Of a stretch of 64,000 nt of DNA, positions 1 to 64,000 are shown one piece after another. The DNA lies in contig NZ_CP133089.1 in assembly GCF_030908405.1 (NCBI RefSeq), positions 124,001 through 188,000 of the forward strand, given 5' to 3'. Within the stretch, counting starts at the first letter, position 1; each line of letters starts with the position of its first letter. The position numbers and the translations under genes were made by a program. Origin of the DNA: Aminobacterium sp. MB27-C1. Lineage in GTDB: Bacteria; Synergistota; Synergistia; Synergistales; Aminobacteriaceae. The notes below the pieces were generated by a model that searched no databases, was not told where the DNA came from, and saw only the letters and a program-made list of their open reading frames with translations.

Positions 1-185
1 GCAGGGGCAAAAAAACGTGATAATGCCGATATCCCATATCCTGCCCCCATTATCCAACCCAGCCAAGGACCTGCATAAAACCCCATTCCATCAAAATATG
101 CAGGCAAAAAATAGTAACCGCTATCCATTGTTGCGGCTGCAAATGTTATAAAAAGAAGTTGGAATACTACCGGGCTATATCTCAT
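1..185 (-). CDS. MFS-like transporter, N-terminal part (cut by window edge)
   Basis: The reverse strand is open from an ATG at 185 to the window edge, giving about 61 residues that begin MRYSPVVFQLLF and continue with hydrophobic segments rich in Gly, Ala and aromatic residues. This looks like the first two membrane helices of a major facilitator type permease. The start lies 2 bases after the stop of the upstream M20 peptidase gene, so the two are almost certainly cotranscribed and translationally coupled. The substrate is unknown; a peptide or amino-acid exporter or importer would suit the neighbour. The family call rests on helix character only. Confidence 0.55.
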   Translation of the reverse strand, partial: MRYSPVVFQLLFITFAAATMDSGYYFLPAYFDGMGFYAGPWLGWIMGAGYGISALSRFFAP

Positions 186-187
186 CT

Positions 188-1594
188 CTAATCGTTTGCC
201 AATTCCTTAAGAGCATGAGCCATGATACACGTGCTACGGAGTAACCTATCTATAAGCACTCTTTCGTCAGCTCCGTGGGCAAAGTCAGGCTCCCCATTGA
301 AGGTTCCACCGAAAGGAACCATATTGGGCATCTTTTTGGAGTACGTGCTTCCACACATAGCAAGCAGTCGACTTTTTTCTCCTGTCGCATTTTCATACCC
401 TCTGCTTAAAGCCTTAATTAAGCGATTATCAGGAGATACGTATAAAGGTGGAATCTTTGTCTTGATATCAAGATCAATGTGTTCATCAAGGCAGGCAGCT
501 GCAATCTTAGAGCAAACGTCGTCAAAAGAAAGTGTTTGCGCTGGAATATATATTCCTACATAAAAAGAGGCGCTATCTCTGTCGCCTTCAAGAGTAGCTA
601 AGTTACAGGTAATATTCCCTGTGTGAGGATGAGACGCTGCCAATTCTAATGTAGAGAGATCGGGACAAAAGGCGAAATTTTCACCAATAAACGAGAAAAA
701 GCGCCGATAATTTTCCGCAATGTCCAATAATGACAATAGAGTGCAGAGACGACCAATAGCATTAACGCCTAACCCGGGCAACGTAGCATGAGCTGCTTTG
801 CCTGTTACTGAAAAGCTGAGAAGAGGTCCTTCCCAGTTTAGAGAAAAAGGCCAGTTATTCTTTGTCGCCTCTTTTGTAAGAAGTGTAGATGCTTTTTCTA
901 GGTCTTCTTTTGCTCCGCTGAGAGTGGCCTTAGCTTTAGCAGGAACTGAACCTGTTCCCTCTCCACCTTTATAAGAGACAAGTTCAATCTTGCCAGGCAG
1001 AAGATTATTAAAGCTGCAATAACCAGTAAATTTAAGAGCTCCCTTTTCGGCATTGACCACGGGATACTCTCCATCAGGAGTGTAGCCCATGAGAAGCGGC
1101 CCCTCAGAGTCAAGATATGTTGCAACATCTCTCATCTGTCCACTCTCTTCGTCTAGACCGAAAATGATTCTTACTCTGTGCTTTAGCGGTGCGTGAGAAT
1201 CAGCGAGAGCTTTTAGTGCAAAGAGAGAACTGAAAAGAGGTCCTTTATCATCTTGAGTTCCTCTTCCTCGTATGTGGTTGTCTACAATATCTCCACAAAA
1301 AGGATCAAAACTCCAGTTTTCTCCAGGAGGAACAACGTCGAGATGCCCCATTGCCCCAACTATTTTTTCTCCATCGCCATATTCTGCCCAAGCAACTTTC
1401 CCGTTGAGATTAGTAGTACGAAATCCCATAGATTGGGCCACGTTTAAAGCGTGATCTAGAGCATTAGCAATTTCTTCTCCATATGGATGTTGTGATGTAG
1501 GTTCAGAACATATGCTTGGAATTCGAACGCTTTCCTGCACAACTTTTATTAAATTATCAGCGTTTGCCAACACAAGTTCGTCGAGTTTTTTCAT
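188..1594 (-). CDS. M20 family dipeptidase (PepV/Sapep type)
   Basis: This 468-residue protein has the two-zinc M20 layout: H84 and D86 in GHLDVVP, D115 in GRGTQDDKGP, the glutamate pair E149-E150 in DEESG, D174 in TPDGEYPV, and H440 in PDFAHGADER. Length and motif spacing match PepV-like dipeptidases, which cut Xaa-Xaa or beta-Ala-His type dipeptides in the cytoplasm, rather than the shorter DapE or ArgE. A strong GGAGG lies upstream of the ATG. It is the fourth gene of a leftward operon with a symporter and an amino-acid dehydrogenase, so its likely role is to supply free amino acids for fermentation. The exact dipeptide cannot be read from sequence. Confidence 0.85.
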   Translation of the reverse strand: MKKLDELVLANADNLIKVVQESVRIPSICSEPTSQHPYGEEIANALDHALNVAQSMGFRTTNLNGKVAWAEYGDGEKIVGAMGHLDVVPPGENWSFDPFCGDIVDNHIRGRGTQDDKGPLFSSLFALKALADSHAPLKHRVRIIFGLDEESGQMRDVATYLDSEGPLLMGYTPDGEYPVVNAEKGALKFTGYCSFNNLLPGKIELVSYKGGEGTGSVPAKAKATLSGAKEDLEKASTLLTKEATKNNWPFSLNWEGPLLSFSVTGKAAHATLPGLGVNAIGRLCTLLSLLDIAENYRRFFSFIGENFAFCPDLSTLELAASHPHTGNITCNLATLEGDRDSASFYVGIYIPAQTLSFDDVCSKIAAACLDEHIDLDIKTKIPPLYVSPDNRLIKALSRGYENATGEKSRLLAMCGSTYSKKMPNMVPFGGTFNGEPDFAHGADERVLIDRLLRSTCIMAHALKELAND

Positions 1595-1636
1595 TCTCTA
1601 AACCTCCGCTTCTTTTATATAGTGTAAAGAGAGATG

Positions 1637-1666
1637 AAGTTCTGCCGCTTTGAAGCGGCAGAACTT
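1637..1666. other. Perfect 12-bp hairpin between ppnP and the M20 gene
   Basis: The arms AAGTTCTGCCGC (1637-1648) and GCGGCAGAACTT (1655-1666) are perfect inverted repeats around a 6-base loop. No T-run follows on the minus strand, so it is not a classical terminator for ppnP. It may act as an RNA stability or processing stem, or a weak attenuator, inside the leftward operon. Confidence 0.55.
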
Positions 1667-1677
1667 TGTATTGCTGA

Positions 1678-1992
1678 TTAAAGAAAATCACAGATATATT
1701 CCGAAATCTCCGAGCATCGAACTTTGAATTTCGTATTTTGGGGAACCATGTACACTTCACCTTTATTGATTCTTCTCCAATCAGAGTCTTGGGGGAAAAG
1801 AACTTCCACAGAACCCTTTGTCATAAGAACCTTTTCAGGACCATCGGAGTGAAATTCGTAATCTCCGGGAAGATATACTCCGAGGGTTTTTCTGCTTCCA
1901 TCTGGAAAAACTAATGTTCGACTTTGAACTTTCCCATCAAAGAAAATATTAACGGGTATCGATACTTTGACGGAGTCAAAGAATTCAGCCAT
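1678..1992 (-). CDS. ppnP: Pyrimidine/purine nucleoside phosphorylase PpnP (DUF1255)
   Basis: A 104-residue single cupin-like protein beginning MAEFFDSVKVSIPVNIFFDG. It matches the short PpnP/YaiE family, which phosphorolyses several nucleosides to base plus ribose-1-phosphate. The family hallmarks visible are the N-terminal VKV..N.FFDGKVQSRT stretch, GVYLPGDYEF, and a C-terminal VP.N..F.V.C..I..Y.C.F. The start is set at 1992 because AGGAGGAG lies just upstream; an in-frame ATG at 2010 falls inside this ribosome binding site. The gene starts 22 bases after the symporter stop, so it is in the same operon. Why a nucleoside enzyme sits among amino-acid genes is not clear. Confidence 0.85.
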   Translation of the reverse strand: MAEFFDSVKVSIPVNIFFDGKVQSRTLVFPDGSRKTLGVYLPGDYEFHSDGPEKVLMTKGSVEVLFPQDSDWRRINKGEVYMVPQNTKFKVRCSEISEYICDFL

Positions 1993-2014
1993 GTGAAGTC
2001 TCCTCCTCATTCCC

Positions 2015-3493
2015 TTATTTAGCTATAGCCGCAGCTCTCCTGGCAGCTTTCCGAGCGGCCTTTTCCGGATCAAGGTAACCAACTTCAAATTCTTTCGTGA
2101 GACGGAAAATAAGAGGAGATAACAACGTTAAGGCTACAACGTTCACATACACTGGAACTGCAGATTGAATATCCAACAGCATCCATACCACTGAAGGAAC
2201 CATATTGTTATAGAAAGCATAGAGCGTAAAGAGCAACGGAACACCGGGTCCAGTAAATCGAACAAACTGTATATATTTAATACGTTGTTCACGAGTTTTG
2301 TTTCGAGTGCAATAAACAATTAATGATTCAAGATACGAGAACCAGCCTGTTGTTGTTGTCAAGGCGAAGATCAACATAAAAAATGATAGGGCATATGCTC
2401 CAAAGGGGCCGAATACTGCTGTTAGAGCATCTCCAACGGCACCGGCTCCACCGTGTCCCGTCTTCCATGCGCCGGTAACTATAACCATAAGACCAGAAAT
2501 AGTACAAATTAACAGCGTATCAACACCAACTTCAAATGCTCCCCACATTCCCTGTCGTCCTGGATGATCTACATCCACTGTTGCATGGATAATGGCAGAA
2601 CTGCCCCACCCTGCTTCATTGCTGTAGACACTCCGGGCAACGCCTATCTGAACGGCCTTAATAACAGCAACACCGGCAAAGCCGCCGATAGCAGCGCATG
2701 GTTTAAATGCATAAGTAAAGATACTGGCAATAGCCGTTCTAAGGGCGGTAAGATCTTGGAATATAACATAAAGACCAGCAGCTAAATAAAGCAAAACCAT
2801 TGCCGGAACAACATTTTCCGCAAACTTGACGACTCTGGGAATACCACCAAGAACGATATAGTAGCAAAGGAGCGTATAAGCAATACTCATGCCGATTGCC
2901 GCATATTTTGATAAATCAAAGGAACGTTGAAAAGACTCCATAATCGTGTAGGGACCAGGAGCAACGTAAAAAGAGCCGATCATAAAGATCGTAAATACGA
3001 CAGCAAGAATTTTGCACCACTTCCAGCCTCGTTCTTCAACAAGACCTTTTTCAATATAAAAAGCGGCACTTCCGTAAGAGCTTCCGTCTGAATAACGCTG
3101 TTTATAGTGCTGTGTCAAAATTATTTCAGCCATCTTTGTGGCCATGCCTACCAGCGCTGCTATCCACATCCAGAAAAGAGCACCGGGACCACCAATAGCA
3201 ATAGCACTAGAAACGCCAGCAATATTACCTGTTCCTACAGTACCGCCAAGTGCTGTAGCAAAAGCTCCAAAAGAACTGATGAGATTCCCTTTACTATCTT
3301 TTTCCTTCTTCTTTTTTCGGAAGAGGGTTCCTATCGTGTTGTAGATAATGTCACTTGCTCTTCGGAATTGGAAAAAACGCATTCCTACAGTTAAATATAT
3401 TCCTAAAATAATGAAGATAATTGGAAAATATGGATTCCAAAGCACTTTCCAAGCAAAGAACTCTAGTAATTTTGTCACTTGTGTAACGTCCAT
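2015..3493 (-). CDS. Sodium:alanine/glycine symporter, AGCS family
   Basis: This 492-residue polytopic membrane protein has the AGCS signature GGPGALFWMWIAALVGMATK near residues 100-120 and GGTVGTGNIAGV just before it. The family imports alanine or glycine with Na+ or H+. Length is normal for the family (about 450-540). An AGGAGG precedes the ATG. It lies downstream of the saccharopine-dehydrogenase-like gene, separated by 175 bases with a hairpin, and runs into ppnP and the dipeptidase. Given that glycine decarboxylase genes across the divergent promoter region share operator-like sites with this operon, glycine is an attractive substrate, but that is inference. Confidence 0.9.
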   Translation of the reverse strand: MDVTQVTKLLEFFAWKVLWNPYFPIIFIILGIYLTVGMRFFQFRRASDIIYNTIGTLFRKKKKEKDSKGNLISSFGAFATALGGTVGTGNIAGVSSAIAIGGPGALFWMWIAALVGMATKMAEIILTQHYKQRYSDGSSYGSAAFYIEKGLVEERGWKWCKILAVVFTIFMIGSFYVAPGPYTIMESFQRSFDLSKYAAIGMSIAYTLLCYYIVLGGIPRVVKFAENVVPAMVLLYLAAGLYVIFQDLTALRTAIASIFTYAFKPCAAIGGFAGVAVIKAVQIGVARSVYSNEAGWGSSAIIHATVDVDHPGRQGMWGAFEVGVDTLLICTISGLMVIVTGAWKTGHGGAGAVGDALTAVFGPFGAYALSFFMLIFALTTTTGWFSYLESLIVYCTRNKTREQRIKYIQFVRFTGPGVPLLFTLYAFYNNMVPSVVWMLLDIQSAVPVYVNVVALTLLSPLIFRLTKEFEVGYLDPEKAARKAARRAAAIAK

Positions 3494-3537
3494 GGGTGAC
3501 AGGCACCTCCTTAGAATATGGCACTACAGGAACTAGC

Positions 3538-3566
3538 AGCGCGGAAAAAAAGAAAAGATCCGCGCT
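3538..3566. other. Intergenic hairpin upstream of the AGCS gene
   Basis: AGCGCGGA (3538-3545) and TCCGCGCT (3559-3566) form an 8-bp stem in the 175-base gap between the dehydrogenase stop and the symporter start. Read on the minus strand, a T-rich stretch lies in the loop, not after the stem. It may be an attenuator or an mRNA end-protecting stem that lets the first gene be expressed more than the transporter. Confidence 0.45.
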
Positions 3567-3668
3567 GTAATAACCAAGGCTATTCAAAAAAAGTCGTGTC
3601 TGTTTCAATCCATAACGAGCTCAAGCAATTTTTAAGATCTTAAAGTTGGAAACAAGTGGTGCTGGTTC

Positions 3669-4847
3669 CTATCCGCGATTCCACTTCTTTTTGGCGTCTT
3701 TTTTGATATCAATTTTCTGTTTGTAATGAACGCCTCGTTTGTCTTGTTCGGCCATAACCCAGTTGTAAAAATCATCATCTGCAGCGAGTTTCTCAGCAGA
3801 AACCATGCCGCATCCCTTGATTCTTCCTTCGCACATTGCGCGAGCAAAAATGCCGCATGTGCTAGCTGTACACCAAGCCATAGAAGTGTAGCCACTCTCG
3901 GGTTTTTCAACCTGGGCTATTTCCCATGTGTGCTGAACTGCGTCATCACCTTTGTATCCCTTGGTGATAATGCGCATGATAGAAAGATCGAGGTCTCCGG
4001 GAAGTTTCTTATATTTGTCAGCGAAAAGGCTGAAAAGAATCTCGCGGGGAACAAGATCATGTTTGGCAATCTTACGAGGTTCCCAATCGAAGAGGTCAAG
4101 GTTCACCAAAAAACGCATCTGTTCGGTGAGTCCTGGCCAACGGACGGTATAGGCTGCCATATTGGGGACATCATGAAAACTACGGAAAAGGCTTCCGAGT
4201 CCGTTGCTTGTGAAGGCTTCCATTGTGGGGTAATCTTCAATTTGGAAGTCTTTAAGTTCGCTTAATGCTTTGAGAACTACTTCTTGTCCATCTCGAACGA
4301 CAGTGCTTGGTTGTGCAAACTGGTTAAGGTTGTCTGTTAATGACCATGTCGTGGTATAGTTAAAAGGAGGGCGAGGGTTATAAGGAATACCACCAACATA
4401 AACATACATTTCTTCACACTTATCGAGGAGGTGATAACCACGGCCCGCAAAGAAGTTACTCATACCAGGCTCAAAGCCAATCATGGAAATTCCAAGACCG
4501 CCAGTCTCTTTCCCGATCTTGTCGTAAGGTTCATCAGAACGTCCATGCATACTAGAAACACTTGCCAGTTTCTTTCCGTATTTCATTGCGATCTCGGTTA
4601 CCTTATACCCGACTGTTCCAGGCATTGCAGCAGTTACGATATCGACATCTTTAGAAACTTCTTGAAAAAGTTCTTCGTCAAGGGCAGAGCCTTTAACGGT
4701 TTTGGCATCTGGGAAGAGACGTTTAGTTTCTTCTAAGTTTGAATCACTCATGTCAAGAACGGTAACGTCGAAGTCTTTAATAATATCGTTAACGATACAA
4801 CGACCGACCATCCCGGCGCCAATTTGTAGTGCTTTACGTTTAGCCAT
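3669..4847 (-). CDS. Saccharopine dehydrogenase-family oxidoreductase
   Basis: This 392-residue protein starts MAKRKALQIGAGMVGR, a Rossmann GAGMVGR nucleotide-binding loop, followed by the saccharopine dehydrogenase domain and its C-terminal substrate domain (residues about 125-360). Relatives act on secondary amines or amino acids: saccharopine, lysine 6-dehydrogenase, carboxynorspermidine. Start 4847 is chosen because GGGAG lies 9 bases upstream and the Rossmann strand begins at once; a longer reading would add 53 unrelated residues. A sigma-70 promoter (4967-4994) and a GntR-type site (4935-4950) lie in front. It heads the leftward operon. The true substrate is unknown. Confidence 0.75.
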   Translation of the reverse strand: MAKRKALQIGAGMVGRCIVNDIIKDFDVTVLDMSDSNLEETKRLFPDAKTVKGSALDEELFQEVSKDVDIVTAAMPGTVGYKVTEIAMKYGKKLASVSSMHGRSDEPYDKIGKETGGLGISMIGFEPGMSNFFAGRGYHLLDKCEEMYVYVGGIPYNPRPPFNYTTTWSLTDNLNQFAQPSTVVRDGQEVVLKALSELKDFQIEDYPTMEAFTSNGLGSLFRSFHDVPNMAAYTVRWPGLTEQMRFLVNLDLFDWEPRKIAKHDLVPREILFSLFADKYKKLPGDLDLSIMRIITKGYKGDDAVQHTWEIAQVEKPESGYTSMAWCTASTCGIFARAMCEGRIKGCGMVSAEKLAADDDFYNWVMAEQDKRGVHYKQKIDIKKDAKKKWNRG

Positions 4848-4934
4848 ATTATAAAACTCCCTTCTGAATAATAGGTTTTGCGTTAAACGCGCAGAAAAGA
4901 AGTCAAAACAAGAAAGAACGTCGCACGACAATAA

Positions 4935-4950
4935 ATTGAATTCATTGAAT
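4935..4950. promoter_or_regulatory. Candidate GntR operator in front of the dehydrogenase operon
   Basis: ATTGAATTCATTGAAT contains the core TTCATTGAA, a palindrome with a 3-base centre, and sits 10-25 bases after the predicted transcription start of the leftward operon. The same 10-base string TTCATTGAAT recurs at 5853-5862, and TTCTTTGAAT at 5919-5928. Position suggests repression by the adjacent GntR/FCD protein. Confidence 0.6.
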
Positions 4951-4966
4951 CCATTGTGTACAGCAA

Positions 4967-4994
4967 ATAATATCAGAAAAAAAGTTTCTGTCAA
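4967..4994 (-). promoter_or_regulatory. Sigma-70 promoter of the leftward amino-acid operon
   Basis: On the minus strand TTGACA (4994-4989) is followed after 16 bases by TATTAT (4972-4967). The start point is expected near 4960, about 113 bases before the dehydrogenase ATG. The perfect -35 box makes this one of the clearest promoters in the window. Confidence 0.65.
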
Positions 4995-5015
4995 CGGCCA
5001 TTTCATTTCAAATTA

Positions 5016-5047
5016 AAATAAAAAAGTGGCAGCTTTGGGCCACCACT
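5016..5047 (-). terminator. Intrinsic terminator after the GntR gene
   Basis: Read on the minus strand, a 9-bp stem with two G-U pairs (AGTGGTGGC / GCTGCCACT), a 5-base loop and then TTTTTTATTTT lie 47 bases after the gntR stop. It insulates gntR from the downstream dehydrogenase promoter. Confidence 0.7.
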
Positions 5048-5093
5048 AAAAATTCGCCTATTTCCCTTTGCTGTGAATCGGTTTTATAAGCTA

Positions 5094-5759
5094 TTATTTG
5101 GGCTCAGAAATTCTTGCACCGCCAACATCTTCTGCGGCAGTAAGTATGTGCGACTTCATTAATGCCTCGGCTTTTTCTTCATCTCGTTCTTTTAGTGCCT
5201 CAAGAATGGCTCGATGTTCGTCGAGACTTGGGTTCCCGCTGAAATCAAAAAAGGATTCAAATAACACAAGATAGACTAAAGAACGAGAAAGAACGCTTAT
5301 GATAAGATCGTAAAGAACGACATTACCACTGGCTTCAGCGATAATTCTGTGGAAGGCATTATTGATTTCCAGATACTTATCGAGGTCTTTTTCGACAAAA
5401 ATATTTTCCTCTTTCTGAATTTCTTCTTCTAACATACAAAGCTGAAGAGGAGTAATACGATGCACGGCTTTTTTAATAGCAAGACATTCTAGATATGCGC
5501 GCATCTCAAATGTGTCTTCAATTTCTTCTCTTGAAGGATCGACCAGACTGGCTCCTTCATTAGGAACAATGTTAATAAGACCTTCGTTCGAGAGCCTTCG
5601 AAACGCTTCTCGTACAGGAGTACGGCTAACATCGAGTTGTTCTGCTATGGATATTTCGGGAAGGCGCTGGCCTGGCTTAAACTCTTTATTCATGATTTTA
5701 TGGCGTAATTCCTTATATACGTAATCCACAGAAGACCGTGCTTGAGAAACATTTCTCAA
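5094..5759 (-). CDS. GntR family transcriptional regulator, FCD (FadR-like) subfamily
   Basis: About 221 residues: an N-terminal winged helix with the GntR pattern KPGQRLPE.SIAEQLDVSRTPVREAFRRLSNEGL (residues about 28-62), then an all-helical FCD ligand domain containing the metal-binding style D..FHR.I...SGN and a late H (DEHRAILEAL). The start is placed at the TTG at 5759, 8 bases after GGGAGG; a TTG at 5765 is too close to it. Candidate TTCWTTGAA operators lie in front of its own promoter, the dehydrogenase operon and the gcvPAB operon. It most likely senses an amino or carboxylic acid. Confidence 0.88.
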   Translation of the reverse strand: MRNVSQARSSVDYVYKELRHKIMNKEFKPGQRLPEISIAEQLDVSRTPVREAFRRLSNEGLINIVPNEGASLVDPSREEIEDTFEMRAYLECLAIKKAVHRITPLQLCMLEEEIQKEENIFVEKDLDKYLEINNAFHRIIAEASGNVVLYDLIISVLSRSLVYLVLFESFFDFSGNPSLDEHRAILEALKERDEEKAEALMKSHILTAAEDVGGARISEPK

Positions 5760-5811
5760 TGGCAATTCCTCCCTATTCCTCTTATTTTCTCAACAGAAAT
5801 GAATAATTCAC

Positions 5812-5840
5812 ATTATACATTACATAGTAGCGATGTTAAA
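5812..5840 (-). promoter_or_regulatory. Promoter of the GntR gene
   Basis: On the minus strand TTTAAC (5840-5835), a 17-base spacer and a perfect TATAAT (5817-5812) precede gntR. The palindrome at 5843-5862 lies immediately upstream of the -35 box. Confidence 0.6.
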
Positions 5841-5842
5841 GA

Positions 5843-5862
5843 ATTCAATGTATTCATTGAAT
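5843..5862. promoter_or_regulatory. Perfect inverted repeat, candidate GntR operator
   Basis: ATTCAATG and CATTGAAT are perfect 8-base inverted repeats around TATT. The right part contains TTCATTGAA, shared with sites at 4935-4950 and, with one change, 5919-5928. It lies between the gntR -35 box and the gcvPAB -35 box, so it could serve both divergent promoters. Confidence 0.6.
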
Positions 5863-5880
5863 TTTGTTTAGCTCATAAAC

Positions 5881-5909
5881 TTGACAGCGCAGAAAAAATA
5901 GACTATGAA
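5881..5909 (+). promoter_or_regulatory. Promoter of the gcvPA-gcvPB operon
   Basis: A perfect TTGACA at 5881-5886 is followed after 17 bases by TATGAA at 5904-5909. The expected start is near 5916, leaving a leader of only about 50 bases before gcvPA, too short for a glycine riboswitch. Confidence 0.6.
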
Positions 5910-5930
5910 TACTATGTATTCTTTGAATAC
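5907..5930. promoter_or_regulatory. Alternating half-site array over the gcvPA start point, candidate operator
   Basis: GAATAC, GTATTC and GAATAC are separated by 3-base spacers (TAT, TTT), giving two overlapping perfect 6+6 palindromes. The array overlaps the -10 box and predicted start point. Its second half contains TTCTTTGAAT, matching the other GntR candidate sites at 9 of 10 positions. The geometry predicts repression. Confidence 0.6.
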
Positions 5931-5965
5931 TTTTAGTATTATAGCAAAGAAAGAGGAGGAAGCTC

Positions 5966-7357
5966 ATGGATAAGAATAAAGTTGTCTATCCGTATATCCC
6001 GAACTCTGTTTCTCACGTTCAGGAAGAAATGTTGAAGGCCATTGGAGCGAAAAGCATTGATGAATTTTTTGAGTGCGTTCCAGATGAATTAAAATTAAAT
6101 AAACCACTAGATCTTCCTGAACCGCTTCTTTCTGAAGTTGAGCTTAAGCGGCATTTTGAAAAAGTTCTTTCGAAAAATGCTACAACGTCAGAGAATATCA
6201 GCTTCTTAGGTGGCGGTTGCTGGAATCATTACGTGCCGGCTATATGCGATGAAATAAATCAGCGCTCAGAGTTTCTTACAGCCTACGCAGGTGAACCATA
6301 TGAAGACCACGGAAGGTTCCAGGCCCTTTTCGAATTTGAAAGTATGATGGCCGAACTTGTTGATATGGATGTCGTCAATGTTCCTACATACGATGGGGCA
6401 CAGGCAGCTGCAACATCAATCAGAATGGCTACTCGCATTACCAAACGTGATGAAGTGCTTGTGGCAGAAAGTATTCACCCGGAAACAAAAGCTGTTATAA
6501 AAAATTATAGCAATCCAGATCTTTACATTACATATGTTCCCTGTGATCCAGAAACAGGATGTGTCGATCTTCAAAAACTTGAAAGTCTTATCTCTTCAAA
6601 AACGGCAGTCTTCTATTTTGAAAATCCCGCTTTTATCGGAACCATTGATGTCAATGGCAAAAAAATTGCGGAACTTCTTCATAATGCCGGTGCTCTTATG
6701 GTTGTAGGCATTGACCCTTCATCCATGGGTTTATTAACACCTCCATCTCGTTATGGTGCCGATATCGTATGTGGTGATTTACAACCGTTGGGAATGCATC
6801 TCTATTATGGCGGTGCCAGAGGCGGCTTTATGGCTGTTCAAGATGACGAAACTTTTGTAAGAGAGTATCCGTCTCGTCTCTTCGGTATTACCCCTACAAC
6901 TCATAAAGAGTGGGGATTCGGAGACGTAGCGTGGGAACGCACTTCTTTTGCAGAGCGCGAAAATGCCAAAGAATATGTTGGAACGGCGGCAGCCCTTTGG
7001 GGAATTACTGCTGGTGTGTACTTAGCTCTCATGGGGCCTGAAGGCATGAAGGAATTGGGCGAGAACATATATATGCGCTGTCAATATCTTATGGAGAAAA
7101 TGGCCGCTCTGCCAGGAGTAAAAATTCCTCTTCAGGCAACACCTCATTTTAAAGAGTTTATTGTTAATTTTGACGGTACGGGCAAAACAGTGAAAGAGAT
7201 TAACAAAGCCCTCTTAGATAGACATATCTTCGGTGGACTTGATCTTTCAACTCTTTTCCCAGGGTGCGGAGAGAGTGCTCTTTATAGCGTAACCGAGTGC
7301 GTTACACAGAAAGATATGGATACTCTCATCGCGGCTCTTGGCGAAATTCTTGCGTAG
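5966..7357 (+). CDS. gcvPA: Glycine dehydrogenase (decarboxylating) subunit 1
   Basis: This 463-residue protein is the N-terminal half of the split P protein of the glycine cleavage system, recognisable from the start YPYIPNS...EML..IG..SIDEFF and from FLGGGCWNHYVPA and NVPTYDGAQAAA. With GcvPB it decarboxylates glycine using pyridoxal phosphate and passes the aminomethyl group to lipoyl-GcvH. GAGGAGG lies before the ATG. gcvPB follows 16 bases downstream. gcvT, gcvH and a lipoamide dehydrogenase are not in this window, so they must be elsewhere or this pair works in another setting. Confidence 0.92.
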   Translation: MDKNKVVYPYIPNSVSHVQEEMLKAIGAKSIDEFFECVPDELKLNKPLDLPEPLLSEVELKRHFEKVLSKNATTSENISFLGGGCWNHYVPAICDEINQRSEFLTAYAGEPYEDHGRFQALFEFESMMAELVDMDVVNVPTYDGAQAAATSIRMATRITKRDEVLVAESIHPETKAVIKNYSNPDLYITYVPCDPETGCVDLQKLESLISSKTAVFYFENPAFIGTIDVNGKKIAELLHNAGALMVVGIDPSSMGLLTPPSRYGADIVCGDLQPLGMHLYYGGARGGFMAVQDDETFVREYPSRLFGITPTTHKEWGFGDVAWERTSFAERENAKEYVGTAAALWGITAGVYLALMGPEGMKELGENIYMRCQYLMEKMAALPGVKIPLQATPHFKEFIVNFDGTGKTVKEINKALLDRHIFGGLDLSTLFPGCGESALYSVTECVTQKDMDTLIAALGEILA

Positions 7358-7373
7358 AAAGGAAGGAACGCTC

Positions 7374-8960
7374 ATGGGTATGAATATGCAGACAAAATTG
7401 AGAGACTTCCATCAGGCTCGATGGGATGAGCCCATCATTTATGAACTCACCACACAAGGTGAGCGCGGTGTCCTTTTGCCTAAAGTAGAAGATGGAATAC
7501 GTGAAACTGTTAAAGATACGAAAAAGCTTCCTTCTCATATGATTCGTTCAGATAGGGCGGATCTTCCAGAAATGTCACAGATGAGAGTTTTAAAGCACTA
7601 TTTGCGGCTTTCTCAAGAAAACTTGGGTGCTGATCTGAATATTGATATTGGACAAGGAACATGCACCATGAAATATAACCCCAAAATAAATGAAGTGCTG
7701 GCACGGAATCCAAAAGTGAGCGAACTTCATCCCTATCAGGATGAGTCAACGGTTCAGGGTGTGCTCGAAGTTATCTATAACATGGATCACGCTCTTCGTG
7801 CCATTTCGGGAATGGATGCCTTCTCCCTTCAAAGCGGAGGCGGATCTCAGGCTATTTACGTTATTGGTTCTATCATCAGAGCATGGCTTGAAGAGACGGG
7901 GCAGGCTGAAACAAAAGATGAAATTATTACCACAATATATTCACATCCCTCAAACACTGCTGTAGCTAAATTGAAGGGGTTCAAAATAATTACAATTTAT
8001 CCTGGGAAAGATGGTCGTCCAGATTTTGAAGCTCTTAAAAATGCTGTCTCTGAAAGAACAGCAGCACTTATGATTACAAACCCTGAAGATATAGGTATAT
8101 ACAACTCTCGAATTAAAGAGTTTACAGACTTGGTGCATAGTGTAGGCGGTCTTTGCAGCTACGATCAGGCAAATCTCAACGGCATAATGGGCATTACCCG
8201 GGCGCGAGAGGCCGGTTTCGATATGTGTTTCTTCAACCTGCATAAAACGTTCTCTGCACCTCATGGCTGTGGTGGCCCCGGTAGTGGCGCTGTTGGTGTA
8301 ACAGAACGATTGAAACCCTTCTTGCCGGTTCCAATTGTGGAAAAAGATAGTGAAACACAACGTTTCTATCTTAAAGATGATCTTCCCTATTCAGTAGGTA
8401 AGATTAAGAACTTTTATGGAACAGTTCCTGCGATTCTGAAGGCCTATGCCTGGATTCGAGCCCTTGGTGCTGATGGAGTAAAAGAAGCAGCCAGAGTTGC
8501 TGTTTTGAATAATAACTACATGTTTAGAAAAATATTGTCTATTCGCGGAGCTTCCGCACCTTATGCCGAAGGGGAACATCGTATTGAACAGGTACGTTAC
8601 AGTTGGCAGAAGCTGAAAGAGGAGACAGGCGTAACGACAAGCGACATTCAAAATAGAATGTTTGACTTTGGCGTTCATTATTGGACAAGCCACGAACCAT
8701 GGCTCGTTCCGGAACCTTTCACCATCGAACCTACAGAATCATACTCTAAGCAAGAATTAGACGAGTTTATCGCCATTACTGAGCAGATTGTCAAAGAGGC
8801 ATATGAAAATCCTGAATTGGTAAAGACGGCTCCACACAAGAGCACTATTCACCATGTTGATCACGCCTATCTTGACGATCCAGAGAAGTGGGCCATTACG
8901 TGGAGAAGTTATAAGAAAAAATATAATGGCTATTTCGAAAAGAAAGAGCTAAAGGAGTAG
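7374..8960 (+). CDS. gcvPB: Glycine dehydrogenase (decarboxylating) subunit 2
   Basis: About 528 residues forming the C-terminal half of the P protein. It carries the pyridoxal phosphate lysine in NLHKTFSAPHG (K291) followed by the glycine-rich GCGGPGSGAVGV, and the N-terminal RGVLLPKVE block. Start 7374 is chosen because AAAGGAAGG precedes it; an upstream in-frame ATG overlaps the end of gcvPA. It is a partner of GcvPA in glycine oxidation, in the same operon, and the next gene begins 6 bases after its stop. The length is slightly above the usual 480-500, mostly at the C-terminus. Confidence 0.92.
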   Translation: MGMNMQTKLRDFHQARWDEPIIYELTTQGERGVLLPKVEDGIRETVKDTKKLPSHMIRSDRADLPEMSQMRVLKHYLRLSQENLGADLNIDIGQGTCTMKYNPKINEVLARNPKVSELHPYQDESTVQGVLEVIYNMDHALRAISGMDAFSLQSGGGSQAIYVIGSIIRAWLEETGQAETKDEIITTIYSHPSNTAVAKLKGFKIITIYPGKDGRPDFEALKNAVSERTAALMITNPEDIGIYNSRIKEFTDLVHSVGGLCSYDQANLNGIMGITRAREAGFDMCFFNLHKTFSAPHGCGGPGSGAVGVTERLKPFLPVPIVEKDSETQRFYLKDDLPYSVGKIKNFYGTVPAILKAYAWIRALGADGVKEAARVAVLNNNYMFRKILSIRGASAPYAEGEHRIEQVRYSWQKLKEETGVTTSDIQNRMFDFGVHYWTSHEPWLVPEPFTIEPTESYSKQELDEFIAITEQIVKEAYENPELVKTAPHKSTIHHVDHAYLDDPEKWAITWRSYKKKYNGYFEKKELKE

Positions 8961-8966
8961 CAAATT

Positions 8967-10097
8967 ATGAAAAAGTTGGGGCTCATCGTCAATCCAATTG
9001 CTGGTATGGGGGGTAAGGTTGGACTGAAGGGAACAGATGGCCCCGATATTATTGCACGGGCCAGGGAGATGGGGGCGACTCCTCATTCCCCTAGTCGTGC
9101 AGAGTGTGCGCTATCGCATCTTCTTGAAATAAAAGATGAAATACGTCTCATAACCTTTCCGGGAAATATGGGGGAAAAAGTTGCCATGCAGTGTGGTTTT
9201 TCTCCAGAGGTGCTTTTAAGAGAATCTATTTCCGAGCATGTAACAGCTCGTGAAGATACCCTTTTAGCAGCAAAAGAAGCGCTGAAGCAAAATGTAGACC
9301 TTTTACTCTTTGCGGGTGGAGATGGTACTGCGAGAGATATATATGAAAGTGTAGGAACTGAACTTACAGCACTTGGAATTCCCTCTGGTGTAAAAATTCA
9401 TTCAGCTGTTTTTGGCTGTTCACCCCAGCAGGCAGGGGAGCTTGCTAAGTTGTATCTGAATAATGAAAGCACTCAAGAAAAGCTCGCTGAGGTTATGGAT
9501 ATTGATGAAACACTCTTTAGGAAGGGCATAGTTACAGCCAGACTCTTTGGGTATCTAAATATTCCCTTTGAGAAAAGACGAGTGCAAAGGCTCAAAGCGG
9601 GAAGCGCCCTGTCAGAACAGGTTTCTCAACAGGCTATAGCAGCCTATATGGCTCGTAACGAGATGTACTCTGATACGCTTTATATAGTAGGGCCTGGAAC
9701 AACCACAAGGGCGTTAATGATAGAACTTGGCCTCGACTTTACCCTTCTTGGAGTCGATGTTGTGTATAACGGAAAACTTATAGCGAAAGATGTTTCTGAA
9801 GAAACGCTTCTTAAGCTTTGCTCGCGGTATAAAAAAATAAAACTTATCGTTACACCTATCGGAGGGCAGGGGTTCCTTTTCGGAAGGGGAAATCAGCAGA
9901 TCAGCCCTCGTGTTCTTTGCTTTTTCTCCCGCAACGATATTTTCATTCTCTCTACGCCGGCAAAACTACATGCATTGGAGGGGGCTCCATTGCTTATGGA
10001 TACTGGCGATGCGACTATAGATCAGATTTTATCAGGCTATATACGTATCGTTACCGGGTTCAACGAATTCGTGATGTACGCCATAAGTGCAATGTAA
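8967..10097 (+). CDS. ATP-NAD kinase-family protein (COG3199 type)
   Basis: A 376-residue protein starting MKKLGLIVNPIAGMGGKVGLKGTDG, with the NAD-kinase family GGDGT motif at residues 117-121 (LLLFAGGDGTARDI). It resembles the predicted polyphosphate/ATP-NAD kinase group found beside acetoin or glycine utilisation genes, not the housekeeping NadK. AAGGAG overlaps the gcvPB stop, so it is the last gene of the gcv operon, followed by a strong terminator. A role in making NADP or phosphorylating a related cofactor is plausible; substrate is not proven. Confidence 0.78.
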   Translation: MKKLGLIVNPIAGMGGKVGLKGTDGPDIIARAREMGATPHSPSRAECALSHLLEIKDEIRLITFPGNMGEKVAMQCGFSPEVLLRESISEHVTAREDTLLAAKEALKQNVDLLLFAGGDGTARDIYESVGTELTALGIPSGVKIHSAVFGCSPQQAGELAKLYLNNESTQEKLAEVMDIDETLFRKGIVTARLFGYLNIPFEKRRVQRLKAGSALSEQVSQQAIAAYMARNEMYSDTLYIVGPGTTTRALMIELGLDFTLLGVDVVYNGKLIAKDVSEETLLKLCSRYKKIKLIVTPIGGQGFLFGRGNQQISPRVLCFFSRNDIFILSTPAKLHALEGAPLLMDTGDATIDQILSGYIRIVTGFNEFVMYAISAM

Positions 10098-10136
10098 TAG
10101 ATAAACGTAATGATGCTCAAGCGAAAGAAAAACCTC

Positions 10137-10163
10137 AAGGCGGCGTAAAAGCCGCCTTTTTTT
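10137..10163 (+). terminator. Strong intrinsic terminator of the gcv operon
   Basis: AAGGCGGC (10137-10144), loop GTAAAA, GCCGCCTT (10151-10158), then a T-run. It separates the gcv operon from the small-gene cassette. Confidence 0.85.
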
Positions 10164-10226
10164 ATTCCCTTTTTGTTTTTTGCGCCCTTTCAACACACTT
10201 ATATAGGTGAAGGGGGGTGAAAAAGA

Positions 10227-10442
10227 ATGGCAGCTTATCTTCCATTAGAAAGTCGCCTGCAGCTTCGAGTTAACATCGGTTCTAATGAAAGCGGAGATCC
10301 GATTCTTCGTTCCATCAACTTTTCAGGAGTTTCTTCTGATGTTGAAGCTGAAAAGGTAGCAACAATTTCAACAGTGCTCGAATCTCTTCTCGAATATCCA
10401 GTAGCAGAGACACGAAAAGTAGATACAGACGTTGTGGAGTAG
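10227..10442 (+). CDS. DUF1659 small protein
   Basis: A 71-residue protein (MAAYLPLESRLQLRV.IG...SG.PILRSINFSGV) that fits the DUF1659 family, small soluble proteins of unknown function common in Firmicutes and often encoded next to DUF2922 and YvrJ genes. GGGGGG lies before the ATG. It has no signal peptide, membrane helix or cysteine. It is bracketed by terminators at 10137-10163 and 10469-10505. No function is known; its place in front of a holin-like gene, a peptidoglycan peptidase and a sigma factor suggests a shared process. Confidence 0.75.
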   Translation: MAAYLPLESRLQLRVNIGSNESGDPILRSINFSGVSSDVEAEKVATISTVLESLLEYPVAETRKVDTDVVE

Positions 10443-10468
10443 AGAAGAAACGCAAAATACTATATGAT

Positions 10469-10505
10469 GGGGGTGCATCCTTAAAAGATGTCGCTCCCGT
10501 TTTTT
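10469..10505 (+). terminator. Intrinsic terminator or attenuator between DUF1659 and DUF2922 genes
   Basis: A stem of 11 pairs with one bulge and two G-U pairs (10469-10479 with 10487-10498) closes on a 7-base loop and runs into GTTTTTT. No clear promoter lies between it and the next gene, so partial read-through would set lower expression downstream. Confidence 0.65.
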
Positions 10506-10524
10506 CCAGAAAGGAGTGATTTTA

Positions 10525-10731
10525 GTGAAAACCCTTCGTCTTAAATTTGGTACCGCAGATGGAAAAAACCGAACCCTCTCTCTTCGCTATGCACGTGAAG
10601 ATGTTACAGATACAGAGGTAAAGGAAGCAATGCAATCCTTAATAGACAACAACATCTTTGTAAAAGGGTTAGCCGCTATTCTTGGGGCTGAACTTGTAGA
10701 GACTACTGTAACCCCTATTATCGAGGGATAA
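10525..10731 (+). CDS. DUF2922 small protein
   Basis: About 68 residues (MKTLRLKFGTADGKNRTLSLRYAREDVTDTEVKEAMQ...), matching DUF2922, a small family of unknown function. The start is a GTG at 10525, 8 bases after AAGGAG; the GTG at 10516 is part of that ribosome binding site. The N-terminal half reads as beta strands and the C-terminal half as an amphipathic helix ending in IEG. It sits between two terminators and upstream of yvrJ-like, M15 and sigma genes, an order also known in Firmicutes for DUF1659/DUF2922/YvrJ. Confidence 0.75.
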   Translation: MKTLRLKFGTADGKNRTLSLRYAREDVTDTEVKEAMQSLIDNNIFVKGLAAILGAELVETTVTPIIEG

Positions 10732-10745
10732 AACGTGGCCTTATG

Positions 10746-10774
10746 CGGCCGGAATGCACTTCCGGCCGTTTTTT
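10746..10774 (+). terminator. Strong intrinsic terminator after the DUF2922 gene
   Basis: CGGCCGGAA (10746-10754) and TTCCGGCCG (10760-10768) form a perfect 9-bp stem with a 5-base loop and six T. It is the third terminator within 640 bases. Confidence 0.85.
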
Positions 10775-10801
10775 CGTGTTTTAAAAAAAGGGGGGAAATG
10801 T

Positions 10802-10999
10802 ATGGAAGACTTATTGGCATCGTGTATTCAAAGTGGTTTTTCGGTGGCTGTAGCGGCATATTTGCTTGTGCGCATGGAAAAGAGGCTTGATGATCTGGCC
10901 GGTGCCATCAGAAGTTTGGAAAGTGCAATTACTCATTTGGGAGGAGGGAAACGTTATGAAAAACAAAGTCAATTTAATGCAGCTCACGCCCCATTTTAA
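10802..10999 (+). CDS. YvrJ family, holin-like small membrane protein
   Basis: A 65-residue protein: a short N-terminus (MEDLLAS), one membrane helix (about residues 8-25, CIQSGFSVAVAAYLLVR), then a charged amphipathic helix EKRLDDLAGAIRSLESAI and a basic tail. This is the YvrJ pattern, and the layout also resembles BhlA/UviB-type holin-like peptides. GGGGGG precedes the ATG. Its last 44 bases overlap the M15 peptidase gene in another frame. It likely sits in the inner membrane; release of a small protein or of the peptidase is an inference. Confidence 0.7.
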   Translation: MEDLLASCIQSGFSVAVAAYLLVRMEKRLDDLAGAIRSLESAITHLGGGKRYEKQSQFNAAHAPF

Positions 11000-11324
11000 T
11001 CTTAGCGAGTTTCAATGCAAATGTTGTTGCCACGTAAAAATATGGGCACCTCTTCTTCATCATCTCGAAGCGTTGCGACTTTTTTGGAAGAACCCCTTAG
11101 TTATTACAAGTGGTTTTCGATGTTTGCGCCATAACAAAAAGGTAGGAGGTGTTGCGCATAGTCTTCACACTCAGGGGCGTGCAGTTGACGTTGTTGTAAT
11201 GAAATCTCGACAGACATTTTTTTGCAAGTTGGCTAAAAAAGCAGGATTTACAAGCATCATAGCCTACGGAAAAAGAAACTTCGTTCATTTAGCCTTAAAG
11301 ACAGAAAGGAGTTATCGTGAATGA
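10956..11324 (+). CDS. Peptidase M15-type peptidoglycan hydrolase (endolysin-like)
   Basis: A 122-residue protein with the M15 zinc peptidase block SGFRC..HN..VGG..HSLHTQGRAVD (residues about 49-75) and the third ligand in FVHLAL near residue 111. The N-terminal FNLSEFQCKCCC resembles the start of phage-type D-Ala-D-Ala carboxypeptidases. No signal peptide is present, so it needs help to cross the membrane; the overlapping holin-like gene could supply that. The start is set by GGAGGAGGG 7 bases before the ATG. It overlaps the sigma gene by 4 bases (ATGA), so the three genes are translationally coupled. Confidence 0.82.
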   Translation: MKNKVNLMQLTPHFNLSEFQCKCCCHVKIWAPLLHHLEALRLFWKNPLVITSGFRCLRHNKKVGGVAHSLHTQGRAVDVVVMKSRQTFFCKLAKKAGFTSIIAYGKRNFVHLALKTERSYRE

Positions 11325-11821
11325 CTGATTCTAAATCTTTAACACTGAAAAATATTATACGAAAGAACATTGATCTTATTGAAAAAACAGCTCGTCGTTA
11401 TACTGGCCGTGGTGCAGACTTTGAAGATTTACAGCAAGAAGCTTGTCTGGCACTGATTCATTTAGTTCAAAAACGTCCCCTCGAATCATGTAACGACATA
11501 GGTGAATATTTACGAAAAAGACTTCCCGGTAGAGTACGAGATGCAGCTCGCCGGCATAGGTATGAAGAGCATAATTGTGCCCTTACTGAAGCTCACGAAG
11601 TTTCTATTCCCGCTCCGACGAAACACCTGCCTGTGGATCTCATCGATCTAATAGAGCGCAATTTTTCTAAACTTGATTGCTTTATTATCCGGCATCTTTT
11701 TTACGGATACACCCAAAAAGAAATATCGAAAAAGATTAATAGAACGCAGCAATGTGTTCACTATCGAATAAAGAAAATAAGAAAACGCCTTGACGAACTT
11801 CTTAGGCGTTATGAATTTTAG
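11321..11821 (+). CDS. Sigma-70-like RNA polymerase sigma factor
   Basis: A 166-residue protein with a region 2 core (ADFEDLQQEACLALIHLV, residues about 31-48) and a C-terminal region 4 helix-turn-helix (LFYGYTQKEISKKINRTQQCVHYRIKKIRKRL). It resembles small phage- or plasmid-type sigma factors such as UviA/TcdR and YvrI. The ATG overlaps the M15 stop. A terminator follows 11 bases after the stop, so it is the last gene of the cassette. It may direct transcription of its own cassette or of a cargo gene elsewhere. No anti-sigma gene is seen beside it. Confidence 0.78.
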   Translation: MTDSKSLTLKNIIRKNIDLIEKTARRYTGRGADFEDLQQEACLALIHLVQKRPLESCNDIGEYLRKRLPGRVRDAARRHRYEEHNCALTEAHEVSIPAPTKHLPVDLIDLIERNFSKLDCFIIRHLFYGYTQKEISKKINRTQQCVHYRIKKIRKRLDELLRRYEF

Positions 11822-11831
11822 AGGGCTTGTT

Positions 11832-11860
11832 AAAGAGGGAGTTTAGCCACTCCCTCTTTT
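11832..11860 (+). terminator. Intrinsic terminator after the sigma gene
   Basis: AGAGGGAGT and ACTCCCTCT form a 9-bp stem with loop TTAGCC and a TTTT tail. Confidence 0.75.
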
Positions 11861-11928
11861 CTCGCAAATGGGCTATAATCGCATCTATTGTTTCAATAAG
11901 CACGTATAACGTATACAAGGTGATAGCA

Positions 11929-12864
11929 TTGAATAAGCATTTCTTAGGCATTCTTTTAGCGTTGGCAACTGGCATTTCGTGGGGGATAGTAAGCCCCATC
12001 GGCAGAACTCTTGCTCTTCAGGGTGTCAATATGACAACCGTGATCTTATTGCGTACTTTTTTAGTCGTTATTGGGTGCGGACTTTTTATGGTGTTACGAA
12101 CCCCGCAACATTTTCGAGTAACTTTACAGAATCAATGTACTCTTTTTATTTACGGGCTTCTATCTGTGGTTTGTACATACACAGGTTTTTTATATTCGTT
12201 GAAATACCTTACTGTTTCAGCAGCCCTTATTATTCACTACACCTTCCCCCTTGTAACCCTTATGGGAGGAATTATTATTACGAAAGAACGCCCTACACTG
12301 GCACAGGTTCTTTCTTCATTCTTGATTCTTCTTGGTGTCTGGGTTGGAATGTTTTCGGGTAAGGATGCAACACAGGCGCTGCCTTTGGCAGGTATTTTAT
12401 GGGGCCTCGTTGCTGTGGCTGGCATGGCCGGACAATCTCTTCTCGGTCGTGAAATCGCACGAGAAAACATAATATCACGAGAGAGCCTCATCTTTTATTC
12501 CCATGTTTGGGGTGGTCTCTGTATGATTGCCATTAAGCATTTTTCGCATGGATGGGCAGATGTGCCCCTATTGACACTTAAGTCGTGGGGAGCCATAGCT
12601 TTACTCTCTTGTGTAGGTAGTCTTGTTGCCTACGCAGCATATTACACTGCTCTGCGCTATATATCGGCAACAGCAGCAAGCCTCGTCTGCACAGTTGAAA
12701 TAGTTACAGGTATTACTCTTGCTGCTTTTATGAGTAAAGAACTGCCAACGGCATATGAATTAGCGGGAAGCACTATAATCGTTCTTGCCATTGTATTGGC
12801 AGCATTGCCACCCGATCTCTTTCAACGCCGCTTCAAACGAACCCCCAGACAAAATAACGTGTAA
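11929..12864 (+). CDS. EamA/DMT-family metabolite exporter
   Basis: About 311 residues, ten predicted membrane helices arranged as two EamA repeats (GILLALATGISWGIVSPIGR near the start; AGILWGLVAVAGMAGQSLLG at mid-protein). Family members export amino acids or other metabolites. The start is set at the TTG at 11929 because AAGGTGA lies 5 bases upstream and the first helix follows at once; a longer reading adds 34 residues from a promoter-like stretch (TTGTTT, 18 bases, TATACA). It is a single-gene unit between two terminators. The substrate is unknown. Confidence 0.82.
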   Translation: MNKHFLGILLALATGISWGIVSPIGRTLALQGVNMTTVILLRTFLVVIGCGLFMVLRTPQHFRVTLQNQCTLFIYGLLSVVCTYTGFLYSLKYLTVSAALIIHYTFPLVTLMGGIIITKERPTLAQVLSSFLILLGVWVGMFSGKDATQALPLAGILWGLVAVAGMAGQSLLGREIARENIISRESLIFYSHVWGGLCMIAIKHFSHGWADVPLLTLKSWGAIALLSCVGSLVAYAAYYTALRYISATAASLVCTVEIVTGITLAAFMSKELPTAYELAGSTIIVLAIVLAALPPDLFQRRFKRTPRQNNV

Positions 12865-12875
12865 TAGTAAAGATC

Positions 12876-12905
12876 AAGAGCGCTTTTTACAAGCGCTCTT
12901 TTATT
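12876..12905 (+). terminator. Intrinsic terminator after the EamA gene
   Basis: AAGAGCGCTT and AAGCGCTCTT form a perfect 10-bp stem with loop TTTAC and a T-rich tail. It marks the left border of the polysaccharide island. Confidence 0.8.
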
Positions 12906-12966
12906 TGACTTTACTCTTTATGAGTAATAAAATAACTCGAAATAGAGAAAGGAAAAAGATATCTTT

Positions 12967-13494
12967 ATGATAGATTCTTTAATTACATCGAAAACACGAG
13001 TTAAATTGCTTTTAAAGTTCTTTCTCAATCCAGAGAATAGATCATATTTGCGAGAACTTGCCGATGAATTTGGCGAGTCGACGAATTCTGTGCGGGTTGA
13101 GCTCAATCGCCTTACAGATGCGGGGCTTTTAGAGAGCCACGACGAAGGACGGACAAAGCTGTATAAGGCCAATACCAAACATCCGCTTTTCCCCGAAATA
13201 CGAGCCATCGTTACAAAAACTCTCGGAATCGACCAGCTTGTAGATCAAGTTATAAAACGCCTCGGAAATGTAGAACTTGCCTTCATAACGGGAGACTACG
13301 CAAATGGCATTGACTCTGGCCTTATCGACCTTGTTTTGGTTGGTGAAATTGACAGAGCTTACCTGCAAAGTCTAATAGATAAGCTTGAAAAAATAATTGA
13401 GCGGAAGATACGAGTGCTAGTGCTGAAAAGGGATGAGTTGCAAGCGTTACGAGACAGGTTTGAAGGGCACGTGCTTGTGATTTGGGAATTTTGA
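12967..13494 (+). CDS. Winged-helix regulator fused to a degenerate nucleotidyltransferase domain
   Basis: 175 residues: an N-terminal winged helix (VKLLLKFFLNPENRSYLRELADEFGESTNSVRVELNRLTDAGLL) and a C-terminal nucleotidyltransferase fold with FITGDYANGIDSGLIDLVLVG around residues 107-127. Active family members usually read GSxARG...SDIDL; here the first Ser and one Asp of the pair are changed, so catalysis is doubtful. Proteins of this design often open surface polysaccharide loci, as here, where it stands 25 bases before the first glycosyltransferase. It is likely the local transcription regulator of the left arm. Confidence 0.75.
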   Translation: MIDSLITSKTRVKLLLKFFLNPENRSYLRELADEFGESTNSVRVELNRLTDAGLLESHDEGRTKLYKANTKHPLFPEIRAIVTKTLGIDQLVDQVIKRLGNVELAFITGDYANGIDSGLIDLVLVGEIDRAYLQSLIDKLEKIIERKIRVLVLKRDELQALRDRFEGHVLVIWEF

Positions 13495-13519
13495 AGATTT
13501 AAAAAGAAGGTATATGCTT

Positions 13520-14764
13520 ATGAAAAATATTATTTTTTTAACTTTTTTAAATTTATGGTCTATGGATAAGAACAAAGGCGCTCCTTCATTTTATAAAACC
13601 ATTGATGCATATATAAACTCTGGGTGGAACGTTACTTTAATAAATCCTAAATACGATAATGGTGTTACGCCTAAATTAGCTGGATTGAACCAAATTACTT
13701 TTAAACCAATATTTTACCCTTTAGTAAAAATGAAAAAAATTGGTTTTTTAGGTCGTATATTTCACAACATTTATGGCAATTATATTTTATATAAATTGGG
13801 AGAAAAAATTTTAAAAAAATATAATTATAAGGCATGTATTTATTCTTATGAGGTGAATAGTGTTTGTGCAGGGGAAAAATTGGTTCGAAAATATAGCCTT
13901 CCATTCGTTACTAGGTTTCAAGGAACGATATTAGCGCAAGTAAACGATAATTGGCTTAATAGACTGAAAAGATATCCACATTTTCAAGCATTAGAAACAA
14001 GGGCAAACATTCTAATAATGACGGATGATGGGACGAAAGGCGATATTGTTTTAGGAAAATTGAAAAATGACTCTGAAATTATTAAGTTTTGGAGAAATGG
14101 TGTTGATATAAATGTAGAAGATTGTAAAAACATTGCAGAAATAGAAAAAATAAAGCGACATTTGGGTATAAAACAAAATGAGAAAGTTTTATTAACTATT
14201 TCTCGTTTGGTTTCTTGGAAAAGAGTTGACAGAGCGATTGAGGCTCTAGCCACTGTTATAAAAGAAAAGCCGAATGTGAAACTGGTTATTGTTGGGGATG
14301 GAAAAGAAAAACAAAAACTTGTAACCTTAGTCGAAAAATTACATATAGCAAGAAACGTATTGTTTGTTGGCGCTGTCAATCAAACGGAGATAAAAAATTA
14401 TTTAGATTTAGCAGATGTTTTTTTATCATTATACGACTTAAGTAATGTGGGGAATCCCTTATTAGAGGCAATGTCGCGAGGAAAACCCCTAATCACGTTA
14501 AATGTAGGAGATACGGCTTCTTTAATAAAAAACAATGAAAATGGAGTTATCTTAGAATTATCCCAATTAAACGAAATCCCTCATTATATTCATAAAATAA
14601 TTGATAACAGCAAATACGCAGAAATGCTCGAAAATAATGCGAAACGATATGCCCAAGTTCATTTTTGGGATTGGCACGAGCGTATGAAGGCTGAATTAGA
14701 TCTAGTTGATAAATTATATGATGGTTGGGATTTTGGTAATAATAAAAAATACGATGCCCATTAG
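13520..14764 (+). CDS. Glycosyltransferase family 4
   Basis: A 414-residue GT-B fold enzyme. The C-terminal Rossmann half shows LTISRLVSWKRVDRAIEAL, VIVGDGKEKQKL, FVGAV and the donor-binding LYDLSNVGNPLLEAMSRGKP. It probably transfers a sugar onto an undecaprenyl-linked repeat unit at the inner membrane face. The start at 13520 is preferred over 13514 because AGAAGG lies 9 bases before it. The gene is very AT-rich compared with region 1. It is the first biosynthetic gene of the left arm; the sugar is unknown. Confidence 0.82.
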   Translation: MKNIIFLTFLNLWSMDKNKGAPSFYKTIDAYINSGWNVTLINPKYDNGVTPKLAGLNQITFKPIFYPLVKMKKIGFLGRIFHNIYGNYILYKLGEKILKKYNYKACIYSYEVNSVCAGEKLVRKYSLPFVTRFQGTILAQVNDNWLNRLKRYPHFQALETRANILIMTDDGTKGDIVLGKLKNDSEIIKFWRNGVDINVEDCKNIAEIEKIKRHLGIKQNEKVLLTISRLVSWKRVDRAIEALATVIKEKPNVKLVIVGDGKEKQKLVTLVEKLHIARNVLFVGAVNQTEIKNYLDLADVFLSLYDLSNVGNPLLEAMSRGKPLITLNVGDTASLIKNNENGVILELSQLNEIPHYIHKIIDNSKYAEMLENNAKRYAQVHFWDWHERMKAELDLVDKLYDGWDFGNNKKYDAH

Positions 14765-14775
14765 GAGTAGTGAGA

Positions 14776-16230
14776 GTGAAACCATCACTAGCTACAGATG
14801 CTATTAAACTAACAACTTCAAAGATCATTACGATGGCAATTTCAATGGTATGTGCAATGTTGCTATCTCGTTTTCGTACCCTTGAAGAATATGGCACATA
14901 TTCCCAAATATTATTAATTATTAATTTAGTTACTACAATTTTTATAATGGGATTGCCTAATAGTATTAACTTCTTTTTGGCTCAAACGAATGATATCAGA
15001 GAAAGAAAACATTTTTTATCAACATATTACATATTATCTACAATCCTGAGTTTTTCAACGGGCTTGCTATTGATTATAAGTATGCCATTGATAGTACGAT
15101 ATTTTAATAATAATCTAATAAAAGATTTTTTGTATATTTTGGCGATATTCCCATGGGCAAAAATTACCTTATCAAGTATTGATAATATATTAATAGTATA
15201 TAAAAAGGCAAATTATCTTATGATGTTTCGAATCCTAAACAGTATTTTTTTATTATTGATTATATTGATAACGAAATTGTTTAATTTGGGTTTTGATATG
15301 TATATGGCTTTATTTGTTGGCGTGGAGGTCGTTTTTGCTTTTTCTGTATATTTATTAGTAAGAAAGATTGTTGGGAAGATTGAGTTATCTTTAAACACGA
15401 ACTTAATTAGAAGAATAATGAGATTTTCTATTCCTATGGGATTAGCAACTGTTGCTGGAACTTTGAAAAAAGAATTAGATAAGTTAGTTATAGCGGGTTT
15501 TTATAATACGGAATCATTAGCCATTTATACAAATGCTGCTCGGGAAATGCCTGTTGTCGTAATTGCCTCTTCTGTTACTGCAGTTTTATTGCCACAAATG
15601 GTAAAGATGTTAAAAGAAAATAAAAAAGTTGAGGCTGTAAGTCTTTGGGGAGATGCAACTTTATTTTCTTACATTATCATTTCTTTTTTAGCAACTGGCT
15701 TTTTTGTGTATGCTCCCGATGTAATGAGTTTGTTGTATTCGGAGAAATACATCTCTGGCTCTGCTGTCTTTAGAGTTTATGCGATAGTTTTGCTTTTTAG
15801 GAGTACATATTTTGGTATGGTTTTAAACTCAATAGGGAAAACTAAGGTTATTTTTTATAGCGCAATATTATCCTTGATTTTAAACCTTGTTTTGAATTTT
15901 CTTTTTTATCATATTTTTGGTTTCATCGGTCCTGCAATTGCTACATTATTTGCAACATCGGTGAGTGCTGTATATCAGCTTATGGTGACTGCTAAAGAGG
16001 TGGAGATTCCTTTTGCACATGTTTTCCCTTGGAAAGAAATTGGCTACATAACTATTATAAACATTTGTTTGGGGGGGCTTTTCGCTATGATAAAAAGTGT
16101 TCTCCCTTGTGAACTTCTATTGGGGGAGGTAGTTGAGTCAATTTTTTTGGGCGTAATTTGGGGGACAATCTACTTTTTTATTAACTACAAATTGCTAAAA
16201 ATAAAATGGAAAACTTTGAGTAGTAATTAA
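14776..16230 (+). CDS. Oligosaccharide flippase, Wzx/MATE-like
   Basis: About 484 residues, 12-14 hydrophobic helices, with the Polysacc_synt pattern at the N-terminus (TDAIKLTTSKIITMAISMVCAMLLSRF.TLEEYGTYSQ) and a C-terminal half of the same type. It flips lipid-linked repeat units across the inner membrane. The start is a GTG at 14776, 8 bases after AGGAG, which itself overlaps the previous stop. With the Wzy at 21246 and Wzz at 33460 it defines a Wzx/Wzy-dependent glycan. Very AT-rich. Confidence 0.88.
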   Translation: MKPSLATDAIKLTTSKIITMAISMVCAMLLSRFRTLEEYGTYSQILLIINLVTTIFIMGLPNSINFFLAQTNDIRERKHFLSTYYILSTILSFSTGLLLIISMPLIVRYFNNNLIKDFLYILAIFPWAKITLSSIDNILIVYKKANYLMMFRILNSIFLLLIILITKLFNLGFDMYMALFVGVEVVFAFSVYLLVRKIVGKIELSLNTNLIRRIMRFSIPMGLATVAGTLKKELDKLVIAGFYNTESLAIYTNAAREMPVVVIASSVTAVLLPQMVKMLKENKKVEAVSLWGDATLFSYIIISFLATGFFVYAPDVMSLLYSEKYISGSAVFRVYAIVLLFRSTYFGMVLNSIGKTKVIFYSAILSLILNLVLNFLFYHIFGFIGPAIATLFATSVSAVYQLMVTAKEVEIPFAHVFPWKEIGYITIINICLGGLFAMIKSVLPCELLLGEVVESIFLGVIWGTIYFFINYKLLKIKWKTLSSN

Positions 16231-16287
16231 AATGATTAAGGGATAGTTATTTTTTATAAACAACATATAGATTGTGGGGTTTAAGAT

Positions 16288-17475
16288 ATGACAAAAATAT
16301 TGATGTATGGCGTAATGCCGGAGAATAATTTTGGTGGGCCATCATTGATGCACGGAGCGAGGGAAGTTATTAAAAATGTCAACAAAGATTATGAAATAGT
16401 TTTTTATCAATCTTCTAGACCTGTAGATATTGCTATAAAAGATATGGAATTCCCAGTGTATCAAATTCCTTATAAAAGGATACACGAATTACTTATAGAT
16501 GCACTTAAATTTAAGTATGGTTTCAGGCCTAAATCGGATGAGAAATATAAATTCCTGAAAGAAATAAAAAGTTCAGATATAGTAGCGAATTTGTTCGGAA
16601 TAAACTATTCGAGTAACTTTGATAAAGGGAAATACAGTTATGTTAGAGCTATTAAAATGGTTATAGGTAAGTATTCTATAAATTTTATTGCAAAAATGTA
16701 TGGTATCAAATCAGTAAAATGTACAGCTAGTTATGGGCCTATAACTTCAAAGATGGATATAGTAGGTTCGAAATTTTCTGTAAATAGAATTTTTGATGTT
16801 ATGGTTGCAAGAGAAAACGAAAGTAAAAAACAAATAGAAAAAGTAAGTAAGAAAGAAATTTCAGTTTCTCCAGATTTAGCAAATGTAATGCCTTATAGTC
16901 GTGTTGATAAAGAGGAACAAATAGTTGGTATTTCAATAAGTCACCAGGTAATACGGCAGTGGAACTCTAATGAAAAATATATTGATTGCATAGTGAATCT
17001 TGTAGAGCATATCTATTCATTCACAGGTTGTAAGGTTGTATTTATTCCGAATGAAATTTCGATGGATGGTTCCTATAGTGATGTTCATGTAGCAGAACAA
17101 ATAAAATTTTTGTTGAAAACGGAGAATCTAGTGGACATTCTTGATGTAACTAATATAAGTAGCAAGGAGTTGAAAAATAAGATAGCAGCCTGTGAAGTTG
17201 TTGTTGCTAGCAGGTATCATTCTTGTGTGGCGTCTCTTTCTTCGGGGGTACCTGTGCTTGTTGTTGGGTGGCATTATAAATATGAGGAACTTCTTGATTT
17301 GTATGGGCAACGTAAATGGTTGATATCCAATGAAAATTGTACGTCAGATAAATTGATTTCGATGTTTAATGAATTTTGGTATAAACGAGAAGAGAATCGA
17401 ATGATAATAAAAGAGCATTTCCCTTCGGTTAAAGAAAATTTAATAAATGTAGGAAAAGAAATGTTTTGTAAATGA
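16288..17475 (+). CDS. Polysaccharide pyruvyl transferase family protein
   Basis: A 395-residue protein fitting the pyruvyl transferase (CsaB/WcaK) family: an N-terminal MYGVMPENNFGGPSLMHGAREVI and the C-terminal CEVVVASRYHSCVASLSSGVPVLVVGWHYK, whose R-H pair is the family hallmark. Members add a ketal pyruvate to a sugar or act as related transferases. It is followed 29 bases later by an FrhB-like gene, a pairing common in glycan loci. No strong ribosome binding site is visible. Substrate unknown. Confidence 0.8.
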   Translation: MTKILMYGVMPENNFGGPSLMHGAREVIKNVNKDYEIVFYQSSRPVDIAIKDMEFPVYQIPYKRIHELLIDALKFKYGFRPKSDEKYKFLKEIKSSDIVANLFGINYSSNFDKGKYSYVRAIKMVIGKYSINFIAKMYGIKSVKCTASYGPITSKMDIVGSKFSVNRIFDVMVARENESKKQIEKVSKKEISVSPDLANVMPYSRVDKEEQIVGISISHQVIRQWNSNEKYIDCIVNLVEHIYSFTGCKVVFIPNEISMDGSYSDVHVAEQIKFLLKTENLVDILDVTNISSKELKNKIAACEVVVASRYHSCVASLSSGVPVLVVGWHYKYEELLDLYGQRKWLISNENCTSDKLISMFNEFWYKREENRMIIKEHFPSVKENLINVGKEMFCK

Positions 17476-17504
17476 GATAATATTTATGAAGGGGATCGAT
17501 ATTT

Positions 17505-18836
17505 ATGGGTAATAAAAATATTCAATATATTGCAGATAACGCTCTTTGTTCAGCTTGTGGAGGGTGTTATAGCGTTTGCCCAGTAAGCGCGATTTCTTTA
17601 GAAGAAAACATTGCTGGTTACAAAGTGGCAAAGATTGATTTTGATAGATGTATTAATTGCGGAAAGTGCTATCAGATATGTCCAAGTGTTATGGCTAATA
17701 CGCCGAAAATAAATAAATGTGATGTAGATATCTTCCATGGAGAGTGCCTTGGAAGTTATGTAGGATATGCCACAGATAGTAAAATTAGGCAACAGTCACA
17801 AAGCGGAGGAATAGTAACAGCCCTCTTATGTTATCTCATAGACTGCCATGTTATCGACGGTGCTGTCGTTAATAAATTTAATAAAAAAACGAAAAGGCCA
17901 GAAGCTTTTTTTGAAAAAGAAATAGAAGGGATTAAAGAAAGCTCAGGATCTTATTATTCTCAATCCTCAGTCGTAAATGAAGTGCTAAAACATCAAAATC
18001 AAAAAACAGCTGCAGTAATTTTAGGGTGTCAAGGGGAATGTCTTCAATTAATTAGGGAAAAATATCCTGAAATAGTATTGCCTAAATACTTGATTGGATT
18101 AGTTTGTGCAGGGCAATATTCGGGGAATTACATAGATCAGCTAATGCAAGAAGCAGGATGTTGTAAACAGGATGTAACTGAATTTAGGTTTAGAGATAAA
18201 AGACATGGAGGGTGGCCTGGAAATACAAGAATAACTACTACAAATCAAGAATATGTTTTGAACAAAACAATACGACAAGTGTTAAAACCTGTCTTTGAAG
18301 TACATAGATGTTTATTTTGTTTCGACCAAATGAATATTTTTTCTGATATTACAGTGGGGGATCCTTGGGGAATAACAAATAAATCTGTTAAGGAAGGGAA
18401 CTCTATAATTATTGCTAGAACAAAGAAAGGGAAATCTCTTATTGAAGCTGCTTTTAGAGATGGCATAATTAATGTTGAGAACTTGCCTGTTGAAAATATT
18501 ATTAAAGGACAAACTGTAAATGATAGGTTAAAGACGCAATTTTTTACTGTTATGGAAATTTCACAACAAAAAGACTTGATGCCTCCTTTTAATGTAGAAA
18601 ATTTAAAAAATATTTCTTCTTATGAAAAAGCGTCAAAGGAAAAATATAAAGAAATAGAATTACGCTTAAGACATAGTAAAGAAATATATTTAGAAAGTAG
18701 CCGTGAACGTTATATCAAAGTCATTACCAGCGCAAGCAGGAAAGCAATATATAGAATGAAAATTCAAAAAATAATCAATTTCCCTAAGAAATGCCTCAGA
18801 TATGCATTAAGAAAGCTTAAAATAAGGTACAAATAG
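17505..18836 (+). CDS. FrhB-like Fe-S oxidoreductase (coenzyme F420 hydrogenase beta-subunit family)
   Basis: 443 residues. The N-terminus holds two 4Fe-4S ferredoxin motifs (CSACGGCYSVCP at residues about 15-26 and CINCGKCYQICP at about 46-57), followed by FrhB N- and C-terminal domains (QSGGIVTALLCYL; HRCLFCFDQMNIFSDITVGDPWG). In surface glycan loci such proteins usually accompany pyruvyl transferases; their reaction is unknown, though a flavin-linked redox step on a sugar is likely. No sign that the organism uses F420 is in this window. AT-rich like its neighbours. Confidence 0.8.
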   Translation: MGNKNIQYIADNALCSACGGCYSVCPVSAISLEENIAGYKVAKIDFDRCINCGKCYQICPSVMANTPKINKCDVDIFHGECLGSYVGYATDSKIRQQSQSGGIVTALLCYLIDCHVIDGAVVNKFNKKTKRPEAFFEKEIEGIKESSGSYYSQSSVVNEVLKHQNQKTAAVILGCQGECLQLIREKYPEIVLPKYLIGLVCAGQYSGNYIDQLMQEAGCCKQDVTEFRFRDKRHGGWPGNTRITTTNQEYVLNKTIRQVLKPVFEVHRCLFCFDQMNIFSDITVGDPWGITNKSVKEGNSIIIARTKKGKSLIEAAFRDGIINVENLPVENIIKGQTVNDRLKTQFFTVMEISQQKDLMPPFNVENLKNISSYEKASKEKYKEIELRLRHSKEIYLESSRERYIKVITSASRKAIYRMKIQKIINFPKKCLRYALRKLKIRYK

Positions 18837-18948
18837 GGATGCCTGCGCATGGCTTCTTTTGTTAAATGGTTCTAAAAATTTTTATAGACAAATATTATGC
18901 AAAGGTTAGCTTGAAGCATTTATGTGGGAGAAAGGGAGTTATTTTAAT

Positions 18949-20055
18949 ATGAATTATCAGGTATGTAATAGATGCGTTATGGACAATATTACTGATAATA
19001 CTATATATTTTGATGAAAAAGGCTATTGTAATTATTGTAATGAAGCTTTTCGGGCTAAGGATAAAGTATATTTCCCTGGAGAAGAGGGACAAACATACTT
19101 CGATCATATGATGCTTAAAATAAAAAAAGAAGGACAAGGTCTGAAATATGATTGCATTATGGGATTCTCTGGGGGGTTAGATTCTTCATATCTTGCTTAC
19201 TTGGCATCTAAGTATAAGTTGCGTATTTTAGCAATACACGTTGATGATGGTTTTAATTCACCTGTGGCAATAGATAATATAAAAAAATTATCGGAAGCAT
19301 GTAGTATTGATGTTGTTGTAGAAAAACCTGATAGAGAACAATTTTGTAATCTGACAGCGGCCTTTATACGTGCAGGTGTCCCTAATATTGCTATTCCCCA
19401 AGATAATCTTATTTTGAGTTATTTACACAAATATGCGAAAAAAAATAAAATAAGATATTTTCTTTCTGGAGGTAATTTTTCATTAGAGTGTATTTTACAA
19501 AAGGGAAATACACATTCTGCTTTGGATAAAATACACATCATTGATATTAATAAGAGATTTGGTAACGCCTCTATAGATAAATTACAACTTATTTCTAGTT
19601 TTGAACGTAAGATTAGTAATAAAGTTTTATTTAATATACAAGAAGAGAGACCTCTTAATTATATTCTCTACCAGAAAGAAAAAGCTATATCAGAACTTAA
19701 GGCGTTTTGTGACTTTAATTACTATGGTGGCAAACATTACGAATCGATATTGACAAAATTTATTCAAGTCTATTATTTGCCTAAAAAATTTAAAGTTGAT
19801 AAGAGAAAATCTCATTTTTCAAGTTTAATAGTTTCGGGACAAATGACACGTGACCATGCTTTAGCAGAGTTGAAAAAACCACTTTATGACGAATTTGAGA
19901 TGGAGAAAGATTTGGAATATATTTTAGATTGTTTAAATATATCAAAGGGAGAGTTTTATAGCATAATGTCTGAAGTACCGCACAAACATGATGAGTATAA
20001 AATATCTCCTTGGATACATATTTCTCGACTTAATAGAAAAATAAGAGGTTATTAA
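18949..20055 (+). CDS. N-acetyl sugar amidotransferase (WbpG/PseA family)
   Basis: 368 residues. Two Cys pairs (C6-C9, C27-C30) form a likely zinc knuckle; SGGLDSS at residues 74-80 is the PP-loop of ATP-dependent amidotransferases. WbpG converts an acetamido group on a diacetamido-uronic acid into an acetamidino group, using ammonia from HisH/HisF-like partners; PseA does a related step. No HisH or HisF homolog is present here. The start is set at 18949 with AAGGGAG upstream. The WbpA/B/D/I genes of the opposite arm would supply its substrate. Confidence 0.82.
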   Translation: MNYQVCNRCVMDNITDNTIYFDEKGYCNYCNEAFRAKDKVYFPGEEGQTYFDHMMLKIKKEGQGLKYDCIMGFSGGLDSSYLAYLASKYKLRILAIHVDDGFNSPVAIDNIKKLSEACSIDVVVEKPDREQFCNLTAAFIRAGVPNIAIPQDNLILSYLHKYAKKNKIRYFLSGGNFSLECILQKGNTHSALDKIHIIDINKRFGNASIDKLQLISSFERKISNKVLFNIQEERPLNYILYQKEKAISELKAFCDFNYYGGKHYESILTKFIQVYYLPKKFKVDKRKSHFSSLIVSGQMTRDHALAELKKPLYDEFEMEKDLEYILDCLNISKGEFYSIMSEVPHKHDEYKISPWIHISRLNRKIRGY

Positions 20056-20106
20056 TTTAAATATGTGCAAAAAACGAAGATTACTGAAATTTAGGTGTGA
20101 TTAGGA

Positions 20107-21243
20107 ATGTATGTGTTGGTTATAGCAGGAGGGATTCCCTCAAATAAGTATAGGGGTAATGGGATCTTCGAATTTGATCAAGCGAAGGCGTTGGCTAATG
20201 CCGGTATAAAGGTGGTTTATGTTGCTGTAGATGTTCGTTCCTTGAGGCGATGGCGAAAATGGGGATATGAACGCTACGATGTAGCTGGGGTACATGTTTT
20301 TTGTGTAAATATACCATTAGGTAGACTTCCTAAATTTATTTTGCGTAAAATTTCAATATATGGTTTACAAAGTCTTTATAAGAAGGTCTTTAGGGAGTTT
20401 GGAAAACCGGATGTGTTGCATGCTCATTTTACTAATATGGGGTATATAGCAGCTCAATTAAAAAAACGTATCGATGTTCCTCTAGTGATAACAGAACACT
20501 CTTCAGCTCTTGTTCAACCAGTATTGGGCAAAAGAGTTTTCGAAATAGCAAAAGAAGCATATTCTAATGCTGAAGCTGTTATTGCAGTTAGTCCTTCGTT
20601 GGCGAAAGTTATTCAAGACAAATTTAAAATAAAAACTCGATTTGTGCCTAATATAGTTGATACAGAAATATTTAATTTTAACACTGCGGATAAAGTGGAA
20701 AATAAAGTATTTCGGTTTATTTCTGTTGGGAATTTAATTTATAGTAAGCGAATGGATTTAATTGTAAAGGCCTTTTATAAAGTTTTTATCGATAATCCTC
20801 ATGTTAGTTTAACGATTTTGGGTGAAGGCTCAGAACGAAAAAGGATAGAAAAGTACATAAGTAAATATAAGCTGGGTGACCGAGTAAAGCTTTTGGGCGT
20901 ACAACCTCGAACTAATGTTGCTAAAGAGTTGAAAAGAAGCAATTGTTTTGTTTTACCTTCTCGTTTTGAAACGTTTGGAGTTGCCTATATTGAAGCTTTA
21001 GCTGTGGGTGTTCCTGTCATTGCGACAAAATGCGGGGGGCCTGAATGTTTTGTTCATAAGAGAAATGGATTATTAATTCCCGTGGATGATGAAGAGGCAT
21101 TGGTTTTTGCTATGAAATATATGTACGAACACAACGAGAAATATAATAAACAGAAAATAGCTTTAGAAACGAAAAATAGATTTTCTCCTGAAAATATTTC
21201 AAAAGAGCTTATAAAAATTTTTAAAGAGATTCTAGTTTATTAA
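20107..21243 (+). CDS. Glycosyltransferase family 4
   Basis: A 378-residue GT-B enzyme: ADVL-HAH type region (PDVLHAHFTNMGYIAA) in the N-half, then FRFISVGNLIYSKRMDLIVKAF, LTILGEGSERKRIE and the donor-site motif PSRFETFGVAYIEALAVGVPVIAT (residues about 284-307). It likely extends the repeat unit in the cytoplasm. It is the last gene of the rightward arm, and its stop lies 2 bases from the stop of the convergent wzy. Confidence 0.85.
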   Translation: MYVLVIAGGIPSNKYRGNGIFEFDQAKALANAGIKVVYVAVDVRSLRRWRKWGYERYDVAGVHVFCVNIPLGRLPKFILRKISIYGLQSLYKKVFREFGKPDVLHAHFTNMGYIAAQLKKRIDVPLVITEHSSALVQPVLGKRVFEIAKEAYSNAEAVIAVSPSLAKVIQDKFKIKTRFVPNIVDTEIFNFNTADKVENKVFRFISVGNLIYSKRMDLIVKAFYKVFIDNPHVSLTILGEGSERKRIEKYISKYKLGDRVKLLGVQPRTNVAKELKRSNCFVLPSRFETFGVAYIEALAVGVPVIATKCGGPECFVHKRNGLLIPVDDEEALVFAMKYMYEHNEKYNKQKIALETKNRFSPENISKELIKIFKEILVY

Positions 21244-21245
21244 CT

Positions 21246-22490
21246 TTAGAGGCGATTTCCCTTGCGTATTTTTAAATAGGAGAAGGTAAATCCCCAAAAT
21301 AGCCATTGAAAATTAAGTGCCATTATAGAACTAGAACTAATGCTTGCCAAAAAGAAAGTGATTCCCCCTAGAAAAATAGTTTCGGCAAAAGTTATGTCCC
21401 AAAGAGAAGTGGCCTTCTTAATTTTTTTGATAGCTTTTCGCATGGTAGTCATATAGAGATAACAATAAAGGGAGAAAATGATTATTCCGTAATTAGCTAA
21501 TAATTCTACCCACCAATTATGGACGTTTAGTATCCCCTGAGTGTCAAAAATGGCTTTATTTTGCATATACCATTCAATATTACCTGCACCTACGCCAAAA
21601 CCCAAAGAATTATACAAAAAAACGAGAGAATTTTTTATTAAATTTATTCGTATCCCTCCGGATTCAATCCTGTGGCTTAGCTGAAAAACTAAGGTTTGGA
21701 TGGATGATGTTGAAATAAAGAATTTTATAAAGATCCCCAATAGGGGAATAGCAAGTATAAAGAAGAATAATTTGCCCTTTGCAGTGTAATTTTTAAAAAA
21801 GGTAAAAATCCAACAGATAAAGGCAACAACAATAGCTATAATATTAGCTCTTGATGTTGTTGTAATTAACAAATACAAGGATGAGCCTAATAAGATTACC
21901 CCATAAAAGCGAACAACAAGTTTTTTATTGTTTTTTATAAGTGGAAGTAGAAAACATATGGATAAAGATAAAAAAGTTGCAAAATCATTTTGGTTGCGAA
22001 AAACTGATGTTGGTACGAGTACGAGAGATCTTAATCCAGAAACAACGAGGTGATTTCCTGTTTCTATTTCCCAAAATCCGATTAAATTTAAACAAAAAAG
22101 TATCACTGTCCAAATAAAGAAAAATATTTTTAAATCTTTAAAGGTTTTAAGATGATAAATACATCCCCAAATTAAAATCATACCCATAAACAAAAAAGCA
22201 ATATTTTTTATCCATAATGTAATTGAGGGCACCCAAAAAAAACTAACAAAAGCATAAAAAAACCAAAAAAGAAAGAAAAGAACAAGAAATTTATATTTTT
22301 TTAATATATCTAAACGAATTTTGTTTTTTGCGCATAAATTTACAATTAGAATAAAGATCATGTTAAGAAAAAAAAATCTAAAAGGGAAAAAACGAACTCT
22401 TCCTATATTAATAGAAAGAAAATTAGCTCCCCAAAAACTAGTTATGATAACAAGCCAAAAATTGTATTTTAATAATTGGGTTAAATCCAT
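21246..22490 (-). CDS. O-antigen/polysaccharide polymerase or ligase, Wzy/WaaL-like
   Basis: A 414-residue integral membrane protein with about 10-12 helices and a large periplasmic loop near residues 260-330 that carries polar residues and VGAGNIEWYMQ and NVHNWWVELLANYG. This is the Wzy_C/O-antigen ligase pattern; H and R or Q in this loop are typical of the family. It is the last gene of the leftward arm, 23 bases after the WbpB gene. Polymerase is the likelier role because the locus also encodes a flippase and chain-length protein. Very AT-rich. Confidence 0.75.
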   Translation of the reverse strand: MDLTQLLKYNFWLVIITSFWGANFLSINIGRVRFFPFRFFFLNMIFILIVNLCAKNKIRLDILKKYKFLVLFFLFWFFYAFVSFFWVPSITLWIKNIAFLFMGMILIWGCIYHLKTFKDLKIFFFIWTVILFCLNLIGFWEIETGNHLVVSGLRSLVLVPTSVFRNQNDFATFLSLSICFLLPLIKNNKKLVVRFYGVILLGSSLYLLITTTSRANIIAIVVAFICWIFTFFKNYTAKGKLFFFILAIPLLGIFIKFFISTSSIQTLVFQLSHRIESGGIRINLIKNSLVFLYNSLGFGVGAGNIEWYMQNKAIFDTQGILNVHNWWVELLANYGIIIFSLYCYLYMTTMRKAIKKIKKATSLWDITFAETIFLGGITFFLASISSSSIMALNFQWLFWGFTFSYLKIRKGNRL

Positions 22491-22513
22491 TTTCCCCTAA
22501 AGACTCCTTTTTC

Positions 22514-23512
22514 TTAGTACCGTTCATAAGCAGCTTCAATAATCTCCACAGTCTTTCGCGCCTCTCGTCCTGTAACTATGGGATACGCTTTGCCATCTAG
22601 AACATCCATAACGTGACCATAGTAATCAAGGTGTCCAGAACCATAGACACTCTTGGGCTTAGTATTAACGTCATTAATAGCTTTATCCATGGGATCGTTA
22701 TCGGAAAACTGCCACGTTTCAATTTTATTCATGGCAACCCCACCAATTCGTACAGTTCCCTTTTCTCCGAGAATAGTAATGCTGCCCTCAAGATTTTTAG
22801 GGTAGGTAAGGGTGGTGACATTTATAGAGCCAAGTGCGCCACTTCTAAATTTGATGTTTACAACTATAGTATCTTCTGCTTCAATGCGTCGCGCAAGAGT
22901 AGAGCTGAAGGCGCTAACCTTTTCTACAGCGCCTCCCATCCATTGAACCATATCTACATAATGAGCAGCTTGGTTTGAAAGGCATCCACCGTCAAAATCC
23001 CAAGTTCCTCTCCATTTAGCTTGGTCATAGTACTCTTGGGGGCGGGTCCAAAATACATTAGATGTAATCATATAAATCTGACCAAAGCGATTGGCTTCAA
23101 GAGCTTTACGCAAAAGTTGAATGGTTTTGTTAAAACGGTTTTGTTTCACTACAAGATAATAGACGTGTGCTTTATCACATGCTTCTATAGCTGCATCTAC
23201 TGATTTTAAAGATGTGCCTGCCGGTTTTTCGCTAAGAACATGTTTCCCTGCATGTGCTGCCATTGTCACATGGTCTGGATGAAGACCGGAAGGAGTGCAA
23301 ATCGAAACGATGTCAAACTTTCCGTCGTTGAGCATTGATGCATAATCATAATATGGAACGCACCCTGTTTGAGAAGCCACAGTATCGGCCTTTTCTCGAA
23401 CAAGATCGCAACAGGCAACAATTTCTGCTTTGCCTTCTTCTTTTAATTTTGCTAAAGCTTCTATATGATTTTTACTTATTCGGCCGCAGCCAAGCAGGGC
23501 AAATTTATACAT
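22514..23512 (-). CDS. wbpB: Gfo/Idh/MocA oxidoreductase, WbpB/WlbA type
   Basis: 332 residues. The N-terminal Rossmann loop ALLGCGRISKNH, the SEKPAGTSL motif (residues about 95-104, catalytic K) and the H in NQAAHYVDMVQWMGG match UDP-N-acetyl-2-amino-2-deoxyglucuronate 3-oxidases. The enzyme oxidises the 3-hydroxyl of UDP-GlcNAcA so that an aminotransferase (WbpE) can act. It stands directly after the WbpA gene, 16 bases apart. No WbpE-type gene adjoins it. Confidence 0.85.
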   Translation of the reverse strand: MYKFALLGCGRISKNHIEALAKLKEEGKAEIVACCDLVREKADTVASQTGCVPYYDYASMLNDGKFDIVSICTPSGLHPDHVTMAAHAGKHVLSEKPAGTSLKSVDAAIEACDKAHVYYLVVKQNRFNKTIQLLRKALEANRFGQIYMITSNVFWTRPQEYYDQAKWRGTWDFDGGCLSNQAAHYVDMVQWMGGAVEKVSAFSSTLARRIEAEDTIVVNIKFRSGALGSINVTTLTYPKNLEGSITILGEKGTVRIGGVAMNKIETWQFSDNDPMDKAINDVNTKPKSVYGSGHLDYYGHVMDVLDGKAYPIVTGREARKTVEIIEAAYERY

Positions 23513-23528
23513 AATGGATAACTCCTTT

Positions 23529-24848
23529 TTATAAAATATGCAAAGTTTCTAATGCTTCTGGTTTTATATTAAGAACCTGACTCAAAATATTCTTAGTATC
23601 GAAGATTAATTGAGCATTCTTTGCAATAAGCTGATAATCAACATTTTCTTTATGAGCTGTTGTGATGATTACTACATCTGCTTTTTGTATAACTTCTTTT
23701 GTAAGAGGTGTAGAAAGTACTTTTTTGCCATTCCACATTACAGAGGGGCAACAAGGGTCATAATAACTAACGATAGCTTCCTTTCTTTCAAGAAGCTGCC
23801 AAATCTTTAGGGCTGGAGATTCTCGAAGGTCGTCAATATCTCCCTTATAAGCTACACCACAAAGAAGAACAGTGCTGTTTTTTAGGGGCTTAGCCTGTTC
23901 GTTAAGAAGGTTCATAAGCCGTTCTACAACGTGTTCAGGCATAGAGTCGTTAATTTCTCCCGCGAGTTCAATAAGACGAGTATGGTAATCATAAGCCCTT
24001 GCTTTATAAGTTAGGTAGAAAGGGTCTATGGGAATACAATGCCCACCGACTCCAGGCCCAGGGTAGAAAGGAACAAAGCCAAAGGGTTTTGTGGCAGCAG
24101 CATTAATAACTTCCCAAACATTAATACCCATTTTTTCGCATACTATAGCCATTTCGTTAGCTAGAGCGCAGTTAACAATACGGAATGTATTTTCAAGAAT
24201 TTTCGTCATCTCTGCTTCTTTAGGAGAAGAAACAGCAAAAACAGGAGCATTGAGTACTGCTTCGTATAAAGCCTTTGCATGTTCTGTGCATAAGGGTGTG
24301 CATCCACCAACAACTTTAGGCGTGTTTTTAGTTTTATATAAGTGGTTCCCGGGGTCAACGCGCTCTGGAGAAAAAGCTAAATAAAAGTCTTCACCTACTT
24401 TTAAACCTTTTTCTTCAAACAGAGGTAAAAGCACTTCTTCTGTTGTGCCAGGATATGTTGTTGATTCTAAAACTATAAGCATTTCTTTATGTATGTGGGC
24501 AGCAACAGACTTTGCAGAACTCACCACAAAAGAAAGATCTGGCTGTTTAAATACATCTAATGGAGTAGGTACACAAATGGCAATGACGTCACATTTGCCA
24601 ATATCAACAAAATCACTGGTAGCACGCAAGTGCCCCGAAGCGACTAAATCTTTAAGCTCTTGGGGAATAATATCCCCTATGTAGTTTTCTCCCTTGTTTA
24701 CTTTCTCGACCTTCTCCGATTGAATATCAAAACCAGTTACGTGAAATCCGGCTTTTGCTTTTTCAACTGCTAAAGGAAGGCCAACATAACCAAGGCCAAT
24801 AACACCAACAGAAGCAGTTTTTGATTGAATTTTTTGAAGTAACGTCAT
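23529..24848 (-). CDS. wbpA: UDP-N-acetyl-D-glucosamine 6-dehydrogenase, WbpA type
   Basis: 439 residues with the three-domain UDP-sugar dehydrogenase layout: NAD loop VGVIGLGYVGLPLA near residue 15, the ESTTYPGTTEE block, and the catalytic FYPGPGVGGHCIPIDPFYL (Cys near 258). The GPGVGGHC.P form is typical of the WbpA/WecC group acting on UDP-GlcNAc or UDP-ManNAc. The start at 24848 is chosen because AGAGGTG lies before it and the longer reading would overlap the upstream gene. It makes the uronic acid that WbpB then oxidises. Confidence 0.88.
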   Translation of the reverse strand: MTLLQKIQSKTASVGVIGLGYVGLPLAVEKAKAGFHVTGFDIQSEKVEKVNKGENYIGDIIPQELKDLVASGHLRATSDFVDIGKCDVIAICVPTPLDVFKQPDLSFVVSSAKSVAAHIHKEMLIVLESTTYPGTTEEVLLPLFEEKGLKVGEDFYLAFSPERVDPGNHLYKTKNTPKVVGGCTPLCTEHAKALYEAVLNAPVFAVSSPKEAEMTKILENTFRIVNCALANEMAIVCEKMGINVWEVINAAATKPFGFVPFYPGPGVGGHCIPIDPFYLTYKARAYDYHTRLIELAGEINDSMPEHVVERLMNLLNEQAKPLKNSTVLLCGVAYKGDIDDLRESPALKIWQLLERKEAIVSYYDPCCPSVMWNGKKVLSTPLTKEVIQKADVVIITTAHKENVDYQLIAKNAQLIFDTKNILSQVLNIKPEALETLHIL

Positions 24849-24882
24849 ATTTACACCTCTATATGCAAAAACGAAGTTTAAT

Positions 24883-25656
24883 CTATTTATCAAAAAAGAT
24901 TTGATTTTCTATAAGCTGTTCTTCTGGAACGTCTCGTAAGTATCTAGCAGGTGTTCCGGCAACGATAACCCGAGGCGGAACATTTTTTGTAACAATAGAT
25001 CCAGCTGCTATTAGAGCGTCTTCCCCTATTTCTAGACCAGGTAACAAGGTTGCGTTGGCTCCTATTCGTGCCCCACGACGAAGGATAGGGCCTGCAAAAT
25101 ACTTTTTACGTTCTTCCGTTCGCCCAAGAAAATTATCATTTGTAAAAGTTACTTCAGGGGCAATAAAACAATAATCTTCTATAGTTGACATAGCTGTTAT
25201 GTATGCTTCTGTTTCTATTTTGCATTTTCGACCAATAGAAACCTTATTTTCAACGGTAACGCCTCGTCCAATAATAGTGAACTCACCTATTTCGACATCT
25301 TCTCGAATAGAAGCCATATCACCGACAAAAACTTGATCGTGAAGAACAGCGCTTCGATAAACAATACATCCGGCTCCAATAGTAACGGCTTTTCCCAAAA
25401 TAAGAGGAGGTAGTTCTCGTTCTTCACCTGTTGTAGCAGAAAGAGAGGCCTTTGCCGGTTTTTTGCCTAAAACGACGTTATCCATTATCTTACAGAAGCT
25501 TTCTATATGTACACCTGAATGAATGATGACATTATGCCCGATTTCAACGTTGTCTTCTATAACGACATTTGATTCTATGATGACGTTGTGGCCTAAAGAT
25601 ACATTTGTACCTATTTGTGCCTGAGGAGAGATTAATTTATATTTACTATTCTCCAT
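24883..25656 (-). CDS. Left-handed beta-helix N-acetyltransferase, WbpD-like
   Basis: 257 residues of hexapeptide repeats ([LIV]G.x4 pattern) from residue 10 to 235, ending with AAGSIVTKNVPPRVIVAGTPARYLRD, typical of the C-terminal coil of WbpD. WbpD acetylates the 3-amino group of UDP-GlcNAc3NA. The usual WbpD is about 190 residues, so this one has 60-70 extra N-terminal hexapeptide residues. It lies between the WbpA gene and a glycosyltransferase gene in the operon. A general sugar O- or N-acetyltransferase is the alternative. Confidence 0.72.
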   Translation of the reverse strand: MENSKYKLISPQAQIGTNVSLGHNVIIESNVVIEDNVEIGHNVIIHSGVHIESFCKIMDNVVLGKKPAKASLSATTGEERELPPLILGKAVTIGAGCIVYRSAVLHDQVFVGDMASIREDVEIGEFTIIGRGVTVENKVSIGRKCKIETEAYITAMSTIEDYCFIAPEVTFTNDNFLGRTEERKKYFAGPILRRGARIGANATLLPGLEIGEDALIAAGSIVTKNVPPRVIVAGTPARYLRDVPEEQLIENQIFFDK

Positions 25657-25659
25657 ATT

Positions 25660-26781
25660 TTACGCTCCTTCTCCGAGCAGTTTCTTGTAAAAAGCCAGAA
25701 GCTTCTCCTTTTCTTTTTCCCAATTATAGGTGTTTTGCACAGCTTTAAGCCCATTTTCCCCCATTTTTTCTGCCTCATTTGGGTGGTTTAAAATCCATTC
25801 CATTGCCTCGGCAATCTCTTGGGGACACAGAGGATTTACAAGTAATCCACATTGAGCTCCTTCTATGATCTGACGCCATAAAGGGAAGTCTGACGCTATA
25901 ACAGGAATACTAGCAGACATATATTCGAATAATTTATTGGGTTGCGCTGAAATATGGTTGGGAACTGGGTGAAATAGGACGAGCCCTGCTCTTGCTTCTT
26001 CCAGTATTTGGACAACTTTTCCCCTACTTACAAAACCTTCATACTGTACCTTTTTCCATCCTTTAAGAGATTTAACTTGCTCATATAAACTTTCTGGGCT
26101 AAATTTCCCGCCAAGTATAAGTTTTACATGAGTTGATTCTATGTGTTCTATTGCTTTTATCATTTCGCTGATGCCGCGAATGGTAGTTATCCCACCTATG
26201 TAGGCAAAATAAGGATGTCGATTTGCATAATTTTTAGTCTCTATAGAAGCCAATTCTCCTAGTAGTGGGAAATTTTGAACTAATATCGTTTTGTAAGAAG
26301 GAAAACGTTTTTGTATTAATGGAGTTACGACGATTACTCCATCAAAAAATTTTGTTCCTACCCATTCAATAAATTCAGCTATAGAAGCAACAATTTTTCG
26401 ACTCCATAGCGGAAGCCAACCTTTTGTTAATATTTGGCGAGGAAGGTCTTCATGCACGTCGTATACTACCTTTTTCCCCATAAGTTTAAGTATAAGCCCC
26501 ATAAGGATAAGTTCAGGATCATGAAAATGATAAAGAGATGCTTTTAATTTAAGAGCTTCTTTTAGTGCATGCCATTGACCACGTGCCAGACGGAGAAAAC
26601 GACTATGTTCTTTGGGTATGAAGTTTATATTCACAGAAACGTCTGATAGAGGCATAGAAGTTTCTGGGGCAATCAGAAACACTTCATAGCCTGACTGACT
26701 CAATGATTGGCATTCTTTTATAAAAATTCGAGTATCGTTTGCAGAGTGCACGGTTGTAATGTGACAGATTCTTTTTCCCAT
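25660..26781 (-). CDS. Glycosyltransferase family 4
   Basis: 373 residues from MGKRICHITTVHSANDTRIF, a common start of this group, with YHFHDPELI and YDVHEDLP in the acceptor half and the donor half AYIGGITTIRGISEM, PNKLFEYMSASIPVIASDF and QCGLLVNP. It likely adds one of the locus-specific sugars. Either the ATG at 26781 or one at 26799, which overlaps the previous stop as ATGA, could be used; 26781 fits the domain start better. Confidence 0.82.
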   Translation of the reverse strand: MGKRICHITTVHSANDTRIFIKECQSLSQSGYEVFLIAPETSMPLSDVSVNINFIPKEHSRFLRLARGQWHALKEALKLKASLYHFHDPELILMGLILKLMGKKVVYDVHEDLPRQILTKGWLPLWSRKIVASIAEFIEWVGTKFFDGVIVVTPLIQKRFPSYKTILVQNFPLLGELASIETKNYANRHPYFAYIGGITTIRGISEMIKAIEHIESTHVKLILGGKFSPESLYEQVKSLKGWKKVQYEGFVSRGKVVQILEEARAGLVLFHPVPNHISAQPNKLFEYMSASIPVIASDFPLWRQIIEGAQCGLLVNPLCPQEIAEAMEWILNHPNEAEKMGENGLKAVQNTYNWEKEKEKLLAFYKKLLGEGA

Positions 26782-26795
26782 TGTTTTGGAAGACC

Positions 26796-27884
26796 TCATT
26801 TATTTAAATATGACATAATGTTTTCAATGATAACTTTAGCGGCTTTTCCATCTCCGTAAAGATTCTCGGGATATATAATAGACTTGTTTTCTAAGATACA
26901 AGGCAATAGTTCTTCTGCCTTATTTGCTGGCACAAGTTGATTCCAGCCTGATTCTATGATTTCTCTCCACCCTGTATCGGGCATAATTACAGCGGCTTGT
27001 TTTTCTGCAAAGTAGGCTTCTTTTTGTAGGCCGCCACTATCTGTAATTACATTTGTGCATCCTTCCAGAAGTCCCATAAGTTCTAAATAACCGACGGGTG
27101 GAATGATATTCATAAAAGTTAGATATTTAGTAAGGTTAAATTCTTCTATGCGGTTTCGGGTTCTTGGGTGCATTGGAAAAATCACAGAGAGTTTCGTTTC
27201 TTCTGTAAAACCTTTGAGCCCTTCCAGAATGGAAACGAGATTTTCTTTATTATCTACATTAAAGTCTCGATGAAGAGTTATAAGCGTATATTTGCCCTCT
27301 TGAAGATTGAAATCATGTAGCATTTTCTCCTTTAAAAAATGAGGTTTCATCCTGAGAAAGAGATCGTACATAATATCTCCAGAAATAAAAACCCCCTTTG
27401 TTATATTTTCTTGCTTAAGGTTTTGACTGGAAAGCTCAGAGCAACAAAAGAGAAGAGAAGACATATGGTCTGTTACGACTCGGTTTATCTCTTCAGGCAT
27501 ATCTTTAGGTTTTTGCCGAATTCCTGCTTCAATATGAGCTACAGGAATCTTAAGTTTAGCAGCAGCTAATGCTCCAGCTACAGTGGTATTTGTATCTCCA
27601 TATACAAGAATCATATCAGGTCTTTCTTTAAGAAGTATATCTTCAAATTTATCTAGCACTGCTGCAGTTTGTTTGCCGTGGCTAGAAGATCCGATTCCTA
27701 AAAAGTATCGAGGAGTTGGAATTTGTAGCTCTTGAAAGAAAAGATCTGACATGTTGGCATCATAGTGCTGGCCAGAATGAACCAAGACATGGTTCCATGC
27801 GTTGGCTTTATATACTTCAGATGCTATAACGGCTTCTTTTATAAATTGCGGACGTGCGCCTACGAGTGAAATAACTTTATTCAA
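26796..27884 (-). CDS. UDP-sugar 2-epimerase, WecB/WbpI type
   Basis: 362 residues. The start NKVISLVGARPQFIKEAV, the HSGQHYD block (residues about 36-43), VYGDTNTTVAGALAA and HIEAGIRQKPKDMPEEINRVVTDHMS are those of non-hydrolysing UDP-GlcNAc 2-epimerases. The RQKPKDMPEEINR variant, rather than RSGNLYSPWPEEAN of WecB, fits WbpI, which epimerises UDP-GlcNAc3NAcA to the manno form. The start codon is probably TTG at 27884 with AGGAG 11 bases upstream. Confidence 0.82.
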   Translation of the reverse strand: MNKVISLVGARPQFIKEAVIASEVYKANAWNHVLVHSGQHYDANMSDLFFQELQIPTPRYFLGIGSSSHGKQTAAVLDKFEDILLKERPDMILVYGDTNTTVAGALAAAKLKIPVAHIEAGIRQKPKDMPEEINRVVTDHMSSLLFCCSELSSQNLKQENITKGVFISGDIMYDLFLRMKPHFLKEKMLHDFNLQEGKYTLITLHRDFNVDNKENLVSILEGLKGFTEETKLSVIFPMHPRTRNRIEEFNLTKYLTFMNIIPPVGYLELMGLLEGCTNVITDSGGLQKEAYFAEKQAAVIMPDTGWREIIESGWNQLVPANKAEELLPCILENKSIIYPENLYGDGKAAKVIIENIMSYLNK

Positions 27885-27940
27885 TCTATTGAACGCTCCT
27901 AACCATATGAAATCTCCTTTGTACTTTTGGAAAGTTGATT

Positions 27941-29167
27941 TTACTTTGAGTTATCAACTAATACTCTTATTAGTTTTTCTGCAAGAACGTTTCTATCATA
28001 AATAGTACGAGCGACTTTTTGGGCATTTTCTCCGGCTTCTCGTATGTTGTTATAACTCAACACGTAGTTTAAAATTAATTCTGCGGCTTTTATCGGATCA
28101 TCTGGCGGGACAACTAGACCACATTTATATTTTTCTATAATGTCAGCTTGCCACCCCAAATAATTAATTAAAATAGGCCTCCCAGCTGCTAAAGCATCAA
28201 AAAATTTATTTGCAGAGTTATTCCAAAGTACTTTTTTGTTAATTACGAATGAGGAACATATCGTAGAGGCATTGAGAAGTGCTGGAATATCTTTTTTCCT
28301 TAAGGCTGGTAGTATGAAAAGATTCTTTCCCAGTACTTTTTTGTCGCGTGCTTTTTTTATGATATTATCTTTTTCTTTTCCTTCTCCAACAATGGCGATT
28401 TTTATTTCGGGGTCTAGCTTTTTCAAACAAGAAGCTATTTCTACTAAATATTCAAGTCCATTTACATACCCGATAGTTCCCGCGTAGGAAAGGAGAGCTT
28501 TCCCTTTCAGAAAAGGATGTAATTCTAAAAAAGAAGCTCCAATTTCATTTTTCACACTAAAAAGTTCAACATCACTGGAATTAGGTATTACAGTGATTTG
28601 TACGGGAGGATATCCTTGCTTTATTATCCCTTCTTTCATCCCTGGAGACAAAGCGACAATATGTGACGAATTTGCATATGAGATTTTTTCAAGGGCACGT
28701 GCCAAAAATTTATTTATCGGATTTTTTAAGAAACCAAGGGCAATAGGAATTTCTGGCCATAGATCTCTAACTTCGAAAACCATAGGGCATCTAAGAATTT
28801 TTTTACTAATAATTCCAGGGATAGCTATAGTTAAAGGTGTGCTCGTGGCGAAGACAACATCAACTTTTTCTGTCTTTAAAGCAACGGTGGTTGCGAAAAA
28901 AGCAAATTTTAAAAATGAACAAATCCTCTGGGTAAAAGACATAGAATTGGAGTATGGATTTTTTATAACGATAACGTTTACTCCTTCAATTGTAAGGTAG
29001 TTTACTTTTTCATTTAGATGATAATCTTCCTTGGGAAAATAGGCATCAGAAGTTATAAGAGTGACTTTATGTCCTGCTCTTACTATTCTACGAGCCATTT
29101 CTAAACTTCTTGTTCCGCCCATTCCTTCAGGAGGCACAAAATATTGATGTAAATAAATAATATGCAT
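27941..29167 (-). CDS. Glycosyltransferase family 4, WbuB-like
   Basis: 408 residues beginning MHIIYLHQYFVPPEGMGGTRSLEMARR, the N-terminal signature of WbuB-type transferases, with VFEVRDLWPEIPIALG near residue 125 and the donor half AIVGEGKEKDNIIK and NKFFDALAAGRPILINYLGW. WbuB relatives add FucNAc-like or diacetamido sugars. It lies between the pglD and epimerase genes, so it may add a sugar onto the bacillosamine-type first residue. Confidence 0.82.
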   Translation of the reverse strand: MHIIYLHQYFVPPEGMGGTRSLEMARRIVRAGHKVTLITSDAYFPKEDYHLNEKVNYLTIEGVNVIVIKNPYSNSMSFTQRICSFLKFAFFATTVALKTEKVDVVFATSTPLTIAIPGIISKKILRCPMVFEVRDLWPEIPIALGFLKNPINKFLARALEKISYANSSHIVALSPGMKEGIIKQGYPPVQITVIPNSSDVELFSVKNEIGASFLELHPFLKGKALLSYAGTIGYVNGLEYLVEIASCLKKLDPEIKIAIVGEGKEKDNIIKKARDKKVLGKNLFILPALRKKDIPALLNASTICSSFVINKKVLWNNSANKFFDALAAGRPILINYLGWQADIIEKYKCGLVVPPDDPIKAAELILNYVLSYNNIREAGENAQKVARTIYDRNVLAEKLIRVLVDNSK

Positions 29168-29179
29168 TTTTATCCGCCT

Positions 29180-29815
29180 TTATTGAGTTAAGCCCGTTTT
29201 TCTATTTATTTGATTTTTTCTAGCTGGATTGCCATAATAAATGTTATTGCGTCCTAAAGAAGTAATAACATTACTTCCAGCTCCTACTGTAGCCCATTCA
29301 TTTATTGTTATATTGGGAATGACAGTTGTTCCCACCCCGAGGAAGGAGCCTCTTTTAACTTGTACATTACCAGCTAAATGGCATCCGGGAGCGATATGTA
29401 CGAAATCCCCAATATTGCAATCATGATCTATCGATGCACTTGTGTTGATGATAACATGTTTTCCTATTGCGACATCTGGTTGTATTACCGTTCCTGCAAA
29501 AACGATACTCCCTTCTCCGATAGAAGCAGAAGAGTGAACCATCGAAAAAGGATGTATAGCTGTTATCCATTTTATTTTTGGTAAACGAGAAGCGATCTCT
29601 TGACGAATTTTATTGTCTCCAATGGCGATAAGAGCATTAGCGTTTTTTCCTTCTAAAAGATGTATCCCTCCAATGATCGGTACGCCCCAAATAGATGTAT
29701 TCCATAGAGCCGTATTATCATCGTAGACAGCCTCAACTGCATAACCACAAGCTTGTAAAGTGCTAATAACAACTTTTGCATGCCCACCAGCTCCAATAAC
29801 ACTTACTTTATTCAT
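29180..29815 (-). CDS. pglD: Sugar O/N-acetyltransferase, PglD/NeuD family
   Basis: 211 residues: an N-terminal UDP-sugar-binding Rossmann part ([21 protein letters not shown]) and a C-terminal hexapeptide beta-helix with [26 protein letters not shown], where the His of IDHDC is the expected base. PglD acetylates the 4-amino group made by PglE, giving UDP-N,N'-diacetylbacillosamine. The first 8 bases overlap the pglC end. The neighbours pglC, pglE and pglF make this assignment stronger than the protein alone. Confidence 0.82.
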
Positions 29816-30470
29816 AATGATCTTTCCTTTGCTTTTCTAGTGCTGGAATATTCCCAGTAAAACGTGACATTGTAGCTTCACCTTGCGCTGATATTCCTTC
29901 ACGCTTTAGCACCACTAGAATCGTTTTTACAATTATTTTTAGATCAAGTATAAAATTCCAATTTTCTACGTACCACGTATCTAATTTAAATTTTTCTTCC
30001 CATGTTAAAGCATTTCTGCCATTTACTTGGGCCCAACCCGTTATTCCCGGAAGGACATTAAGACGTTTCCGTTGTTGTTCGTCGTAAAGGGGAGTATATT
30101 CAATTAAAAGTGGACGAGGCCCTACTATTGACATATCCCCTTTTAAAACATTGAAGAGTTCTGGCAACTCGTCCAAACTTGTTGATCTGAGAAATTTCCC
30201 AAATTTTTTAAGCCTTTCACTATCCGCAAGCAACTCTCCATTAGCATCTCTTTCATTCGTCATTGTTCTAAACTTATACATAGTGAATATCTTTTCGTTA
30301 AGACCTGGTCTTTGTTGTTTAAAGATGACAGGGCTACCAAGTTTTATTTTGACTAGCACTGCAATTATTAAAAAAACAGGACTTAGCAATAGTATAGATA
30401 GTGATGCTAAAGTAAAATCTAAAGGTCTTTTGAAAAAACGTTGATATATTCTGTGTCTATGCGTTTTCAT
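29808..30470 (-). CDS. pglC: Bacterial sugar transferase, PglC-like initiating phosphoglycosyltransferase
   Basis: About 220 residues with one N-terminal hydrophobic re-entrant helix ([26 protein letters not shown]) and the conserved [37 protein letters not shown] and [13 protein letters not shown] blocks. It transfers a phospho-sugar, here probably diacetylbacillosamine-1-P, to undecaprenyl phosphate to start the repeat unit. The size is that of the monotopic PglC type, without the extra WcaJ helices. The ATG at 30470 is taken; a GTG at 30482 is possible but would overlap the previous stop. Confidence 0.87.
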
Positions 30471-30475
30471 ACTTT

Positions 30476-31600
30476 TTACCACAGGCTTTTAATAATGTTA
30501 ACAACTCTACTTAAGTCGTCATCTGTCATCTTTGTATCAGATGGAAGACAAACACCATTTTCAAACAGCGTTTCTGATACATCTGTTCCAATATAATCAT
30601 AGTCCGCAAAGAATGGTTGCATATGCATTGGTTTCCAAAGAGGTCTTGATTCTATATTGTTTCTCTCAAGGCTTTCGATAATATCGAGAGGCTTCACTTT
30701 TCCACATAAAGTTAGACATGATAACCAATAATTTGGTTCATTCCATGTGTTTATTGGCATAAAACGAAGACCGTCTAATTGCCCCAGGTGTTCTTTATAG
30801 AATTCAAAAATGTATTTTTTCTTGGCAATTCGTTGGTCGAGTACCTTTAATTGGCCCCTGCCAATGCCAGCAACAATATTACTCATACGATAGTTATATC
30901 CAAGCTCGCTATGCTGGTAGTGTCTTGCCGTATCTCTGGCTTGAGTTGCCCAAAAGCGCACTTTTTGAATTCGTTCTTCATCGTTTGAGACAAGCATGCC
31001 GCCACCTGATGTAGTTATGATTTTATTCCCATTGAAACTAAATACGCCATACTTACCAAAAGTTCCTGTATATTTGCTTTTATAACGAGTTCCTAAAGAT
31101 TCTGCAGCATCTTCTATAACTGTTGCATGGTGTTTCTTGCAAATATCCATTATTTTATCCATATCTGCAGAAAGACCATACAGATGCACCACTAAAACAG
31201 CCTTTGCATGGGGATATTTTTCAAAAGCTTCTTCAAGCTTTTGAGGATCCATGTTCCATGTTTCGTAATTGCTATCGATAAAGACAGGCGTTGCATTTTG
31301 GTAGATAATAGGGTTTGCTGTTGCTGAGAAAGTTAGGCTTTGGCAGAAAACAATATCATCTTTGCCGACTTCCGCTGCTTTTAGGGCCATATGAATGGCG
31401 CCTGTTCCAGAATTAAGTGCTGCAGCATATCGTGAACCAACTTTCGTTGCCAGTTCTTTTTCAAACTGATTAACATTCTCTCCAAGAGGGGCAATCCAAT
31501 TAGTATCAAAGGCTTCTTGTACATATTGTTTTTCGTATCCCTCTTCGCTCATGTGAGGAGAAGAAAGATATATTCTGTTTTTATTCTCGTATGGAGTCAT
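30476..31600 (-). CDS. pglE: DegT/DnrJ aminotransferase, PglE type
   Basis: 374 residues closely following the PglE pattern: [28 protein letters not shown] at the start, the pyridoxal lysine K193 in [15 protein letters not shown], then FWATQARD and [11 protein letters not shown]. PglE aminates UDP-4-keto-6-deoxy-GlcNAc with glutamate as donor. Start 31600 has GAAGGTG upstream. The coding region overlaps the pglF end by 20 bases. It is the only aminotransferase in the island, so it might also serve the WbpB product. Confidence 0.87.
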
Positions 31601-33449
31601 GAATAACACCTTCTGTTTCTTTAAATTTACAGCGTGGCACAATTTCTTTTAGAGTTGAAACAATCTCTTGTTTGTTGCAATTTGAAGCCGCTTCAAACAA
31701 AGATGTAAGTTTGCCTTCCATATCGTTTGGCAAATCATTGCTTTTTGCCTCATATATTTTTTTATGATGAGTTGCTGTTGTGCCTTCTTCCGCTGTAAGA
31801 AGTTCTTCATACAACTTCTCGCCAGGGCGTACGCCAGTATAGATAATTTCGACCTCTTCAGATTCAAAGCCTGAAAGGCGAATAATGTCTTTAGCTAAAT
31901 CAACGATTTTAACAGGTTCGCCCATGTCGAGAACGAAAACCTGTCCGTTTTTGTTCATTCCTCCCGCTTGTAAAACAAGCTGTGCCGCTTCGGGTATTGT
32001 CATAAAATATCGTGTCATTTCAGGGTGGGTGATTGTTATAGGACCACCCTTTCTGATTTGCTCTCTGAAAATGGGAACAACGCTGCCGCGAGAACCAAGA
32101 ACGTTACCGAAGCGCACAGATATAAAGTGTTGCCCTTCTTTGGCTTCTATGGCAGCTTTTCGCACCACCATTTCTGCAACCCGTTTAGAGGCTCCCATAA
32201 TAGATGTGGGGTTTACTGCTTTGTCTGTAGATATGTTAACGAAGTAATGCGTATTGAATTTAAGAGCGCTTTTTACGAGGTTTTGTGTTCCCCCGATATT
32301 GTTTAAAATAGCCTCATCGGGGTTGCATTCCATCATGGGCACATGTTTGTGGGCAGCTGCATGAAAAACGACTTCCGGTTTGTATTTTTCAAAAAGCTTT
32401 TCCATTTTACTTTTGTTACGAACATCAGCTACAAGAATTTTATACGGTATGGCATTGAATTGTTCTTTTATCTCTCTTTCTATGTTGAAAAGACTATTTT
32501 CTCCGCGTCCAAGAAGAATAAGAAGCTTGGGTGAAAAATGACAAACCTGACGACATATTTCAGAACCAATAGATCCGCCGGCACCTGTTACGAGAACAAC
32601 TTTATTTGCAATATACCCCGCTATAGAGTCAAGATCAAGTTTGACAGGTTCTCTGCGAAGAAGGTCTTCTACTTCTACAGGTCGTAGAAGCGAAATCGAC
32701 ACTTTACCGCTCAACACTTCATATATACCAGGAATAATTCTATATTGAACTTTTGTCTTTTTTGCTATTTCCACTATTCTGCGTACTGTTGAGCCTGGGA
32801 CTGATGGCATGGCGATAACAACTTCTTCTATGCCGTGATTGTGAACAACGTTTTGAAGGTCTGCAATTTTCCCAAATACATCAAGCCCTAAAAAGCGAGT
32901 ATCTTGTTTTATAGGGTCATCATCAAGGAAGCCCACTGGAACAAGACCTGATTCTGGGTGACGAAGCATTTCGCGAGCTATCATGGTTCCCGCATCACCG
33001 GCTCCTATGATGAGCGTTCTTTTCTTGTTTATGCCGACTTTACGTCCAACCACTTCTTCAAAAACCATTCGGCAGGCGAATCGACTTGCTCCCATAAAGA
33101 CAGCGTACACAAAGGCGTCAATAAGGGGGATACTGCGAGGAATATTATAGATAGATCCCAACATAAAAGCGACAGAAGAGGCCACAAGAGCAAAAGTTAC
33201 AGTTGATTTGGCAAGAACAAGGGCATCGCGTGTTCCAACAGTTCGCCACGATTGGCGGTGTAGCTTGAAGTAATAATTGAGTACAATTTTGATGAAAACA
33301 CTTAAATAAATATAAGTAAAAGCCCGAGGGGCGTATTTATCTAAAGGTAGGCCAATACGAAGAACAAAGGCACAATAAGCAGATAACGCTCCGAGAAAAA
33401 CATCTATGCAAAGTTTAATAAGAAGCATACGTTTACTTTTCGACATCAT
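31581..33449 (-). CDS. pglF: UDP-GlcNAc 4,6-dehydratase, PglF/WbpM/CapD family
   Basis: 622 residues: four N-terminal membrane helices (to about residue 130), a first nucleotide-binding CoA-like domain (RTLIIGAGDAGTMIAREML near 144) and the catalytic SDR domain with VLVTGAGGSIGSEICRQ (about 290) and STDKAVNPTSIMGASKRVAE. In this family the usual Y of YxxxK is replaced by M, as seen here (MGASK). It makes the UDP-4-keto-6-deoxy sugar for PglE. It follows the wzz gene by 10 bases. Confidence 0.9.
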   Translation of the reverse strand: MMSKSKRMLLIKLCIDVFLGALSAYCAFVLRIGLPLDKYAPRAFTYIYLSVFIKIVLNYYFKLHRQSWRTVGTRDALVLAKSTVTFALVASSVAFMLGSIYNIPRSIPLIDAFVYAVFMGASRFACRMVFEEVVGRKVGINKKRTLIIGAGDAGTMIAREMLRHPESGLVPVGFLDDDPIKQDTRFLGLDVFGKIADLQNVVHNHGIEEVVIAMPSVPGSTVRRIVEIAKKTKVQYRIIPGIYEVLSGKVSISLLRPVEVEDLLRREPVKLDLDSIAGYIANKVVLVTGAGGSIGSEICRQVCHFSPKLLILLGRGENSLFNIEREIKEQFNAIPYKILVADVRNKSKMEKLFEKYKPEVVFHAAAHKHVPMMECNPDEAILNNIGGTQNLVKSALKFNTHYFVNISTDKAVNPTSIMGASKRVAEMVVRKAAIEAKEGQHFISVRFGNVLGSRGSVVPIFREQIRKGGPITITHPEMTRYFMTIPEAAQLVLQAGGMNKNGQVFVLDMGEPVKIVDLAKDIIRLSGFESEEVEIIYTGVRPGEKLYEELLTAEEGTTATHHKKIYEAKSNDLPNDMEGKLTSLFEAASNCNKQEIVSTLKEIVPRCKFKETEGVIHDSIRE

Positions 33450-33459
33450 TCATCCCTGA

Positions 33460-34473
33460 TCACTTTGGGTTCGTGTGAAAAAAATGATTTCGTATCTCTG
33501 CAAGCTTAAGAGCACGTTCTGGGTCTTTGCTTGCATTACACATAAACTCTCTAATGAACGCTGCAAATATACTCAAGAAAAGTCCCAGTATAGTAGCAAG
33601 AACTACCATTAACGTTCGCTTAGGTTTTATAAGTGACGATGAGATATTTTTTCCAAGAGCTGATATAGAGATTGGTCGTTTCAGTTCAGAAAGAGCCGCT
33701 TTTCGTTGTTGAAGCATTCGATATTGATCTTCAAGAAGTGTTATTTCTCGCAGATGACGTAAATATTCAAGGCCTCCATCTGGCAGTGCATAAAGTGAAG
33801 AGGCTTTTTGGGATGCTTCAAATGACGAAGAGGGGTAAAGTAGTTGTGCGTTTTGTTGCGTAGAGGCTACTTGTTTAATATAGCGGGCTAAAGCTTCTTC
33901 CTTTTCTGAAAGCTGTTTTTGAACCTCGTTTATCTCGAAAATTAGTGCATTTTCAAGCTGAGCAAACTCACTATTTTTATCTTCGATAAGTGTTTCTAAT
34001 TCAGATTGGGCTACGTTTATAGCTTCTCGCACAGCCATAGCAGAAAGAGTAGAAGTGCTTGCTGTGGTGCTAAGAGTGATAATTTGGGTTTTGTTATCCA
34101 CGGTTGCTTGAAGGGTAATTGATGAGATAGCTTCTGATTGTGGCAGGTTGGCTTTTGTCTTACTGACAACGTCGTTTGTTGAAAATAGTTTCGTAATAAG
34201 CTCTGGGGTAAACGTTGAGACACTACGCACATAATCAGTGTTCTTGTCTATAAAGACAGATTGATCTGATCTGGATAAAAAAACAGTAGTTGATGATCTA
34301 TACACGGGAGTCATTACAAAACTTGCAATAAGAGCTCCACAGGCAAAAAGAAAAGTAATGCCTATAATAAGCCATTTATTTTTTACTAGTACAAGCAGAA
34401 GATCAAGAATATCAATTTCGTCTTCATCAGCATAAGGCTGAGGGTTCTGAGAATAGTGAAACTGTTCTTCCAT
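33460..34473 (-). CDS. Chain-length determinant protein, Wzz family
   Basis: 337 residues with two membrane helices: NKWLIIGITFLFACGALIASFVM near the N-terminus and a C-terminal VVLATILGLFLSIFAAFIREF. Between them lies a periplasmic coiled-coil-rich domain. This is the Wzz layout, setting polymer length with Wzy. No tyrosine kinase domain follows, so it is not a Wzc. It is the first gene of the leftward arm; a TATAAT box on the minus strand at 34515-34520 probably belongs to its promoter. The start ATG is taken at 34473; TTG at 34503 is less likely. Confidence 0.82.
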   Translation of the reverse strand: MEEQFHYSQNPQPYADEDEIDILDLLLVLVKNKWLIIGITFLFACGALIASFVMTPVYRSSTTVFLSRSDQSVFIDKNTDYVRSVSTFTPELITKLFSTNDVVSKTKANLPQSEAISSITLQATVDNKTQIITLSTTASTSTLSAMAVREAINVAQSELETLIEDKNSEFAQLENALIFEINEVQKQLSEKEEALARYIKQVASTQQNAQLLYPSSSFEASQKASSLYALPDGGLEYLRHLREITLLEDQYRMLQQRKAALSELKRPISISALGKNISSSLIKPKRTLMVVLATILGLFLSIFAAFIREFMCNASKDPERALKLAEIRNHFFHTNPK

Positions 34474-34719
34474 AACTAGAGAGGCCCCTTTCTTGTTTAT
34501 CAATCATCACGGGTATTATACCTATTCTATCAATATATTACATAAAAATTAGGAAGAAGAAAGAGTTCCTCGTGCCTGCCTGCGATGGGTCTCTAGAATA
34601 TAAGCTCATAGGGTTTTGAAAATGAATGCATTATACAGCGCCCTCCATATTTAATGTTTAAAAGAAAGATGATATACAATAGTTACAAAATTCAAACCTT
34701 TTGGGGAGGGGGAAGGGTT

Positions 34720-36735
34720 TTGACCATTCGAAAGAAGTTGCTTGGTGTTAGTGTATGTGTCCTTATTCTCTTTTCCATGGCGCTGTTTGTTGTGAACCAA
34801 AGATCTGAACGTTTTTTTGTCCGTTACTTAGAGGCATCTGGTATGGAAACAATTGCGGCAGATGCTCGGATTGTAGGGGCTTTTTTCGAGAAATACGAAA
34901 ACTTCATGGATGCGGCGGCCTCTACGGCGGAACAATCCTATCGTCTTGATTCAATTTTGAAACCTGCTTTAGAAAAAATGACGACGAAAATGGCGAAGGA
35001 TGGGGTAATGGCTGTCTATTTGGGAACGGAAGACGACGGCCGGTTTGTTGTGGGAAGCGACTGGGTTCCTCCTGAAGGGTGGGATCCCCGCGAAAGACCG
35101 TGGTATAAAGAAGCTGTAGAGCAGAATAAAGCGATTTTTACACGCCCATATATTGATTCTATTACAAGCGGTGTTGTAACAACTGCTGCTATTCCCGTTT
35201 ATGAAGACTCTAAATTGATTGGTGTTGTCGGTTGCGATATTGATATTACTACCTTAAGTGATTTCGTGGCTAGTTTGAGAATTGGCGGAGAGGGATCAGG
35301 CTTCCTTTTGACTCCAGATGGATTGATAATGGCAAGTTCTCATGAAGAGGATGTTATGAAGGCCAACATGGCAACTCACCATCAGTTTTCTGAGTCTCTT
35401 CGAGGTATTGCAAACCGCATGATTAAAGGGGAATCCGGCATGGATAAATTTATGCAAGATGGTGTGGAGCAATATGCTTTCTTTGCTCCCACCCGACACG
35501 GTTTTTCTCTTGGCGTTACTTTTCCCACATCGGCAATAAAAAACCAAGTTGGTGCTATTACTCGCCAGTTGCTCTATATTGCCGGTGGTATCTTTTTGCT
35601 TCTTTTAATTGTCTTAAGGTGGATTTCTGTTGGAATCAACCGTTCTGTAGATATGCTTACATCTGATGTTAAAGAATTAGGCCAGAAAAATTTAGCTGTT
35701 CGCTGCTTTGCGAAGGGTAACGATGAAATGAGTGTTATAGCTACGGAGTTAAATAAAATGATAGATTCATTGAGAGATGCTATGGGTATAGGGCGTCGTC
35801 AGGCTCGGCAGACTTTAGACAGTTCACAGGCCCTTAGTGCTCTTTCTGAAGAGACATCGGCTTCCATGGAAGAAGTAAAAGCTTCGGTAGACGAGGCAGA
35901 GCTAGCTATTAATTCTATTCTCCAAGCGGCCACTTCCGTTTCAAATGTAGTTCATTCTTCTGAAGAAACCGCTCAAGATGTGGCTAAAGAAACTCAGCAG
36001 ATAGCGTCGCTGACTGAGCAGGCGCAGTCTCTTACAGAAGAGGTTCGAGAGCTAAGCTCCTCTATTGTGTTGAATATAGATAACGCTGTGCATCAGGCAA
36101 CTGTTAACGGCGAAGCCTCTCGCCAATTGTTGGGATCTATTGATAAGGTAAAGATCTTCGTAGAGACTATTACGAAAATTGCAGACCAGACGAACCTTTT
36201 GGCGTTAAATGCGGCTATTGAAGCGGCACGAGCAGGAGAAGCGGGGCGAGGTTTTGCTGTCGTTGCCGAGGAGGTTAGAAAATTGGCAGAAGAGTCGGCC
36301 GAGGCAGCTCAGCAGGTTCGCTCTATTACTGATGTGATAGTGACCGATACGGGTAAGACTAATGAAGCGGCAGAAGCGGTGATAGGCATTCTTCAAGAGG
36401 CATCTCAGCGTATAAAAGATACACAGATAAAGGTGGGGGAAACGAGTGATATGTTGCCCCAGATTAATGAGGCGGTGCAGAATATAGTAGAGCTGTCTTA
36501 TGGGCAGGCAACAGAGGCTCAAACTTTAAGCAAAAACACCGACGAGTCTACACGACGTATTGAGGAATTGTTAGAGACAATACGTCAGATCAGCCAGGCC
36601 TTTGAAGATACGGCTCGTGCGGGAGAACAGCTAGCCATAGAGGCTCAAAGAATGTCGTCTCAGGCCGAGGAAACTCAGAATATTATGGAAGAGTTTACGT
36701 TAGAAGAAAGCACGGCTCTTATGGCGCAAGCGTAA
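34720..36735 (+). CDS. Methyl-accepting chemotaxis protein with dCache sensor
   Basis: About 671 residues: membrane helix 1 (GVSVCVLILFSMALFVV), a periplasmic dCache_1 domain (to about residue 280), helix 2 (LLYIAGGIFLLLLIVLRWISVGI), a HAMP domain and a cytoplasmic signalling rod with the tip sequence IADQTNLLALNAAIEAARAGEAGRGFAVVAEEVRKLA. In the sensor, R-ERPWY, PYID and GCDID resemble the amino-acid-binding dCache motif, with W in place of the first Tyr. No C-terminal NWETF-type pentapeptide is present. A TTG at 34720 after GGAGGGGGAAGGG is the likely start. Divergent from the glycan operon. Confidence 0.88.
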   Translation: MTIRKKLLGVSVCVLILFSMALFVVNQRSERFFVRYLEASGMETIAADARIVGAFFEKYENFMDAAASTAEQSYRLDSILKPALEKMTTKMAKDGVMAVYLGTEDDGRFVVGSDWVPPEGWDPRERPWYKEAVEQNKAIFTRPYIDSITSGVVTTAAIPVYEDSKLIGVVGCDIDITTLSDFVASLRIGGEGSGFLLTPDGLIMASSHEEDVMKANMATHHQFSESLRGIANRMIKGESGMDKFMQDGVEQYAFFAPTRHGFSLGVTFPTSAIKNQVGAITRQLLYIAGGIFLLLLIVLRWISVGINRSVDMLTSDVKELGQKNLAVRCFAKGNDEMSVIATELNKMIDSLRDAMGIGRRQARQTLDSSQALSALSEETSASMEEVKASVDEAELAINSILQAATSVSNVVHSSEETAQDVAKETQQIASLTEQAQSLTEEVRELSSSIVLNIDNAVHQATVNGEASRQLLGSIDKVKIFVETITKIADQTNLLALNAAIEAARAGEAGRGFAVVAEEVRKLAEESAEAAQQVRSITDVIVTDTGKTNEAAEAVIGILQEASQRIKDTQIKVGETSDMLPQINEAVQNIVELSYGQATEAQTLSKNTDESTRRIEELLETIRQISQAFEDTARAGEQLAIEAQRMSSQAEETQNIMEEFTLEESTALMAQA

Positions 36736-36773
36736 TTGAAGAGTAGCTAAAAAAACTGCAAAAGACGAGAAAA

Positions 36774-36816
36774 AAGGCAGGAGACCTCAAGAGTAAGACG
36801 CGAGGTTTCCTGCCTT
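36774..36816. terminator. Bidirectional terminator between the MCP and nrpR genes
   Basis: AAGGCAGGAGACCTC (36774-36788) pairs with GAGGTTTCCTGCCTT (36802-36816) with one G-U pair. A-rich sequence on the left and TTAATAATTT on the right let it serve both convergent genes; the nrpR stop codon touches it. Confidence 0.75.
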
Positions 36817-37807
36817 AATAATTTCGTATATCGGTCATTTTTTCTACATCGAATAGACTGCTGGCAATAGAGAGATTGGTGGCGATTCCTTTCTCGATGA
36901 GGGGGGCAAAAAGGTTGGCTCCTCCATAGATGATCATATAGCCTTTATTCCTGTCTTTTGAGCTTATTCTGTATGAAGGGGAAATAATGCCACCATGCGA
37001 AATAAGACCGGAGAATATTGACGGTGTAAGTTTTTTAAGAGCATTTTGCAACTCTTTATACAGAAATGAAGGAAAAATTTTAATGGCCGCAGTAGCGAGT
37101 CCATTCCCCGTTTCTACAAGTTTGCTCACAGAGGTATATTTGCCCCGAATAAGAATTTCACCAGGGCTTAAGGTTGTTCCGGTATGAGAAATGATCTCAG
37201 TAAAACCACATGCAGTGAAGTTCTCAAGGCGATAGAGCCCTGTTGCTGACGTTTCTACGTAAATTCCCATTTTTTGAAAAGCGATGTCATAGTTTCGAGA
37301 TGAAACGCATACAAGTGCTACATAATCTTTAGAGATATTGCAATTCCAAAGCTTTTCTGGCTCTTTAGCTATACCAATCAATGGAGAAACACATATATTA
37401 ACTTCAACAGCCTGTTTTAACTCCTTCAGGGCTTTTTCAAGCTTGTCTTTTTCGAGAAGCAGGCAGTTGACCACAATCCTTCCTTTGTTTTTTAATAGAT
37501 CGTAAGAGTAGTAAGAAGAGAGTTTTTCTGTTTCAAAAGAGGATGTGCCAATACGATCAAAGACGAAGAGCATTTTTGCTTCGTTAATACCTTTTTCTGT
37601 AAGATGGGCCCCCCTGTTTCCCTTCCTCGTAATAAGGTTTTCTGTTTCCATATTCGAGAGGTGATATCGTATCGTTCTTGAATCGAGGTGATAGCCACGT
37701 TCTTCAAGCTGTTTTCGTATATGTCCTGACGATTGTAATCCTTCAGAAAAATAAAGAATGCGAAGTATTTCTATTACTGTCGCTGCATATTTTTCGTCGG
37801 CAAACAT
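36815..37807 (-). CDS. nrpR: NrpR-like transcriptional regulator (winged helix plus DUF128)
   Basis: 330 residues: an N-terminal winged helix (VIEILRILYFSEGLQSSGHIRKQLEERG...SRTIRYHLSNMETENLI, residues about 11-65) followed by one NrpR regulatory domain with PGEILIRGKYTSVSKLVETGNG and ISHGGIISPSY. In methanogens NrpR represses nitrogen genes at GGAA-N6-TTCC and is released by 2-oxoglutarate. Here such a site lies in the promoter of the divergent carboxylate operon. The ligand may thus be 2-oxoglutarate or a related di-acid from the pathway. AAGGAG precedes the ATG. Confidence 0.85.
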   Translation of the reverse strand: MFADEKYAATVIEILRILYFSEGLQSSGHIRKQLEERGYHLDSRTIRYHLSNMETENLITRKGNRGAHLTEKGINEAKMLFVFDRIGTSSFETEKLSSYYSYDLLKNKGRIVVNCLLLEKDKLEKALKELKQAVEVNICVSPLIGIAKEPEKLWNCNISKDYVALVCVSSRNYDIAFQKMGIYVETSATGLYRLENFTACGFTEIISHTGTTLSPGEILIRGKYTSVSKLVETGNGLATAAIKIFPSFLYKELQNALKKLTPSIFSGLISHGGIISPSYRISSKDRNKGYMIIYGGANLFAPLIEKGIATNLSIASSLFDVEKMTDIRNY

Positions 37808-37837
37808 AAAAAAGACTCCTTTTTTGCTTGGCGTATT

Positions 37838-37857
37838 TTCGGAGATTGTTGTCCGAA
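37838..37857. promoter_or_regulatory. Inverted repeat in the nrpR leader, candidate auto-operator
   Basis: TTCGGA and TCCGAA flank 8 bases. The CGGA-N8-TCCG core has the same spacing as the perfect site at 38001-38016. It lies just after the predicted nrpR start point (near 37863), suggesting autorepression with a weaker site. Confidence 0.6.
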
Positions 37858-37869
37858 TTGCTATCCTGA

Positions 37870-37898
37870 ATATTAATGATCTATAAAGAAAAAAGCAA
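37870..37898 (-). promoter_or_regulatory. Promoter of nrpR
   Basis: On the minus strand TTGCTT (37898-37893), 17 bases, TAATAT (37875-37870). The predicted start is about 55 bases before the nrpR ATG. Confidence 0.5.
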
Positions 37899-37962
37899 GT
37901 GTTTTAGTCTTTTAGGCTGCTTTTTGCTAGTTTTTTTGAGTGAAAATAGAAAAAAGTTTATG

Positions 37963-37991
37963 TTGACAAAATACATTGATTATATTAACCT
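37963..37991 (+). promoter_or_regulatory. Promoter of the carboxylate operon
   Basis: TTGACA at 37963-37968 is perfect; TAACCT at 37986-37991 lies 17 bases on. A TATATT at 37981 looks better but is too close. The start would fall near 37998, next to the NrpR-type site. Confidence 0.5.
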
Positions 37992-38000
37992 ATGACAAAA

Positions 38001-38016
38001 CGGAAGTCAACTTCCG
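38001..38016. promoter_or_regulatory. NrpR-type operator GGAA-N6-TTCC
   Basis: CGGAAGT and ACTTCCG are perfect inverted repeats around CA, which contains exactly GGAA-N6-TTCC (38002-38015), the sequence known for archaeal NrpR. It overlaps the predicted start point and ends 6 bases before the ribosome binding site of the first gene. Confidence 0.72.
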
Positions 38017-38036
38017 AAAAAAGAGGAGGGAATGTT

Positions 38037-39425
38037 GTGGAAAAATGTTCACTTCTCGTGTCTACCGGCAATTTGGGTGACAACATTATTGAAGAAGAAT
38101 CTTTCTACGAAGGGGTAAAGCACCATATTGATTGTTTTGCTGCCGATGCGGGAACCGCCGACGCAGGTCCTACTTTTTTAGGTGCAAACAAACCTCATAA
38201 CCCAATTGAATGGGAAAGACACGATCTCGAAGTTATGCTTGTCGAATCGAGAAAGAAAAAGGTTCCCATGATTGTAGGTTCATGTAGCACTACCGGAACA
38301 GATCGCACAGTAGATCTCTACGCAGATCTTATTCGTGATATTGCCAAAGAACATCATCTCGCACCCTTTAAAATGGCCCTCATCTATTCTCAAGTTGATA
38401 AAAATGAGCTCTTGAAACGAGCTGAAAATGGAGAAACAGAACCTCTCGAAGCAGATTTTCCTCTAACTAAAGAAGTAATAGATCAAACGACAAATGTTAC
38501 AGCCAGTATGGGTGTGGAACAGATTGTTTATGCACTGGAACAAGGTGCCGATGTAATTATGGCTGGCCGTGCTTGTGACGATGCTGTATTAGCAGCCTAC
38601 CCCGTATTTAGGGGATTTGATAGAGGAATCAGTCTTCATATGGGGAAGGCCGCCGAATGTGCCTCTCTTGTTTGTTGGCCTCAGATGGTTAAAGAGTCTA
38701 TTATTGCCACCGTTCATCCAGATCACTTTACTATTGAACCGATGCACCCGAATCAGCGAGCTACGCCCCATAGCTTGGCCGCTCATTCTATGTACGAGCG
38801 AACCAATCCCTTTGTTCAGGGGCTGCCTGGTGGAATTCTCGATATGCACGAAAGCGTGTATGAGTCTGTTACAGATCGTATTGCCAAGGTTTCAGGAAGC
38901 AAATTTGTTACCTCTCCCGATAGAAGTTACAAAGTAAAGCTAGAAGGGGCTGGCGAAGCCGGACACAGAGTCTATCACTTTGTAGGAATCCGCGATCCCC
39001 GAGCCATTGAACATATTGACACGATTATAGAAGACACGAGAAAAAAAGTGTCTCATATTATCGGCCCTTCCAGAGATAAAGATTATGAGCTCTTCTTCCA
39101 TGTTTATGGACGCAATGCCGTTATGAGAGAGTACGAACCTATTTTGAAAACACAATCTCACGAACTGGGAATTTTTATTGAAGTTATTTCGCATGATTTG
39201 GAATTAGCTACCACTGTTGCGAAATGTGCTAAATTCCGCTTTTTCTATATGAGCTATCCTGGTCAAATGAACTCTTCTGGCGGTTCTGTTGCCCTTCTCA
39301 CTGATGAACCTCTCTACCCACAGAATAAGTGTTATCGCTGGACTATCGACCATTTATTGAGTCTTAAAGATCCCCTTGATAGCGGCATTTTTAAATATCA
39401 TTTCGAGATGGTAGGGGAGTCGTAA
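38037..39425 (+). CDS. AtuA-like protein (DUF1446, acyclic terpene utilisation family)
   Basis: 462 residues with the DUF1446/AtuA domain: ADAGTADAGPTFLG near residue 35, VPMIVGSCSTTGTDRTVD, QGADVIMAGRACDDAVLAAYP and the late YPGQMNSSGGSVALLTDE. AtuA-type proteins act in breakdown of branched acids, but their reaction is not established. The start is the GTG at 38037 behind GAGGAGGG; an ATG at 37992 would put the operator inside the gene. Its stop overlaps the next start (TAATG). First gene of the NrpR-linked operon. Confidence 0.78.
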   Translation: MEKCSLLVSTGNLGDNIIEEESFYEGVKHHIDCFAADAGTADAGPTFLGANKPHNPIEWERHDLEVMLVESRKKKVPMIVGSCSTTGTDRTVDLYADLIRDIAKEHHLAPFKMALIYSQVDKNELLKRAENGETEPLEADFPLTKEVIDQTTNVTASMGVEQIVYALEQGADVIMAGRACDDAVLAAYPVFRGFDRGISLHMGKAAECASLVCWPQMVKESIIATVHPDHFTIEPMHPNQRATPHSLAAHSMYERTNPFVQGLPGGILDMHESVYESVTDRIAKVSGSKFVTSPDRSYKVKLEGAGEAGHRVYHFVGIRDPRAIEHIDTIIEDTRKKVSHIIGPSRDKDYELFFHVYGRNAVMREYEPILKTQSHELGIFIEVISHDLELATTVAKCAKFRFFYMSYPGQMNSSGGSVALLTDEPLYPQNKCYRWTIDHLLSLKDPLDSGIFKYHFEMVGES

Positions 39426-40825
39426 TGAAAGTTCCCCTCGATCTAAACAACACGTATCTTTCAAAATTGAGCCGGTTCTACGCAGATAGTAACGCATCGG
39501 CTATTCCTGAAGATGTGCTTCTGAAAGCCCGTCGTGTACTTATCGATTTTCTTGCCGAAGTTGCAGCGGGGTATAAAACGGGAGTTTTCCCCGCTATTTG
39601 CACTACATATCTTTTGGCTCTCGGTGGAAAGCCGGAAGCAACCATTCTTTGCTACGGCAAGAAAGTTCCGGCTCTTCATGGAGCATTGGCTCTTGGTGCC
39701 TTAGGCCATTCAATCGAATTAGATGATGGGCATAGATGGGGAACAAGCCATCCTGCAGTGGCTATTATCCCGGCAGCATTGACCGTTGCAGAAAGGGAAA
39801 AAGCCGATTTTACACGTCTTTTGAGAGCTATTGTCGTTGGGTATGATGTAATGCTTCGCGCTGCGCGAGCTATCAACCCATCTCACTTGAGAAGGGGCTT
39901 CCACTCGACGGGAACATGCGGAGCTCTCGGTGCCGCTGCTGCATGTGCATGCCTTCATAACCTTGATGCCGAATCCTTTGCTTACGCCGTATCTCTCGGG
40001 GGATTACAAAGCGCAGGTTTGCAAGAGATGCTTCACGATCATCCTGAAGTAAAACCTCTTCAGCCAGGAAAGGCAGCCCTTGCCGGCGTTTTAGCAGCAG
40101 ATCTGGTGAGAGGTGGGGCAAAGGGGCCTCGATCTCTTTTTGAAGGAGAGCATGGATGGCTCAAAGCCATGTGTCATAACGAGTTTTCCGAAGATGCACT
40201 CATGGGAGATCTGGGAACTCGTTGGGAAATCATGAAGACCTATACCAAGTTATATCCTACCTGTCGGCATTGTCACGCAGCTATCGACCTGGCGAAGGAG
40301 GCAAAAAAAACATTAGGTTTGAGCCTTAACGATATTCAGTCGATTCATGTGAAGACATATGCTTTAGGCATTGTCGAAGTCGGTCAGATCTTTGTTCCAG
40401 AGACCTTTGAAGAGGCTATGTTCAGCCTTCCCTTTTCCGTAACTTTGGCCCTTGAACGAGGACACGTAACCCTACAGGATTACGACAATGAATCTTTACA
40501 TAATGAGGTTCTTCGGCAGGCGTCACTCAAAATACGTGTTGAAGAAGATGAAGCTATGAATCGCCTTTATCCAGAGGAGCGAGGGGCCTGGATGAAGATA
40601 GATCTGCATGATGGGCGCTCTTTTGAAAAGTACATTCCCGTAGCGAAGGGAGAACCTGAAAATCCAGTATCTGACAGTGATCTTCTGGAAAAACTCAAGG
40701 GTATGGTGAATGTCTATTATCCAGAAGAGTTCTTAAGCGGCTTATGGCAGATTTGTGTGGAAAGGCCCATAGACTCTGTCTCCTATGGGGAAATTGTTGA
40801 TCATTTTGGGAGGTTCCACTCATGA
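39425..40825 (+). CDS. MmgE/PrpD family protein 1
   Basis: 466 residues of the 2-methylcitrate dehydratase/cis-aconitate decarboxylase superfamily. Conserved blocks: IELDDGHRWGTSHP (D100, D101, H109), RGFHSTGTCGALG (H160) and KLYPTCRHCHAAID. Members dehydrate or decarboxylate tricarboxylic acids, or isomerise itaconate-type acids, without metal. It overlaps the AtuA-like stop and the DUF4387 start, so expression is coupled. It keeps all family motif residues and is probably active. Confidence 0.85.
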   Translation: MKVPLDLNNTYLSKLSRFYADSNASAIPEDVLLKARRVLIDFLAEVAAGYKTGVFPAICTTYLLALGGKPEATILCYGKKVPALHGALALGALGHSIELDDGHRWGTSHPAVAIIPAALTVAEREKADFTRLLRAIVVGYDVMLRAARAINPSHLRRGFHSTGTCGALGAAAACACLHNLDAESFAYAVSLGGLQSAGLQEMLHDHPEVKPLQPGKAALAGVLAADLVRGGAKGPRSLFEGEHGWLKAMCHNEFSEDALMGDLGTRWEIMKTYTKLYPTCRHCHAAIDLAKEAKKTLGLSLNDIQSIHVKTYALGIVEVGQIFVPETFEEAMFSLPFSVTLALERGHVTLQDYDNESLHNEVLRQASLKIRVEEDEAMNRLYPEERGAWMKIDLHDGRSFEKYIPVAKGEPENPVSDSDLLEKLKGMVNVYYPEEFLSGLWQICVERPIDSVSYGEIVDHFGRFHS

Positions 40826-41148
40826 AAACAAAAAATATATGTGACCTGGCCAGAACGGTTCGAAGCAAAAATGCAGGGAGCTTCATGATTACTCTTGAGA
40901 TTATTTTTGACGATCGTTCTGTCTACGAGAAAGTGAAAAAAAGCGGTGTGGTAACTCAGGAGGCTATCGCCCGTGTCTACGATGTTTCTACAGATAAAGT
41001 GCTTGATTTTATGTTTTTTGATCCTGGAATGGGTATAAAGGCCAATCTCCGTCGTTCAATAGCCAGTGGCGGGCCATCTGAGACAGATGTATACGGGTGT
41101 CAGCAGTACGCGCCACTCTTTTCATTAGAGGTTCCATGGGATGAGTAA
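40822..41148 (+). CDS. DUF4387 protein
   Basis: 108 residues (KTKNICDLARTVRSKNAGSFMITLEIIFDD...VTQEAIARVYDV...FDPGMGIKANLRRSIASGGPSETDVYGCQQYAPL), matching DUF4387. This small family is typically encoded with AtuA/DUF1446 proteins, which suggests the two form a complex. Here they are split by the first PrpD gene. It overlaps its neighbours on both sides (4 and 8 bases). The reaction is unknown. Confidence 0.78.
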   Translation: MKTKNICDLARTVRSKNAGSFMITLEIIFDDRSVYEKVKKSGVVTQEAIARVYDVSTDKVLDFMFFDPGMGIKANLRRSIASGGPSETDVYGCQQYAPLFSLEVPWDE

Positions 41149-42520
41149 CAAGCCTTATGCAAGGAAATTAGCCGAATTTGCTGCCGGCGCAACTTTTTCA
41201 GATCTTCCTAAAGAGGTTGTTCATCAAGCACGGCGATGTCTTCTCGATACTGTTGGTGTCATTATTGCCGGTTCGGCTATGGCTGATTCATCGAAGGCGA
41301 TACAAAAATTTGTGAAGAAAATGGCTCCGCAAGGGAAAGCGTCTGTTATTGGAACATCTCAAAAGGTGGAAGGGGCTTACGCTGCTCTTGCCAATGGAGT
41401 GGCTGCCCATGCCTTAGAACTTGATGATGGTTCTAAATATGCAACATATCATCCTGGAGCGTCTATGATTCCCACTGCTTTGGCCTTGGCAGAAGAGCAG
41501 GAAGCTACATTAGGCGATGTGCTTCTTGCCCTTGCTTTAGGATATGAAGTTTCATTGCGTATTGGTACATCGGTGAATCCCTCTCACTATTTAAAGGGTT
41601 TTCATCCTACCGGGACAGTGGGAACTTTCGGCACGACTATTGTAAGTGCCAGTTTATCGGGATTAGATGCTGATGGCATTACGTCGGCTCTCGGTATTGC
41701 TGGAAGCCTGGCATCGGGTATTAATCAATACGAGATTGACGGCTCGTATGTGAAACATCTTCATCCGGGGAATGCCGCGAGAAACGGCATATTTGCAACC
41801 CGTCTTGCAGAAAATGGTTTCACGGGGCCAGGGGAAATTATTGAAGGGCGATTGGGTTTTGCTCACTGTTTTTCCAATACATTTGTTCCACAAATTCTTT
41901 ATGAAGACCTTGGTGGAATGTGGGAGTTCTTAAAAATATACTTTAAGCCCTACTGCTCGTGTCGATATGTTCACTACGCTGTTGAAGCTGTTGAAAATAT
42001 CTTGAAAGAACATCCTTTTGCGGCCGACGATATCGATTTTATACGGGTTCGAACCCATCAGAATGCAAAACAGGGGTCTGATATTCCCGATTACCAGACA
42101 GTTCTTCATGCTCGGCTCAGTTTGCAGTATGGAATGGGATCAATGATCGTTCGAGGAAAAGCCGGTCTTCAGGAATACACGGAAGATAGTATTAAAGACG
42201 AGCGAGTCAGAGCTTTGGCATCGAAGATCGCAATTGAAGAAGATGCTGAAATACAGAAACATTATCCTGAAAAACGAACAACTATTGTGGAAATAACAGA
42301 TAAGCGCGGAGAGACCTTTTCTTCAACTGTAGATTATGCCAAAGGAGACCCACTAAACCCCATGTCAGATGATGACATACGAGAAAAATTTAAAGATGTT
42401 ACCCACACGCTTCTCGAAGATAAACAGCAAGAAGAAATAATGAATTGGATTATGAATGAAGAACCGACGAAGAAGACTCTTCGTAATCTTATGGCTATGC
42501 TCTCAGTGAATGAGGGATAA
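41141..42520 (+). CDS. MmgE/PrpD family protein 2
   Basis: 459 residues with LELDDGSKYATYHPG (D95, D96, H104), KGFHPTGTVGTFG (H155), VKHLHPGNAARNG and YFKPYCSCRYVHYAVEA. All motif positions fit an active MmgE/PrpD enzyme. It differs clearly in sequence from proteins 1 and 3 of the same operon, so it is not a recent copy; it probably handles a different intermediate or forms a mixed dimer. Confidence 0.85.
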   Translation: MSNKPYARKLAEFAAGATFSDLPKEVVHQARRCLLDTVGVIIAGSAMADSSKAIQKFVKKMAPQGKASVIGTSQKVEGAYAALANGVAAHALELDDGSKYATYHPGASMIPTALALAEEQEATLGDVLLALALGYEVSLRIGTSVNPSHYLKGFHPTGTVGTFGTTIVSASLSGLDADGITSALGIAGSLASGINQYEIDGSYVKHLHPGNAARNGIFATRLAENGFTGPGEIIEGRLGFAHCFSNTFVPQILYEDLGGMWEFLKIYFKPYCSCRYVHYAVEAVENILKEHPFAADDIDFIRVRTHQNAKQGSDIPDYQTVLHARLSLQYGMGSMIVRGKAGLQEYTEDSIKDERVRALASKIAIEEDAEIQKHYPEKRTTIVEITDKRGETFSSTVDYAKGDPLNPMSDDDIREKFKDVTHTLLEDKQQEEIMNWIMNEEPTKKTLRNLMAMLSVNEG

Positions 42521-42534
42521 GGAGGAGAATCGAG

Positions 42535-43920
42535 ATGGCAGATAGAATTAATGAAAGTATTTCTCAGTTCATTTTTGATCTCAAATACGAAGATATTCCC
42601 CCAGAAGTAACGTTCCACCTAAAAAATATTCTGCTTGATTCTTATGGATGTGGTCTGTTTGGTTCAGCAACACCGTGGATGAAAATCTACAAAGATGTAC
42701 TTTTGAAAATGACAGACAGACAAGAGGCCACAATTTGGGGAACGAATCAAAAGACATCCACTACGGCGGCTATGATGCTTAACGGTTCTGCCATCAATTC
42801 TTTTGAGCTTGATGATACTCATACAGATGGCATTATTCACGTTTCCACGGGAGTTTTGGGATGTATTACTGCTTTTGCAGAAAGTCTTGGAACTGTATCT
42901 GGAAAAGATTTTCTGACAGCCGCGGTATTAGCTTTTGAAATTGCTTGTCGTGTCGCGGCTCCTATCGGTACAGAGCTGGCACATCAGGGATTTAATAACA
43001 CCGGTACGTGTTGCCCATTCGGATCGGCTGCCGGAGTAGCTAAAATGTTGGGGCTGACTAAAGAACAGGTAATTCACGCTATGGGCATTACGGGAAACTG
43101 GTCGAGCGGTCTTCAGGCTGTTCAATTTGCGTCTATGGCAAAACGTATTGTGCCGTCGAAGTCTTCTGAAGGGGCCATTGTTGGTTGTCTTTTGGCCAAG
43201 GAAGGATTTACCGGCATAGAAGATGTTTTCGAGAATAAATTTGGTGGTTTCTATAATTGTTTCACCGATGATGTCTATAACATAGAACGAACGGCTGGTG
43301 AGCTTGGAGATCGTTGGGAGTTGCTTGGCATAGGTTTGAAGTTCTATTCAACGTGTCGCAGCAAGCATTCTACCATCGACACCCTTCGCAGATTCAGACA
43401 GGAACATCCGGAAGTTAAACCTGAAGATATTAAGAAAATAAGAGTGGGAACAACTTCGATTACCCATAAATATTCAGTTGATGCTGACGCCATTACCAGC
43501 GTTGTAGCAGCTCAATTGAGCCATCCCTATGTATGTGCTGTAACCATGCTTGAAGGAAATGCCTTTGTAGACCAGTTTACCGAAGAGAAAATTCGTAATA
43601 AAGAAATTCTTGATTTTGCCAAAAAAGTTGAAGTATACACCGATGAAGAGATAGAAAAGCTTCCACGAGCTCTTCGTTACACAGTAAATGTGGAAGTGGA
43701 ACTGAATAGCGGTCAAAAATATGCCATGAAAACAGAGTACCCAAAGGGACATCCGAAAAACCCGTTCACGAAAGATGAATTACTTTGGAAATTCAACTCT
43801 CTTGCGGGAAAAGTATTTACCGACGAAGAACGGCGCAAGAATATTGTTGAAGCCGTGCTTAACCTTGAAGAACTAGATAATATTCAGACACTCACAAGCC
43901 TTTTGAGAAAAGAGGCATAA
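42535..43920 (+). CDS. MmgE/PrpD family protein 3 with altered motif residues
   Basis: 461 residues. The family blocks are FELDDTHTDGIIHVS (D93, D94, H102) and QGFNNTGTCCPFG, where the usual H of GFHxTGT is N154, and the HP pair is HV. The rest (AKRIVPSKSSEGAIVG, KFYSTCRSKHSTIDTL) is intact. It may have another specificity or be a non-catalytic partner of proteins 1 or 2. GGAGGAG precedes the ATG; the next gene starts 2 bases after the stop. Confidence 0.82.
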   Translation: MADRINESISQFIFDLKYEDIPPEVTFHLKNILLDSYGCGLFGSATPWMKIYKDVLLKMTDRQEATIWGTNQKTSTTAAMMLNGSAINSFELDDTHTDGIIHVSTGVLGCITAFAESLGTVSGKDFLTAAVLAFEIACRVAAPIGTELAHQGFNNTGTCCPFGSAAGVAKMLGLTKEQVIHAMGITGNWSSGLQAVQFASMAKRIVPSKSSEGAIVGCLLAKEGFTGIEDVFENKFGGFYNCFTDDVYNIERTAGELGDRWELLGIGLKFYSTCRSKHSTIDTLRRFRQEHPEVKPEDIKKIRVGTTSITHKYSVDADAITSVVAAQLSHPYVCAVTMLEGNAFVDQFTEEKIRNKEILDFAKKVEVYTDEEIEKLPRALRYTVNVEVELNSGQKYAMKTEYPKGHPKNPFTKDELLWKFNSLAGKVFTDEERRKNIVEAVLNLEELDNIQTLTSLLRKEA

Positions 43921-43922
43921 GA

Positions 43923-45197
43923 ATGGCTCGCGGGAAGACCATTGTCGAGAAAATAATATCATCTCATTGCGGGCAGGATGTATATGCTGGGGATTTTGCC
44001 GTTGTCAATGTGGATTTGGCTATGGCCCATGACAGCACTGCTCCTTTGGCTATTCAAGCTTTTCGACAGTATGAAGAGCCTCGTGTTTGGGATGCTTCCC
44101 GTTTGGTTTTTGTACTCGATCATGCTGTTCCCAGCCCTAATGAGCAGGTGAGTCGCCTTCATTCGATGATTCGCGACTTTGCTCATGAGCAGAAAGCGCA
44201 TCTTTTCGAAGCAGGAGAAGGAATTTGTCATCAGTTGCTTGCAGAACAGGGTCTTGTGAGACCTTCAGATATTGTGGTGGGGTGTGATTCTCACACCTGT
44301 ACCTATGGAGCTTTGAATGCTCTTTCTTTTGGTATCGGTTCTACTGATATGAGTGGCGTGTTACTTACAGGTCAGCTTTGGCTGAAAGTTCCTGAAACAC
44401 TGAAGCTCATTTATGAGGGAAAGATGCAAAAGGGAGTAAGTGCCAAGGATGTAATGCTCTTTACTATTGGCAAGTTGAGATCTGACGGGGCTGATTATCT
44501 GGCCCTTTCTTTTACAGGTGAAGCCATAGAAAACATGGAGATCTGCGATCGTTTAACCATGTGCAATATGGCTATCGAATGCGGGGCGAAGGCTGGCATG
44601 ATGGAGTGTGATGATAAGACAAAAGCATATCTTTCTGGTCGGTCAAAAATGGAAATTTTACCTGTTTTTGACGACAAAGATGCCCTCTACCGTGATACTA
44701 TAACAATTAATATTAGTGCTTTAGAACCACAGATAGCCCTTCCCCATGCTGTGGATAATGTTTGCCCCGTAAAGAAAGTTGAAGGAACAGAGATCCAGCA
44801 GATTTTTATTGGTACATGCACCAATGGCAGGCTTGAAGATTTGCGAGCTGCGGCTTCGATTTTGCGCGATAAACATATTAGTTCGAGCTGTCGGCTCATT
44901 GTTGGTCCTGCATCTCGTGAGGTTTTGCGAGAGGCCATACGTGAAGGAACTATAGAAGTTTTACTTCAGGCGGGGGCTACTATTATTCCACCTGGCTGCG
45001 GACCTTGTCCAGGAACACATTTAGGGGTTCCTGGGGATGGCGAAAAGGTTCTTTCTACAGCCAATCGGAATTTTAAGGGACGTATGGGTAACAATAAAGC
45101 CTCTATCTATCTTGCTTCACCAATGACATGCGCAGCATCTGCTTTGAGGGGATGTATAAGTGATCCCCGGGAATTTCTCGAAATGGGGGATGCGTAA
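43923..45197 (+). CDS. Aconitase-superfamily hydratase, large subunit (LeuC/HacA/DmdA type)
   Basis: 424 residues with the [4Fe-4S] cysteines C299 in GTCTNGRLEDL and C359/C362 in PPGCGPCPGTHLG, plus VGCDSHTCTYGALNALSFGIGSTDM near residue 120. This is the two-subunit branch that includes isopropylmalate, homoaconitate, citramalate and dimethylmaleate hydratases. The setting, with a lyase and PrpD enzymes and no leu genes, argues for a catabolic hydratase rather than leucine synthesis. The stop overlaps the small-subunit start (TAATG). Confidence 0.87.
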   Translation: MARGKTIVEKIISSHCGQDVYAGDFAVVNVDLAMAHDSTAPLAIQAFRQYEEPRVWDASRLVFVLDHAVPSPNEQVSRLHSMIRDFAHEQKAHLFEAGEGICHQLLAEQGLVRPSDIVVGCDSHTCTYGALNALSFGIGSTDMSGVLLTGQLWLKVPETLKLIYEGKMQKGVSAKDVMLFTIGKLRSDGADYLALSFTGEAIENMEICDRLTMCNMAIECGAKAGMMECDDKTKAYLSGRSKMEILPVFDDKDALYRDTITINISALEPQIALPHAVDNVCPVKKVEGTEIQQIFIGTCTNGRLEDLRAAASILRDKHISSSCRLIVGPASREVLREAIREGTIEVLLQAGATIIPPGCGPCPGTHLGVPGDGEKVLSTANRNFKGRMGNNKASIYLASPMTCAASALRGCISDPREFLEMGDA

Positions 45198-45733
45198 TGA
45201 TTGAGGGACGTGCACACCTTTTTGGCGATAACATAAATACAGATTACATTATTGCCGGTAAATATACGAAAACCCTTGATTATTCCGTTTGGGTTAGTCA
45301 TCTCTTTGAAGACATTTCTCCGGGGTTTAGTCAGAAGGTGAAGCCTGGCGATTGTGTTGTTGCCGGTCGCAATTTTGGATGCGGTTCCTCGCGAGAACAG
45401 GCTGCTGTAGCTTTGAAATATGCCCAAGTCGGGGCAGTTTTGGCAAAATCTTTTGCCAGAATATTTTTTAGAAATGCTATCAATCTCGGAATTCCAGCAC
45501 TTATTTGTAATACTGATGAAATCCACGATGGAGATCAGTTGGAAATTGATTTAACCAACCAGAAAATTTATAACCTCACAACACATCAAATACTCACAAT
45601 TGAGCCACTTCCTGATGTAATGATCCAGATTCTTTCCGAAGGTGGGTTAACTCCCTACTTGAAAAAATTCAAGACATTTAAAAAAGCCCCAGGTAAAGGA
45701 GGGACGCGCATAACGAAAATAGTCGTAATGTAG
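45197..45733 (+). CDS. Aconitase-superfamily hydratase, small subunit (LeuD/HacB/DmdB type)
   Basis: 178 residues with GDNINTDYIIAGKYT and VVAGRNFGCGSSREQAAVALKYA, typical of the swivel domain. The substrate-recognition loop reads KYTKTLDY where the isopropylmalate enzyme has a YLRM-type loop, so the substrate is probably not isopropylmalate. It pairs with the preceding large subunit. Dimethylmalate or a methyl-tricarboxylate would fit the downstream lyase. Confidence 0.85.
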   Translation: MIEGRAHLFGDNINTDYIIAGKYTKTLDYSVWVSHLFEDISPGFSQKVKPGDCVVAGRNFGCGSSREQAAVALKYAQVGAVLAKSFARIFFRNAINLGIPALICNTDEIHDGDQLEIDLTNQKIYNLTTHQILTIEPLPDVMIQILSEGGLTPYLKKFKTFKKAPGKGGTRITKIVVM

Positions 45734-45777
45734 AAATAACTGAAGATACTTCTGTAGAGAGAAAAGGGGGAAACACA

Positions 45778-46800
45778 ATGCAGAAACATAGAAAGTGGTT
45801 ATTTGTTACATGTCTGCTGGTGATCTTTTCTTTAGGAATTGCAGGAGCAGGTTATTCACAGGAGACCAGTTTGAATATGGGCAGCACCTCATCATCTTCT
45901 GGCGTATATGCATGGTGTGTGGCCGCTGCCAATGTTATCAATAAGGCAGATGCGGGGTTAAATGTTACTGTTGTTGAAAGCGGAGCTGGAATTGATAACC
46001 TTAAGAAAGTTCGTGACGGTGTTTTTGATTTTGCTCTTTGTATCGATTTGCCTTCTACACTTCAGCTTTATGAAGGCACAGGCACTTTTAAGGGAGAGAA
46101 ACCCTACACAGATGTGCGCTGGCTCTTTTTAAGAAATGTTTTTGCCGATCGGCTTTACGTGCGTAAAGATGCCAATATCAAAACTTTCGCAGATCTTGCC
46201 GGTAAAAGATTTTGCCCAGGCATTCCTGGTTCAGCTTCAGCTTCGTATGTAATGCAATATAACGATATTTTGGGAACTGGCATCAAATTGATGCCCATGG
46301 CCTACGGAGATGCTGTAAATGCCCTTAAAGAAGGGCGTATTGTTGGGCTTCAGAAATCAAGCGGGCTTAACTCGATGGATGCCTCTCTTATAGAAGTGAA
46401 TATATCTACCCCTCTCGCTGTTATTGGCTACTCCGAAGAAGATGTGAAAAAGATTCGTGAAGACATTCCAAGCATGAGTTTCATGACCACTAAAAAAGGA
46501 ACAATTTCTCAACTTCCAGATATCGGACCGATCTGGGAAGAGTGCCCCATAGCTGGAGCAGTTGCCAGTACTCGTATGTCTGAAGAAGTGGCATATAACC
46601 TCATTAAGGCATATATGGAAGGAATCGAAGAGGTCGCAGCCGCTTACGCTCCCATAAAAGGATGGGATCCTGTTGCAGATTACTTTAAATTCGCATCAGA
46701 AGATGCTTTCATTCCAGCCCATCCAGGGTTGATTCGTTATGCGAAAGAAAAAGGGATAGAGGTTCCTGAATACTTTATTCCACCTGAGTATAAAAAATAG
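45778..46800 (+). CDS. TAXI family TRAP transporter solute-binding protein
   Basis: 340 residues with an N-terminal signal peptide (basic start MQKHRK, hydrophobic core LFVTCLLVIFSLGIAGAGYS) and the TAXI-type start LNMGSTSSSSGVYAWCVAAANVINK, followed by DLAGKRFCPGIPGSASASYV. It binds a ligand in the periplasm and hands it to the fused permease encoded next. TAXI systems carry di- and tricarboxylates and glutamate. The context points to the acid degraded by this operon. Confidence 0.85.
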   Translation: MQKHRKWLFVTCLLVIFSLGIAGAGYSQETSLNMGSTSSSSGVYAWCVAAANVINKADAGLNVTVVESGAGIDNLKKVRDGVFDFALCIDLPSTLQLYEGTGTFKGEKPYTDVRWLFLRNVFADRLYVRKDANIKTFADLAGKRFCPGIPGSASASYVMQYNDILGTGIKLMPMAYGDAVNALKEGRIVGLQKSSGLNSMDASLIEVNISTPLAVIGYSEEDVKKIREDIPSMSFMTTKKGTISQLPDIGPIWEECPIAGAVASTRMSEEVAYNLIKAYMEGIEEVAAAYAPIKGWDPVADYFKFASEDAFIPAHPGLIRYAKEKGIEVPEYFIPPEYKK

Positions 46801-46814
46801 GTCGTATAAAGCGT

Positions 46815-46838
46815 GGAGGTGGAGATTCCTTCACCTCC
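46815..46838 (+). other. Hairpin between the TAXI binding-protein gene and the permease gene
   Basis: GGAGGTG (46815-46821) and CACCTCC (46832-46838) flank a 10-base loop in the 79-base gap. No T-run follows. It may protect the upstream mRNA and favour high levels of binding protein over permease. Confidence 0.45.
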
Positions 46839-46879
46839 TGCACCCTCGATATATAACATAAGAAGAGGGGGGAGAGAGG

Positions 46880-48811
46880 GTGAACGTACAGAATTTCTTT
46901 AAGAAGCATATAGGCAGCATTTTATTTTGGAGCGGCATTGTCTTTTCTTTAACACAACTTATCGTTCCTATCTATTTTCAACATTTACTTGATATTCAAG
47001 TTCGGGCTCTTCACGTAGCGTTAGGTGTTTCTATTGCATTGCTGAACTTTCCCTTTCGAAAAAAGGGTGACGATAGCGAGCGTTCCTACGTTTGGGATAT
47101 CTTTCTTATCGTTGTTATTGTTGTTGCGTGCGTCAATATTGTTTTGAAAGCGCTTGATGTATATATGAACCCCGGAGGGGCTACTTCTCTTGATCTGCTT
47201 TTGGGAACAGCTCTTATGGTTATAGTTCTTGAAGCGGCTCGTCGCACTGTTGGTGCTGCTATACCCATACTTGTTGCCCTTCTGTTTAGCTATATCTATG
47301 TGGCTCCTTATTTAGGCGGTTTATGGAAGATTCGAGGCTTATCTTTTGAGTTTGTCATGAATTCTATATATTATTCTCCCCTTGGTTTGTTTGGTAGTGT
47401 AACAGGCATGTCTGCTACCTTTATTGCAATGTTTATTATCTTCGGTTCTCTTCTTTCTGCTACCGGAGGAGGAAAGACATTCATTGATTTAGCGCTGGCT
47501 CTTACTGGCCGTTTCGTTGGTGGCCCGGCAAAAGCAGCCGTTATTTCAAGTGCTCTCTTTGGCAGTATTTCAGGAAGTTCGGTTGCTAATGTTATGGTAA
47601 CGGGCAGCTATACCATTCCCCTAATGAAACGACTCGGATATCGTCCAGAATTTGCCGGAGCCGTTGAAGCTATTGCCTCTACAGGAGGCGGAATTACACC
47701 TCCTATTATGAGTATTACGGCTTTTATGATGGCCGAGTTCTTAAATATTTCGTATTTGAATATTATCGGCTACGCCCTTTTACCCTGTTTGCTTTTTTAT
47801 ACAGGTGTTTTGAGTGGCGTACATTTCCAGACGAAACGGAGAGGACTGGCCTCGGTTCCAGAGGATGAAATTCCACGTTGGAAAGAAATTCTGACTTTTG
47901 AGCGAATGGCAGGATTGCTTATTCCGACGGCACTCCTTCTATACCTCATCGCCACAGGACAACCTCTTTTGAAAGCGGGATTTTATGCCTGTATTTCATC
48001 TATTGTTGTTTTGATTATCAGCGATGCTTTAAAGAAAAAAATCAAAGAAACGCCCCAAAAAATACTGTCAGCTCTCAGTGAGGCAGGTTCTGACGTTGCC
48101 CGTATCGCTCCCATTCTTATTTCAGTGAGTATGCTTGTGAATCTTATTGGAATAACTGGAATCGCTCCTAAAATAAGTGGCCTGATTCTTGATTATGGAG
48201 GGTCTAATCTTTTTATAGCGTTGCTTGTCGCTACTATCGTGCCCTTTCTTCTAGGAACCTCCCTCCCTGTTGTGCCCACTTACGTTCTCTCTGTTTCCAT
48301 TCTCGTTCCTCCTCTCTTGAAGATAGGCATTGATCAGGTTGCAGCGCACCTTTTCTTTATCTATTGGGCCATTCTTGGAGGCGTAACTCCGCCTACATGT
48401 ACAGCAGCAGTTGCCGCATCAAGTATTTCTAAGGGGAATTGGGTAAAAACAGGTTTTAATGCCGTAAAACTCGGGGCTGTTGCCTTTATATTGCCATACT
48501 TCTTTGCTTTAAACCCCTCTCTTGTCGGAAGAGGAACGTCTCTCTCTATTTTGAGTCACGGTTTAACTGGGTTTATCGGGGCAATTTCCATAGCTTACGG
48601 GTTCTTTGGTTTTGGAAATAGCATTATGGCGAAGATCAGCCGAGTGCTCTTTTTTGTCAGTGGAATATTACTTCTTTTCCCTGACGTGAAGCTTTCTGTG
48701 ATTGGAATAGTCGGTGTATGCGTTGCTTTCTTCTGGAATAGACTGATTCTTAAAAGAGAACGCCTTAATTTTAATGGAGGGGTAAGAGTTGAAAAAAACA
48801 ACGAAGCTTAA
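46880..48811 (+). CDS. TRAP transporter fused permease (DctQ-DctM)
   Basis: 643 residues with about 18 membrane helices: a short DctQ-like N-terminal part and a long DctM part containing GSISGSSVANVMVTGSYTIPLMKRLGY and GGVTPPTCTAAVAASSI. It is the membrane partner of the TAXI protein, driving uptake with an ion gradient. The start is a GTG at 46880 behind GGGGGGAGAGAG. Its end overlaps the lyase gene by 23 bases, so transport and cleavage are coupled. Confidence 0.88.
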   Translation: MNVQNFFKKHIGSILFWSGIVFSLTQLIVPIYFQHLLDIQVRALHVALGVSIALLNFPFRKKGDDSERSYVWDIFLIVVIVVACVNIVLKALDVYMNPGGATSLDLLLGTALMVIVLEAARRTVGAAIPILVALLFSYIYVAPYLGGLWKIRGLSFEFVMNSIYYSPLGLFGSVTGMSATFIAMFIIFGSLLSATGGGKTFIDLALALTGRFVGGPAKAAVISSALFGSISGSSVANVMVTGSYTIPLMKRLGYRPEFAGAVEAIASTGGGITPPIMSITAFMMAEFLNISYLNIIGYALLPCLLFYTGVLSGVHFQTKRRGLASVPEDEIPRWKEILTFERMAGLLIPTALLLYLIATGQPLLKAGFYACISSIVVLIISDALKKKIKETPQKILSALSEAGSDVARIAPILISVSMLVNLIGITGIAPKISGLILDYGGSNLFIALLVATIVPFLLGTSLPVVPTYVLSVSILVPPLLKIGIDQVAAHLFFIYWAILGGVTPPTCTAAVAASSISKGNWVKTGFNAVKLGAVAFILPYFFALNPSLVGRGTSLSILSHGLTGFIGAISIAYGFFGFGNSIMAKISRVLFFVSGILLLFPDVKLSVIGIVGVCVAFFWNRLILKRERLNFNGGVRVEKNNEA

Positions 48812-49661
48812 ACATATGATTCTTGAGCGTCGTGCCCTTGTTTGCCCTGGAGCACACGATGCCCTTTCTGCAAAACTTATTGAAAGAGCGGGGTTTGAAG
48901 CTCTTCAGGTGAGTGGCTTTGGATTATCGGCAACATGGTTAGGGTTGCCAGATATGGCTTTTCTTTCCTTTGGAGAGATGTTGCAATTTACGAGGAATAT
49001 AGTTAACGCTGTTGAGATTCCAGTTATGGCCGATGCAGACACAGGATTTGGAAGCAGTATTAATGCCATGCATGTAACAAAGGAACTTATCCGGATCGGT
49101 GCTGCCGGCATGAACATTGAAGATCAACTTTTCCCTAAACGATGTGGCCATTTAGAGGGAAAACAAATTATTCCCATGGAAGAGATGGTTATAAAGCTGA
49201 AAGCTTGCGTGAAAGCTCGGAATGAACTTGATTCTGACTTCGTGATCAATGCTCGTACAGATGCTATTGCAGTTACCGGCATAGATGATGCCATCAACAG
49301 AGCTAATGCTTATGCGGATGCAGGGGCAGATTTGATATTTGTCGAAGCGCCTCAATCGAAAGAAGATATTTTGCGAATAATAAAAGAGGTAAAGGCTCCT
49401 ATTAGTGTCAATTTGTTTGATGCAGTGAGTGGAGGTAAAACGCCGCTTATCCCAATCGAAACGTTGAAAGAGATGGGTGTGGGGCGTGTAAGTATTCCAG
49501 TAGGGCCGTTGTTTGGCGCCATGAAAGGAATGCAAGCATATCTTGAAGCGATAGCAGGAGGAAAGTTGGCTGAAGGTAGAGATGATTTAGTAGTTCCTTT
49601 CGGGGAGTTTAAAGATGTAGTTGGTTTTAACTTTTTCAGGCAGTTAGAGAAAGATATCTAG
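48789..49661 (+). CDS. Isocitrate lyase/PEP mutase family C-C lyase (methylisocitrate or dimethylmalate lyase type)
   Basis: 290 residues with the metal site DADTGFG (residues about 78-84), the catalytic KRCGH (Cys119) and NARTDA (about 153-158). The KRCGH loop separates true lyases from PEP mutase and oxaloacetate decarboxylase relatives. Known lyases of this size split methylisocitrate to pyruvate and succinate, or dimethylmalate to pyruvate and propionate. The start is a TTG at 48789 behind GGAGGGG, overlapping the permease gene. It is the terminal enzyme of the operon. Confidence 0.85.
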   Translation: MKKTTKLKHMILERRALVCPGAHDALSAKLIERAGFEALQVSGFGLSATWLGLPDMAFLSFGEMLQFTRNIVNAVEIPVMADADTGFGSSINAMHVTKELIRIGAAGMNIEDQLFPKRCGHLEGKQIIPMEEMVIKLKACVKARNELDSDFVINARTDAIAVTGIDDAINRANAYADAGADLIFVEAPQSKEDILRIIKEVKAPISVNLFDAVSGGKTPLIPIETLKEMGVGRVSIPVGPLFGAMKGMQAYLEAIAGGKLAEGRDDLVVPFGEFKDVVGFNFFRQLEKDI

Positions 49662-49687
49662 CCTATAAAAGTTGACGTAGAGAAACT

Positions 49688-49733
49688 AAGCTACTGGAAA
49701 TGCTGATTAGTTCAGCTTCCCAGTAGCTTTTTT
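49688..49733 (+). terminator. Terminator of the carboxylate operon
   Basis: AAGCTACTGG (49688-49697) and CCAGTAGCTT (49720-49729) form a perfect 10-bp outer stem with a long loop, then a T-run. Confidence 0.72.
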
Positions 49734-49761
49734 AGTGTGTTAAAAGTTTGCCTTGGATTTA

Positions 49762-49798
49762 TACCCTTGACAAAAAGAAATCTTTGGGTGTACCCTTG
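49762..49798. promoter_or_regulatory. Promoter region of the IclR gene with direct repeats
   Basis: TACCCTTG occurs at 49762-49769 and 49791-49798, 29 bases apart. The first copy runs into a perfect TTGACA (49767-49772). GGGT-GT-ACCC at 49786-49795 is a short inverted repeat at the -10 position. These may be operator elements for the IclR protein. Confidence 0.4.
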
Positions 49799-49853
49799 TC
49801 TTGTACCACTGAATGGACATGCGTTTCTCTGAGCGGAACCAGGAGGTGAGAAA

Positions 49854-50609
49854 ATGGCAGAAAATAGTTTGCAATTAGTTGATAGAGTAGTTTCAATAAT
49901 GGGTTTTCTTTCTGAAAAACAAGAGGCTATTGGAGTTTCTGAAATAGCCCGTTCGGTGGAGTTATCGAAAGCGACAGTTCATAGAATTTTGAATACTCTA
50001 TTAGGTTATAGTCTCGTTCTCAAGAACGAGCGTGGCCAATATCAAATAGGTCCTGGAGTTCTTCTTTGGGCTAATTCTTATAGAAAACGTTCTGGCTTAT
50101 CAGCAGTAAGTGCTCCCTTCTTAAAAGAATTATTAGCTTTTACAGAAGAGACGATTCATCTTTTTATATTCGAAAATGGAGAAGGCTATTATCTCGAAAG
50201 AGTTGAAAGTCCTCAGCCTCTCATCACCCGTTCAGCAGTAGGGTCCAAATTACCACTTCACAGTTCATCCGCTGGGAAAGCTATCTTAGCTGCTCTTCCT
50301 TTAGATGTTTTTAACGAGTTTATGGAAAAAATAGAATTTACTCCCCGTACTCCCAACAGCATAACTGACAAAGAGGTCTTGCGCGATCAGATTGCTAAAT
50401 GGAGAAAGCTTGGCTATAGCGAAGAAATAGAAGAAAACGAGCCGGGAATTCGTTGTGTAGGGTCTGCTATCTGTGATTCTAAGGGCTATCCCATAGGTGC
50501 TATAAGCGTATCTGCTCCAGCATTCCGTTTTGATGACGAAAAATCAGCGTTAGTTGGAAGAAAACTTCGTGAAGTAACTGCGGCAATATCGGCGAAGTTT
50601 GGGGCGTAA
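49854..50609 (+). CDS. IclR family transcriptional regulator
   Basis: 251 residues: an N-terminal winged helix (ISEIARSVELSKATVHRILNTLLGYSLVLKN with slight variation, residues about 25-55) and a C-terminal effector domain with LPLHSSSAGKAILAALP and EENEPGIRCVGSAICDSKGYPIGAISVSAP. IclR proteins respond to small carboxylic or aromatic acids. It is 83 bases upstream of the glycyl-radical operon, with a 19-bp palindrome in the gap, so it most likely controls that operon. AGGAGG precedes the ATG. Confidence 0.9.
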   Translation: MAENSLQLVDRVVSIMGFLSEKQEAIGVSEIARSVELSKATVHRILNTLLGYSLVLKNERGQYQIGPGVLLWANSYRKRSGLSAVSAPFLKELLAFTEETIHLFIFENGEGYYLERVESPQPLITRSAVGSKLPLHSSSAGKAILAALPLDVFNEFMEKIEFTPRTPNSITDKEVLRDQIAKWRKLGYSEEIEENEPGIRCVGSAICDSKGYPIGAISVSAPAFRFDDEKSALVGRKLREVTAAISAKFGA

Positions 50610-50622
50610 ATAAAGGTAGTTT

Positions 50623-50641
50623 TTAATGGTCAGACCATTAA
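50623..50641. promoter_or_regulatory. 19-bp perfect palindrome, candidate IclR operator
   Basis: TTAATGGTC, A, GACCATTAA is perfectly symmetrical. A partial copy (ATTGGTC followed by TATTAAT) lies at 50647-50660. It is placed in front of the glycyl-radical operon where no good -35 box is seen, consistent with an activator site, though repression is possible. Confidence 0.6.
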
Positions 50642-50692
50642 CTTTTATTGGTCTATTAATCGTTACATTTTAAAACAGGAGGTGCGTTTTTT

Positions 50693-51934
50693 ATGAAATT
50701 TCTGGAAACAAAAACACCGTGGATGACGGAAGATTGGTACACGAGTCCGTGGAACTTTTCCGAAGAGGCCAGAAAGGGGGTCGAGTTTTCTAAGAATCTT
50801 CAGTTTCATGACGTTTCCCTTCGGGATGGAGAGCAGCAGTCTGGTTTGATCTTCAATAAAGATCAGAAGATTGCGTTGGCAGAGAAGTTGGCTGAGCTTG
50901 GTATTCATCGTATTGAAGCTGGTATGCCTGCTGTTTCAGATCAGGATGAAGCTGCTATTCGTGAGATCGTAAAGAGAAATCTTGGCCCAACTATTTTTGC
51001 TTTTGCCCGTTGCATGAAAGTTGATGTTCAGAAGGCTTTGGATTGTGGCGTAAAGCATATCGTTATGGAGGTTCCCACAAGCGATCACTTAGTGAAATAT
51101 GCTTACCGTTGGGATATGCAGAAGACAATTGATCTCTCTATTGATGCGACGTTATTCGCTCATGAAAACGGGATGTATGTTTCGTTCTTCACAATTGATG
51201 GAACCAGAACTGATATTAACGATTACCTCAACCTGATTCAGAAGATTGCTACAGAGGGTCATATGGATGAACTCACCGTAGTCGATACTATGGGTGGTTT
51301 GAATCCTCACGCAGTTCCTTATTTGATTCATAAGGTTAAGGAGCGTATTCCTGATAAACCAATCGGAATTCACTTCCACGATGATTATGGTTTGGGTGCT
51401 GCTAATACAATTGCTGGTTTGGCCGCTGGAGCGGATATAGCTCACACAACTATTTCCGGAATAGGCGAACGGGCTGGAAATGCACCCTACGAAGATGTTG
51501 CTTTGGCTCTTCTCACTATGTATGGCGTAGATACAGGCTTGAATTACGATAAGATGTACCCCCTCTCTAAGTTCCTTCGTGATATGACAGGCCTTACAGT
51601 TCGCCAGAACCGTGGAATCGTCGGAGATCATGTGGCTGATATCGAGTCTGGAATCGTTGCAGGCTGGTATAAGAACGCAGCTGAAGAGGCTCCTTTGGAG
51701 TTGTCTCCCTATCTCTATGGTTTAACAGGACATCCTGATGCGAAAGTAACTATCGGCAAGATGAGCGGGATTCCGACAGTAGATATTTACCTTGAACAGT
51801 TGGGACTCTCTACTGATGATAAAGAGTTGAAGTTAGAGATAGTTAACGCTGTAAAAGCGAAGGCCTTCGAAAAGAGTGATCTTCTCGAGCTTCGAGAGTT
51901 TGAAGAAATAGCACGTAAGATTCTTAAAAAGTAG
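50693..51934 (+). CDS. DRE-TIM metallolyase, homocitrate/isopropylmalate synthase-like
   Basis: 413 residues. The TIM-barrel motif HDVSLRDGEQQSG gives R44-D45, the metal histidines are H227 and H229 (HFHDDYGLG), and GIGERAGN follows. These are hallmarks of Claisen-condensing acyl transferases. The C-terminal LeuA regulatory domain is absent. Because it heads an operon with an aminotransferase and a glycyl radical enzyme, it may condense acetyl-CoA with a 2-oxo acid or run the reverse cleavage. HMG-CoA lyase is less likely from motif layout. Confidence 0.8.
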   Translation: MKFLETKTPWMTEDWYTSPWNFSEEARKGVEFSKNLQFHDVSLRDGEQQSGLIFNKDQKIALAEKLAELGIHRIEAGMPAVSDQDEAAIREIVKRNLGPTIFAFARCMKVDVQKALDCGVKHIVMEVPTSDHLVKYAYRWDMQKTIDLSIDATLFAHENGMYVSFFTIDGTRTDINDYLNLIQKIATEGHMDELTVVDTMGGLNPHAVPYLIHKVKERIPDKPIGIHFHDDYGLGAANTIAGLAAGADIAHTTISGIGERAGNAPYEDVALALLTMYGVDTGLNYDKMYPLSKFLRDMTGLTVRQNRGIVGDHVADIESGIVAGWYKNAAEEAPLELSPYLYGLTGHPDAKVTIGKMSGIPTVDIYLEQLGLSTDDKELKLEIVNAVKAKAFEKSDLLELREFEEIARKILKK

Positions 51935-51968
51935 CACCATATTCAGTATTACTAAGGACGTGAAAGAA

Positions 51969-53138
51969 ATGAAGACACCGAAGGTTCTAGAAGGGTTTCC
52001 TGCTTCTGGCATCAGGAAGATGGCACAACTCTCAACAAAGTATAAAGATGTGATCTTCCTAGCCTTTGGCGAACCCGATTTTGATACGCCAGCACATGTT
52101 AAGGAAGCAGCTAAAAAAGCTCTTGATGAAAATTTGACCCATTATTCAAGTAATATTGGCGCCATTGAATTTAGAGAGGCTGTTGTTGAGAAGTACAAAA
52201 GAGAGATGGGACTGGAAATTAAGCCGGAGAATGTCATTGGAACTATAGGCGGTATGGAATCACTTTTCCTTGCTTTCCTTTCAAACTTCAATCCTGGCGA
52301 TGAAGTTCTTGTTACAGACCCATACTACTCAAACTACTTAACGCAGCTTCATGTAATAGGCCTGAAACCTGTGTTGGTCCCCCTTTACGAAAAGAACCAG
52401 TTCAGGCTCCAGGCAGAGGACGTCGAGAAGGCCGTCACACCTAAAACTCGCGCCCTTGTATTGAACTCCCCATGCAACCCAACAGGAGGAGTTATTGATT
52501 ATGATACCATGAGCAAAATCGTAAAGGTAGTAAGAGAGCATGACCTTATGGTTATTTCTGACGAGGTCTACGAGAGCATTCTTTACGATGGAGCCATGCA
52601 CGTGTCTCCTGCGCAATTCCCCGAGATACGCAACAATGTCATCATCGTTAACAGCCTTTCCAAAACATACGCTATGACAGGCTGGCGCATTGGGTATGCC
52701 GTTGCTTCTGAAGAGGTTATCAATAATATGTGCTGCCTTCAGCAGGCTGTGACAGACTGTATTCCTACCTTTATACAGCACGCAGCAGCGGAAGCTTTGA
52801 CTGGCAGTCAGGAAGCCACTCTGGATATGTTGAAACAATATACTTGCAGAAGAGATATTGTTGTTGACGGACTCAATGAGATACCTGGAATTTCCTGTTC
52901 TAAAACGGCTGGCGCTTTCTATGCTTTCCCGAATATAAGCGCATTAGGTAAAACATCAGAAGAATTTGCTATCGATCTTCTCGATAAAGAGCAGGTTGTT
53001 ACTGTTCCCGGATCCTACTTCGGAAAAATGGGAGAGGGCTTTATCCGGATATCATTTGCAACATCTGAGGATAACCTCAAAGAAGCTGTTCGCCGTATTG
53101 GACGGTACGTTGAAAAGTATTGCACAGTTAATGCTTAA
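51969..53138 (+). CDS. Class I/II aminotransferase (aspartate-type)
   Basis: 389 residues of fold type I: GEPDFDTP near residue 34, NSPCNPTGG near 166 and the pyridoxal lysine K232 in NSLSKTYAMTGWRIGY. It interconverts an amino acid and its 2-oxo acid. The ATG at 51969 is preferred over a GTG at 51960 because AAGGA lies 10 bases upstream. It stands between the DRE-TIM and glycyl radical genes, so it probably feeds or drains a 2-oxo acid in that pathway. Confidence 0.87.
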   Translation: MKTPKVLEGFPASGIRKMAQLSTKYKDVIFLAFGEPDFDTPAHVKEAAKKALDENLTHYSSNIGAIEFREAVVEKYKREMGLEIKPENVIGTIGGMESLFLAFLSNFNPGDEVLVTDPYYSNYLTQLHVIGLKPVLVPLYEKNQFRLQAEDVEKAVTPKTRALVLNSPCNPTGGVIDYDTMSKIVKVVREHDLMVISDEVYESILYDGAMHVSPAQFPEIRNNVIIVNSLSKTYAMTGWRIGYAVASEEVINNMCCLQQAVTDCIPTFIQHAAAEALTGSQEATLDMLKQYTCRRDIVVDGLNEIPGISCSKTAGAFYAFPNISALGKTSEEFAIDLLDKEQVVTVPGSYFGKMGEGFIRISFATSEDNLKEAVRRIGRYVEKYCTVNA

Positions 53139-53159
53139 CTCCTAAGGGGAGGCATATTG

Positions 53160-55583
53160 ATGACACGGTCAGAGATTTCCTATGACGAAAGTGTTTTTAG
53201 AAAACAGATAAGCCCTCGTATAGCCCATATGCGTAAAGATGTGGTTTCCGCCAAGCCGATTCTGTGCAGCGAGCGCGCCTTGCTTGTTACAGAGGCATAT
53301 AAGGAAACTGAAAATACTCCACGGGTTATGAGAAGAGCGCTGGTTTTTAAGAAAATAATGGATCATATGACGCAAAACATCTGGGATGGCGAATTGATAG
53401 TCGGTAGCCATGGTAGTAACGGGCGACGATCTGCGCCACTCTTCCCTGAGTATGCAACGGCATGGCTCGAAGAAGAGATAGACGAGATGCTTGAGACAAG
53501 AACTCAGGATACCTTTATAGTTCCTCAGAAAGTAAAAGACGATCTTAAGGGAATTTTCCCATATTGGCATGGAAAAACTCTTCATGAGCGGTATCGTGCC
53601 ATGCTTCCCGAAGAGACGAAACGGGTGCGCGATGCCTATATGTTCACTCGTGATCTCTTTGAGCGTAACGGATATGGTCACGTAGCCTACGATATTCCCA
53701 AGCTTTTGAAGGTCGGGCTTAAAGGAATTAAAGAGGAGATTTGTCAGAAGCTGAGCGAACTTGATTTAACGACAGCAGAAGATCTTGATAAGAGACTTTT
53801 CTATGAAGCCCTTCTTGTATGTTGCGATGCCGTTATCGGCTATGCCAGACGGTATGCGGAAAAGGCAAGAAGTCTTGCTGCAGAAGAAAAAGATGCTGCT
53901 CGGAAGAGTGAGCTTGAAAAGATTGCCGATGTCTGTTCATGGGTTCCTGAGAATCCTGCCCGTGATATCTGGGATGCTATTCAGGCCGTTGCGTTTATGC
54001 AGCTGATCATTCAGACAGAGACTAGCGGAGATTCCGTTTCTCCGGGAAGATTAGATCAATATCTCTATCCCTACTATGTAAAAGATATAGCCGATGGTCG
54101 TTATACCATCGACGAAATACAAGAATTACTTGACTGCCTCTGGCTCAAATTCAACGAGATTATCAAAGTTCAGGATAGTGAGTCTATTCGTATTCATCCG
54201 GGTTTCCCGATGACTCCGAATTTGACTATCGGCGGGCAGACTCCTGAAGGAGAAAATGCCGTTAACGAGCTGAGCTATCTTATGTTGAACAGCCAGGAGC
54301 ATATCCGTTTGACGAACCCTCAGTTTACAGTTCGTTTCAATGAGAAAACCCCTCAGGATTTTATTTTGAGGGTTGCTGAAATCGTACGACTTGGAACAGG
54401 TGTTCCTGCCATGTTCGGTGATGATGCCTGTATGGCTGCCATTCATAGAACACTTCCCGATATGCCTCTTGATAGAGTTCGAGACTTTAGAATTGTAGGT
54501 TGCGTTGAGCTTGCTCCTCGCGGCTTCCAGGGGCGTGTAAATGGTGGCTTCCTTAACGTTGCCCGAGTTGTTGATTTAGCTCTTAACAATGGCGTTGATA
54601 GACTTACTGGAGAACAGATTGGACCTAAAACTGGCAATATCAACGACTTCAAGTCATTTGATAGTGTCATTGATGCAGTGAAAGCCCAGATGAACTATTT
54701 TGTGACTCAACAGGTTATCAACGCAGCAGTAGTCGATATGGTCCAAAGAGATCTAACTCCTCATTTGTTTCTTTCAGCTCTGATCGAGGGGTGTATTGAG
54801 AGCGGTAAGGATATGACATGGGGTGGATCTCTTTGGGGCGCCACACCTATTCTTCACGTGGGGATGGCAACGGCCTCCGATTCCCTGGCTGCTGTGAAGA
54901 AAGTGGTTTTTGACGATAAACAAATAACTATGGCGGAACTAAAGAGTGCTCAGGATAGTGACTTCGCTGGGGAAAACGGGATAAAAATTCAGAAGATGTT
55001 GCTTGATGCACCTAAGTATGGCAACGACGATGAAGATGCTGACGCCATGGTTCAGACAATGACCAACCTTACTTTCGATGAGATTGAAAGACATAAGGAT
55101 ATTGATGGTCGACCCTACACATCGATGATTTTGACCTTGGGGGCTACAGTTCCCCATGGTTGGAAGACAGGAGCTACGGCAGATGGTCGAAAAGCTACAA
55201 TGCCCGTATCTGATTCCATGTCTCCATCGAATGGTGCAGATAAAGAAGGCCCCACGGCGGTTCTTAAATCTGCGAGCAAGATCGATCAGACACGACTTAT
55301 GGAAGGCAACGTCCTGAATTTAAAGTTTAGCAGAACAGCTTTGGATGGGGATGAAGCCCTTCACAAGTTTGCAGACCTTGTGTGCGCATATCTTATTGAT
55401 CTTAAAGGTCAGGAAGTTCAGGTTAACGTTGTAGATGGAGCTACGTTACGAGATGCGCAGAAGCATCCTGAAAACTATCAAGATCTGGTCATTCGCGTAG
55501 CAGGGTATAGTGCTCGTTTTGTCGAGTTGGATAAAGAACTTCAAGACGACATTATTCGAAGAACAGAACACCAGACGGTCTAA
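53160..55583 (+). CDS. Glycyl radical enzyme (PFL-like dehydratase/lyase group)
   Basis: 807 residues. The radical site is RVAGYSARF with Gly782, 26 residues from the end, and the thiyl Cys448 lies in IVGCVELAPRG. The Glu after Cys-Val (CVE) puts it with dehydratases and C-X lyases such as glycerol, hydroxyproline, choline and isethionate enzymes, not pyruvate formate-lyase, which has adjacent cysteines. Most known members read GCVEP; here it is GCVEL, hinting at a separate group. ATG at 53160 with AGGGGAGG upstream. Strictly anaerobic chemistry. Confidence 0.88.
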   Translation: MTRSEISYDESVFRKQISPRIAHMRKDVVSAKPILCSERALLVTEAYKETENTPRVMRRALVFKKIMDHMTQNIWDGELIVGSHGSNGRRSAPLFPEYATAWLEEEIDEMLETRTQDTFIVPQKVKDDLKGIFPYWHGKTLHERYRAMLPEETKRVRDAYMFTRDLFERNGYGHVAYDIPKLLKVGLKGIKEEICQKLSELDLTTAEDLDKRLFYEALLVCCDAVIGYARRYAEKARSLAAEEKDAARKSELEKIADVCSWVPENPARDIWDAIQAVAFMQLIIQTETSGDSVSPGRLDQYLYPYYVKDIADGRYTIDEIQELLDCLWLKFNEIIKVQDSESIRIHPGFPMTPNLTIGGQTPEGENAVNELSYLMLNSQEHIRLTNPQFTVRFNEKTPQDFILRVAEIVRLGTGVPAMFGDDACMAAIHRTLPDMPLDRVRDFRIVGCVELAPRGFQGRVNGGFLNVARVVDLALNNGVDRLTGEQIGPKTGNINDFKSFDSVIDAVKAQMNYFVTQQVINAAVVDMVQRDLTPHLFLSALIEGCIESGKDMTWGGSLWGATPILHVGMATASDSLAAVKKVVFDDKQITMAELKSAQDSDFAGENGIKIQKMLLDAPKYGNDDEDADAMVQTMTNLTFDEIERHKDIDGRPYTSMILTLGATVPHGWKTGATADGRKATMPVSDSMSPSNGADKEGPTAVLKSASKIDQTRLMEGNVLNLKFSRTALDGDEALHKFADLVCAYLIDLKGQEVQVNVVDGATLRDAQKHPENYQDLVIRVAGYSARFVELDKELQDDIIRRTEHQTV

Positions 55584-56371
55584 TGGTGATGAGGGCTGTG
55601 GATAACTCAATTCGTACGCTTAACGGATGCATCTTCAATATACAAAGATATAGCCTTCACGATGGACCGGGAATTCGGACTATTGTTTTTCTGAAAGGAT
55701 GCCCACTTCGGTGTCCCTGGTGTGCTAACCCAGAGTCTCAGAATGCTTCTCCTGAGATGATGGGGTCGGAAATGGTCGGAAAAGTGGTTACGGTTGATGA
55801 CGTTATTCGTGTTGTTGAGAAAGACAGTGTTTTCTACAAAAGATCTGGAGGGGGAATGACCCTTTCTGGAGGGGAACCGCTCATGCAGCCGGAGTTTTCA
55901 ACAGCGTTGATGACTGTCGCTAAAGAGCATGGTTTCAATACGGCCATAGAAACATCTGGTTTTCAAAAATGGAACCTTATGGCTCCTGTTATTGAAAAAA
56001 CGGATGTTGTCTTTTTTGACATCAAAATGATGAATTCAAGCCGCCACGAAGAAGTTGTAGGGGCTCCCAACGAGCTTATTCTTGCGAATGCAGAGAAAAT
56101 AGCCAAAAGTGGAAGACGAATAATTATTCGCCTTCCACTGATTCCAGGCTATAACGATGGTTGCAATTTGGATGAGACCGCAGCATTTGCTAAAGAAATA
56201 GGAGCCAGTGAACTTCATCTTCTTCCATATCATCGTTTGGGAGTATCCAAATATACCAAATTGGGGCGCACATATTCTTTAAACGATGTAGTGGCTCCTG
56301 AGAAAGAGCAAGTGGAAGCAGAAGCGAAAAGATTGAAAGAGCGCTTCTCTTTTGAGGTGTTAGTTTCGTAA
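55583..56371 (+). CDS. Glycyl radical enzyme activase (radical SAM)
   Basis: 262 residues. C40, C44 and C47 (CPLRCPWC) bind the SAM [4Fe-4S] cluster; GGGMTLSGGEPLMQPEF follows. Most activases of non-PFL glycyl radical enzymes have a ferredoxin-like insert with two extra clusters after the CxxxCxxC; here only about 35 residues without cysteine pairs separate the two blocks, as in PFL activase. It generates the Gly782 radical in the preceding enzyme. The start overlaps the previous stop (TAATG). Confidence 0.88.
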   Translation: MVMRAVDNSIRTLNGCIFNIQRYSLHDGPGIRTIVFLKGCPLRCPWCANPESQNASPEMMGSEMVGKVVTVDDVIRVVEKDSVFYKRSGGGMTLSGGEPLMQPEFSTALMTVAKEHGFNTAIETSGFQKWNLMAPVIEKTDVVFFDIKMMNSSRHEEVVGAPNELILANAEKIAKSGRRIIIRLPLIPGYNDGCNLDETAAFAKEIGASELHLLPYHRLGVSKYTKLGRTYSLNDVVAPEKEQVEAEAKRLKERFSFEVLVS

Positions 56372-56462
56372 AAGGAAAATACTGCAAGACAAAATGAAAA
56401 TACAGACGGTTTTTCAGCAGAGTAGAGTGCTGATAATCGATTTCGGCCAGGAGGAATGACAA

Positions 56463-57476
56463 GTGAAAAATTTGAAAAATATGGTTTGGGGAATTTTATG
56501 TGTATTTGTCGTCTTCGCATTTCTTGCAACTACCGGAGTTGATGCAGCTTTGGCTGCCAAAAAATTGGAGATTCGCGTAGGGCATGGTGTTCCTGAATCA
56601 AATGCAATGCATCAGGGATGGGTTAAGTTTAAAGAGGTTATCGAAGCTGAATCGAACGGGAAAATGACCGTTAAAATTTATCCTAATCAGCAGCTTGGCG
56701 GTGACAGAGAGTTAATAGAAGCTGTTCAGATGGGCAATCTTACGATGACAGCTCCATCAAATTCTCCTCTTGCTGCTTTTGACAAAGAATTCTTTGTTCT
56801 CGACATTCCCTTTTTGTTCAAGGATAGAGCCGATGCCTATCAGATGCTTGATGGTAATCCCGGTCAGACTTTGCTTGCTACTCTTGATAAGTTCAATCTT
56901 AAGGGACTTGGATATTTTGAGAATGGTTTCAGAAACTTGACCAATAGTAAAAATCCGGTAAAATCTCCCGCTGATTTGGACGGCCTTAAATTAAGAACAA
57001 TGGAAAACCCCGTTCATCTTGCAGCATGGAAGGCTCTTGGTGCTAACCCCACCCCCATGGCATTTGGAGAACTTTTCACAGCATTGCAGCAAAAGACCGT
57101 TGATGGTCAGGAGAACCCATTCGAGCTTATCCATGCAGCGAAGTTCAATGAAATTCAGAAATATATCACCAAAACTCAGCATATCTACACAACATACGTC
57201 ATGGTTATTAACAAGAATTTCTATAACAAGCTGTCTGACGAAAATAGAGCGATTGTCGATAAAGCCGCTAAAGCAGCTGTTGACTATGAACGTGAAATAG
57301 CCATGAAGAATGATGTGGATGCTGAACAGAAACTTGTTGAATTTGGTAATGAGATCGTTGAACTTAACGATGAGCAGAGAAACGAATTTAAAGAGAAACT
57401 CCTTCCAGTCGCAGATATGGTGAAAGAAAAGGCAAGTGCTGAAATAGTTGACCTTTTCGTTGGTTCGTCAAAATAA
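56463..57476 (+). CDS. dctP: TRAP transporter solute-binding protein DctP
   Basis: 337 residues with a signal peptide (NLKNMVWGILCVFVVFAFLA..., cleavage near residue 32) and a DctP domain. The ligand-clamping arginine is in LKLRTMENPVHLAAWKALG near residue 180. DctP proteins bind organic acids; some TRAP systems carry sulfonates such as isethionate. The start is a GTG at 56463 behind CAGGAGG. It lies 91 bases after the activase and likely brings in the substrate of the glycyl radical pathway. Confidence 0.88.
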   Translation: MKNLKNMVWGILCVFVVFAFLATTGVDAALAAKKLEIRVGHGVPESNAMHQGWVKFKEVIEAESNGKMTVKIYPNQQLGGDRELIEAVQMGNLTMTAPSNSPLAAFDKEFFVLDIPFLFKDRADAYQMLDGNPGQTLLATLDKFNLKGLGYFENGFRNLTNSKNPVKSPADLDGLKLRTMENPVHLAAWKALGANPTPMAFGELFTALQQKTVDGQENPFELIHAAKFNEIQKYITKTQHIYTTYVMVINKNFYNKLSDENRAIVDKAAKAAVDYEREIAMKNDVDAEQKLVEFGNEIVELNDEQRNEFKEKLLPVADMVKEKASAEIVDLFVGSSK

Positions 57477-57506
57477 ACCTTATTGCGGCTAAGCATTAGA
57501 AATATA

Positions 57507-57545
57507 CCTTCCGCAGGGAATAGAAAGAGGGCTCTCTGCGGAAGG
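57507..57545 (+). terminator. Attenuator-like hairpin between dctP and dctQ
   Basis: CCTTCCGCAG (57507-57516) and CTGCGGAAGG (57536-57545) form a perfect 10-bp stem followed by CTTTT. It would give partial termination so that the binding protein is made in excess over the permease. Confidence 0.6.
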
Positions 57546-57571
57546 CTTTTAAATGAGAGGAGATTTTCCCT

Positions 57572-58075
57572 ATGAAATTGTTTCGTTTTTTAGATGACTA
57601 TTTCGAGGAAATACTTGTCATCATTCTTCTTGCCGGGATGAGCATCATCATAGGCATTCAAGTTTTCATGAGATACGTTTTGAAATCATCCCTTTCATGG
57701 TCTGAAGAGTTGGCCAGATATATGTTTATATGGATGATATATATAGGAATAAGTTACGGTGTTAAAAAAGACAAGCATGTCAAAATTGAGGCGGTTTTAA
57801 CAGTTCTTTCTTCTTTTTGGCAAAAGGTTCTTCTTATTATCTCTGATCTACTTTTCTTGTTCTTTGCCGTCATTATCGTTATCAAGAGCTTTGAAGTAAG
57901 CAATACCATTCAGAATCTGGGACAGTTGTCTCCTGGAATGGAACTTCCCATGTGGATTGTTTATATGGCTGTTCCGGTGGGATTCTCTCTTGTATGTATC
58001 CGATTGATTCAGAGCCTTATTCGCAAGATACGCAACTTCTCTGAAAAGACGGATAGCGTGACGGCAGCAGAGTAA
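57572..58075 (+). CDS. dctQ: TRAP transporter small permease DctQ
   Basis: 167 residues, four membrane helices, with the DctQ hallmark LSWSEELARYMFIWMIYIGISYGVKKDKHVKIE near residues 44-76. It bridges the binding protein and the large permease. GAGAGGAG precedes the ATG; dctM starts 28 bases downstream. Confidence 0.88.
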   Translation: MKLFRFLDDYFEEILVIILLAGMSIIIGIQVFMRYVLKSSLSWSEELARYMFIWMIYIGISYGVKKDKHVKIEAVLTVLSSFWQKVLLIISDLLFLFFAVIIVIKSFEVSNTIQNLGQLSPGMELPMWIVYMAVPVGFSLVCIRLIQSLIRKIRNFSEKTDSVTAAE

Positions 58076-58103
58076 GCAAGAAGGTTTGATTGGAGGATTT
58101 ACG

Positions 58104-59387
58104 ATGGTATCTCTTATTCTTTTTGGTAGTTTTGTTATATTCCTCATACTAAATACACCCATAGGAATAGCCTTGGGGTTGGCAGCTATGTCAACAATTG
58201 TCTATAGCGGAGACGTGAGCGTAAGCTATTTGGCTCAAAGCTTAACAACCTCTGCAGATTCTTTCCCGCTAATGGCCGTTCCCTTTTTTATCTTGGCAGG
58301 CGAACTTATGGGGAAAGGCGGCATATCAAGACGACTTCTTAAAGTAGCGAATATTTTCTTCGGAAAATATACAGGAGGTCTTGGAATAGTTACAGTTGTG
58401 GCATGTATGTTCTTTGCGGCCATATCCGGTTCCGGGCCGGCAACAGTTGCTGCTATTGGAGGCATTATGGTTCCAGAGATGCTTCGCAGAGGATACGATA
58501 AAGGATTTACCTCTGGACTTATTGCTTCAGCTGGAAGTATTGGCGTTATTATTCCGCCCAGCATTCCCATGGTTATTTACGGCGTATCAACAGGCGTCTC
58601 TGTAAGTACTATGTTTATTGCAGGTTTTGTCCCGGGAATGCTTATTGGGTTGGCATTAATTGGATGGACATATTTTTACTCGAAAAAGCACGGATATTGT
58701 GGAGAAAAAATCGAGTACACCTCTAAGGAAAAATGGAAAGTTGTCAATGAGGCCAAATGGGCTCTTATGGTTCCTGTAATTATTCTTGGAGGAATCTACG
58801 GTGGCATATTCACTCCCACAGAAGCGGCAGCAGTTGCAGTTATTTACGGATTTTTCGTTGGAGTTTTTATTTATAAAGATCTTTCTTTAAAAGACGTTCC
58901 TAGCGTTATCGCTTCTGCTGCACTTGTAACGGCTACGGTTATGATCATTATAGGAACAGCAACGAGCTTTGGCAGAATTCTTACCTTTGAACAGATTCCT
59001 ACACGCTTGGCAGAGGCTATTATATCCTTCTCAAGCAGCAAGTTTGTGGTTATGTCTCTGATTATGCTATTGTTGCTTTTCGTAGGATGCTTTATGGAAA
59101 CTCTTGCAGCCATCATTATTTTGGCTCCCATTCTTCTTCCGGTGGTGACGGCCATAGGTGTCGATCCTGTTCACTTCGGTATTGCCATGGTTGTTAACCT
59201 CGCTATTGGATTCATAACCCCGCCTCTTGGCGTCAACCTCTTTGTAACGTGCGGTATTGCAAATATTTCAATGGAAAAGATTTCCAAGGCCATCATTCCG
59301 TGGTTGTTGGTGCTTATGGTTACATTGTTGATTATTGTTATTTTCCCTGCGGTATCTCTTCTATTGCCGCAAATGCTTGCTAAATAG
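58104..59387 (+). CDS. dctM: TRAP transporter large permease DctM
   Basis: 427 residues with 12 or so membrane helices and the DctM blocks ISGSGPATVAAIGGIMVPEML, GSIGVIIPPSIPMVIYG and NLAIGFITPPLGVNLFVT. It forms the ion-coupled channel. Start 58104 is chosen with GGAGG 7 bases upstream; a TTG at 58086 lacks a site. Confidence 0.9.
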   Translation: MVSLILFGSFVIFLILNTPIGIALGLAAMSTIVYSGDVSVSYLAQSLTTSADSFPLMAVPFFILAGELMGKGGISRRLLKVANIFFGKYTGGLGIVTVVACMFFAAISGSGPATVAAIGGIMVPEMLRRGYDKGFTSGLIASAGSIGVIIPPSIPMVIYGVSTGVSVSTMFIAGFVPGMLIGLALIGWTYFYSKKHGYCGEKIEYTSKEKWKVVNEAKWALMVPVIILGGIYGGIFTPTEAAAVAVIYGFFVGVFIYKDLSLKDVPSVIASAALVTATVMIIIGTATSFGRILTFEQIPTRLAEAIISFSSSKFVVMSLIMLLLLFVGCFMETLAAIIILAPILLPVVTAIGVDPVHFGIAMVVNLAIGFITPPLGVNLFVTCGIANISMEKISKAIIPWLLVLMVTLLIIVIFPAVSLLLPQMLAK

Positions 59388-59418
59388 AGAGTCTTATTAT
59401 TTTAAGAGGTGAAATGTA

Positions 59419-60414
59419 ATGACTAAGATAGTTGTAACCGATGGATATAGTTATCCTGGAGAAACCTTTGATTTACCCAAAAAAGTTTGTGAGCAGTATG
59501 GTTTTGATTTTGAGATTTTAAATTGCCGTAATGAAGAGGAATTGGCAGAACAGGCTAAAGATGCCGATGGCCTTCTGGTGGTTTATTCTGATATTACAGA
59601 GAGCCTTTTACAGAAGTTGCCGAAGTGTAAGGTTGTTGTCCGCTTTGGTGTTGGTGTAGATACAGTAGATATGGACGCCTGTTCAAAACATGGAGTTCTC
59701 GTTTGCAATGTTCCAGATTACGGTGTGGGAGAAGTAGCCAGTCACGCCTTTTCTCTGATCCTTGCCTTGGAAAGAAAAGTAGCTTTGTATGATCGAGCTA
59801 TCCGTAGTGGCAGATGGGACGATTCTGTTGGTTATCCCATAAAGAGACTTAAAGGACAAATCCTTGGTTTTGTCGGGTTTGGTCGAATTGCTCGCCAGAC
59901 AGCAGAATATGCAAAAGTTTTTGGTTTTGACATTGTTGCATATGATCCCTTTCTTCCTGACACTGTATTTGAAGAGAATAATGTTAAGCGTGTGAATCTC
60001 GATGAACTCTACAAAATTTCTGATGTTATTTCTATTATGGTCCCCTGTACGGAGGATACATTCCATTTGCTAAATACTGAAGCTTTTAATAAGATGAAAG
60101 ACGATGTGCTGATAGTCAATACTGCACGAGGCCCCATTATTTCTTACGATGACCTTGTTGACGCACTAAAGCAGGATAAAATAGGAGCAGTAGGACTGGA
60201 TGTTATCGAGGGAGAACCTCTTAAAGATACAAGTATGGAAATTTTCTCCTTCGAAAATGTAGTTCTCACCCCCCACGTTGGATACAAGTCAAATGAATCT
60301 TTTGCAGATTTGAAAACAAAAACAGCAGAAGCTGCATGCAAAGTTCTTTCTGGAGAAAAGCCCTTTAATATTTTAAATAAAGCTGCTATAGAGACAGCGA
60401 AAGCCTATAAATAA
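59419..60414 (+). CDS. D-2-hydroxyacid dehydrogenase (phosphoglycerate dehydrogenase-like)
   Basis: 331 residues. NAD site FVGFGRIAR near residue 152; catalytic Arg in NTARGPI, Glu in VIEGEPL and His in LTPHVGY. The family reduces 2-oxo acids or oxidises D-2-hydroxy acids. With the aminotransferase of the same operon it could link an amino acid, a 2-oxo acid and a 2-hydroxy acid. Serine synthesis is unlikely because no regulatory ACT domain or serB is near. Confidence 0.84.
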   Translation: MTKIVVTDGYSYPGETFDLPKKVCEQYGFDFEILNCRNEEELAEQAKDADGLLVVYSDITESLLQKLPKCKVVVRFGVGVDTVDMDACSKHGVLVCNVPDYGVGEVASHAFSLILALERKVALYDRAIRSGRWDDSVGYPIKRLKGQILGFVGFGRIARQTAEYAKVFGFDIVAYDPFLPDTVFEENNVKRVNLDELYKISDVISIMVPCTEDTFHLLNTEAFNKMKDDVLIVNTARGPIISYDDLVDALKQDKIGAVGLDVIEGEPLKDTSMEIFSFENVVLTPHVGYKSNESFADLKTKTAEAACKVLSGEKPFNILNKAAIETAKAYK

Positions 60415-60470
60415 GTTTTTTAAGATTAAAATAACGTTTCGGATTTTTAAATAATGTTATAGAAGAGAAG

Positions 60471-60512
60471 GGCAGAAATCTCGTGTTCATTTGAGGTTTC
60501 TGCCTATTTTTC
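60471..60512 (+). terminator. Terminator of the glycyl-radical operon
   Basis: GGCAGAAATCTC and GAGGTTTCTGCC form a 12-bp stem with one G-U pair, a 10-base loop and a TATTTTT tail. Confidence 0.75.
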
Positions 60513-60533
60513 AAAGCGAACACATTATGAAGA

Positions 60534-60545
60534 CAACGGCCGTTG
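60534..60545. promoter_or_regulatory. Perfect palindrome in front of the FadR-type gene
   Basis: CAACGGCCGTTG is a 12-base perfect palindrome 32 bases before the start codon; it may be the regulator's own operator. Confidence 0.4.
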
Positions 60546-60576
60546 ATATTATTTTTCCTAGACGAAGGAGTTTGCA

Positions 60577-61299
60577 ATGTTACAAAAAATAGAGAAGAGT
60601 ACTATTTCAGAACAGATTATTCGACAGATAAAAGAAATAATTTTAAGAGGAGAAATAAAGCCTGGGGAAAAACTTCCGCCGGAAAGAGAGATGGCTGAAA
60701 TTTTTTCTGTAAGCAGATCTTCGGTCAGAGAGGCCATACGGGCACTTCAATATATGGGGATATTAGATATACGATCAAATGATGGTATTTATCTGAACAA
60801 TAATATTAATATTCTTGCTGACCATTTGAAGTTTAGTTATCTATTGAAAAAATTCTCCTTTATGGAACTCGTGGAAGTACGGAAAATATTAGAAGTAGGT
60901 GTTGTTCGCCTTGTTGCAGAGCGAGCTACAGAGGAAGCTAAGCTTTCCTTGCATTCTATTTTTGAAGAATCTCTTTCATGCCAGGATGAAAATGAAAAGT
61001 ATGTTATAGCTGATTATGCTTTTCATGAAGCTCTTGCCGAAGCAACACAGAATTCTCTTTTGGTTGATATGCTTCAAGGCATGAAGCCGCTGCTTTTAGA
61101 GTCGAATATAGAACTTGTAAAAAATCCTGGACAAATTCAGAAAGCTACAACTATTCATAAAGCCATTCTTAACGCTATAGACATGGGGGCACCTGATTTA
61201 GCTGAAAGGGAAATGCTGATACATTTTAAAAACGTATCTGAAACGTTGGATGTTGTTTCGCAACATGAATTTGATAGAGAGGTGCGAGAGAAGGCGTAA
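60577..61299 (+). CDS. GntR family regulator, FadR/FCD subfamily
   Basis: 240 residues: a winged helix (GEIKPGEKLPPEREMAEIFSVSRSSVREAIRALQYMGIL, residues about 24-62) and a helical FCD ligand domain (ELVEVRKILEVGVVRLVAERAT; DYAFHEALAEATQNSLL). It lies 36 bases before the gamma-glutamyltransferase gene and after the glycyl-radical operon, so either may be its target. GAAGGAG precedes the ATG. The ligand is unknown. Confidence 0.88.
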   Translation: MLQKIEKSTISEQIIRQIKEIILRGEIKPGEKLPPEREMAEIFSVSRSSVREAIRALQYMGILDIRSNDGIYLNNNINILADHLKFSYLLKKFSFMELVEVRKILEVGVVRLVAERATEEAKLSLHSIFEESLSCQDENEKYVIADYAFHEALAEATQNSLLVDMLQGMKPLLLESNIELVKNPGQIQKATTIHKAILNAIDMGAPDLAEREMLIHFKNVSETLDVVSQHEFDREVREKA

Positions 61300-61335
61300 A
61301 AGGATATACTTCATAATGGATTTGAGGTGATAAAC

Positions 61336-62940
61336 ATGAATTTTGATCCTTACCACTATAAGTATCCGTCGCGAAGAAATGTTGTCTATAGTTCCAGAGG
61401 GATGGTGGCTACATCCCATCCTTTAGCTGCTCAGGCTGGGTTAGATATATTGAAAAAAGGTGGAAATGCTGTTGATGCAGCTATTGCTACGGCAGCAGCT
61501 TTAACTGTTGTAGAGCCTACAAGTAACGGTTTGGGGAGCGATAACTTTGCTCTTATCTGGAAAGATGGAGCTCTCCACGGCATAAACGGTAGTGGTGCTG
61601 CTCCGTTGTCTTTTGATGCAGATGCTTTTCGAGAGCGGGGATGGCAGAAGGTTCCAGAGCAGGGATGGGCTTCCGCTACGGTTCCGGCAGCACCTAAAAC
61701 ATGGGCGCTTCTTGCTCGTAAAATGGGAAATCTTTCGTTGGCTGAAAGTTTGGCCCCTGCTATAACGTATGCACGTAATGGGCATGCAGTGGCTGTAACA
61801 GTGGCTCATAATTGGCGCTTGGCTTACGAAAAATATGTAAAGCTACTTCATGGAAAAGAGTTTAATCCCTGGTTTGAAACCTTTTGTCCGAAAGGCCGGG
61901 CTCCTCGTGCAGGTGAATTGTGGCGTTGTGGAGAGCAGGCCTATACCCTTGATCTCATAGCAAAAACTGAAGGAGAAGCCTTTTATACTGGGGAGATTGC
62001 CGAGAAAATTTTAGATTTCTCAAATCAGACTGGTGGTTTTTATAGCTCTGAAGATCTTGAGCGACATTCCCCAGAGTGGGTTGATCCCATCTCTGTGCAG
62101 TACAGAGGATACGATATATGGGAGATTCCTCCTAATGGCCAGGGAATTATAGTCTTGATGGCCCTCAATATGTTGAAGGGATTTTCCTTCTCTCAGCGAA
62201 GTGCTGAGACCTGTCATAAACAGATTGAGGCAATAAAGCTGGCTTTTGCTGATGCCCATCGTTATGTGGCCGATCAACGGTTTAGCCATGTTCCTGTAAC
62301 AGAAATGCTTTCTGATCATTATGGTGATGTACGGCGCAATTCCATTCACGACCAGGCGTCTATACCTGAAGCAGGAAATCCTGAAGCGAGCGGAACGGTT
62401 TACTTGTGTACTGCTGATGAACAGGGAAATATGGTTTCATTTATACAGAGTAACTACACCGGTTTTGGGTCAGGTATTGTGATTCCGCAAACTGGCATTG
62501 CCTTAAATAACAGGGCAAAGGGCTTTTCTCTCGATCCGGCCCATCCCAATGTATTAGCTCCTGGTAAACGTCCTTATCATACGATTATTCCTGGCTTTAT
62601 AACGAAAGATGGAGACCCCTTAGGTCCCTTTGGTGTGATGGGGGGATATATGCAACCGCAAGGGCATGTTCAGGTTGTAATGAATATGCTGGATTTCGCA
62701 ATGAATCCTCAAGAGGCTCTTGATGCTCCACGATGGCAGTGGGTTGGCGATATGGATGTAGCTATTGAACCGGGGTTTCCCGTTTCGGTAGCGCAAAAAT
62801 TACAACAAATGGGGCATCATATTCGTATGGCTCTTGATTCAAATACCTTTGGGCGGGGAGAAATTATCTTGAAAACCTCTGAAGGAACGTTGATAGGAGC
62901 AACCGAGCCTCGGGCTGATGGTTCAATTGCTGCTTGGTAA
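61336..62940 (+). CDS. Gamma-glutamyltransferase family Ntn-hydrolase
   Basis: 534 residues with the usual GGT order: ATSHPLAAQAGLDILKKGGNAVDAAIA at the start, then the autoprocessing Thr354 (ASGTVYL) that becomes the N-terminal nucleophile, and GGYMQPQGHVQVV. No signal peptide is present, so it is cytoplasmic and may act on imported gamma-glutamyl peptides or related acylated substrates rather than periplasmic glutathione. The sequence GYMQPQGH near the end resembles cephalosporin acylase-type members. The start is at 61336 with GAGGTG upstream. Confidence 0.85.
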   Translation: MNFDPYHYKYPSRRNVVYSSRGMVATSHPLAAQAGLDILKKGGNAVDAAIATAAALTVVEPTSNGLGSDNFALIWKDGALHGINGSGAAPLSFDADAFRERGWQKVPEQGWASATVPAAPKTWALLARKMGNLSLAESLAPAITYARNGHAVAVTVAHNWRLAYEKYVKLLHGKEFNPWFETFCPKGRAPRAGELWRCGEQAYTLDLIAKTEGEAFYTGEIAEKILDFSNQTGGFYSSEDLERHSPEWVDPISVQYRGYDIWEIPPNGQGIIVLMALNMLKGFSFSQRSAETCHKQIEAIKLAFADAHRYVADQRFSHVPVTEMLSDHYGDVRRNSIHDQASIPEAGNPEASGTVYLCTADEQGNMVSFIQSNYTGFGSGIVIPQTGIALNNRAKGFSLDPAHPNVLAPGKRPYHTIIPGFITKDGDPLGPFGVMGGYMQPQGHVQVVMNMLDFAMNPQEALDAPRWQWVGDMDVAIEPGFPVSVAQKLQQMGHHIRMALDSNTFGRGEIILKTSEGTLIGATEPRADGSIAAW

Positions 62941-62946
62941 AGAAAT

Positions 62947-62980
62947 AAAGCCAGGTCTCTTAAAAAAGACCTGGCTTTTG
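62947..62980. terminator. Bidirectional terminator after the GGT and PucR-type genes
   Basis: AAAGCCAGGTCT (62947-62958) and AGACCTGGCTTT (62967-62978) form a perfect 12-bp stem with an 8-base loop and a T-tail; the convergent gene ends at 62987. Confidence 0.8.
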
Positions 62981-62986
62981 TCTTAA

Positions 62987-64000
62987 CTATTTGCTTGATA
63001 GATCTTTAAGCTTTAAAGCAAGATCCAGCAAAAGGCGCTGATCGCTTGTATTTATATTTATGTCAAATAATTCTTCTATTCGGGCAATTCGATATGCAAT
63101 AGTGTTAGGATGAACGTGCATTTTATGGGCTGTTTCTTTCATATCCCAGTTGTTTTTTTGAAGATTGGAAAGGGTTTCGAAATAGTGACTTCGGTAAGTA
63201 TTATCGTTTTTTATTATCTTTTCTAACATAGATCTCCAAAAGCGCTCTCCATCTGCTGTTGCAGAGAGTTTTATTAATACTTGATATGCTCCCATTTCAT
63301 CCCAGAAAGTGAACGGAGCCGTATCGGAATGTTCCTTTTTCTCAGAATATAACAATGCTTGAAAAGCTTCTTTATAACTTGCATGAGTAAGGTTTGAAGA
63401 TTGTTTATAGCCTCCAATTCCGACATTAAGATAACAGTGTTGACGTTGCGCAATACTATCGATTTCATGTTGTCGTTTTTTTAGTGTTTGCTTGAAATGA
63501 GAGTAGTCTTCTTTATGTAAGGAGATGACAAATAAAATGGTCTGGTTGACGATTGTGTAATAAGAAGCTTCCCACACTTCTTTCATAATACTTTTGATTT
63601 TTGAGAAACAGGCGTTTCGAAGGCCTCGTAAAATATCTTCGTTTATATTTGAATAGGGGTGTATTGATGGTTTGAAGTTGATCGCGACAACAACAACTCC
63701 TTTATCTAAATCCCATCCGAAACATTGGCCTCTCAGTTTTATTCCCTCAAGTTCTATCGTTTCAGAGAATATAAGGTCCAGAAGAAATTCATCTCGGTAT
63801 TTTTGTTCATTTTGCTGTATTGATATCCGTTTTTGAATGTCGAATTTTAGAAGAGTACTTGCGTGATTGAGAGTATTTTTAACCAATACCTCACTTAAAT
63901 TGCTTTCTTTTGATGAAGAAAAAAGAATGTCACCAACATGTTTTCCCCCGATATATAGAGGCTCACGAGGATATCCACTGATTATCTTTTCTAAGTTTGT
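62987..64000 (-). CDS. PucR/CdaR-type transcriptional regulator, C-terminal part (cut by window edge)
   Basis: The reverse strand stays open past the window end, so the N-terminus is missing and about 337 residues are seen. The C-terminus has the PucR helix-turn-helix (NNWDMKETAHKMHVHPNTIAYRIARIEELF followed by LLLDLALKLKDL), and the middle matches the GGDEF-like domain of CdaR-type regulators (YLNVGIGGYKQSS). Such proteins respond to carboxylates or purine catabolites. It is convergent with the GGT gene; its target is unknown. Confidence 0.85.
   Translation of the reverse strand, partial: TNLEKIISGYPREPLYIGGKHVGDILFSSSKESNLSEVLVKNTLNHASTLLKFDIQKRISIQQNEQKYRDEFLLDLIFSETIELEGIKLRGQCFGWDLDKGVVVVAINFKPSIHPYSNINEDILRGLRNACFSKIKSIMKEVWEASYYTIVNQTILFVISLHKEDYSHFKQTLKKRQHEIDSIAQRQHCYLNVGIGGYKQSSNLTHASYKEAFQALLYSEKKEHSDTAPFTFWDEMGAYQVLIKLSATADGERFWRSMLEKIIKNDNTYRSHYFETLSNLQKNNWDMKETAHKMHVHPNTIAYRIARIEELFDININTSDQRLLLDLALKLKDLSSK

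Follow-up and report, generated by a model that had tools for sequence, protein, structure and literature searches.

The question raised by this locus is what a sigma factor, a holin-like membrane protein and a peptidoglycan peptidase do together in one short row of genes headed by two small conserved proteins. The window, meaning the whole 64,000-nucleotide stretch of Aminobacterium sp. MB27-C1 that was analysed, carries five open reading frames in a row on the plus strand, encoding DUF1659, DUF2922, YvrJ, an M15 peptidase and a sigma factor. An earlier note on this DNA had described this row, including the absence of a leader on the peptidase and the overlapping of the last three genes, and all of these points are borne out by the reading frames and Pfam matches (Table 1), the overlaps being 44 nt for YvrJ/M15 and 4 nt for M15/sigma. 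It had missed the promoter upstream of DUF1659 and the terminator between DUF2922 and YvrJ, both of which are central to the reading given here: judged from sequence comparison, the row is probably an autoregulated, stand-alone holin/peptidoglycan-hydrolase cassette that would serve as a type-10-like export device.

Table 1. Features of the cassette and its borders, in window coordinates.
Feature	Position	Strand	Evidence
Intrinsic terminator of upstream NAD-kinase-like gene	10137-10163	+	Stem of 8 pairs, then T run
Candidate promoter of the cassette sigma, TTTGTTTT-N16-CACTTATATA	10172-10205	+	Conserved element
DUF1659 protein	10227-10442	+	PF07872 8e-16, 58.1 bits (curated cut-off 24.1); 71 aa
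Terminator-like hairpin, DUF1659-DUF2922 gap	10469-10505	+	-16 kcal/mol, T6; not conserved elsewhere
DUF2922 protein	10525-10731	+	PF11148 1.3e-24, 86.3 bits (curated cut-off 25.5); 68 aa
Terminator, DUF2922-YvrJ gap	10745-10774	+	Conserved in position
YvrJ	10802-10999	+	PF12841 6.5e-13, 48.5 bits (curated cut-off 29.5)
M15 peptidase	10956-11324	+	PF08291 Peptidase_M15_3 4e-21, 75.6 bits (cut-off 23.2); PHROG endolysin 2e-31
Short sigma-70-family factor, regions 2 and 4	11321-11821	+	PF04542 3e-9; TIGR02937 58.5 bits (cut-off 42.9)
Putative closing terminator, GAGGGAGTTTAGCCACTCCCTCTTTTCT	11835-11862	+	Read by eye in the sequence; absent from the terminator scan

The borders of the row are marked on both sides. 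The upstream terminator would isolate the cassette from the NAD-kinase-like gene, and as it ends just before the candidate promoter while a closing hairpin follows the sigma gene, the five genes are likely to form one transcription unit.

This arrangement is widespread in Synergistota. YvrJ is encoded in 74 of the 151 genomes of the phylum (41 of 54 genera) and DUF2922 in 112, the latter being present in every one of the 74 YvrJ-bearing genomes versus 38 of the 77 others (p 7e-15). Among the 67 Synergistota loci that were read, DUF1659-DUF2922-YvrJ-M15-sigma is the dominant order; some clades are without the sigma or without M15, and in one family M15 precedes YvrJ. Both the gene order and the co-occurrence of YvrJ with DUF2922 lie far beyond chance. 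The earlier note had pointed to recurrence of the same order in Synergistota and Firmicutes genomes as one way to check its reading, and the genes do co-occur, in full order in Synergistota and as a core in Bacillota, where YvrJ is found in 69 of 149 genomes. The latter phylum has the pair together with YvrJ as well; an amidase or M15 without a leader often comes next, and a ComK-like or sigma regulator often stands alongside. The wall hydrolase and the regulator are thus interchangeable, and the DUF pair with YvrJ forms the core. Many Bacillota chromosomes carry the pair and YvrJ with no adjacent hydrolase, as in Bacillaceae chromosomes such as L109, L112 and L139, in which SbcD/SbcC-like genes follow and no wall hydrolase is seen; the missing hydrolase counts against the export reading.

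Several individual loci depart from this pattern in ways that deserve mention. A small cysteine-rich CNCCDR protein lies between DUF2922 and YvrJ in several Bacillota (L249 1647-1859, L239 1184-1405 and L238 1216-1464), and its L249 copy has no Pfam match. In G087 (contig 4, about 19.5 to 58.4 kb; L177 and L065), an element of ~39 kb with a large serine recombinase sits inside yvrJ, so that the first part of YvrJ stays with the DUF pair and the remainder lies with M15 and the sigma, and in L181 the pair is tandemly duplicated as DUF1659-DUF2922-DUF1659-DUF2922 ahead of M15. Thermotoga maritima, taken as a control genome, carries DUF2922, so the range of the pair exceeds Bacillota and Synergistota. 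The wider gaps of some loci hold no extra cargo genes, only repeats or noncoding sequence, and a PADLOC search of the cassette for anti-phage defence components returned only the generic sigma region of MzaA (2e-5). Outside the window, at about 723 to 733 kb of G000 contig 1 (L259), restriction-modification-like genes, a patatin-like protein and an adjoining putative CD-NTase were read by eye as a putative anti-phage island. In the literature, no paper was found that treats YvrJ, DUF1659 or DUF2922 as a system; a statistical study from 2010 places DUF1659 with spore formers (PMC2955703).

The sigma is a single chain of 166 aa with region 2 at residues 13-80 and region 4 at 124-157, the latter falling below the Pfam cut-off. 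Upstream of DUF1659 stands a conserved element, TTTGTATA-N16-CACTCTTATA, of nearly invariant spacing, and the genus form TTTGTNTN-N16-CACTTATA has a single perfect match in the window's genome, namely this promoter. A first test of the association between element and sigma used a trained matrix and was repeated in a training-free manner with the fixed expression [TG]TTGT-N19-CAC[TA], which occurs at a rate of 0.002 in shuffled sequence. This expression is found upstream of DUF1659 in 33 of 42 loci of sigma-bearing genomes versus 0 of 21 loci of genomes without the sigma (p 5e-10), the loci being related such that the comparison amounts to about four independent transitions and not 63; on the cassette tree the presence of the sigma changes four times, and the motif is lost each time. 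The nine sigma-bearing loci that are without the exact motif comprise several diverged forms and others with nothing recognisable. Most loci without the sigma have a sigma-A-type promoter in place of the element, and none of the eleven genomes without the element in which the sigma was sought has it. Two apparent exceptions (G006 and G020) encode the sigma elsewhere in the same genome, and the three genomes of family f11 (G002, G005 and G007) match the sigma only distantly and differ in their upstream sequence.

The element is also retained where the operon has come apart. G076 encodes the DUF pair on one contig and YvrJ-M15-sigma on another, with the motif upstream of both; g35 is a genus in which M15, the sigma and the DUF pair are all apart from one another, and the motif stands at each, if weaker in some species. 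The view implied by the earlier note, that the sigma controls its own cassette, is supported by the distribution of the element and by its persistence on these split pieces, and there is strong evolutionary evidence that the sigma drives the operon in which it is encoded. It further appears to be dedicated to the cassette, given that all 12 matches to the strong form of the element with at most one mismatch in the 151 genomes lie at DUF1659 promoters and that the element survives fission. A genome-wide promoter search did not find a second conserved target with confidence. Two species of the genus do have a near-perfect copy of the promoter ahead of an HTH_36/DnaD-like gene (L215 1311, G000:720310; L216 1282, G035:863281); this gene could be a second target or a chance match, and as a control pattern yields an equal number of matches, the hit is indistinguishable from chance.

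Within the operon, a second level of control is suggested by the terminator between DUF2922 and YvrJ. RNA from this gap folds more stably than shuffled sequence (median z -2.1, with 26 of 50 below -2), in comparison to median values of 0.11 for the DUF1659-DUF2922 gap and 0.52 for the M15-sigma gap. Strict terminators with a T run are present in the DUF2922-YvrJ gap of 31 of 64 Synergistota loci, versus 5/64 for DUF1659-DUF2922 and 3/56 and 0/41 for the remaining gaps, and strong hairpins likewise lie in the DUF2922-YvrJ gap in Bacillota. In the window, 27 nt separate the terminator from the start of YvrJ, which is too short for a promoter, so that YvrJ, M15 and the sigma need read-through; by this arrangement more of the DUF pair is expected than of the three products encoded behind it.

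YvrJ itself has one clear hydrophobic segment (score 1.76) followed by a C-terminal amphipathic helix. PHROG 4898, annotated as a holin, is matched by 11 of 13 YvrJ proteins (best E 8e-9), and in three phage contigs (L086-L088) virion genes are followed by YvrJ and then by an M23 or Amidase_2 endolysin. At the Aerococcus tenax locus YvrJ is missing, and a sigma factor and DUF2922 stand ahead of Phage_holin_Dp1 (9.5e-30), a true phage holin, and a CHAP enzyme. The suggestion of the earlier note that YvrJ is a holin-type membrane protein is well matched by the hydrophobic segment, the PHROG annotation and the phage lysis position, and YvrJ is best described as a membrane protein of phage lysis cassettes that would act as the putative holin here. 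Membership in the BhlA/UviB family (PF10960) was considered and rejected, as YvrJ has no Pfam match to it and an hhalign profile comparison gave a probability of 1.7.

The M15 protein is predicted to be a minimal, leaderless peptidoglycan peptidase. It has no signal peptide, with hydrophobicity averaging at most 0.71 over any 19 residues, while the Zn motif SLHTQGRAVD...FVH, with H, D and H as ligands, is present and recurs in 58 of 61 relatives. Such an enzyme would need export, and here the genus g35 is instructive: it has no YvrJ, and its co-regulated M15 begins with MEVWKLLVALAALVVPLLTG, MKLWKLLAALAVPLLAG or MELWKLLTVLAALAVSW in three species, each a hydrophobic, signal-like start, from which we infer that this segment stands in for YvrJ. 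One genome, G053, carries three signal-bearing M15 copies under the sigma promoter, one of them decayed (L218, L219, L269, L275 and L279), and in L218 a DUF2922 remnant follows M15.

The products encoded first are the most difficult to place. DUF1659 is soluble and DUF2922, like it, has no predicted membrane helix; both are predicted to adopt a beta-beta-alpha-beta arrangement (model pLDDT 76 and 82, respectively). The two appear to be paralogues, as a profile comparison relates them at E 8e-5 (probability 61) and the DUF2922 protein also matches the DUF1659 Pfam family at 0.12. No significant structural match was obtained among solved structures for the models or sequences, and matches to phage p56 and to a Y-family polymerase domain were too weak and were set aside. 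Close relatives of DUF1659 were not found in viral contigs by tblastn, nor was DUF2922 found in annotated phages. In the 38 genomes that keep DUF2922 without a detected YvrJ, the immediate neighbours of the pair are unrelated genes, and in several genomes the pair is present without the sigma; the pair therefore cannot depend wholly on the export device and has value of its own. This persistence argues against a role purely as cargo, and the best guess is that the pair acts at the envelope or passes it.

From these observations a working sequence of events can be proposed. The sigma, encoded last, would recognise the element upstream of DUF1659 and switch on its own operon, creating positive feedback; DUF1659 and DUF2922 would be transcribed first and in excess, and the terminator, judging from its position and conservation, would pass only some transcripts on to YvrJ, M15 and the sigma. 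YvrJ, as a phage-derived single-span holin, would then carry the leaderless M15 across the cytoplasmic membrane, a step suggested by the phage context, by the replacement of YvrJ with a true holin and by the signal-bearing M15 of YvrJ-less genomes, and M15 would open the wall locally. The device would probably operate without general lysis, and the abundant DUF pair would act at or pass through the opened envelope, this last step being the least certain. A more general proposal, which is possible but doubtful, is that YvrJ modules are domesticated, non-lytic export devices in two phyla, and that the DUF pair represents a novel class of small proteins that are secreted or act at the envelope, with a self-activating sigma switch behind their bulk production.

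Other readings of the cassette must be weighed against this one. It is rather unlikely that it serves lytic altruism, whereby a few cells would turn the sigma on and be burst by YvrJ and M15, releasing the DUF pair or an unlinked product, even though positive autoregulation would suit an all-or-none switch, YvrJ takes the phage lysis position and UviA-UviB-endolysin loci have been discussed as possibly lytic (PMC9527704). A lethal role is hard to fit with the 14 loci in which a sigma-A-like promoter (9-12 of 12 matches) precedes DUF1659-DUF2922-YvrJ-M15, and the conserved cassette of this diderm phylum, where the search was made, showed no recognisable spanin gene; both points favour non-lytic use, and the outcome of the genome-wide promoter search, with no confident second target, likewise counts against lytic release. 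The DUF pair might alternatively be a cytosolic partner, such as a chaperone or a brake which keeps the holin or the peptidase from acting until the ratio shifts. Its tight linkage to YvrJ (74/74), the excess over YvrJ-M15 that the terminator would give it, and its co-regulation with M15 even where YvrJ is missing would all accord with such a partner, which nonetheless remains a minority view as the pair stands alone, among unrelated neighbours, in the 38 genomes already mentioned.

A role in DNA traffic, in which the pair and YvrJ would serve uptake or release while the wall hydrolase opens a path, is improbable. It draws on the ComK-family proteins encoded beside the module on plasmids of Geobacillus and Peribacillus as well as in a number of Bacillota genomes (PF06338, 1e-5 to 3e-5), and on the integrase, SSB, SbcCD-like or RecD2-like neighbours of Bacillota copies; such neighbours vary, however, and are absent from the Synergistota operon, and the ComK matches are weak and may represent a broader regulator family. 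The loci concerned (L072, L074, L079 and L083, with L233, L234 and L258 from Bacillota) place the ComK-family gene next to DUF1659-DUF2922-YvrJ-hydrolase, some being plasmids with a tyrosine recombinase behind. That the cassette is a domesticated prophage remnant with no present function is very hard to credit: YvrJ and M15 are phage-like, but most Synergistota families conserve the gene order, the promoter, the active-site residues and the place of the terminator, and the separated pieces have retained their promoter.

The export device remains the preferred reading, and its value lies partly in the families it would bring together. Hundreds of species encode YvrJ, DUF1659 and DUF2922, on whose function there is essentially no literature, and the cassette gives these three anonymous families a regulator, a promoter of known sequence and a testable mechanism. 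Genomes without the sigma, without YvrJ or with a split operon constitute a natural control series. If the proposal holds, ordinary diderm anaerobes that are not pathogens would join the clostridial toxin and bacteriocin systems as users of sigma-driven holin export.

It is to such clostridial systems that the earlier note had likened the cassette. The sigma-holin-endolysin logic of this likeness is supported, while membership is not. The group 5 sigmas TcdR, UviA and BotR share an SRQ motif in region 4.2 and recognise a TTTACA -35 (PMC4031146); the window sigma has TQQ and TTTGT in their place and was rejected as a member of the group, and YvrJ has no detectable homology to BhlA/UviB. One relative (L044) does carry SRQ. 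As in the Bcn5 bacteriocin loci with UviA-UviB-endolysin, and in TcdR-TcdE, a dedicated sigma is combined with a small holin-like protein, an adjoining hydrolase and signal-less products (PMC9527704). The earlier note counted an added endolysin as a difference, which does not hold, since known UviA-UviB loci already adjoin an amidase endolysin (PMC9527704). The cassette differs instead in its sigma subgroup and promoter, its non-BhlA holin, its diderm phylum and the presence of DUF1659/DUF2922 where a toxin or bacteriocin would stand.

A second parallel is found in Bacillus subtilis, where yvrJ is driven by a dedicated SigO-RsoA sigma activity (PMC8103513). On plasmids of Bacillus and Halobacillus, SigO-type genes are also found in divergent orientation to yvrJ; unlike SigO-RsoA, which is split over two proteins, the cassette sigma is one chain with regions 2 and 4 and is encoded inside the operon. 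In colicin operons, which are SOS-driven, the bulk product comes first and a lysis or release gene of reduced expression follows behind a terminator. The cassette shares this order of bulk product and release gene, while it has no toxin and no immunity gene and is sigma-driven.

Another close comparison is with type 10 secretion, as known from Serratia ChiWXYZ and Salmonella TtsA, in which the holin serves to export a Zn peptidase that has no leader and attacks peptidoglycan (ChiX, of the LAS family); the cassette is alike in this, its export being putative. It differs in having no spanins recognised within the cassette, its own sigma, another holin family and other co-regulated proteins, while the pairing of a holin with a leaderless peptidoglycan hydrolase encoded together, a feature of type 10 systems, is found in the cassette genes. 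In Serratia, a signal peptide placed on ChiX rescues a chiW mutant, so that the holin can become dispensable once the peptidase has a signal of its own (PMC5778951), and the signal-like M15 N-terminus of g35 after loss of YvrJ would mirror, by analogy, this ChiW/ChiX experiment.

Follow-up and report, generated by a model that had tools for sequence, protein, structure and literature searches.

What does a regulator of the NrpR type control in a bacterium, through which operator and in response to which ligand? In Methanococcus maripaludis, NrpR is the global nitrogen repressor of nif, glnA and glnK-amtB and comprises an HTH plus two NRD domains. Bacterial homologues have already been noted in print, the part of PMC2723118 available to us mentioning 'certain Bacteria', and no description of a bacterial NrpR operator or target was found in the open-licence literature searched. 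We have examined this question in a 64-kb stretch of DNA, hereafter the window, from Aminobacterium sp. MB27-C1, a member of the phylum Synergistota whose genome is a single contig of 2,427,830 bases and whose source, according to the accessible part of PMC11008193, was steel-mill wastewater-plant sludge. An initial annotation of the window had proposed an archaeal-type NrpR operator at positions 38001-38016, between an NrpR-type gene and a carboxylate operon.

Results

The regulator and the carboxylate operon

The nrpR gene (36815-37807, minus strand) encodes a 330 aa protein composed of an HTH_12 winged helix (PF08461, E 1e-15) and a single NRD1_2 domain (PF01995, E 2e-51), both above the gathering cut-offs, and is the one gene carrying PF01995 in the Aminobacterium genome. 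The top PDB match of the AlphaFold model (mean pLDDT 82) is 3NEK, the NrpR MJ0159 of Methanocaldococcus jannaschii (E 6e-14; TM 0.83-0.86 on target), the regulatory-domain folds being alike at a TM of 0.86 on target with an identity of 18-19% in the structural alignment; the sequence comparison with 3NEK spans profile positions 97-219 of 333. Judged by domain matches and predicted fold, the window gene is an NrpR-type regulator.

The divergent operon, on the plus strand, opens with a gene for an AtuA-family protein (Pfam PF07287; 38037-39425), followed by genes assigned by family match to MmgE/PrpD-family protein 1 (39425-40825), a DUF4387 protein (40822-41148), MmgE/PrpD-family protein 2 (41141-42520) and MmgE/PrpD-family protein 3 (42535-43920), the solved relatives of which are cis-aconitate decarboxylases and IDS epimerase. 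The large subunit of an aconitase/isopropylmalate isomerase family enzyme (43923-45197) and a LeuD/DmdB family small subunit (45197-45733) come next, then a TAXI family TRAP solute-binding protein (45778-46800), a long, probably fused TRAP transporter DctM-type membrane protein (46880-48811) and a PrpB-like lyase of the PEP mutase/isocitrate lyase superfamily (48789-49661), the gene for which is flanked in Acetomicrobium by the TRAP gene and nrpR. NCBIfam matches of the PrpD-like, aconitase-like and lyase proteins are all below equivalog cut-offs, and the enzymes are therefore assigned to family level, without substrate. MmgE/PrpD, LeuCD/DmdAB and PrpB/ICL enzymes take part in the methylcitrate and dimethylmalate pathways; the enzymes of the operon belong to the same families, AtuA and DUF4387 being additions here, and no paper on DUF4387 was found in the open-licence literature searched. 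The encoded proteins may take up a di- or tricarboxylate, dehydrate and rehydrate it, and cleave it. At the level of family matches, the genes predicted to be controlled are indeed a carboxylate uptake and breakdown set, not nitrogen genes, as the initial annotation had it. Further 3', window positions 49854-59387 hold genes for an IclR regulator, an HMGL-like lyase/synthase, an aminotransferase, a glycyl-radical enzyme with its activase and a DctP-Q-M TRAP transporter, a set which looks like another, separate catabolic cluster.

Operator 1 and the operon promoter

The promoter of the carboxylate operon (37963-37991, plus strand) is of the sigma-70 type, with a -35 box TTGACA (37963-37968), a 17 nt spacer and a -10 box TAACCT (37986-37991). 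Operator 1, CGGAAGTCAACTTCCG, occupies 38001-38016 just 3' of the -10 box and is assigned to neither strand; its arms, CGGAAGT and ACTTCCG, are 7 bp each, both perfect, and flank a central CA, and the site scores 14/14 against the order consensus. The sequence and coordinates of the perfect palindrome given by the initial annotation are thus correct, as is its overlap with the predicted start point, since the site begins 9 nt past the -10 box, at about the start point. The distance of 194 bases to the NrpR-type gene is likewise right, since counting upstream from the nrpR start codon reaches the first base of the site at number 194, and the assignment to the NrpR operator type agrees with the archaeal NrpR operator consensus, GGAAN6TTCC, printed in the available portion of PMC2723118. 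What had been overlooked is a second site at the nrpR promoter, operator 2, and a longer consensus, CGGAARTNNAYTTCCG. The conserved ribosome binding site GAGGAGGG (38023-38030, plus strand) precedes a GTG at 38037 which, from this site and from alignment, is the AtuA start codon, and not the ATG at 37992; operator 1 is therefore untranslated leader.

Frequency of the motif

The bare motif GGAA-N6-TTCC occurs at 6 sites in the window versus 1.5 expected, and at 106 sites genome-wide versus 75 for the reversed control. It is common in the genome and thus, taken alone, proves little. The extended form CGGAARTNNAYTTCCG has a single exact match in the genome, operator 1, and two matches elsewhere with one mismatch, one deep within a transporter coding frame and the other where two genes abut. 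A one-mismatch site, CGGAAATGGATTTACG (G000:C1:418556-418571; L125:4557) overlaps a likely frame start directly behind the previous gene, the frame resembling, from its translation, formiminotransferase-cyclodeaminase. A wider regulon was sought genome-wide with the mistyped pattern CGGARATNNANTTCCG at two mismatches, giving 50 forward matches versus 53 for the reversed control and thus nothing beyond the local sites; we claim no regulon wider than these. The palindrome GGAATATATATTCC is present twice, at window positions 543-556, within an M20 peptidase frame, and at G000:C1:12138-12151.

The extended form was derived from the first relatives seen, about seven of the loci, so that the scores which these loci obtain are in part circular. 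This circularity is answered by a motif-free test, in which the 23 intergenic regions were dereplicated to 20 and compared with 100 dinucleotide shuffles. GGAA-N6-TTCC, present in 14 of the 20 regions, was the most shared 4+4 palindrome at gaps of 0-12, and the runner-up, CGGA-N8-TCCG (12/20), is the same site one base wider; spacings N2-N5 and N7-N10 were each found in 0 or 1 of the 20. In the shuffles, no palindrome, whatever its kind, was shared by more than 6 regions, and the mean for GGAA-N6-TTCC was 0.26. Across the AtuA loci compared, sites of at least 11/14 have a background density of 0.18 per kb (64 in 350,850 positions).

Conservation and co-inheritance in the Synergistota

Among 185 Synergistota genomes, an NRD gene over the cut-off was detected in 24, with weak fragments in four more, and an AtuA orthologue (at least 74% identity) in 23, with only paralogues of 33-40% identity in two more. 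Both genes are present in 22 genomes, nrpR only in two and AtuA only in one, a co-occurrence with a Fisher p of 3e-25 when genomes are counted and of 2e-10 when genera are (11/2/0/49), the counts having been taken by hand and the p values being uncorrected for relatedness. Within the mixed genera g8, g24 and g29, nrpR and AtuA occur together or are missing together in each genome. In the AtuA-only genome, G072, AtuA is located on a 3-kb contig; the nrpR-only genomes are G014, where TAXI-TRAP genes adjoin nrpR without AtuA, and G039, where nrpR is diverged (39%) and a 40% AtuA paralogue lies nearby.

A promoter-proximal site of at least 11/14 lies within 300 bp of the AtuA start in 21 of 23 loci. 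In G038, a 14/14 site is found farther upstream, directly after its promoter, and in G018 the operator place is masked by N, its 13/14 site being the one on the nrpR side. Absence of the motif before orthologous operons, which the initial annotation named as a refuting finding, is not what is seen: the motif is present in 22 of the 23 loci, the last being the one masked by N. The order of -35, -10 and site is kept in the same 22/23; in every readable locus 16-18 nt separate a TTGACA-type -35 box from a -10 box, and the site begins 9-16 nt past the latter. A variant, CGGCAAT..ATTACCG, is present in G009 and G071, and further exact sites in G039/G056 and G007 lie within mechanically listed open frames. 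AtuA paralogues of 32-40% identity gave no site reaching 11/14 within 300 bp at any of the seven promoters examined, an eighth match, G074:C55, being left out of this count.

Gene order in Acetomicrobium separates the regulator from its putative target promoters: nrpR closes the aconitase-TRAP operon, following the lyase gene, and AtuA and the gene for the large aconitase subunit, AcnL, are transcribed divergently. The AcnL/AtuA gap contains an AtuA-side site in 6/6 genomes and an AcnL-side site in the 5/5 examined (the G051 stretch is incomplete), and near nrpR itself only an 11/14 word is found, in 3/6 genomes. With nrpR relocated, the sites have remained with the promoters of the targets and thus follow these rather than the regulator gene. 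Thus, whereas the bare motif is ambiguous, conservation across relatives is far beyond chance and settles the site as real; 38001-38016 is confirmed as an operator predicted from sequence, and the sites, their conserved placement and their co-inheritance with nrpR stand as features of the compared DNA.

Several loci outside the main pattern were also observed. In G039 (L131:5367-7636), two strong sites, 13/14 and 14/14, lie 183 bp apart and approximately 4 kb from the diverged nrpR, preceding or entering a frame that from its translation is peptidase C26-like, followed by the 40% AtuA paralogue and a DUF4387 gene; NrpR and an AtuA operon may have been paired independently here. In G014, a TTGACA-type promoter on the far side of the TAXI-TRAP genes precedes a 13/14 site (L132:5111), and a second, weaker copy is nearby. 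Two g15 genomes contain weak PF01995 fragments below the cut-off that are interrupted by internal stops, L084 (G102) with 1 TAG and 1 TAA and L085 (G107) with 1 TAG and 2 TAA, which may be nrpR relics in a genus whose other listed members are without nrpR.

Operator 2 at the nrpR promoter

Operator 2, CGGAGATTGTTGTCCG (37840-37855, no strand assigned), is situated 33 nt 5' of the nrpR start codon. Its score of 11/14 is unremarkable, seven places in the 64 kb scoring 11. It is, however, one of the few conserved islands in an alignment of three congeners, in which the intergenic region has decayed save for the promoter, both sites and the ribosome binding site. Sites scoring at least 11/14 were found on the nrpR side in 15 of 17 divergent loci; the contig ends before nrpR in G048 and G072, and the nrpR-side site is weaker in G007 (10/14) and G062 (9/14). 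Autoregulation through operator 2 is the simplest reading and is probable. With respect to DNA looping, the inter-site spacings of 150-170 bp (226 in G048) have no common helical phase.

NrpR outside the Synergistota

A scan of genome contigs returned 13 loci, all from Synergistota, with Synergistaceae, Acetomicrobium and Thermovirga among the named relatives, except one from a Thermococci MAG (L070, QMUE01000179.1). The NrpR on this contig is 48% identical to the window protein and groups with Synergistota proteins in a tree, the base of which is unresolved, and transfer between Synergistota and Thermococci is possible. Its gene adjoins frames that, judged from translations, are racemase-like and archaeal ribosomal protein L10e-like, and no site of at least 11/14 is present on the 3.9-kb contig. 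NrpR-domain regulators on haloarchaeal plasmids (Natrinema, Haladaptatus), with 23-25% identity to the window protein, are likewise found beside catabolic and transport genes. For the Natrinema regulator, CGGAAACTACTTTCCG lies 25 nt before the aminotransferase-nrpR operon; no site above 11/14 was found in the Haladaptatus locus L134, the search leaving out L135.

Discussion

The single-domain NrpR is very probably a dedicated local repressor of the carboxylate operon and of itself that is released by a carboxylate. An NrpR dimer would bind CGGAARTNNAYTTCCG just 3' of the -10 box of the AtuA-PrpD-DUF4387-PrpD-PrpD-aconitase-TRAP-lyase operon, where it would block initiation by sigma-70 RNA polymerase, and the weaker copy of the site at its own promoter would provide autoregulation. 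Release would follow from binding of a small carboxylate, either the pathway substrate, an intermediate or 2-oxoglutarate, to the NRD domain. We infer binding by NrpR, repression rather than activation, and induction; the NRD domain could plausibly sense a different carboxylate instead of 2-oxoglutarate, as the initial annotation held. Weighing against the model are the variation among the sites, the lack of a clear site at the Thermococci and Haladaptatus L134 loci, and the two genomes with nrpR but without an AtuA orthologue, G014 and G039. No match to an ammonium transporter was found in the genome, and no nitrogen operator is present near the sole glutamine synthetase-like gene (G000:579503) among the 100 of 106 GGAA-N6-TTCC sites listed. 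With one NrpR and no ammonium transporter, the genome therefore seems to employ the protein for local repression of catabolic genes rather than for global control of nitrogen.

Origin of the palindrome by chance in an A+T-rich leader, a reading to which the 106 bare copies in the genome lend themselves, is exceedingly improbable given that place and sequence are conserved in 22 of 23 loci and that the motif-free test found 14/20 regions against a shuffle maximum of 6. That the site works at the RNA level, as a terminator or attenuator hairpin, instead of serving as an operator for a protein is also highly improbable. A terminator-like stem can be drawn on the minus strand (38016-38001; 1 found versus 0.2 in shuffles), but no gene was seen whose transcripts would run into a minus-strand terminator at this place, and the second copy is located at another promoter. 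Moreover, across 19 distinct sites GG and CC are invariant, whereas pairs 1, 4, 5, 6 and 7 show non-pairing combinations (CT, CA, AA, TT, AC, AG) or G-T only, both-sided swaps occurring only at pair 1 (one TA) and pair 6 (two GC); arm positions that vary without keeping pairs, around a constant GG/CC, render a hairpin unlikely.

The E. coli IclR box, TGGAAATNATTTCCA, has GGAA..TTCC half-sites at GGAA-N5-TTCC spacing. These similar half-sites, together with an IclR-family gene at 49854-50609, 12 kb downstream on the same strand, raise the possibility that the palindrome belongs to that regulator. We consider this very unlikely, as the spacing is 6 and not 5 (GGAA-N5-TTCC in 1/20 regions, N6 in 14/20), the linked regulator is nrpR, the best IclR relatives in other genomes are unlinked, with an identity of at most approximately 50%, and operon and site are kept in G009 and G071, which have no IclR relative at E 1e-20. 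A different alternative accepts NrpR binding but has the protein still answering to 2-oxoglutarate as in methanogens, the operon being a nitrogen-linked carbon pathway. The domain family and fold are the same, the operon could supply carbon skeletons for 2-oxoglutarate/glutamate, and the haloarchaeal plasmid relatives adjoin aminotransferase and agmatinase genes; on the other hand, the one glutamine synthetase-like gene has no nearby listed site, an ammonium transporter is missing, operator 1 is the only exact extended site in the genome, and nrpR is co-inherited with the carboxylate operon. This alternative is doubtful, while retaining an appreciable share of the probability.

Returning to the local carboxylate-released repressor, the proposed system resembles that of M. 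maripaludis in the operator GGAA-N6-TTCC, as reported in the accessible part of PMC2723118, and in the HTH and NRD architecture. It differs in the bacterial host, the sigma-70 promoter and one NRD domain instead of two. The consensus is also longer, with C/G at its outer ends, nitrogen genes are replaced by a local carboxylate operon, and the gene order is divergent. We give about even chances to the proposition that the archaeal operator code has been kept on sigma-70 promoters while the regulon has become one carboxylate operon and the regulator itself, and the effector has shifted from 2-oxoglutarate to one of the pathway's di- or tricarboxylates. For one bacterial lineage we have a prediction, conserved in 22 of 23 loci, that covers the operator with its promoter, the operon under control and a site for autoregulation, and the ligand question is therefore directly testable. 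If the proposition is true, one operator sequence would serve both archaeal and bacterial transcription machinery, and a repressor-operator pair common to both domains would have been turned from nitrogen to carbon.
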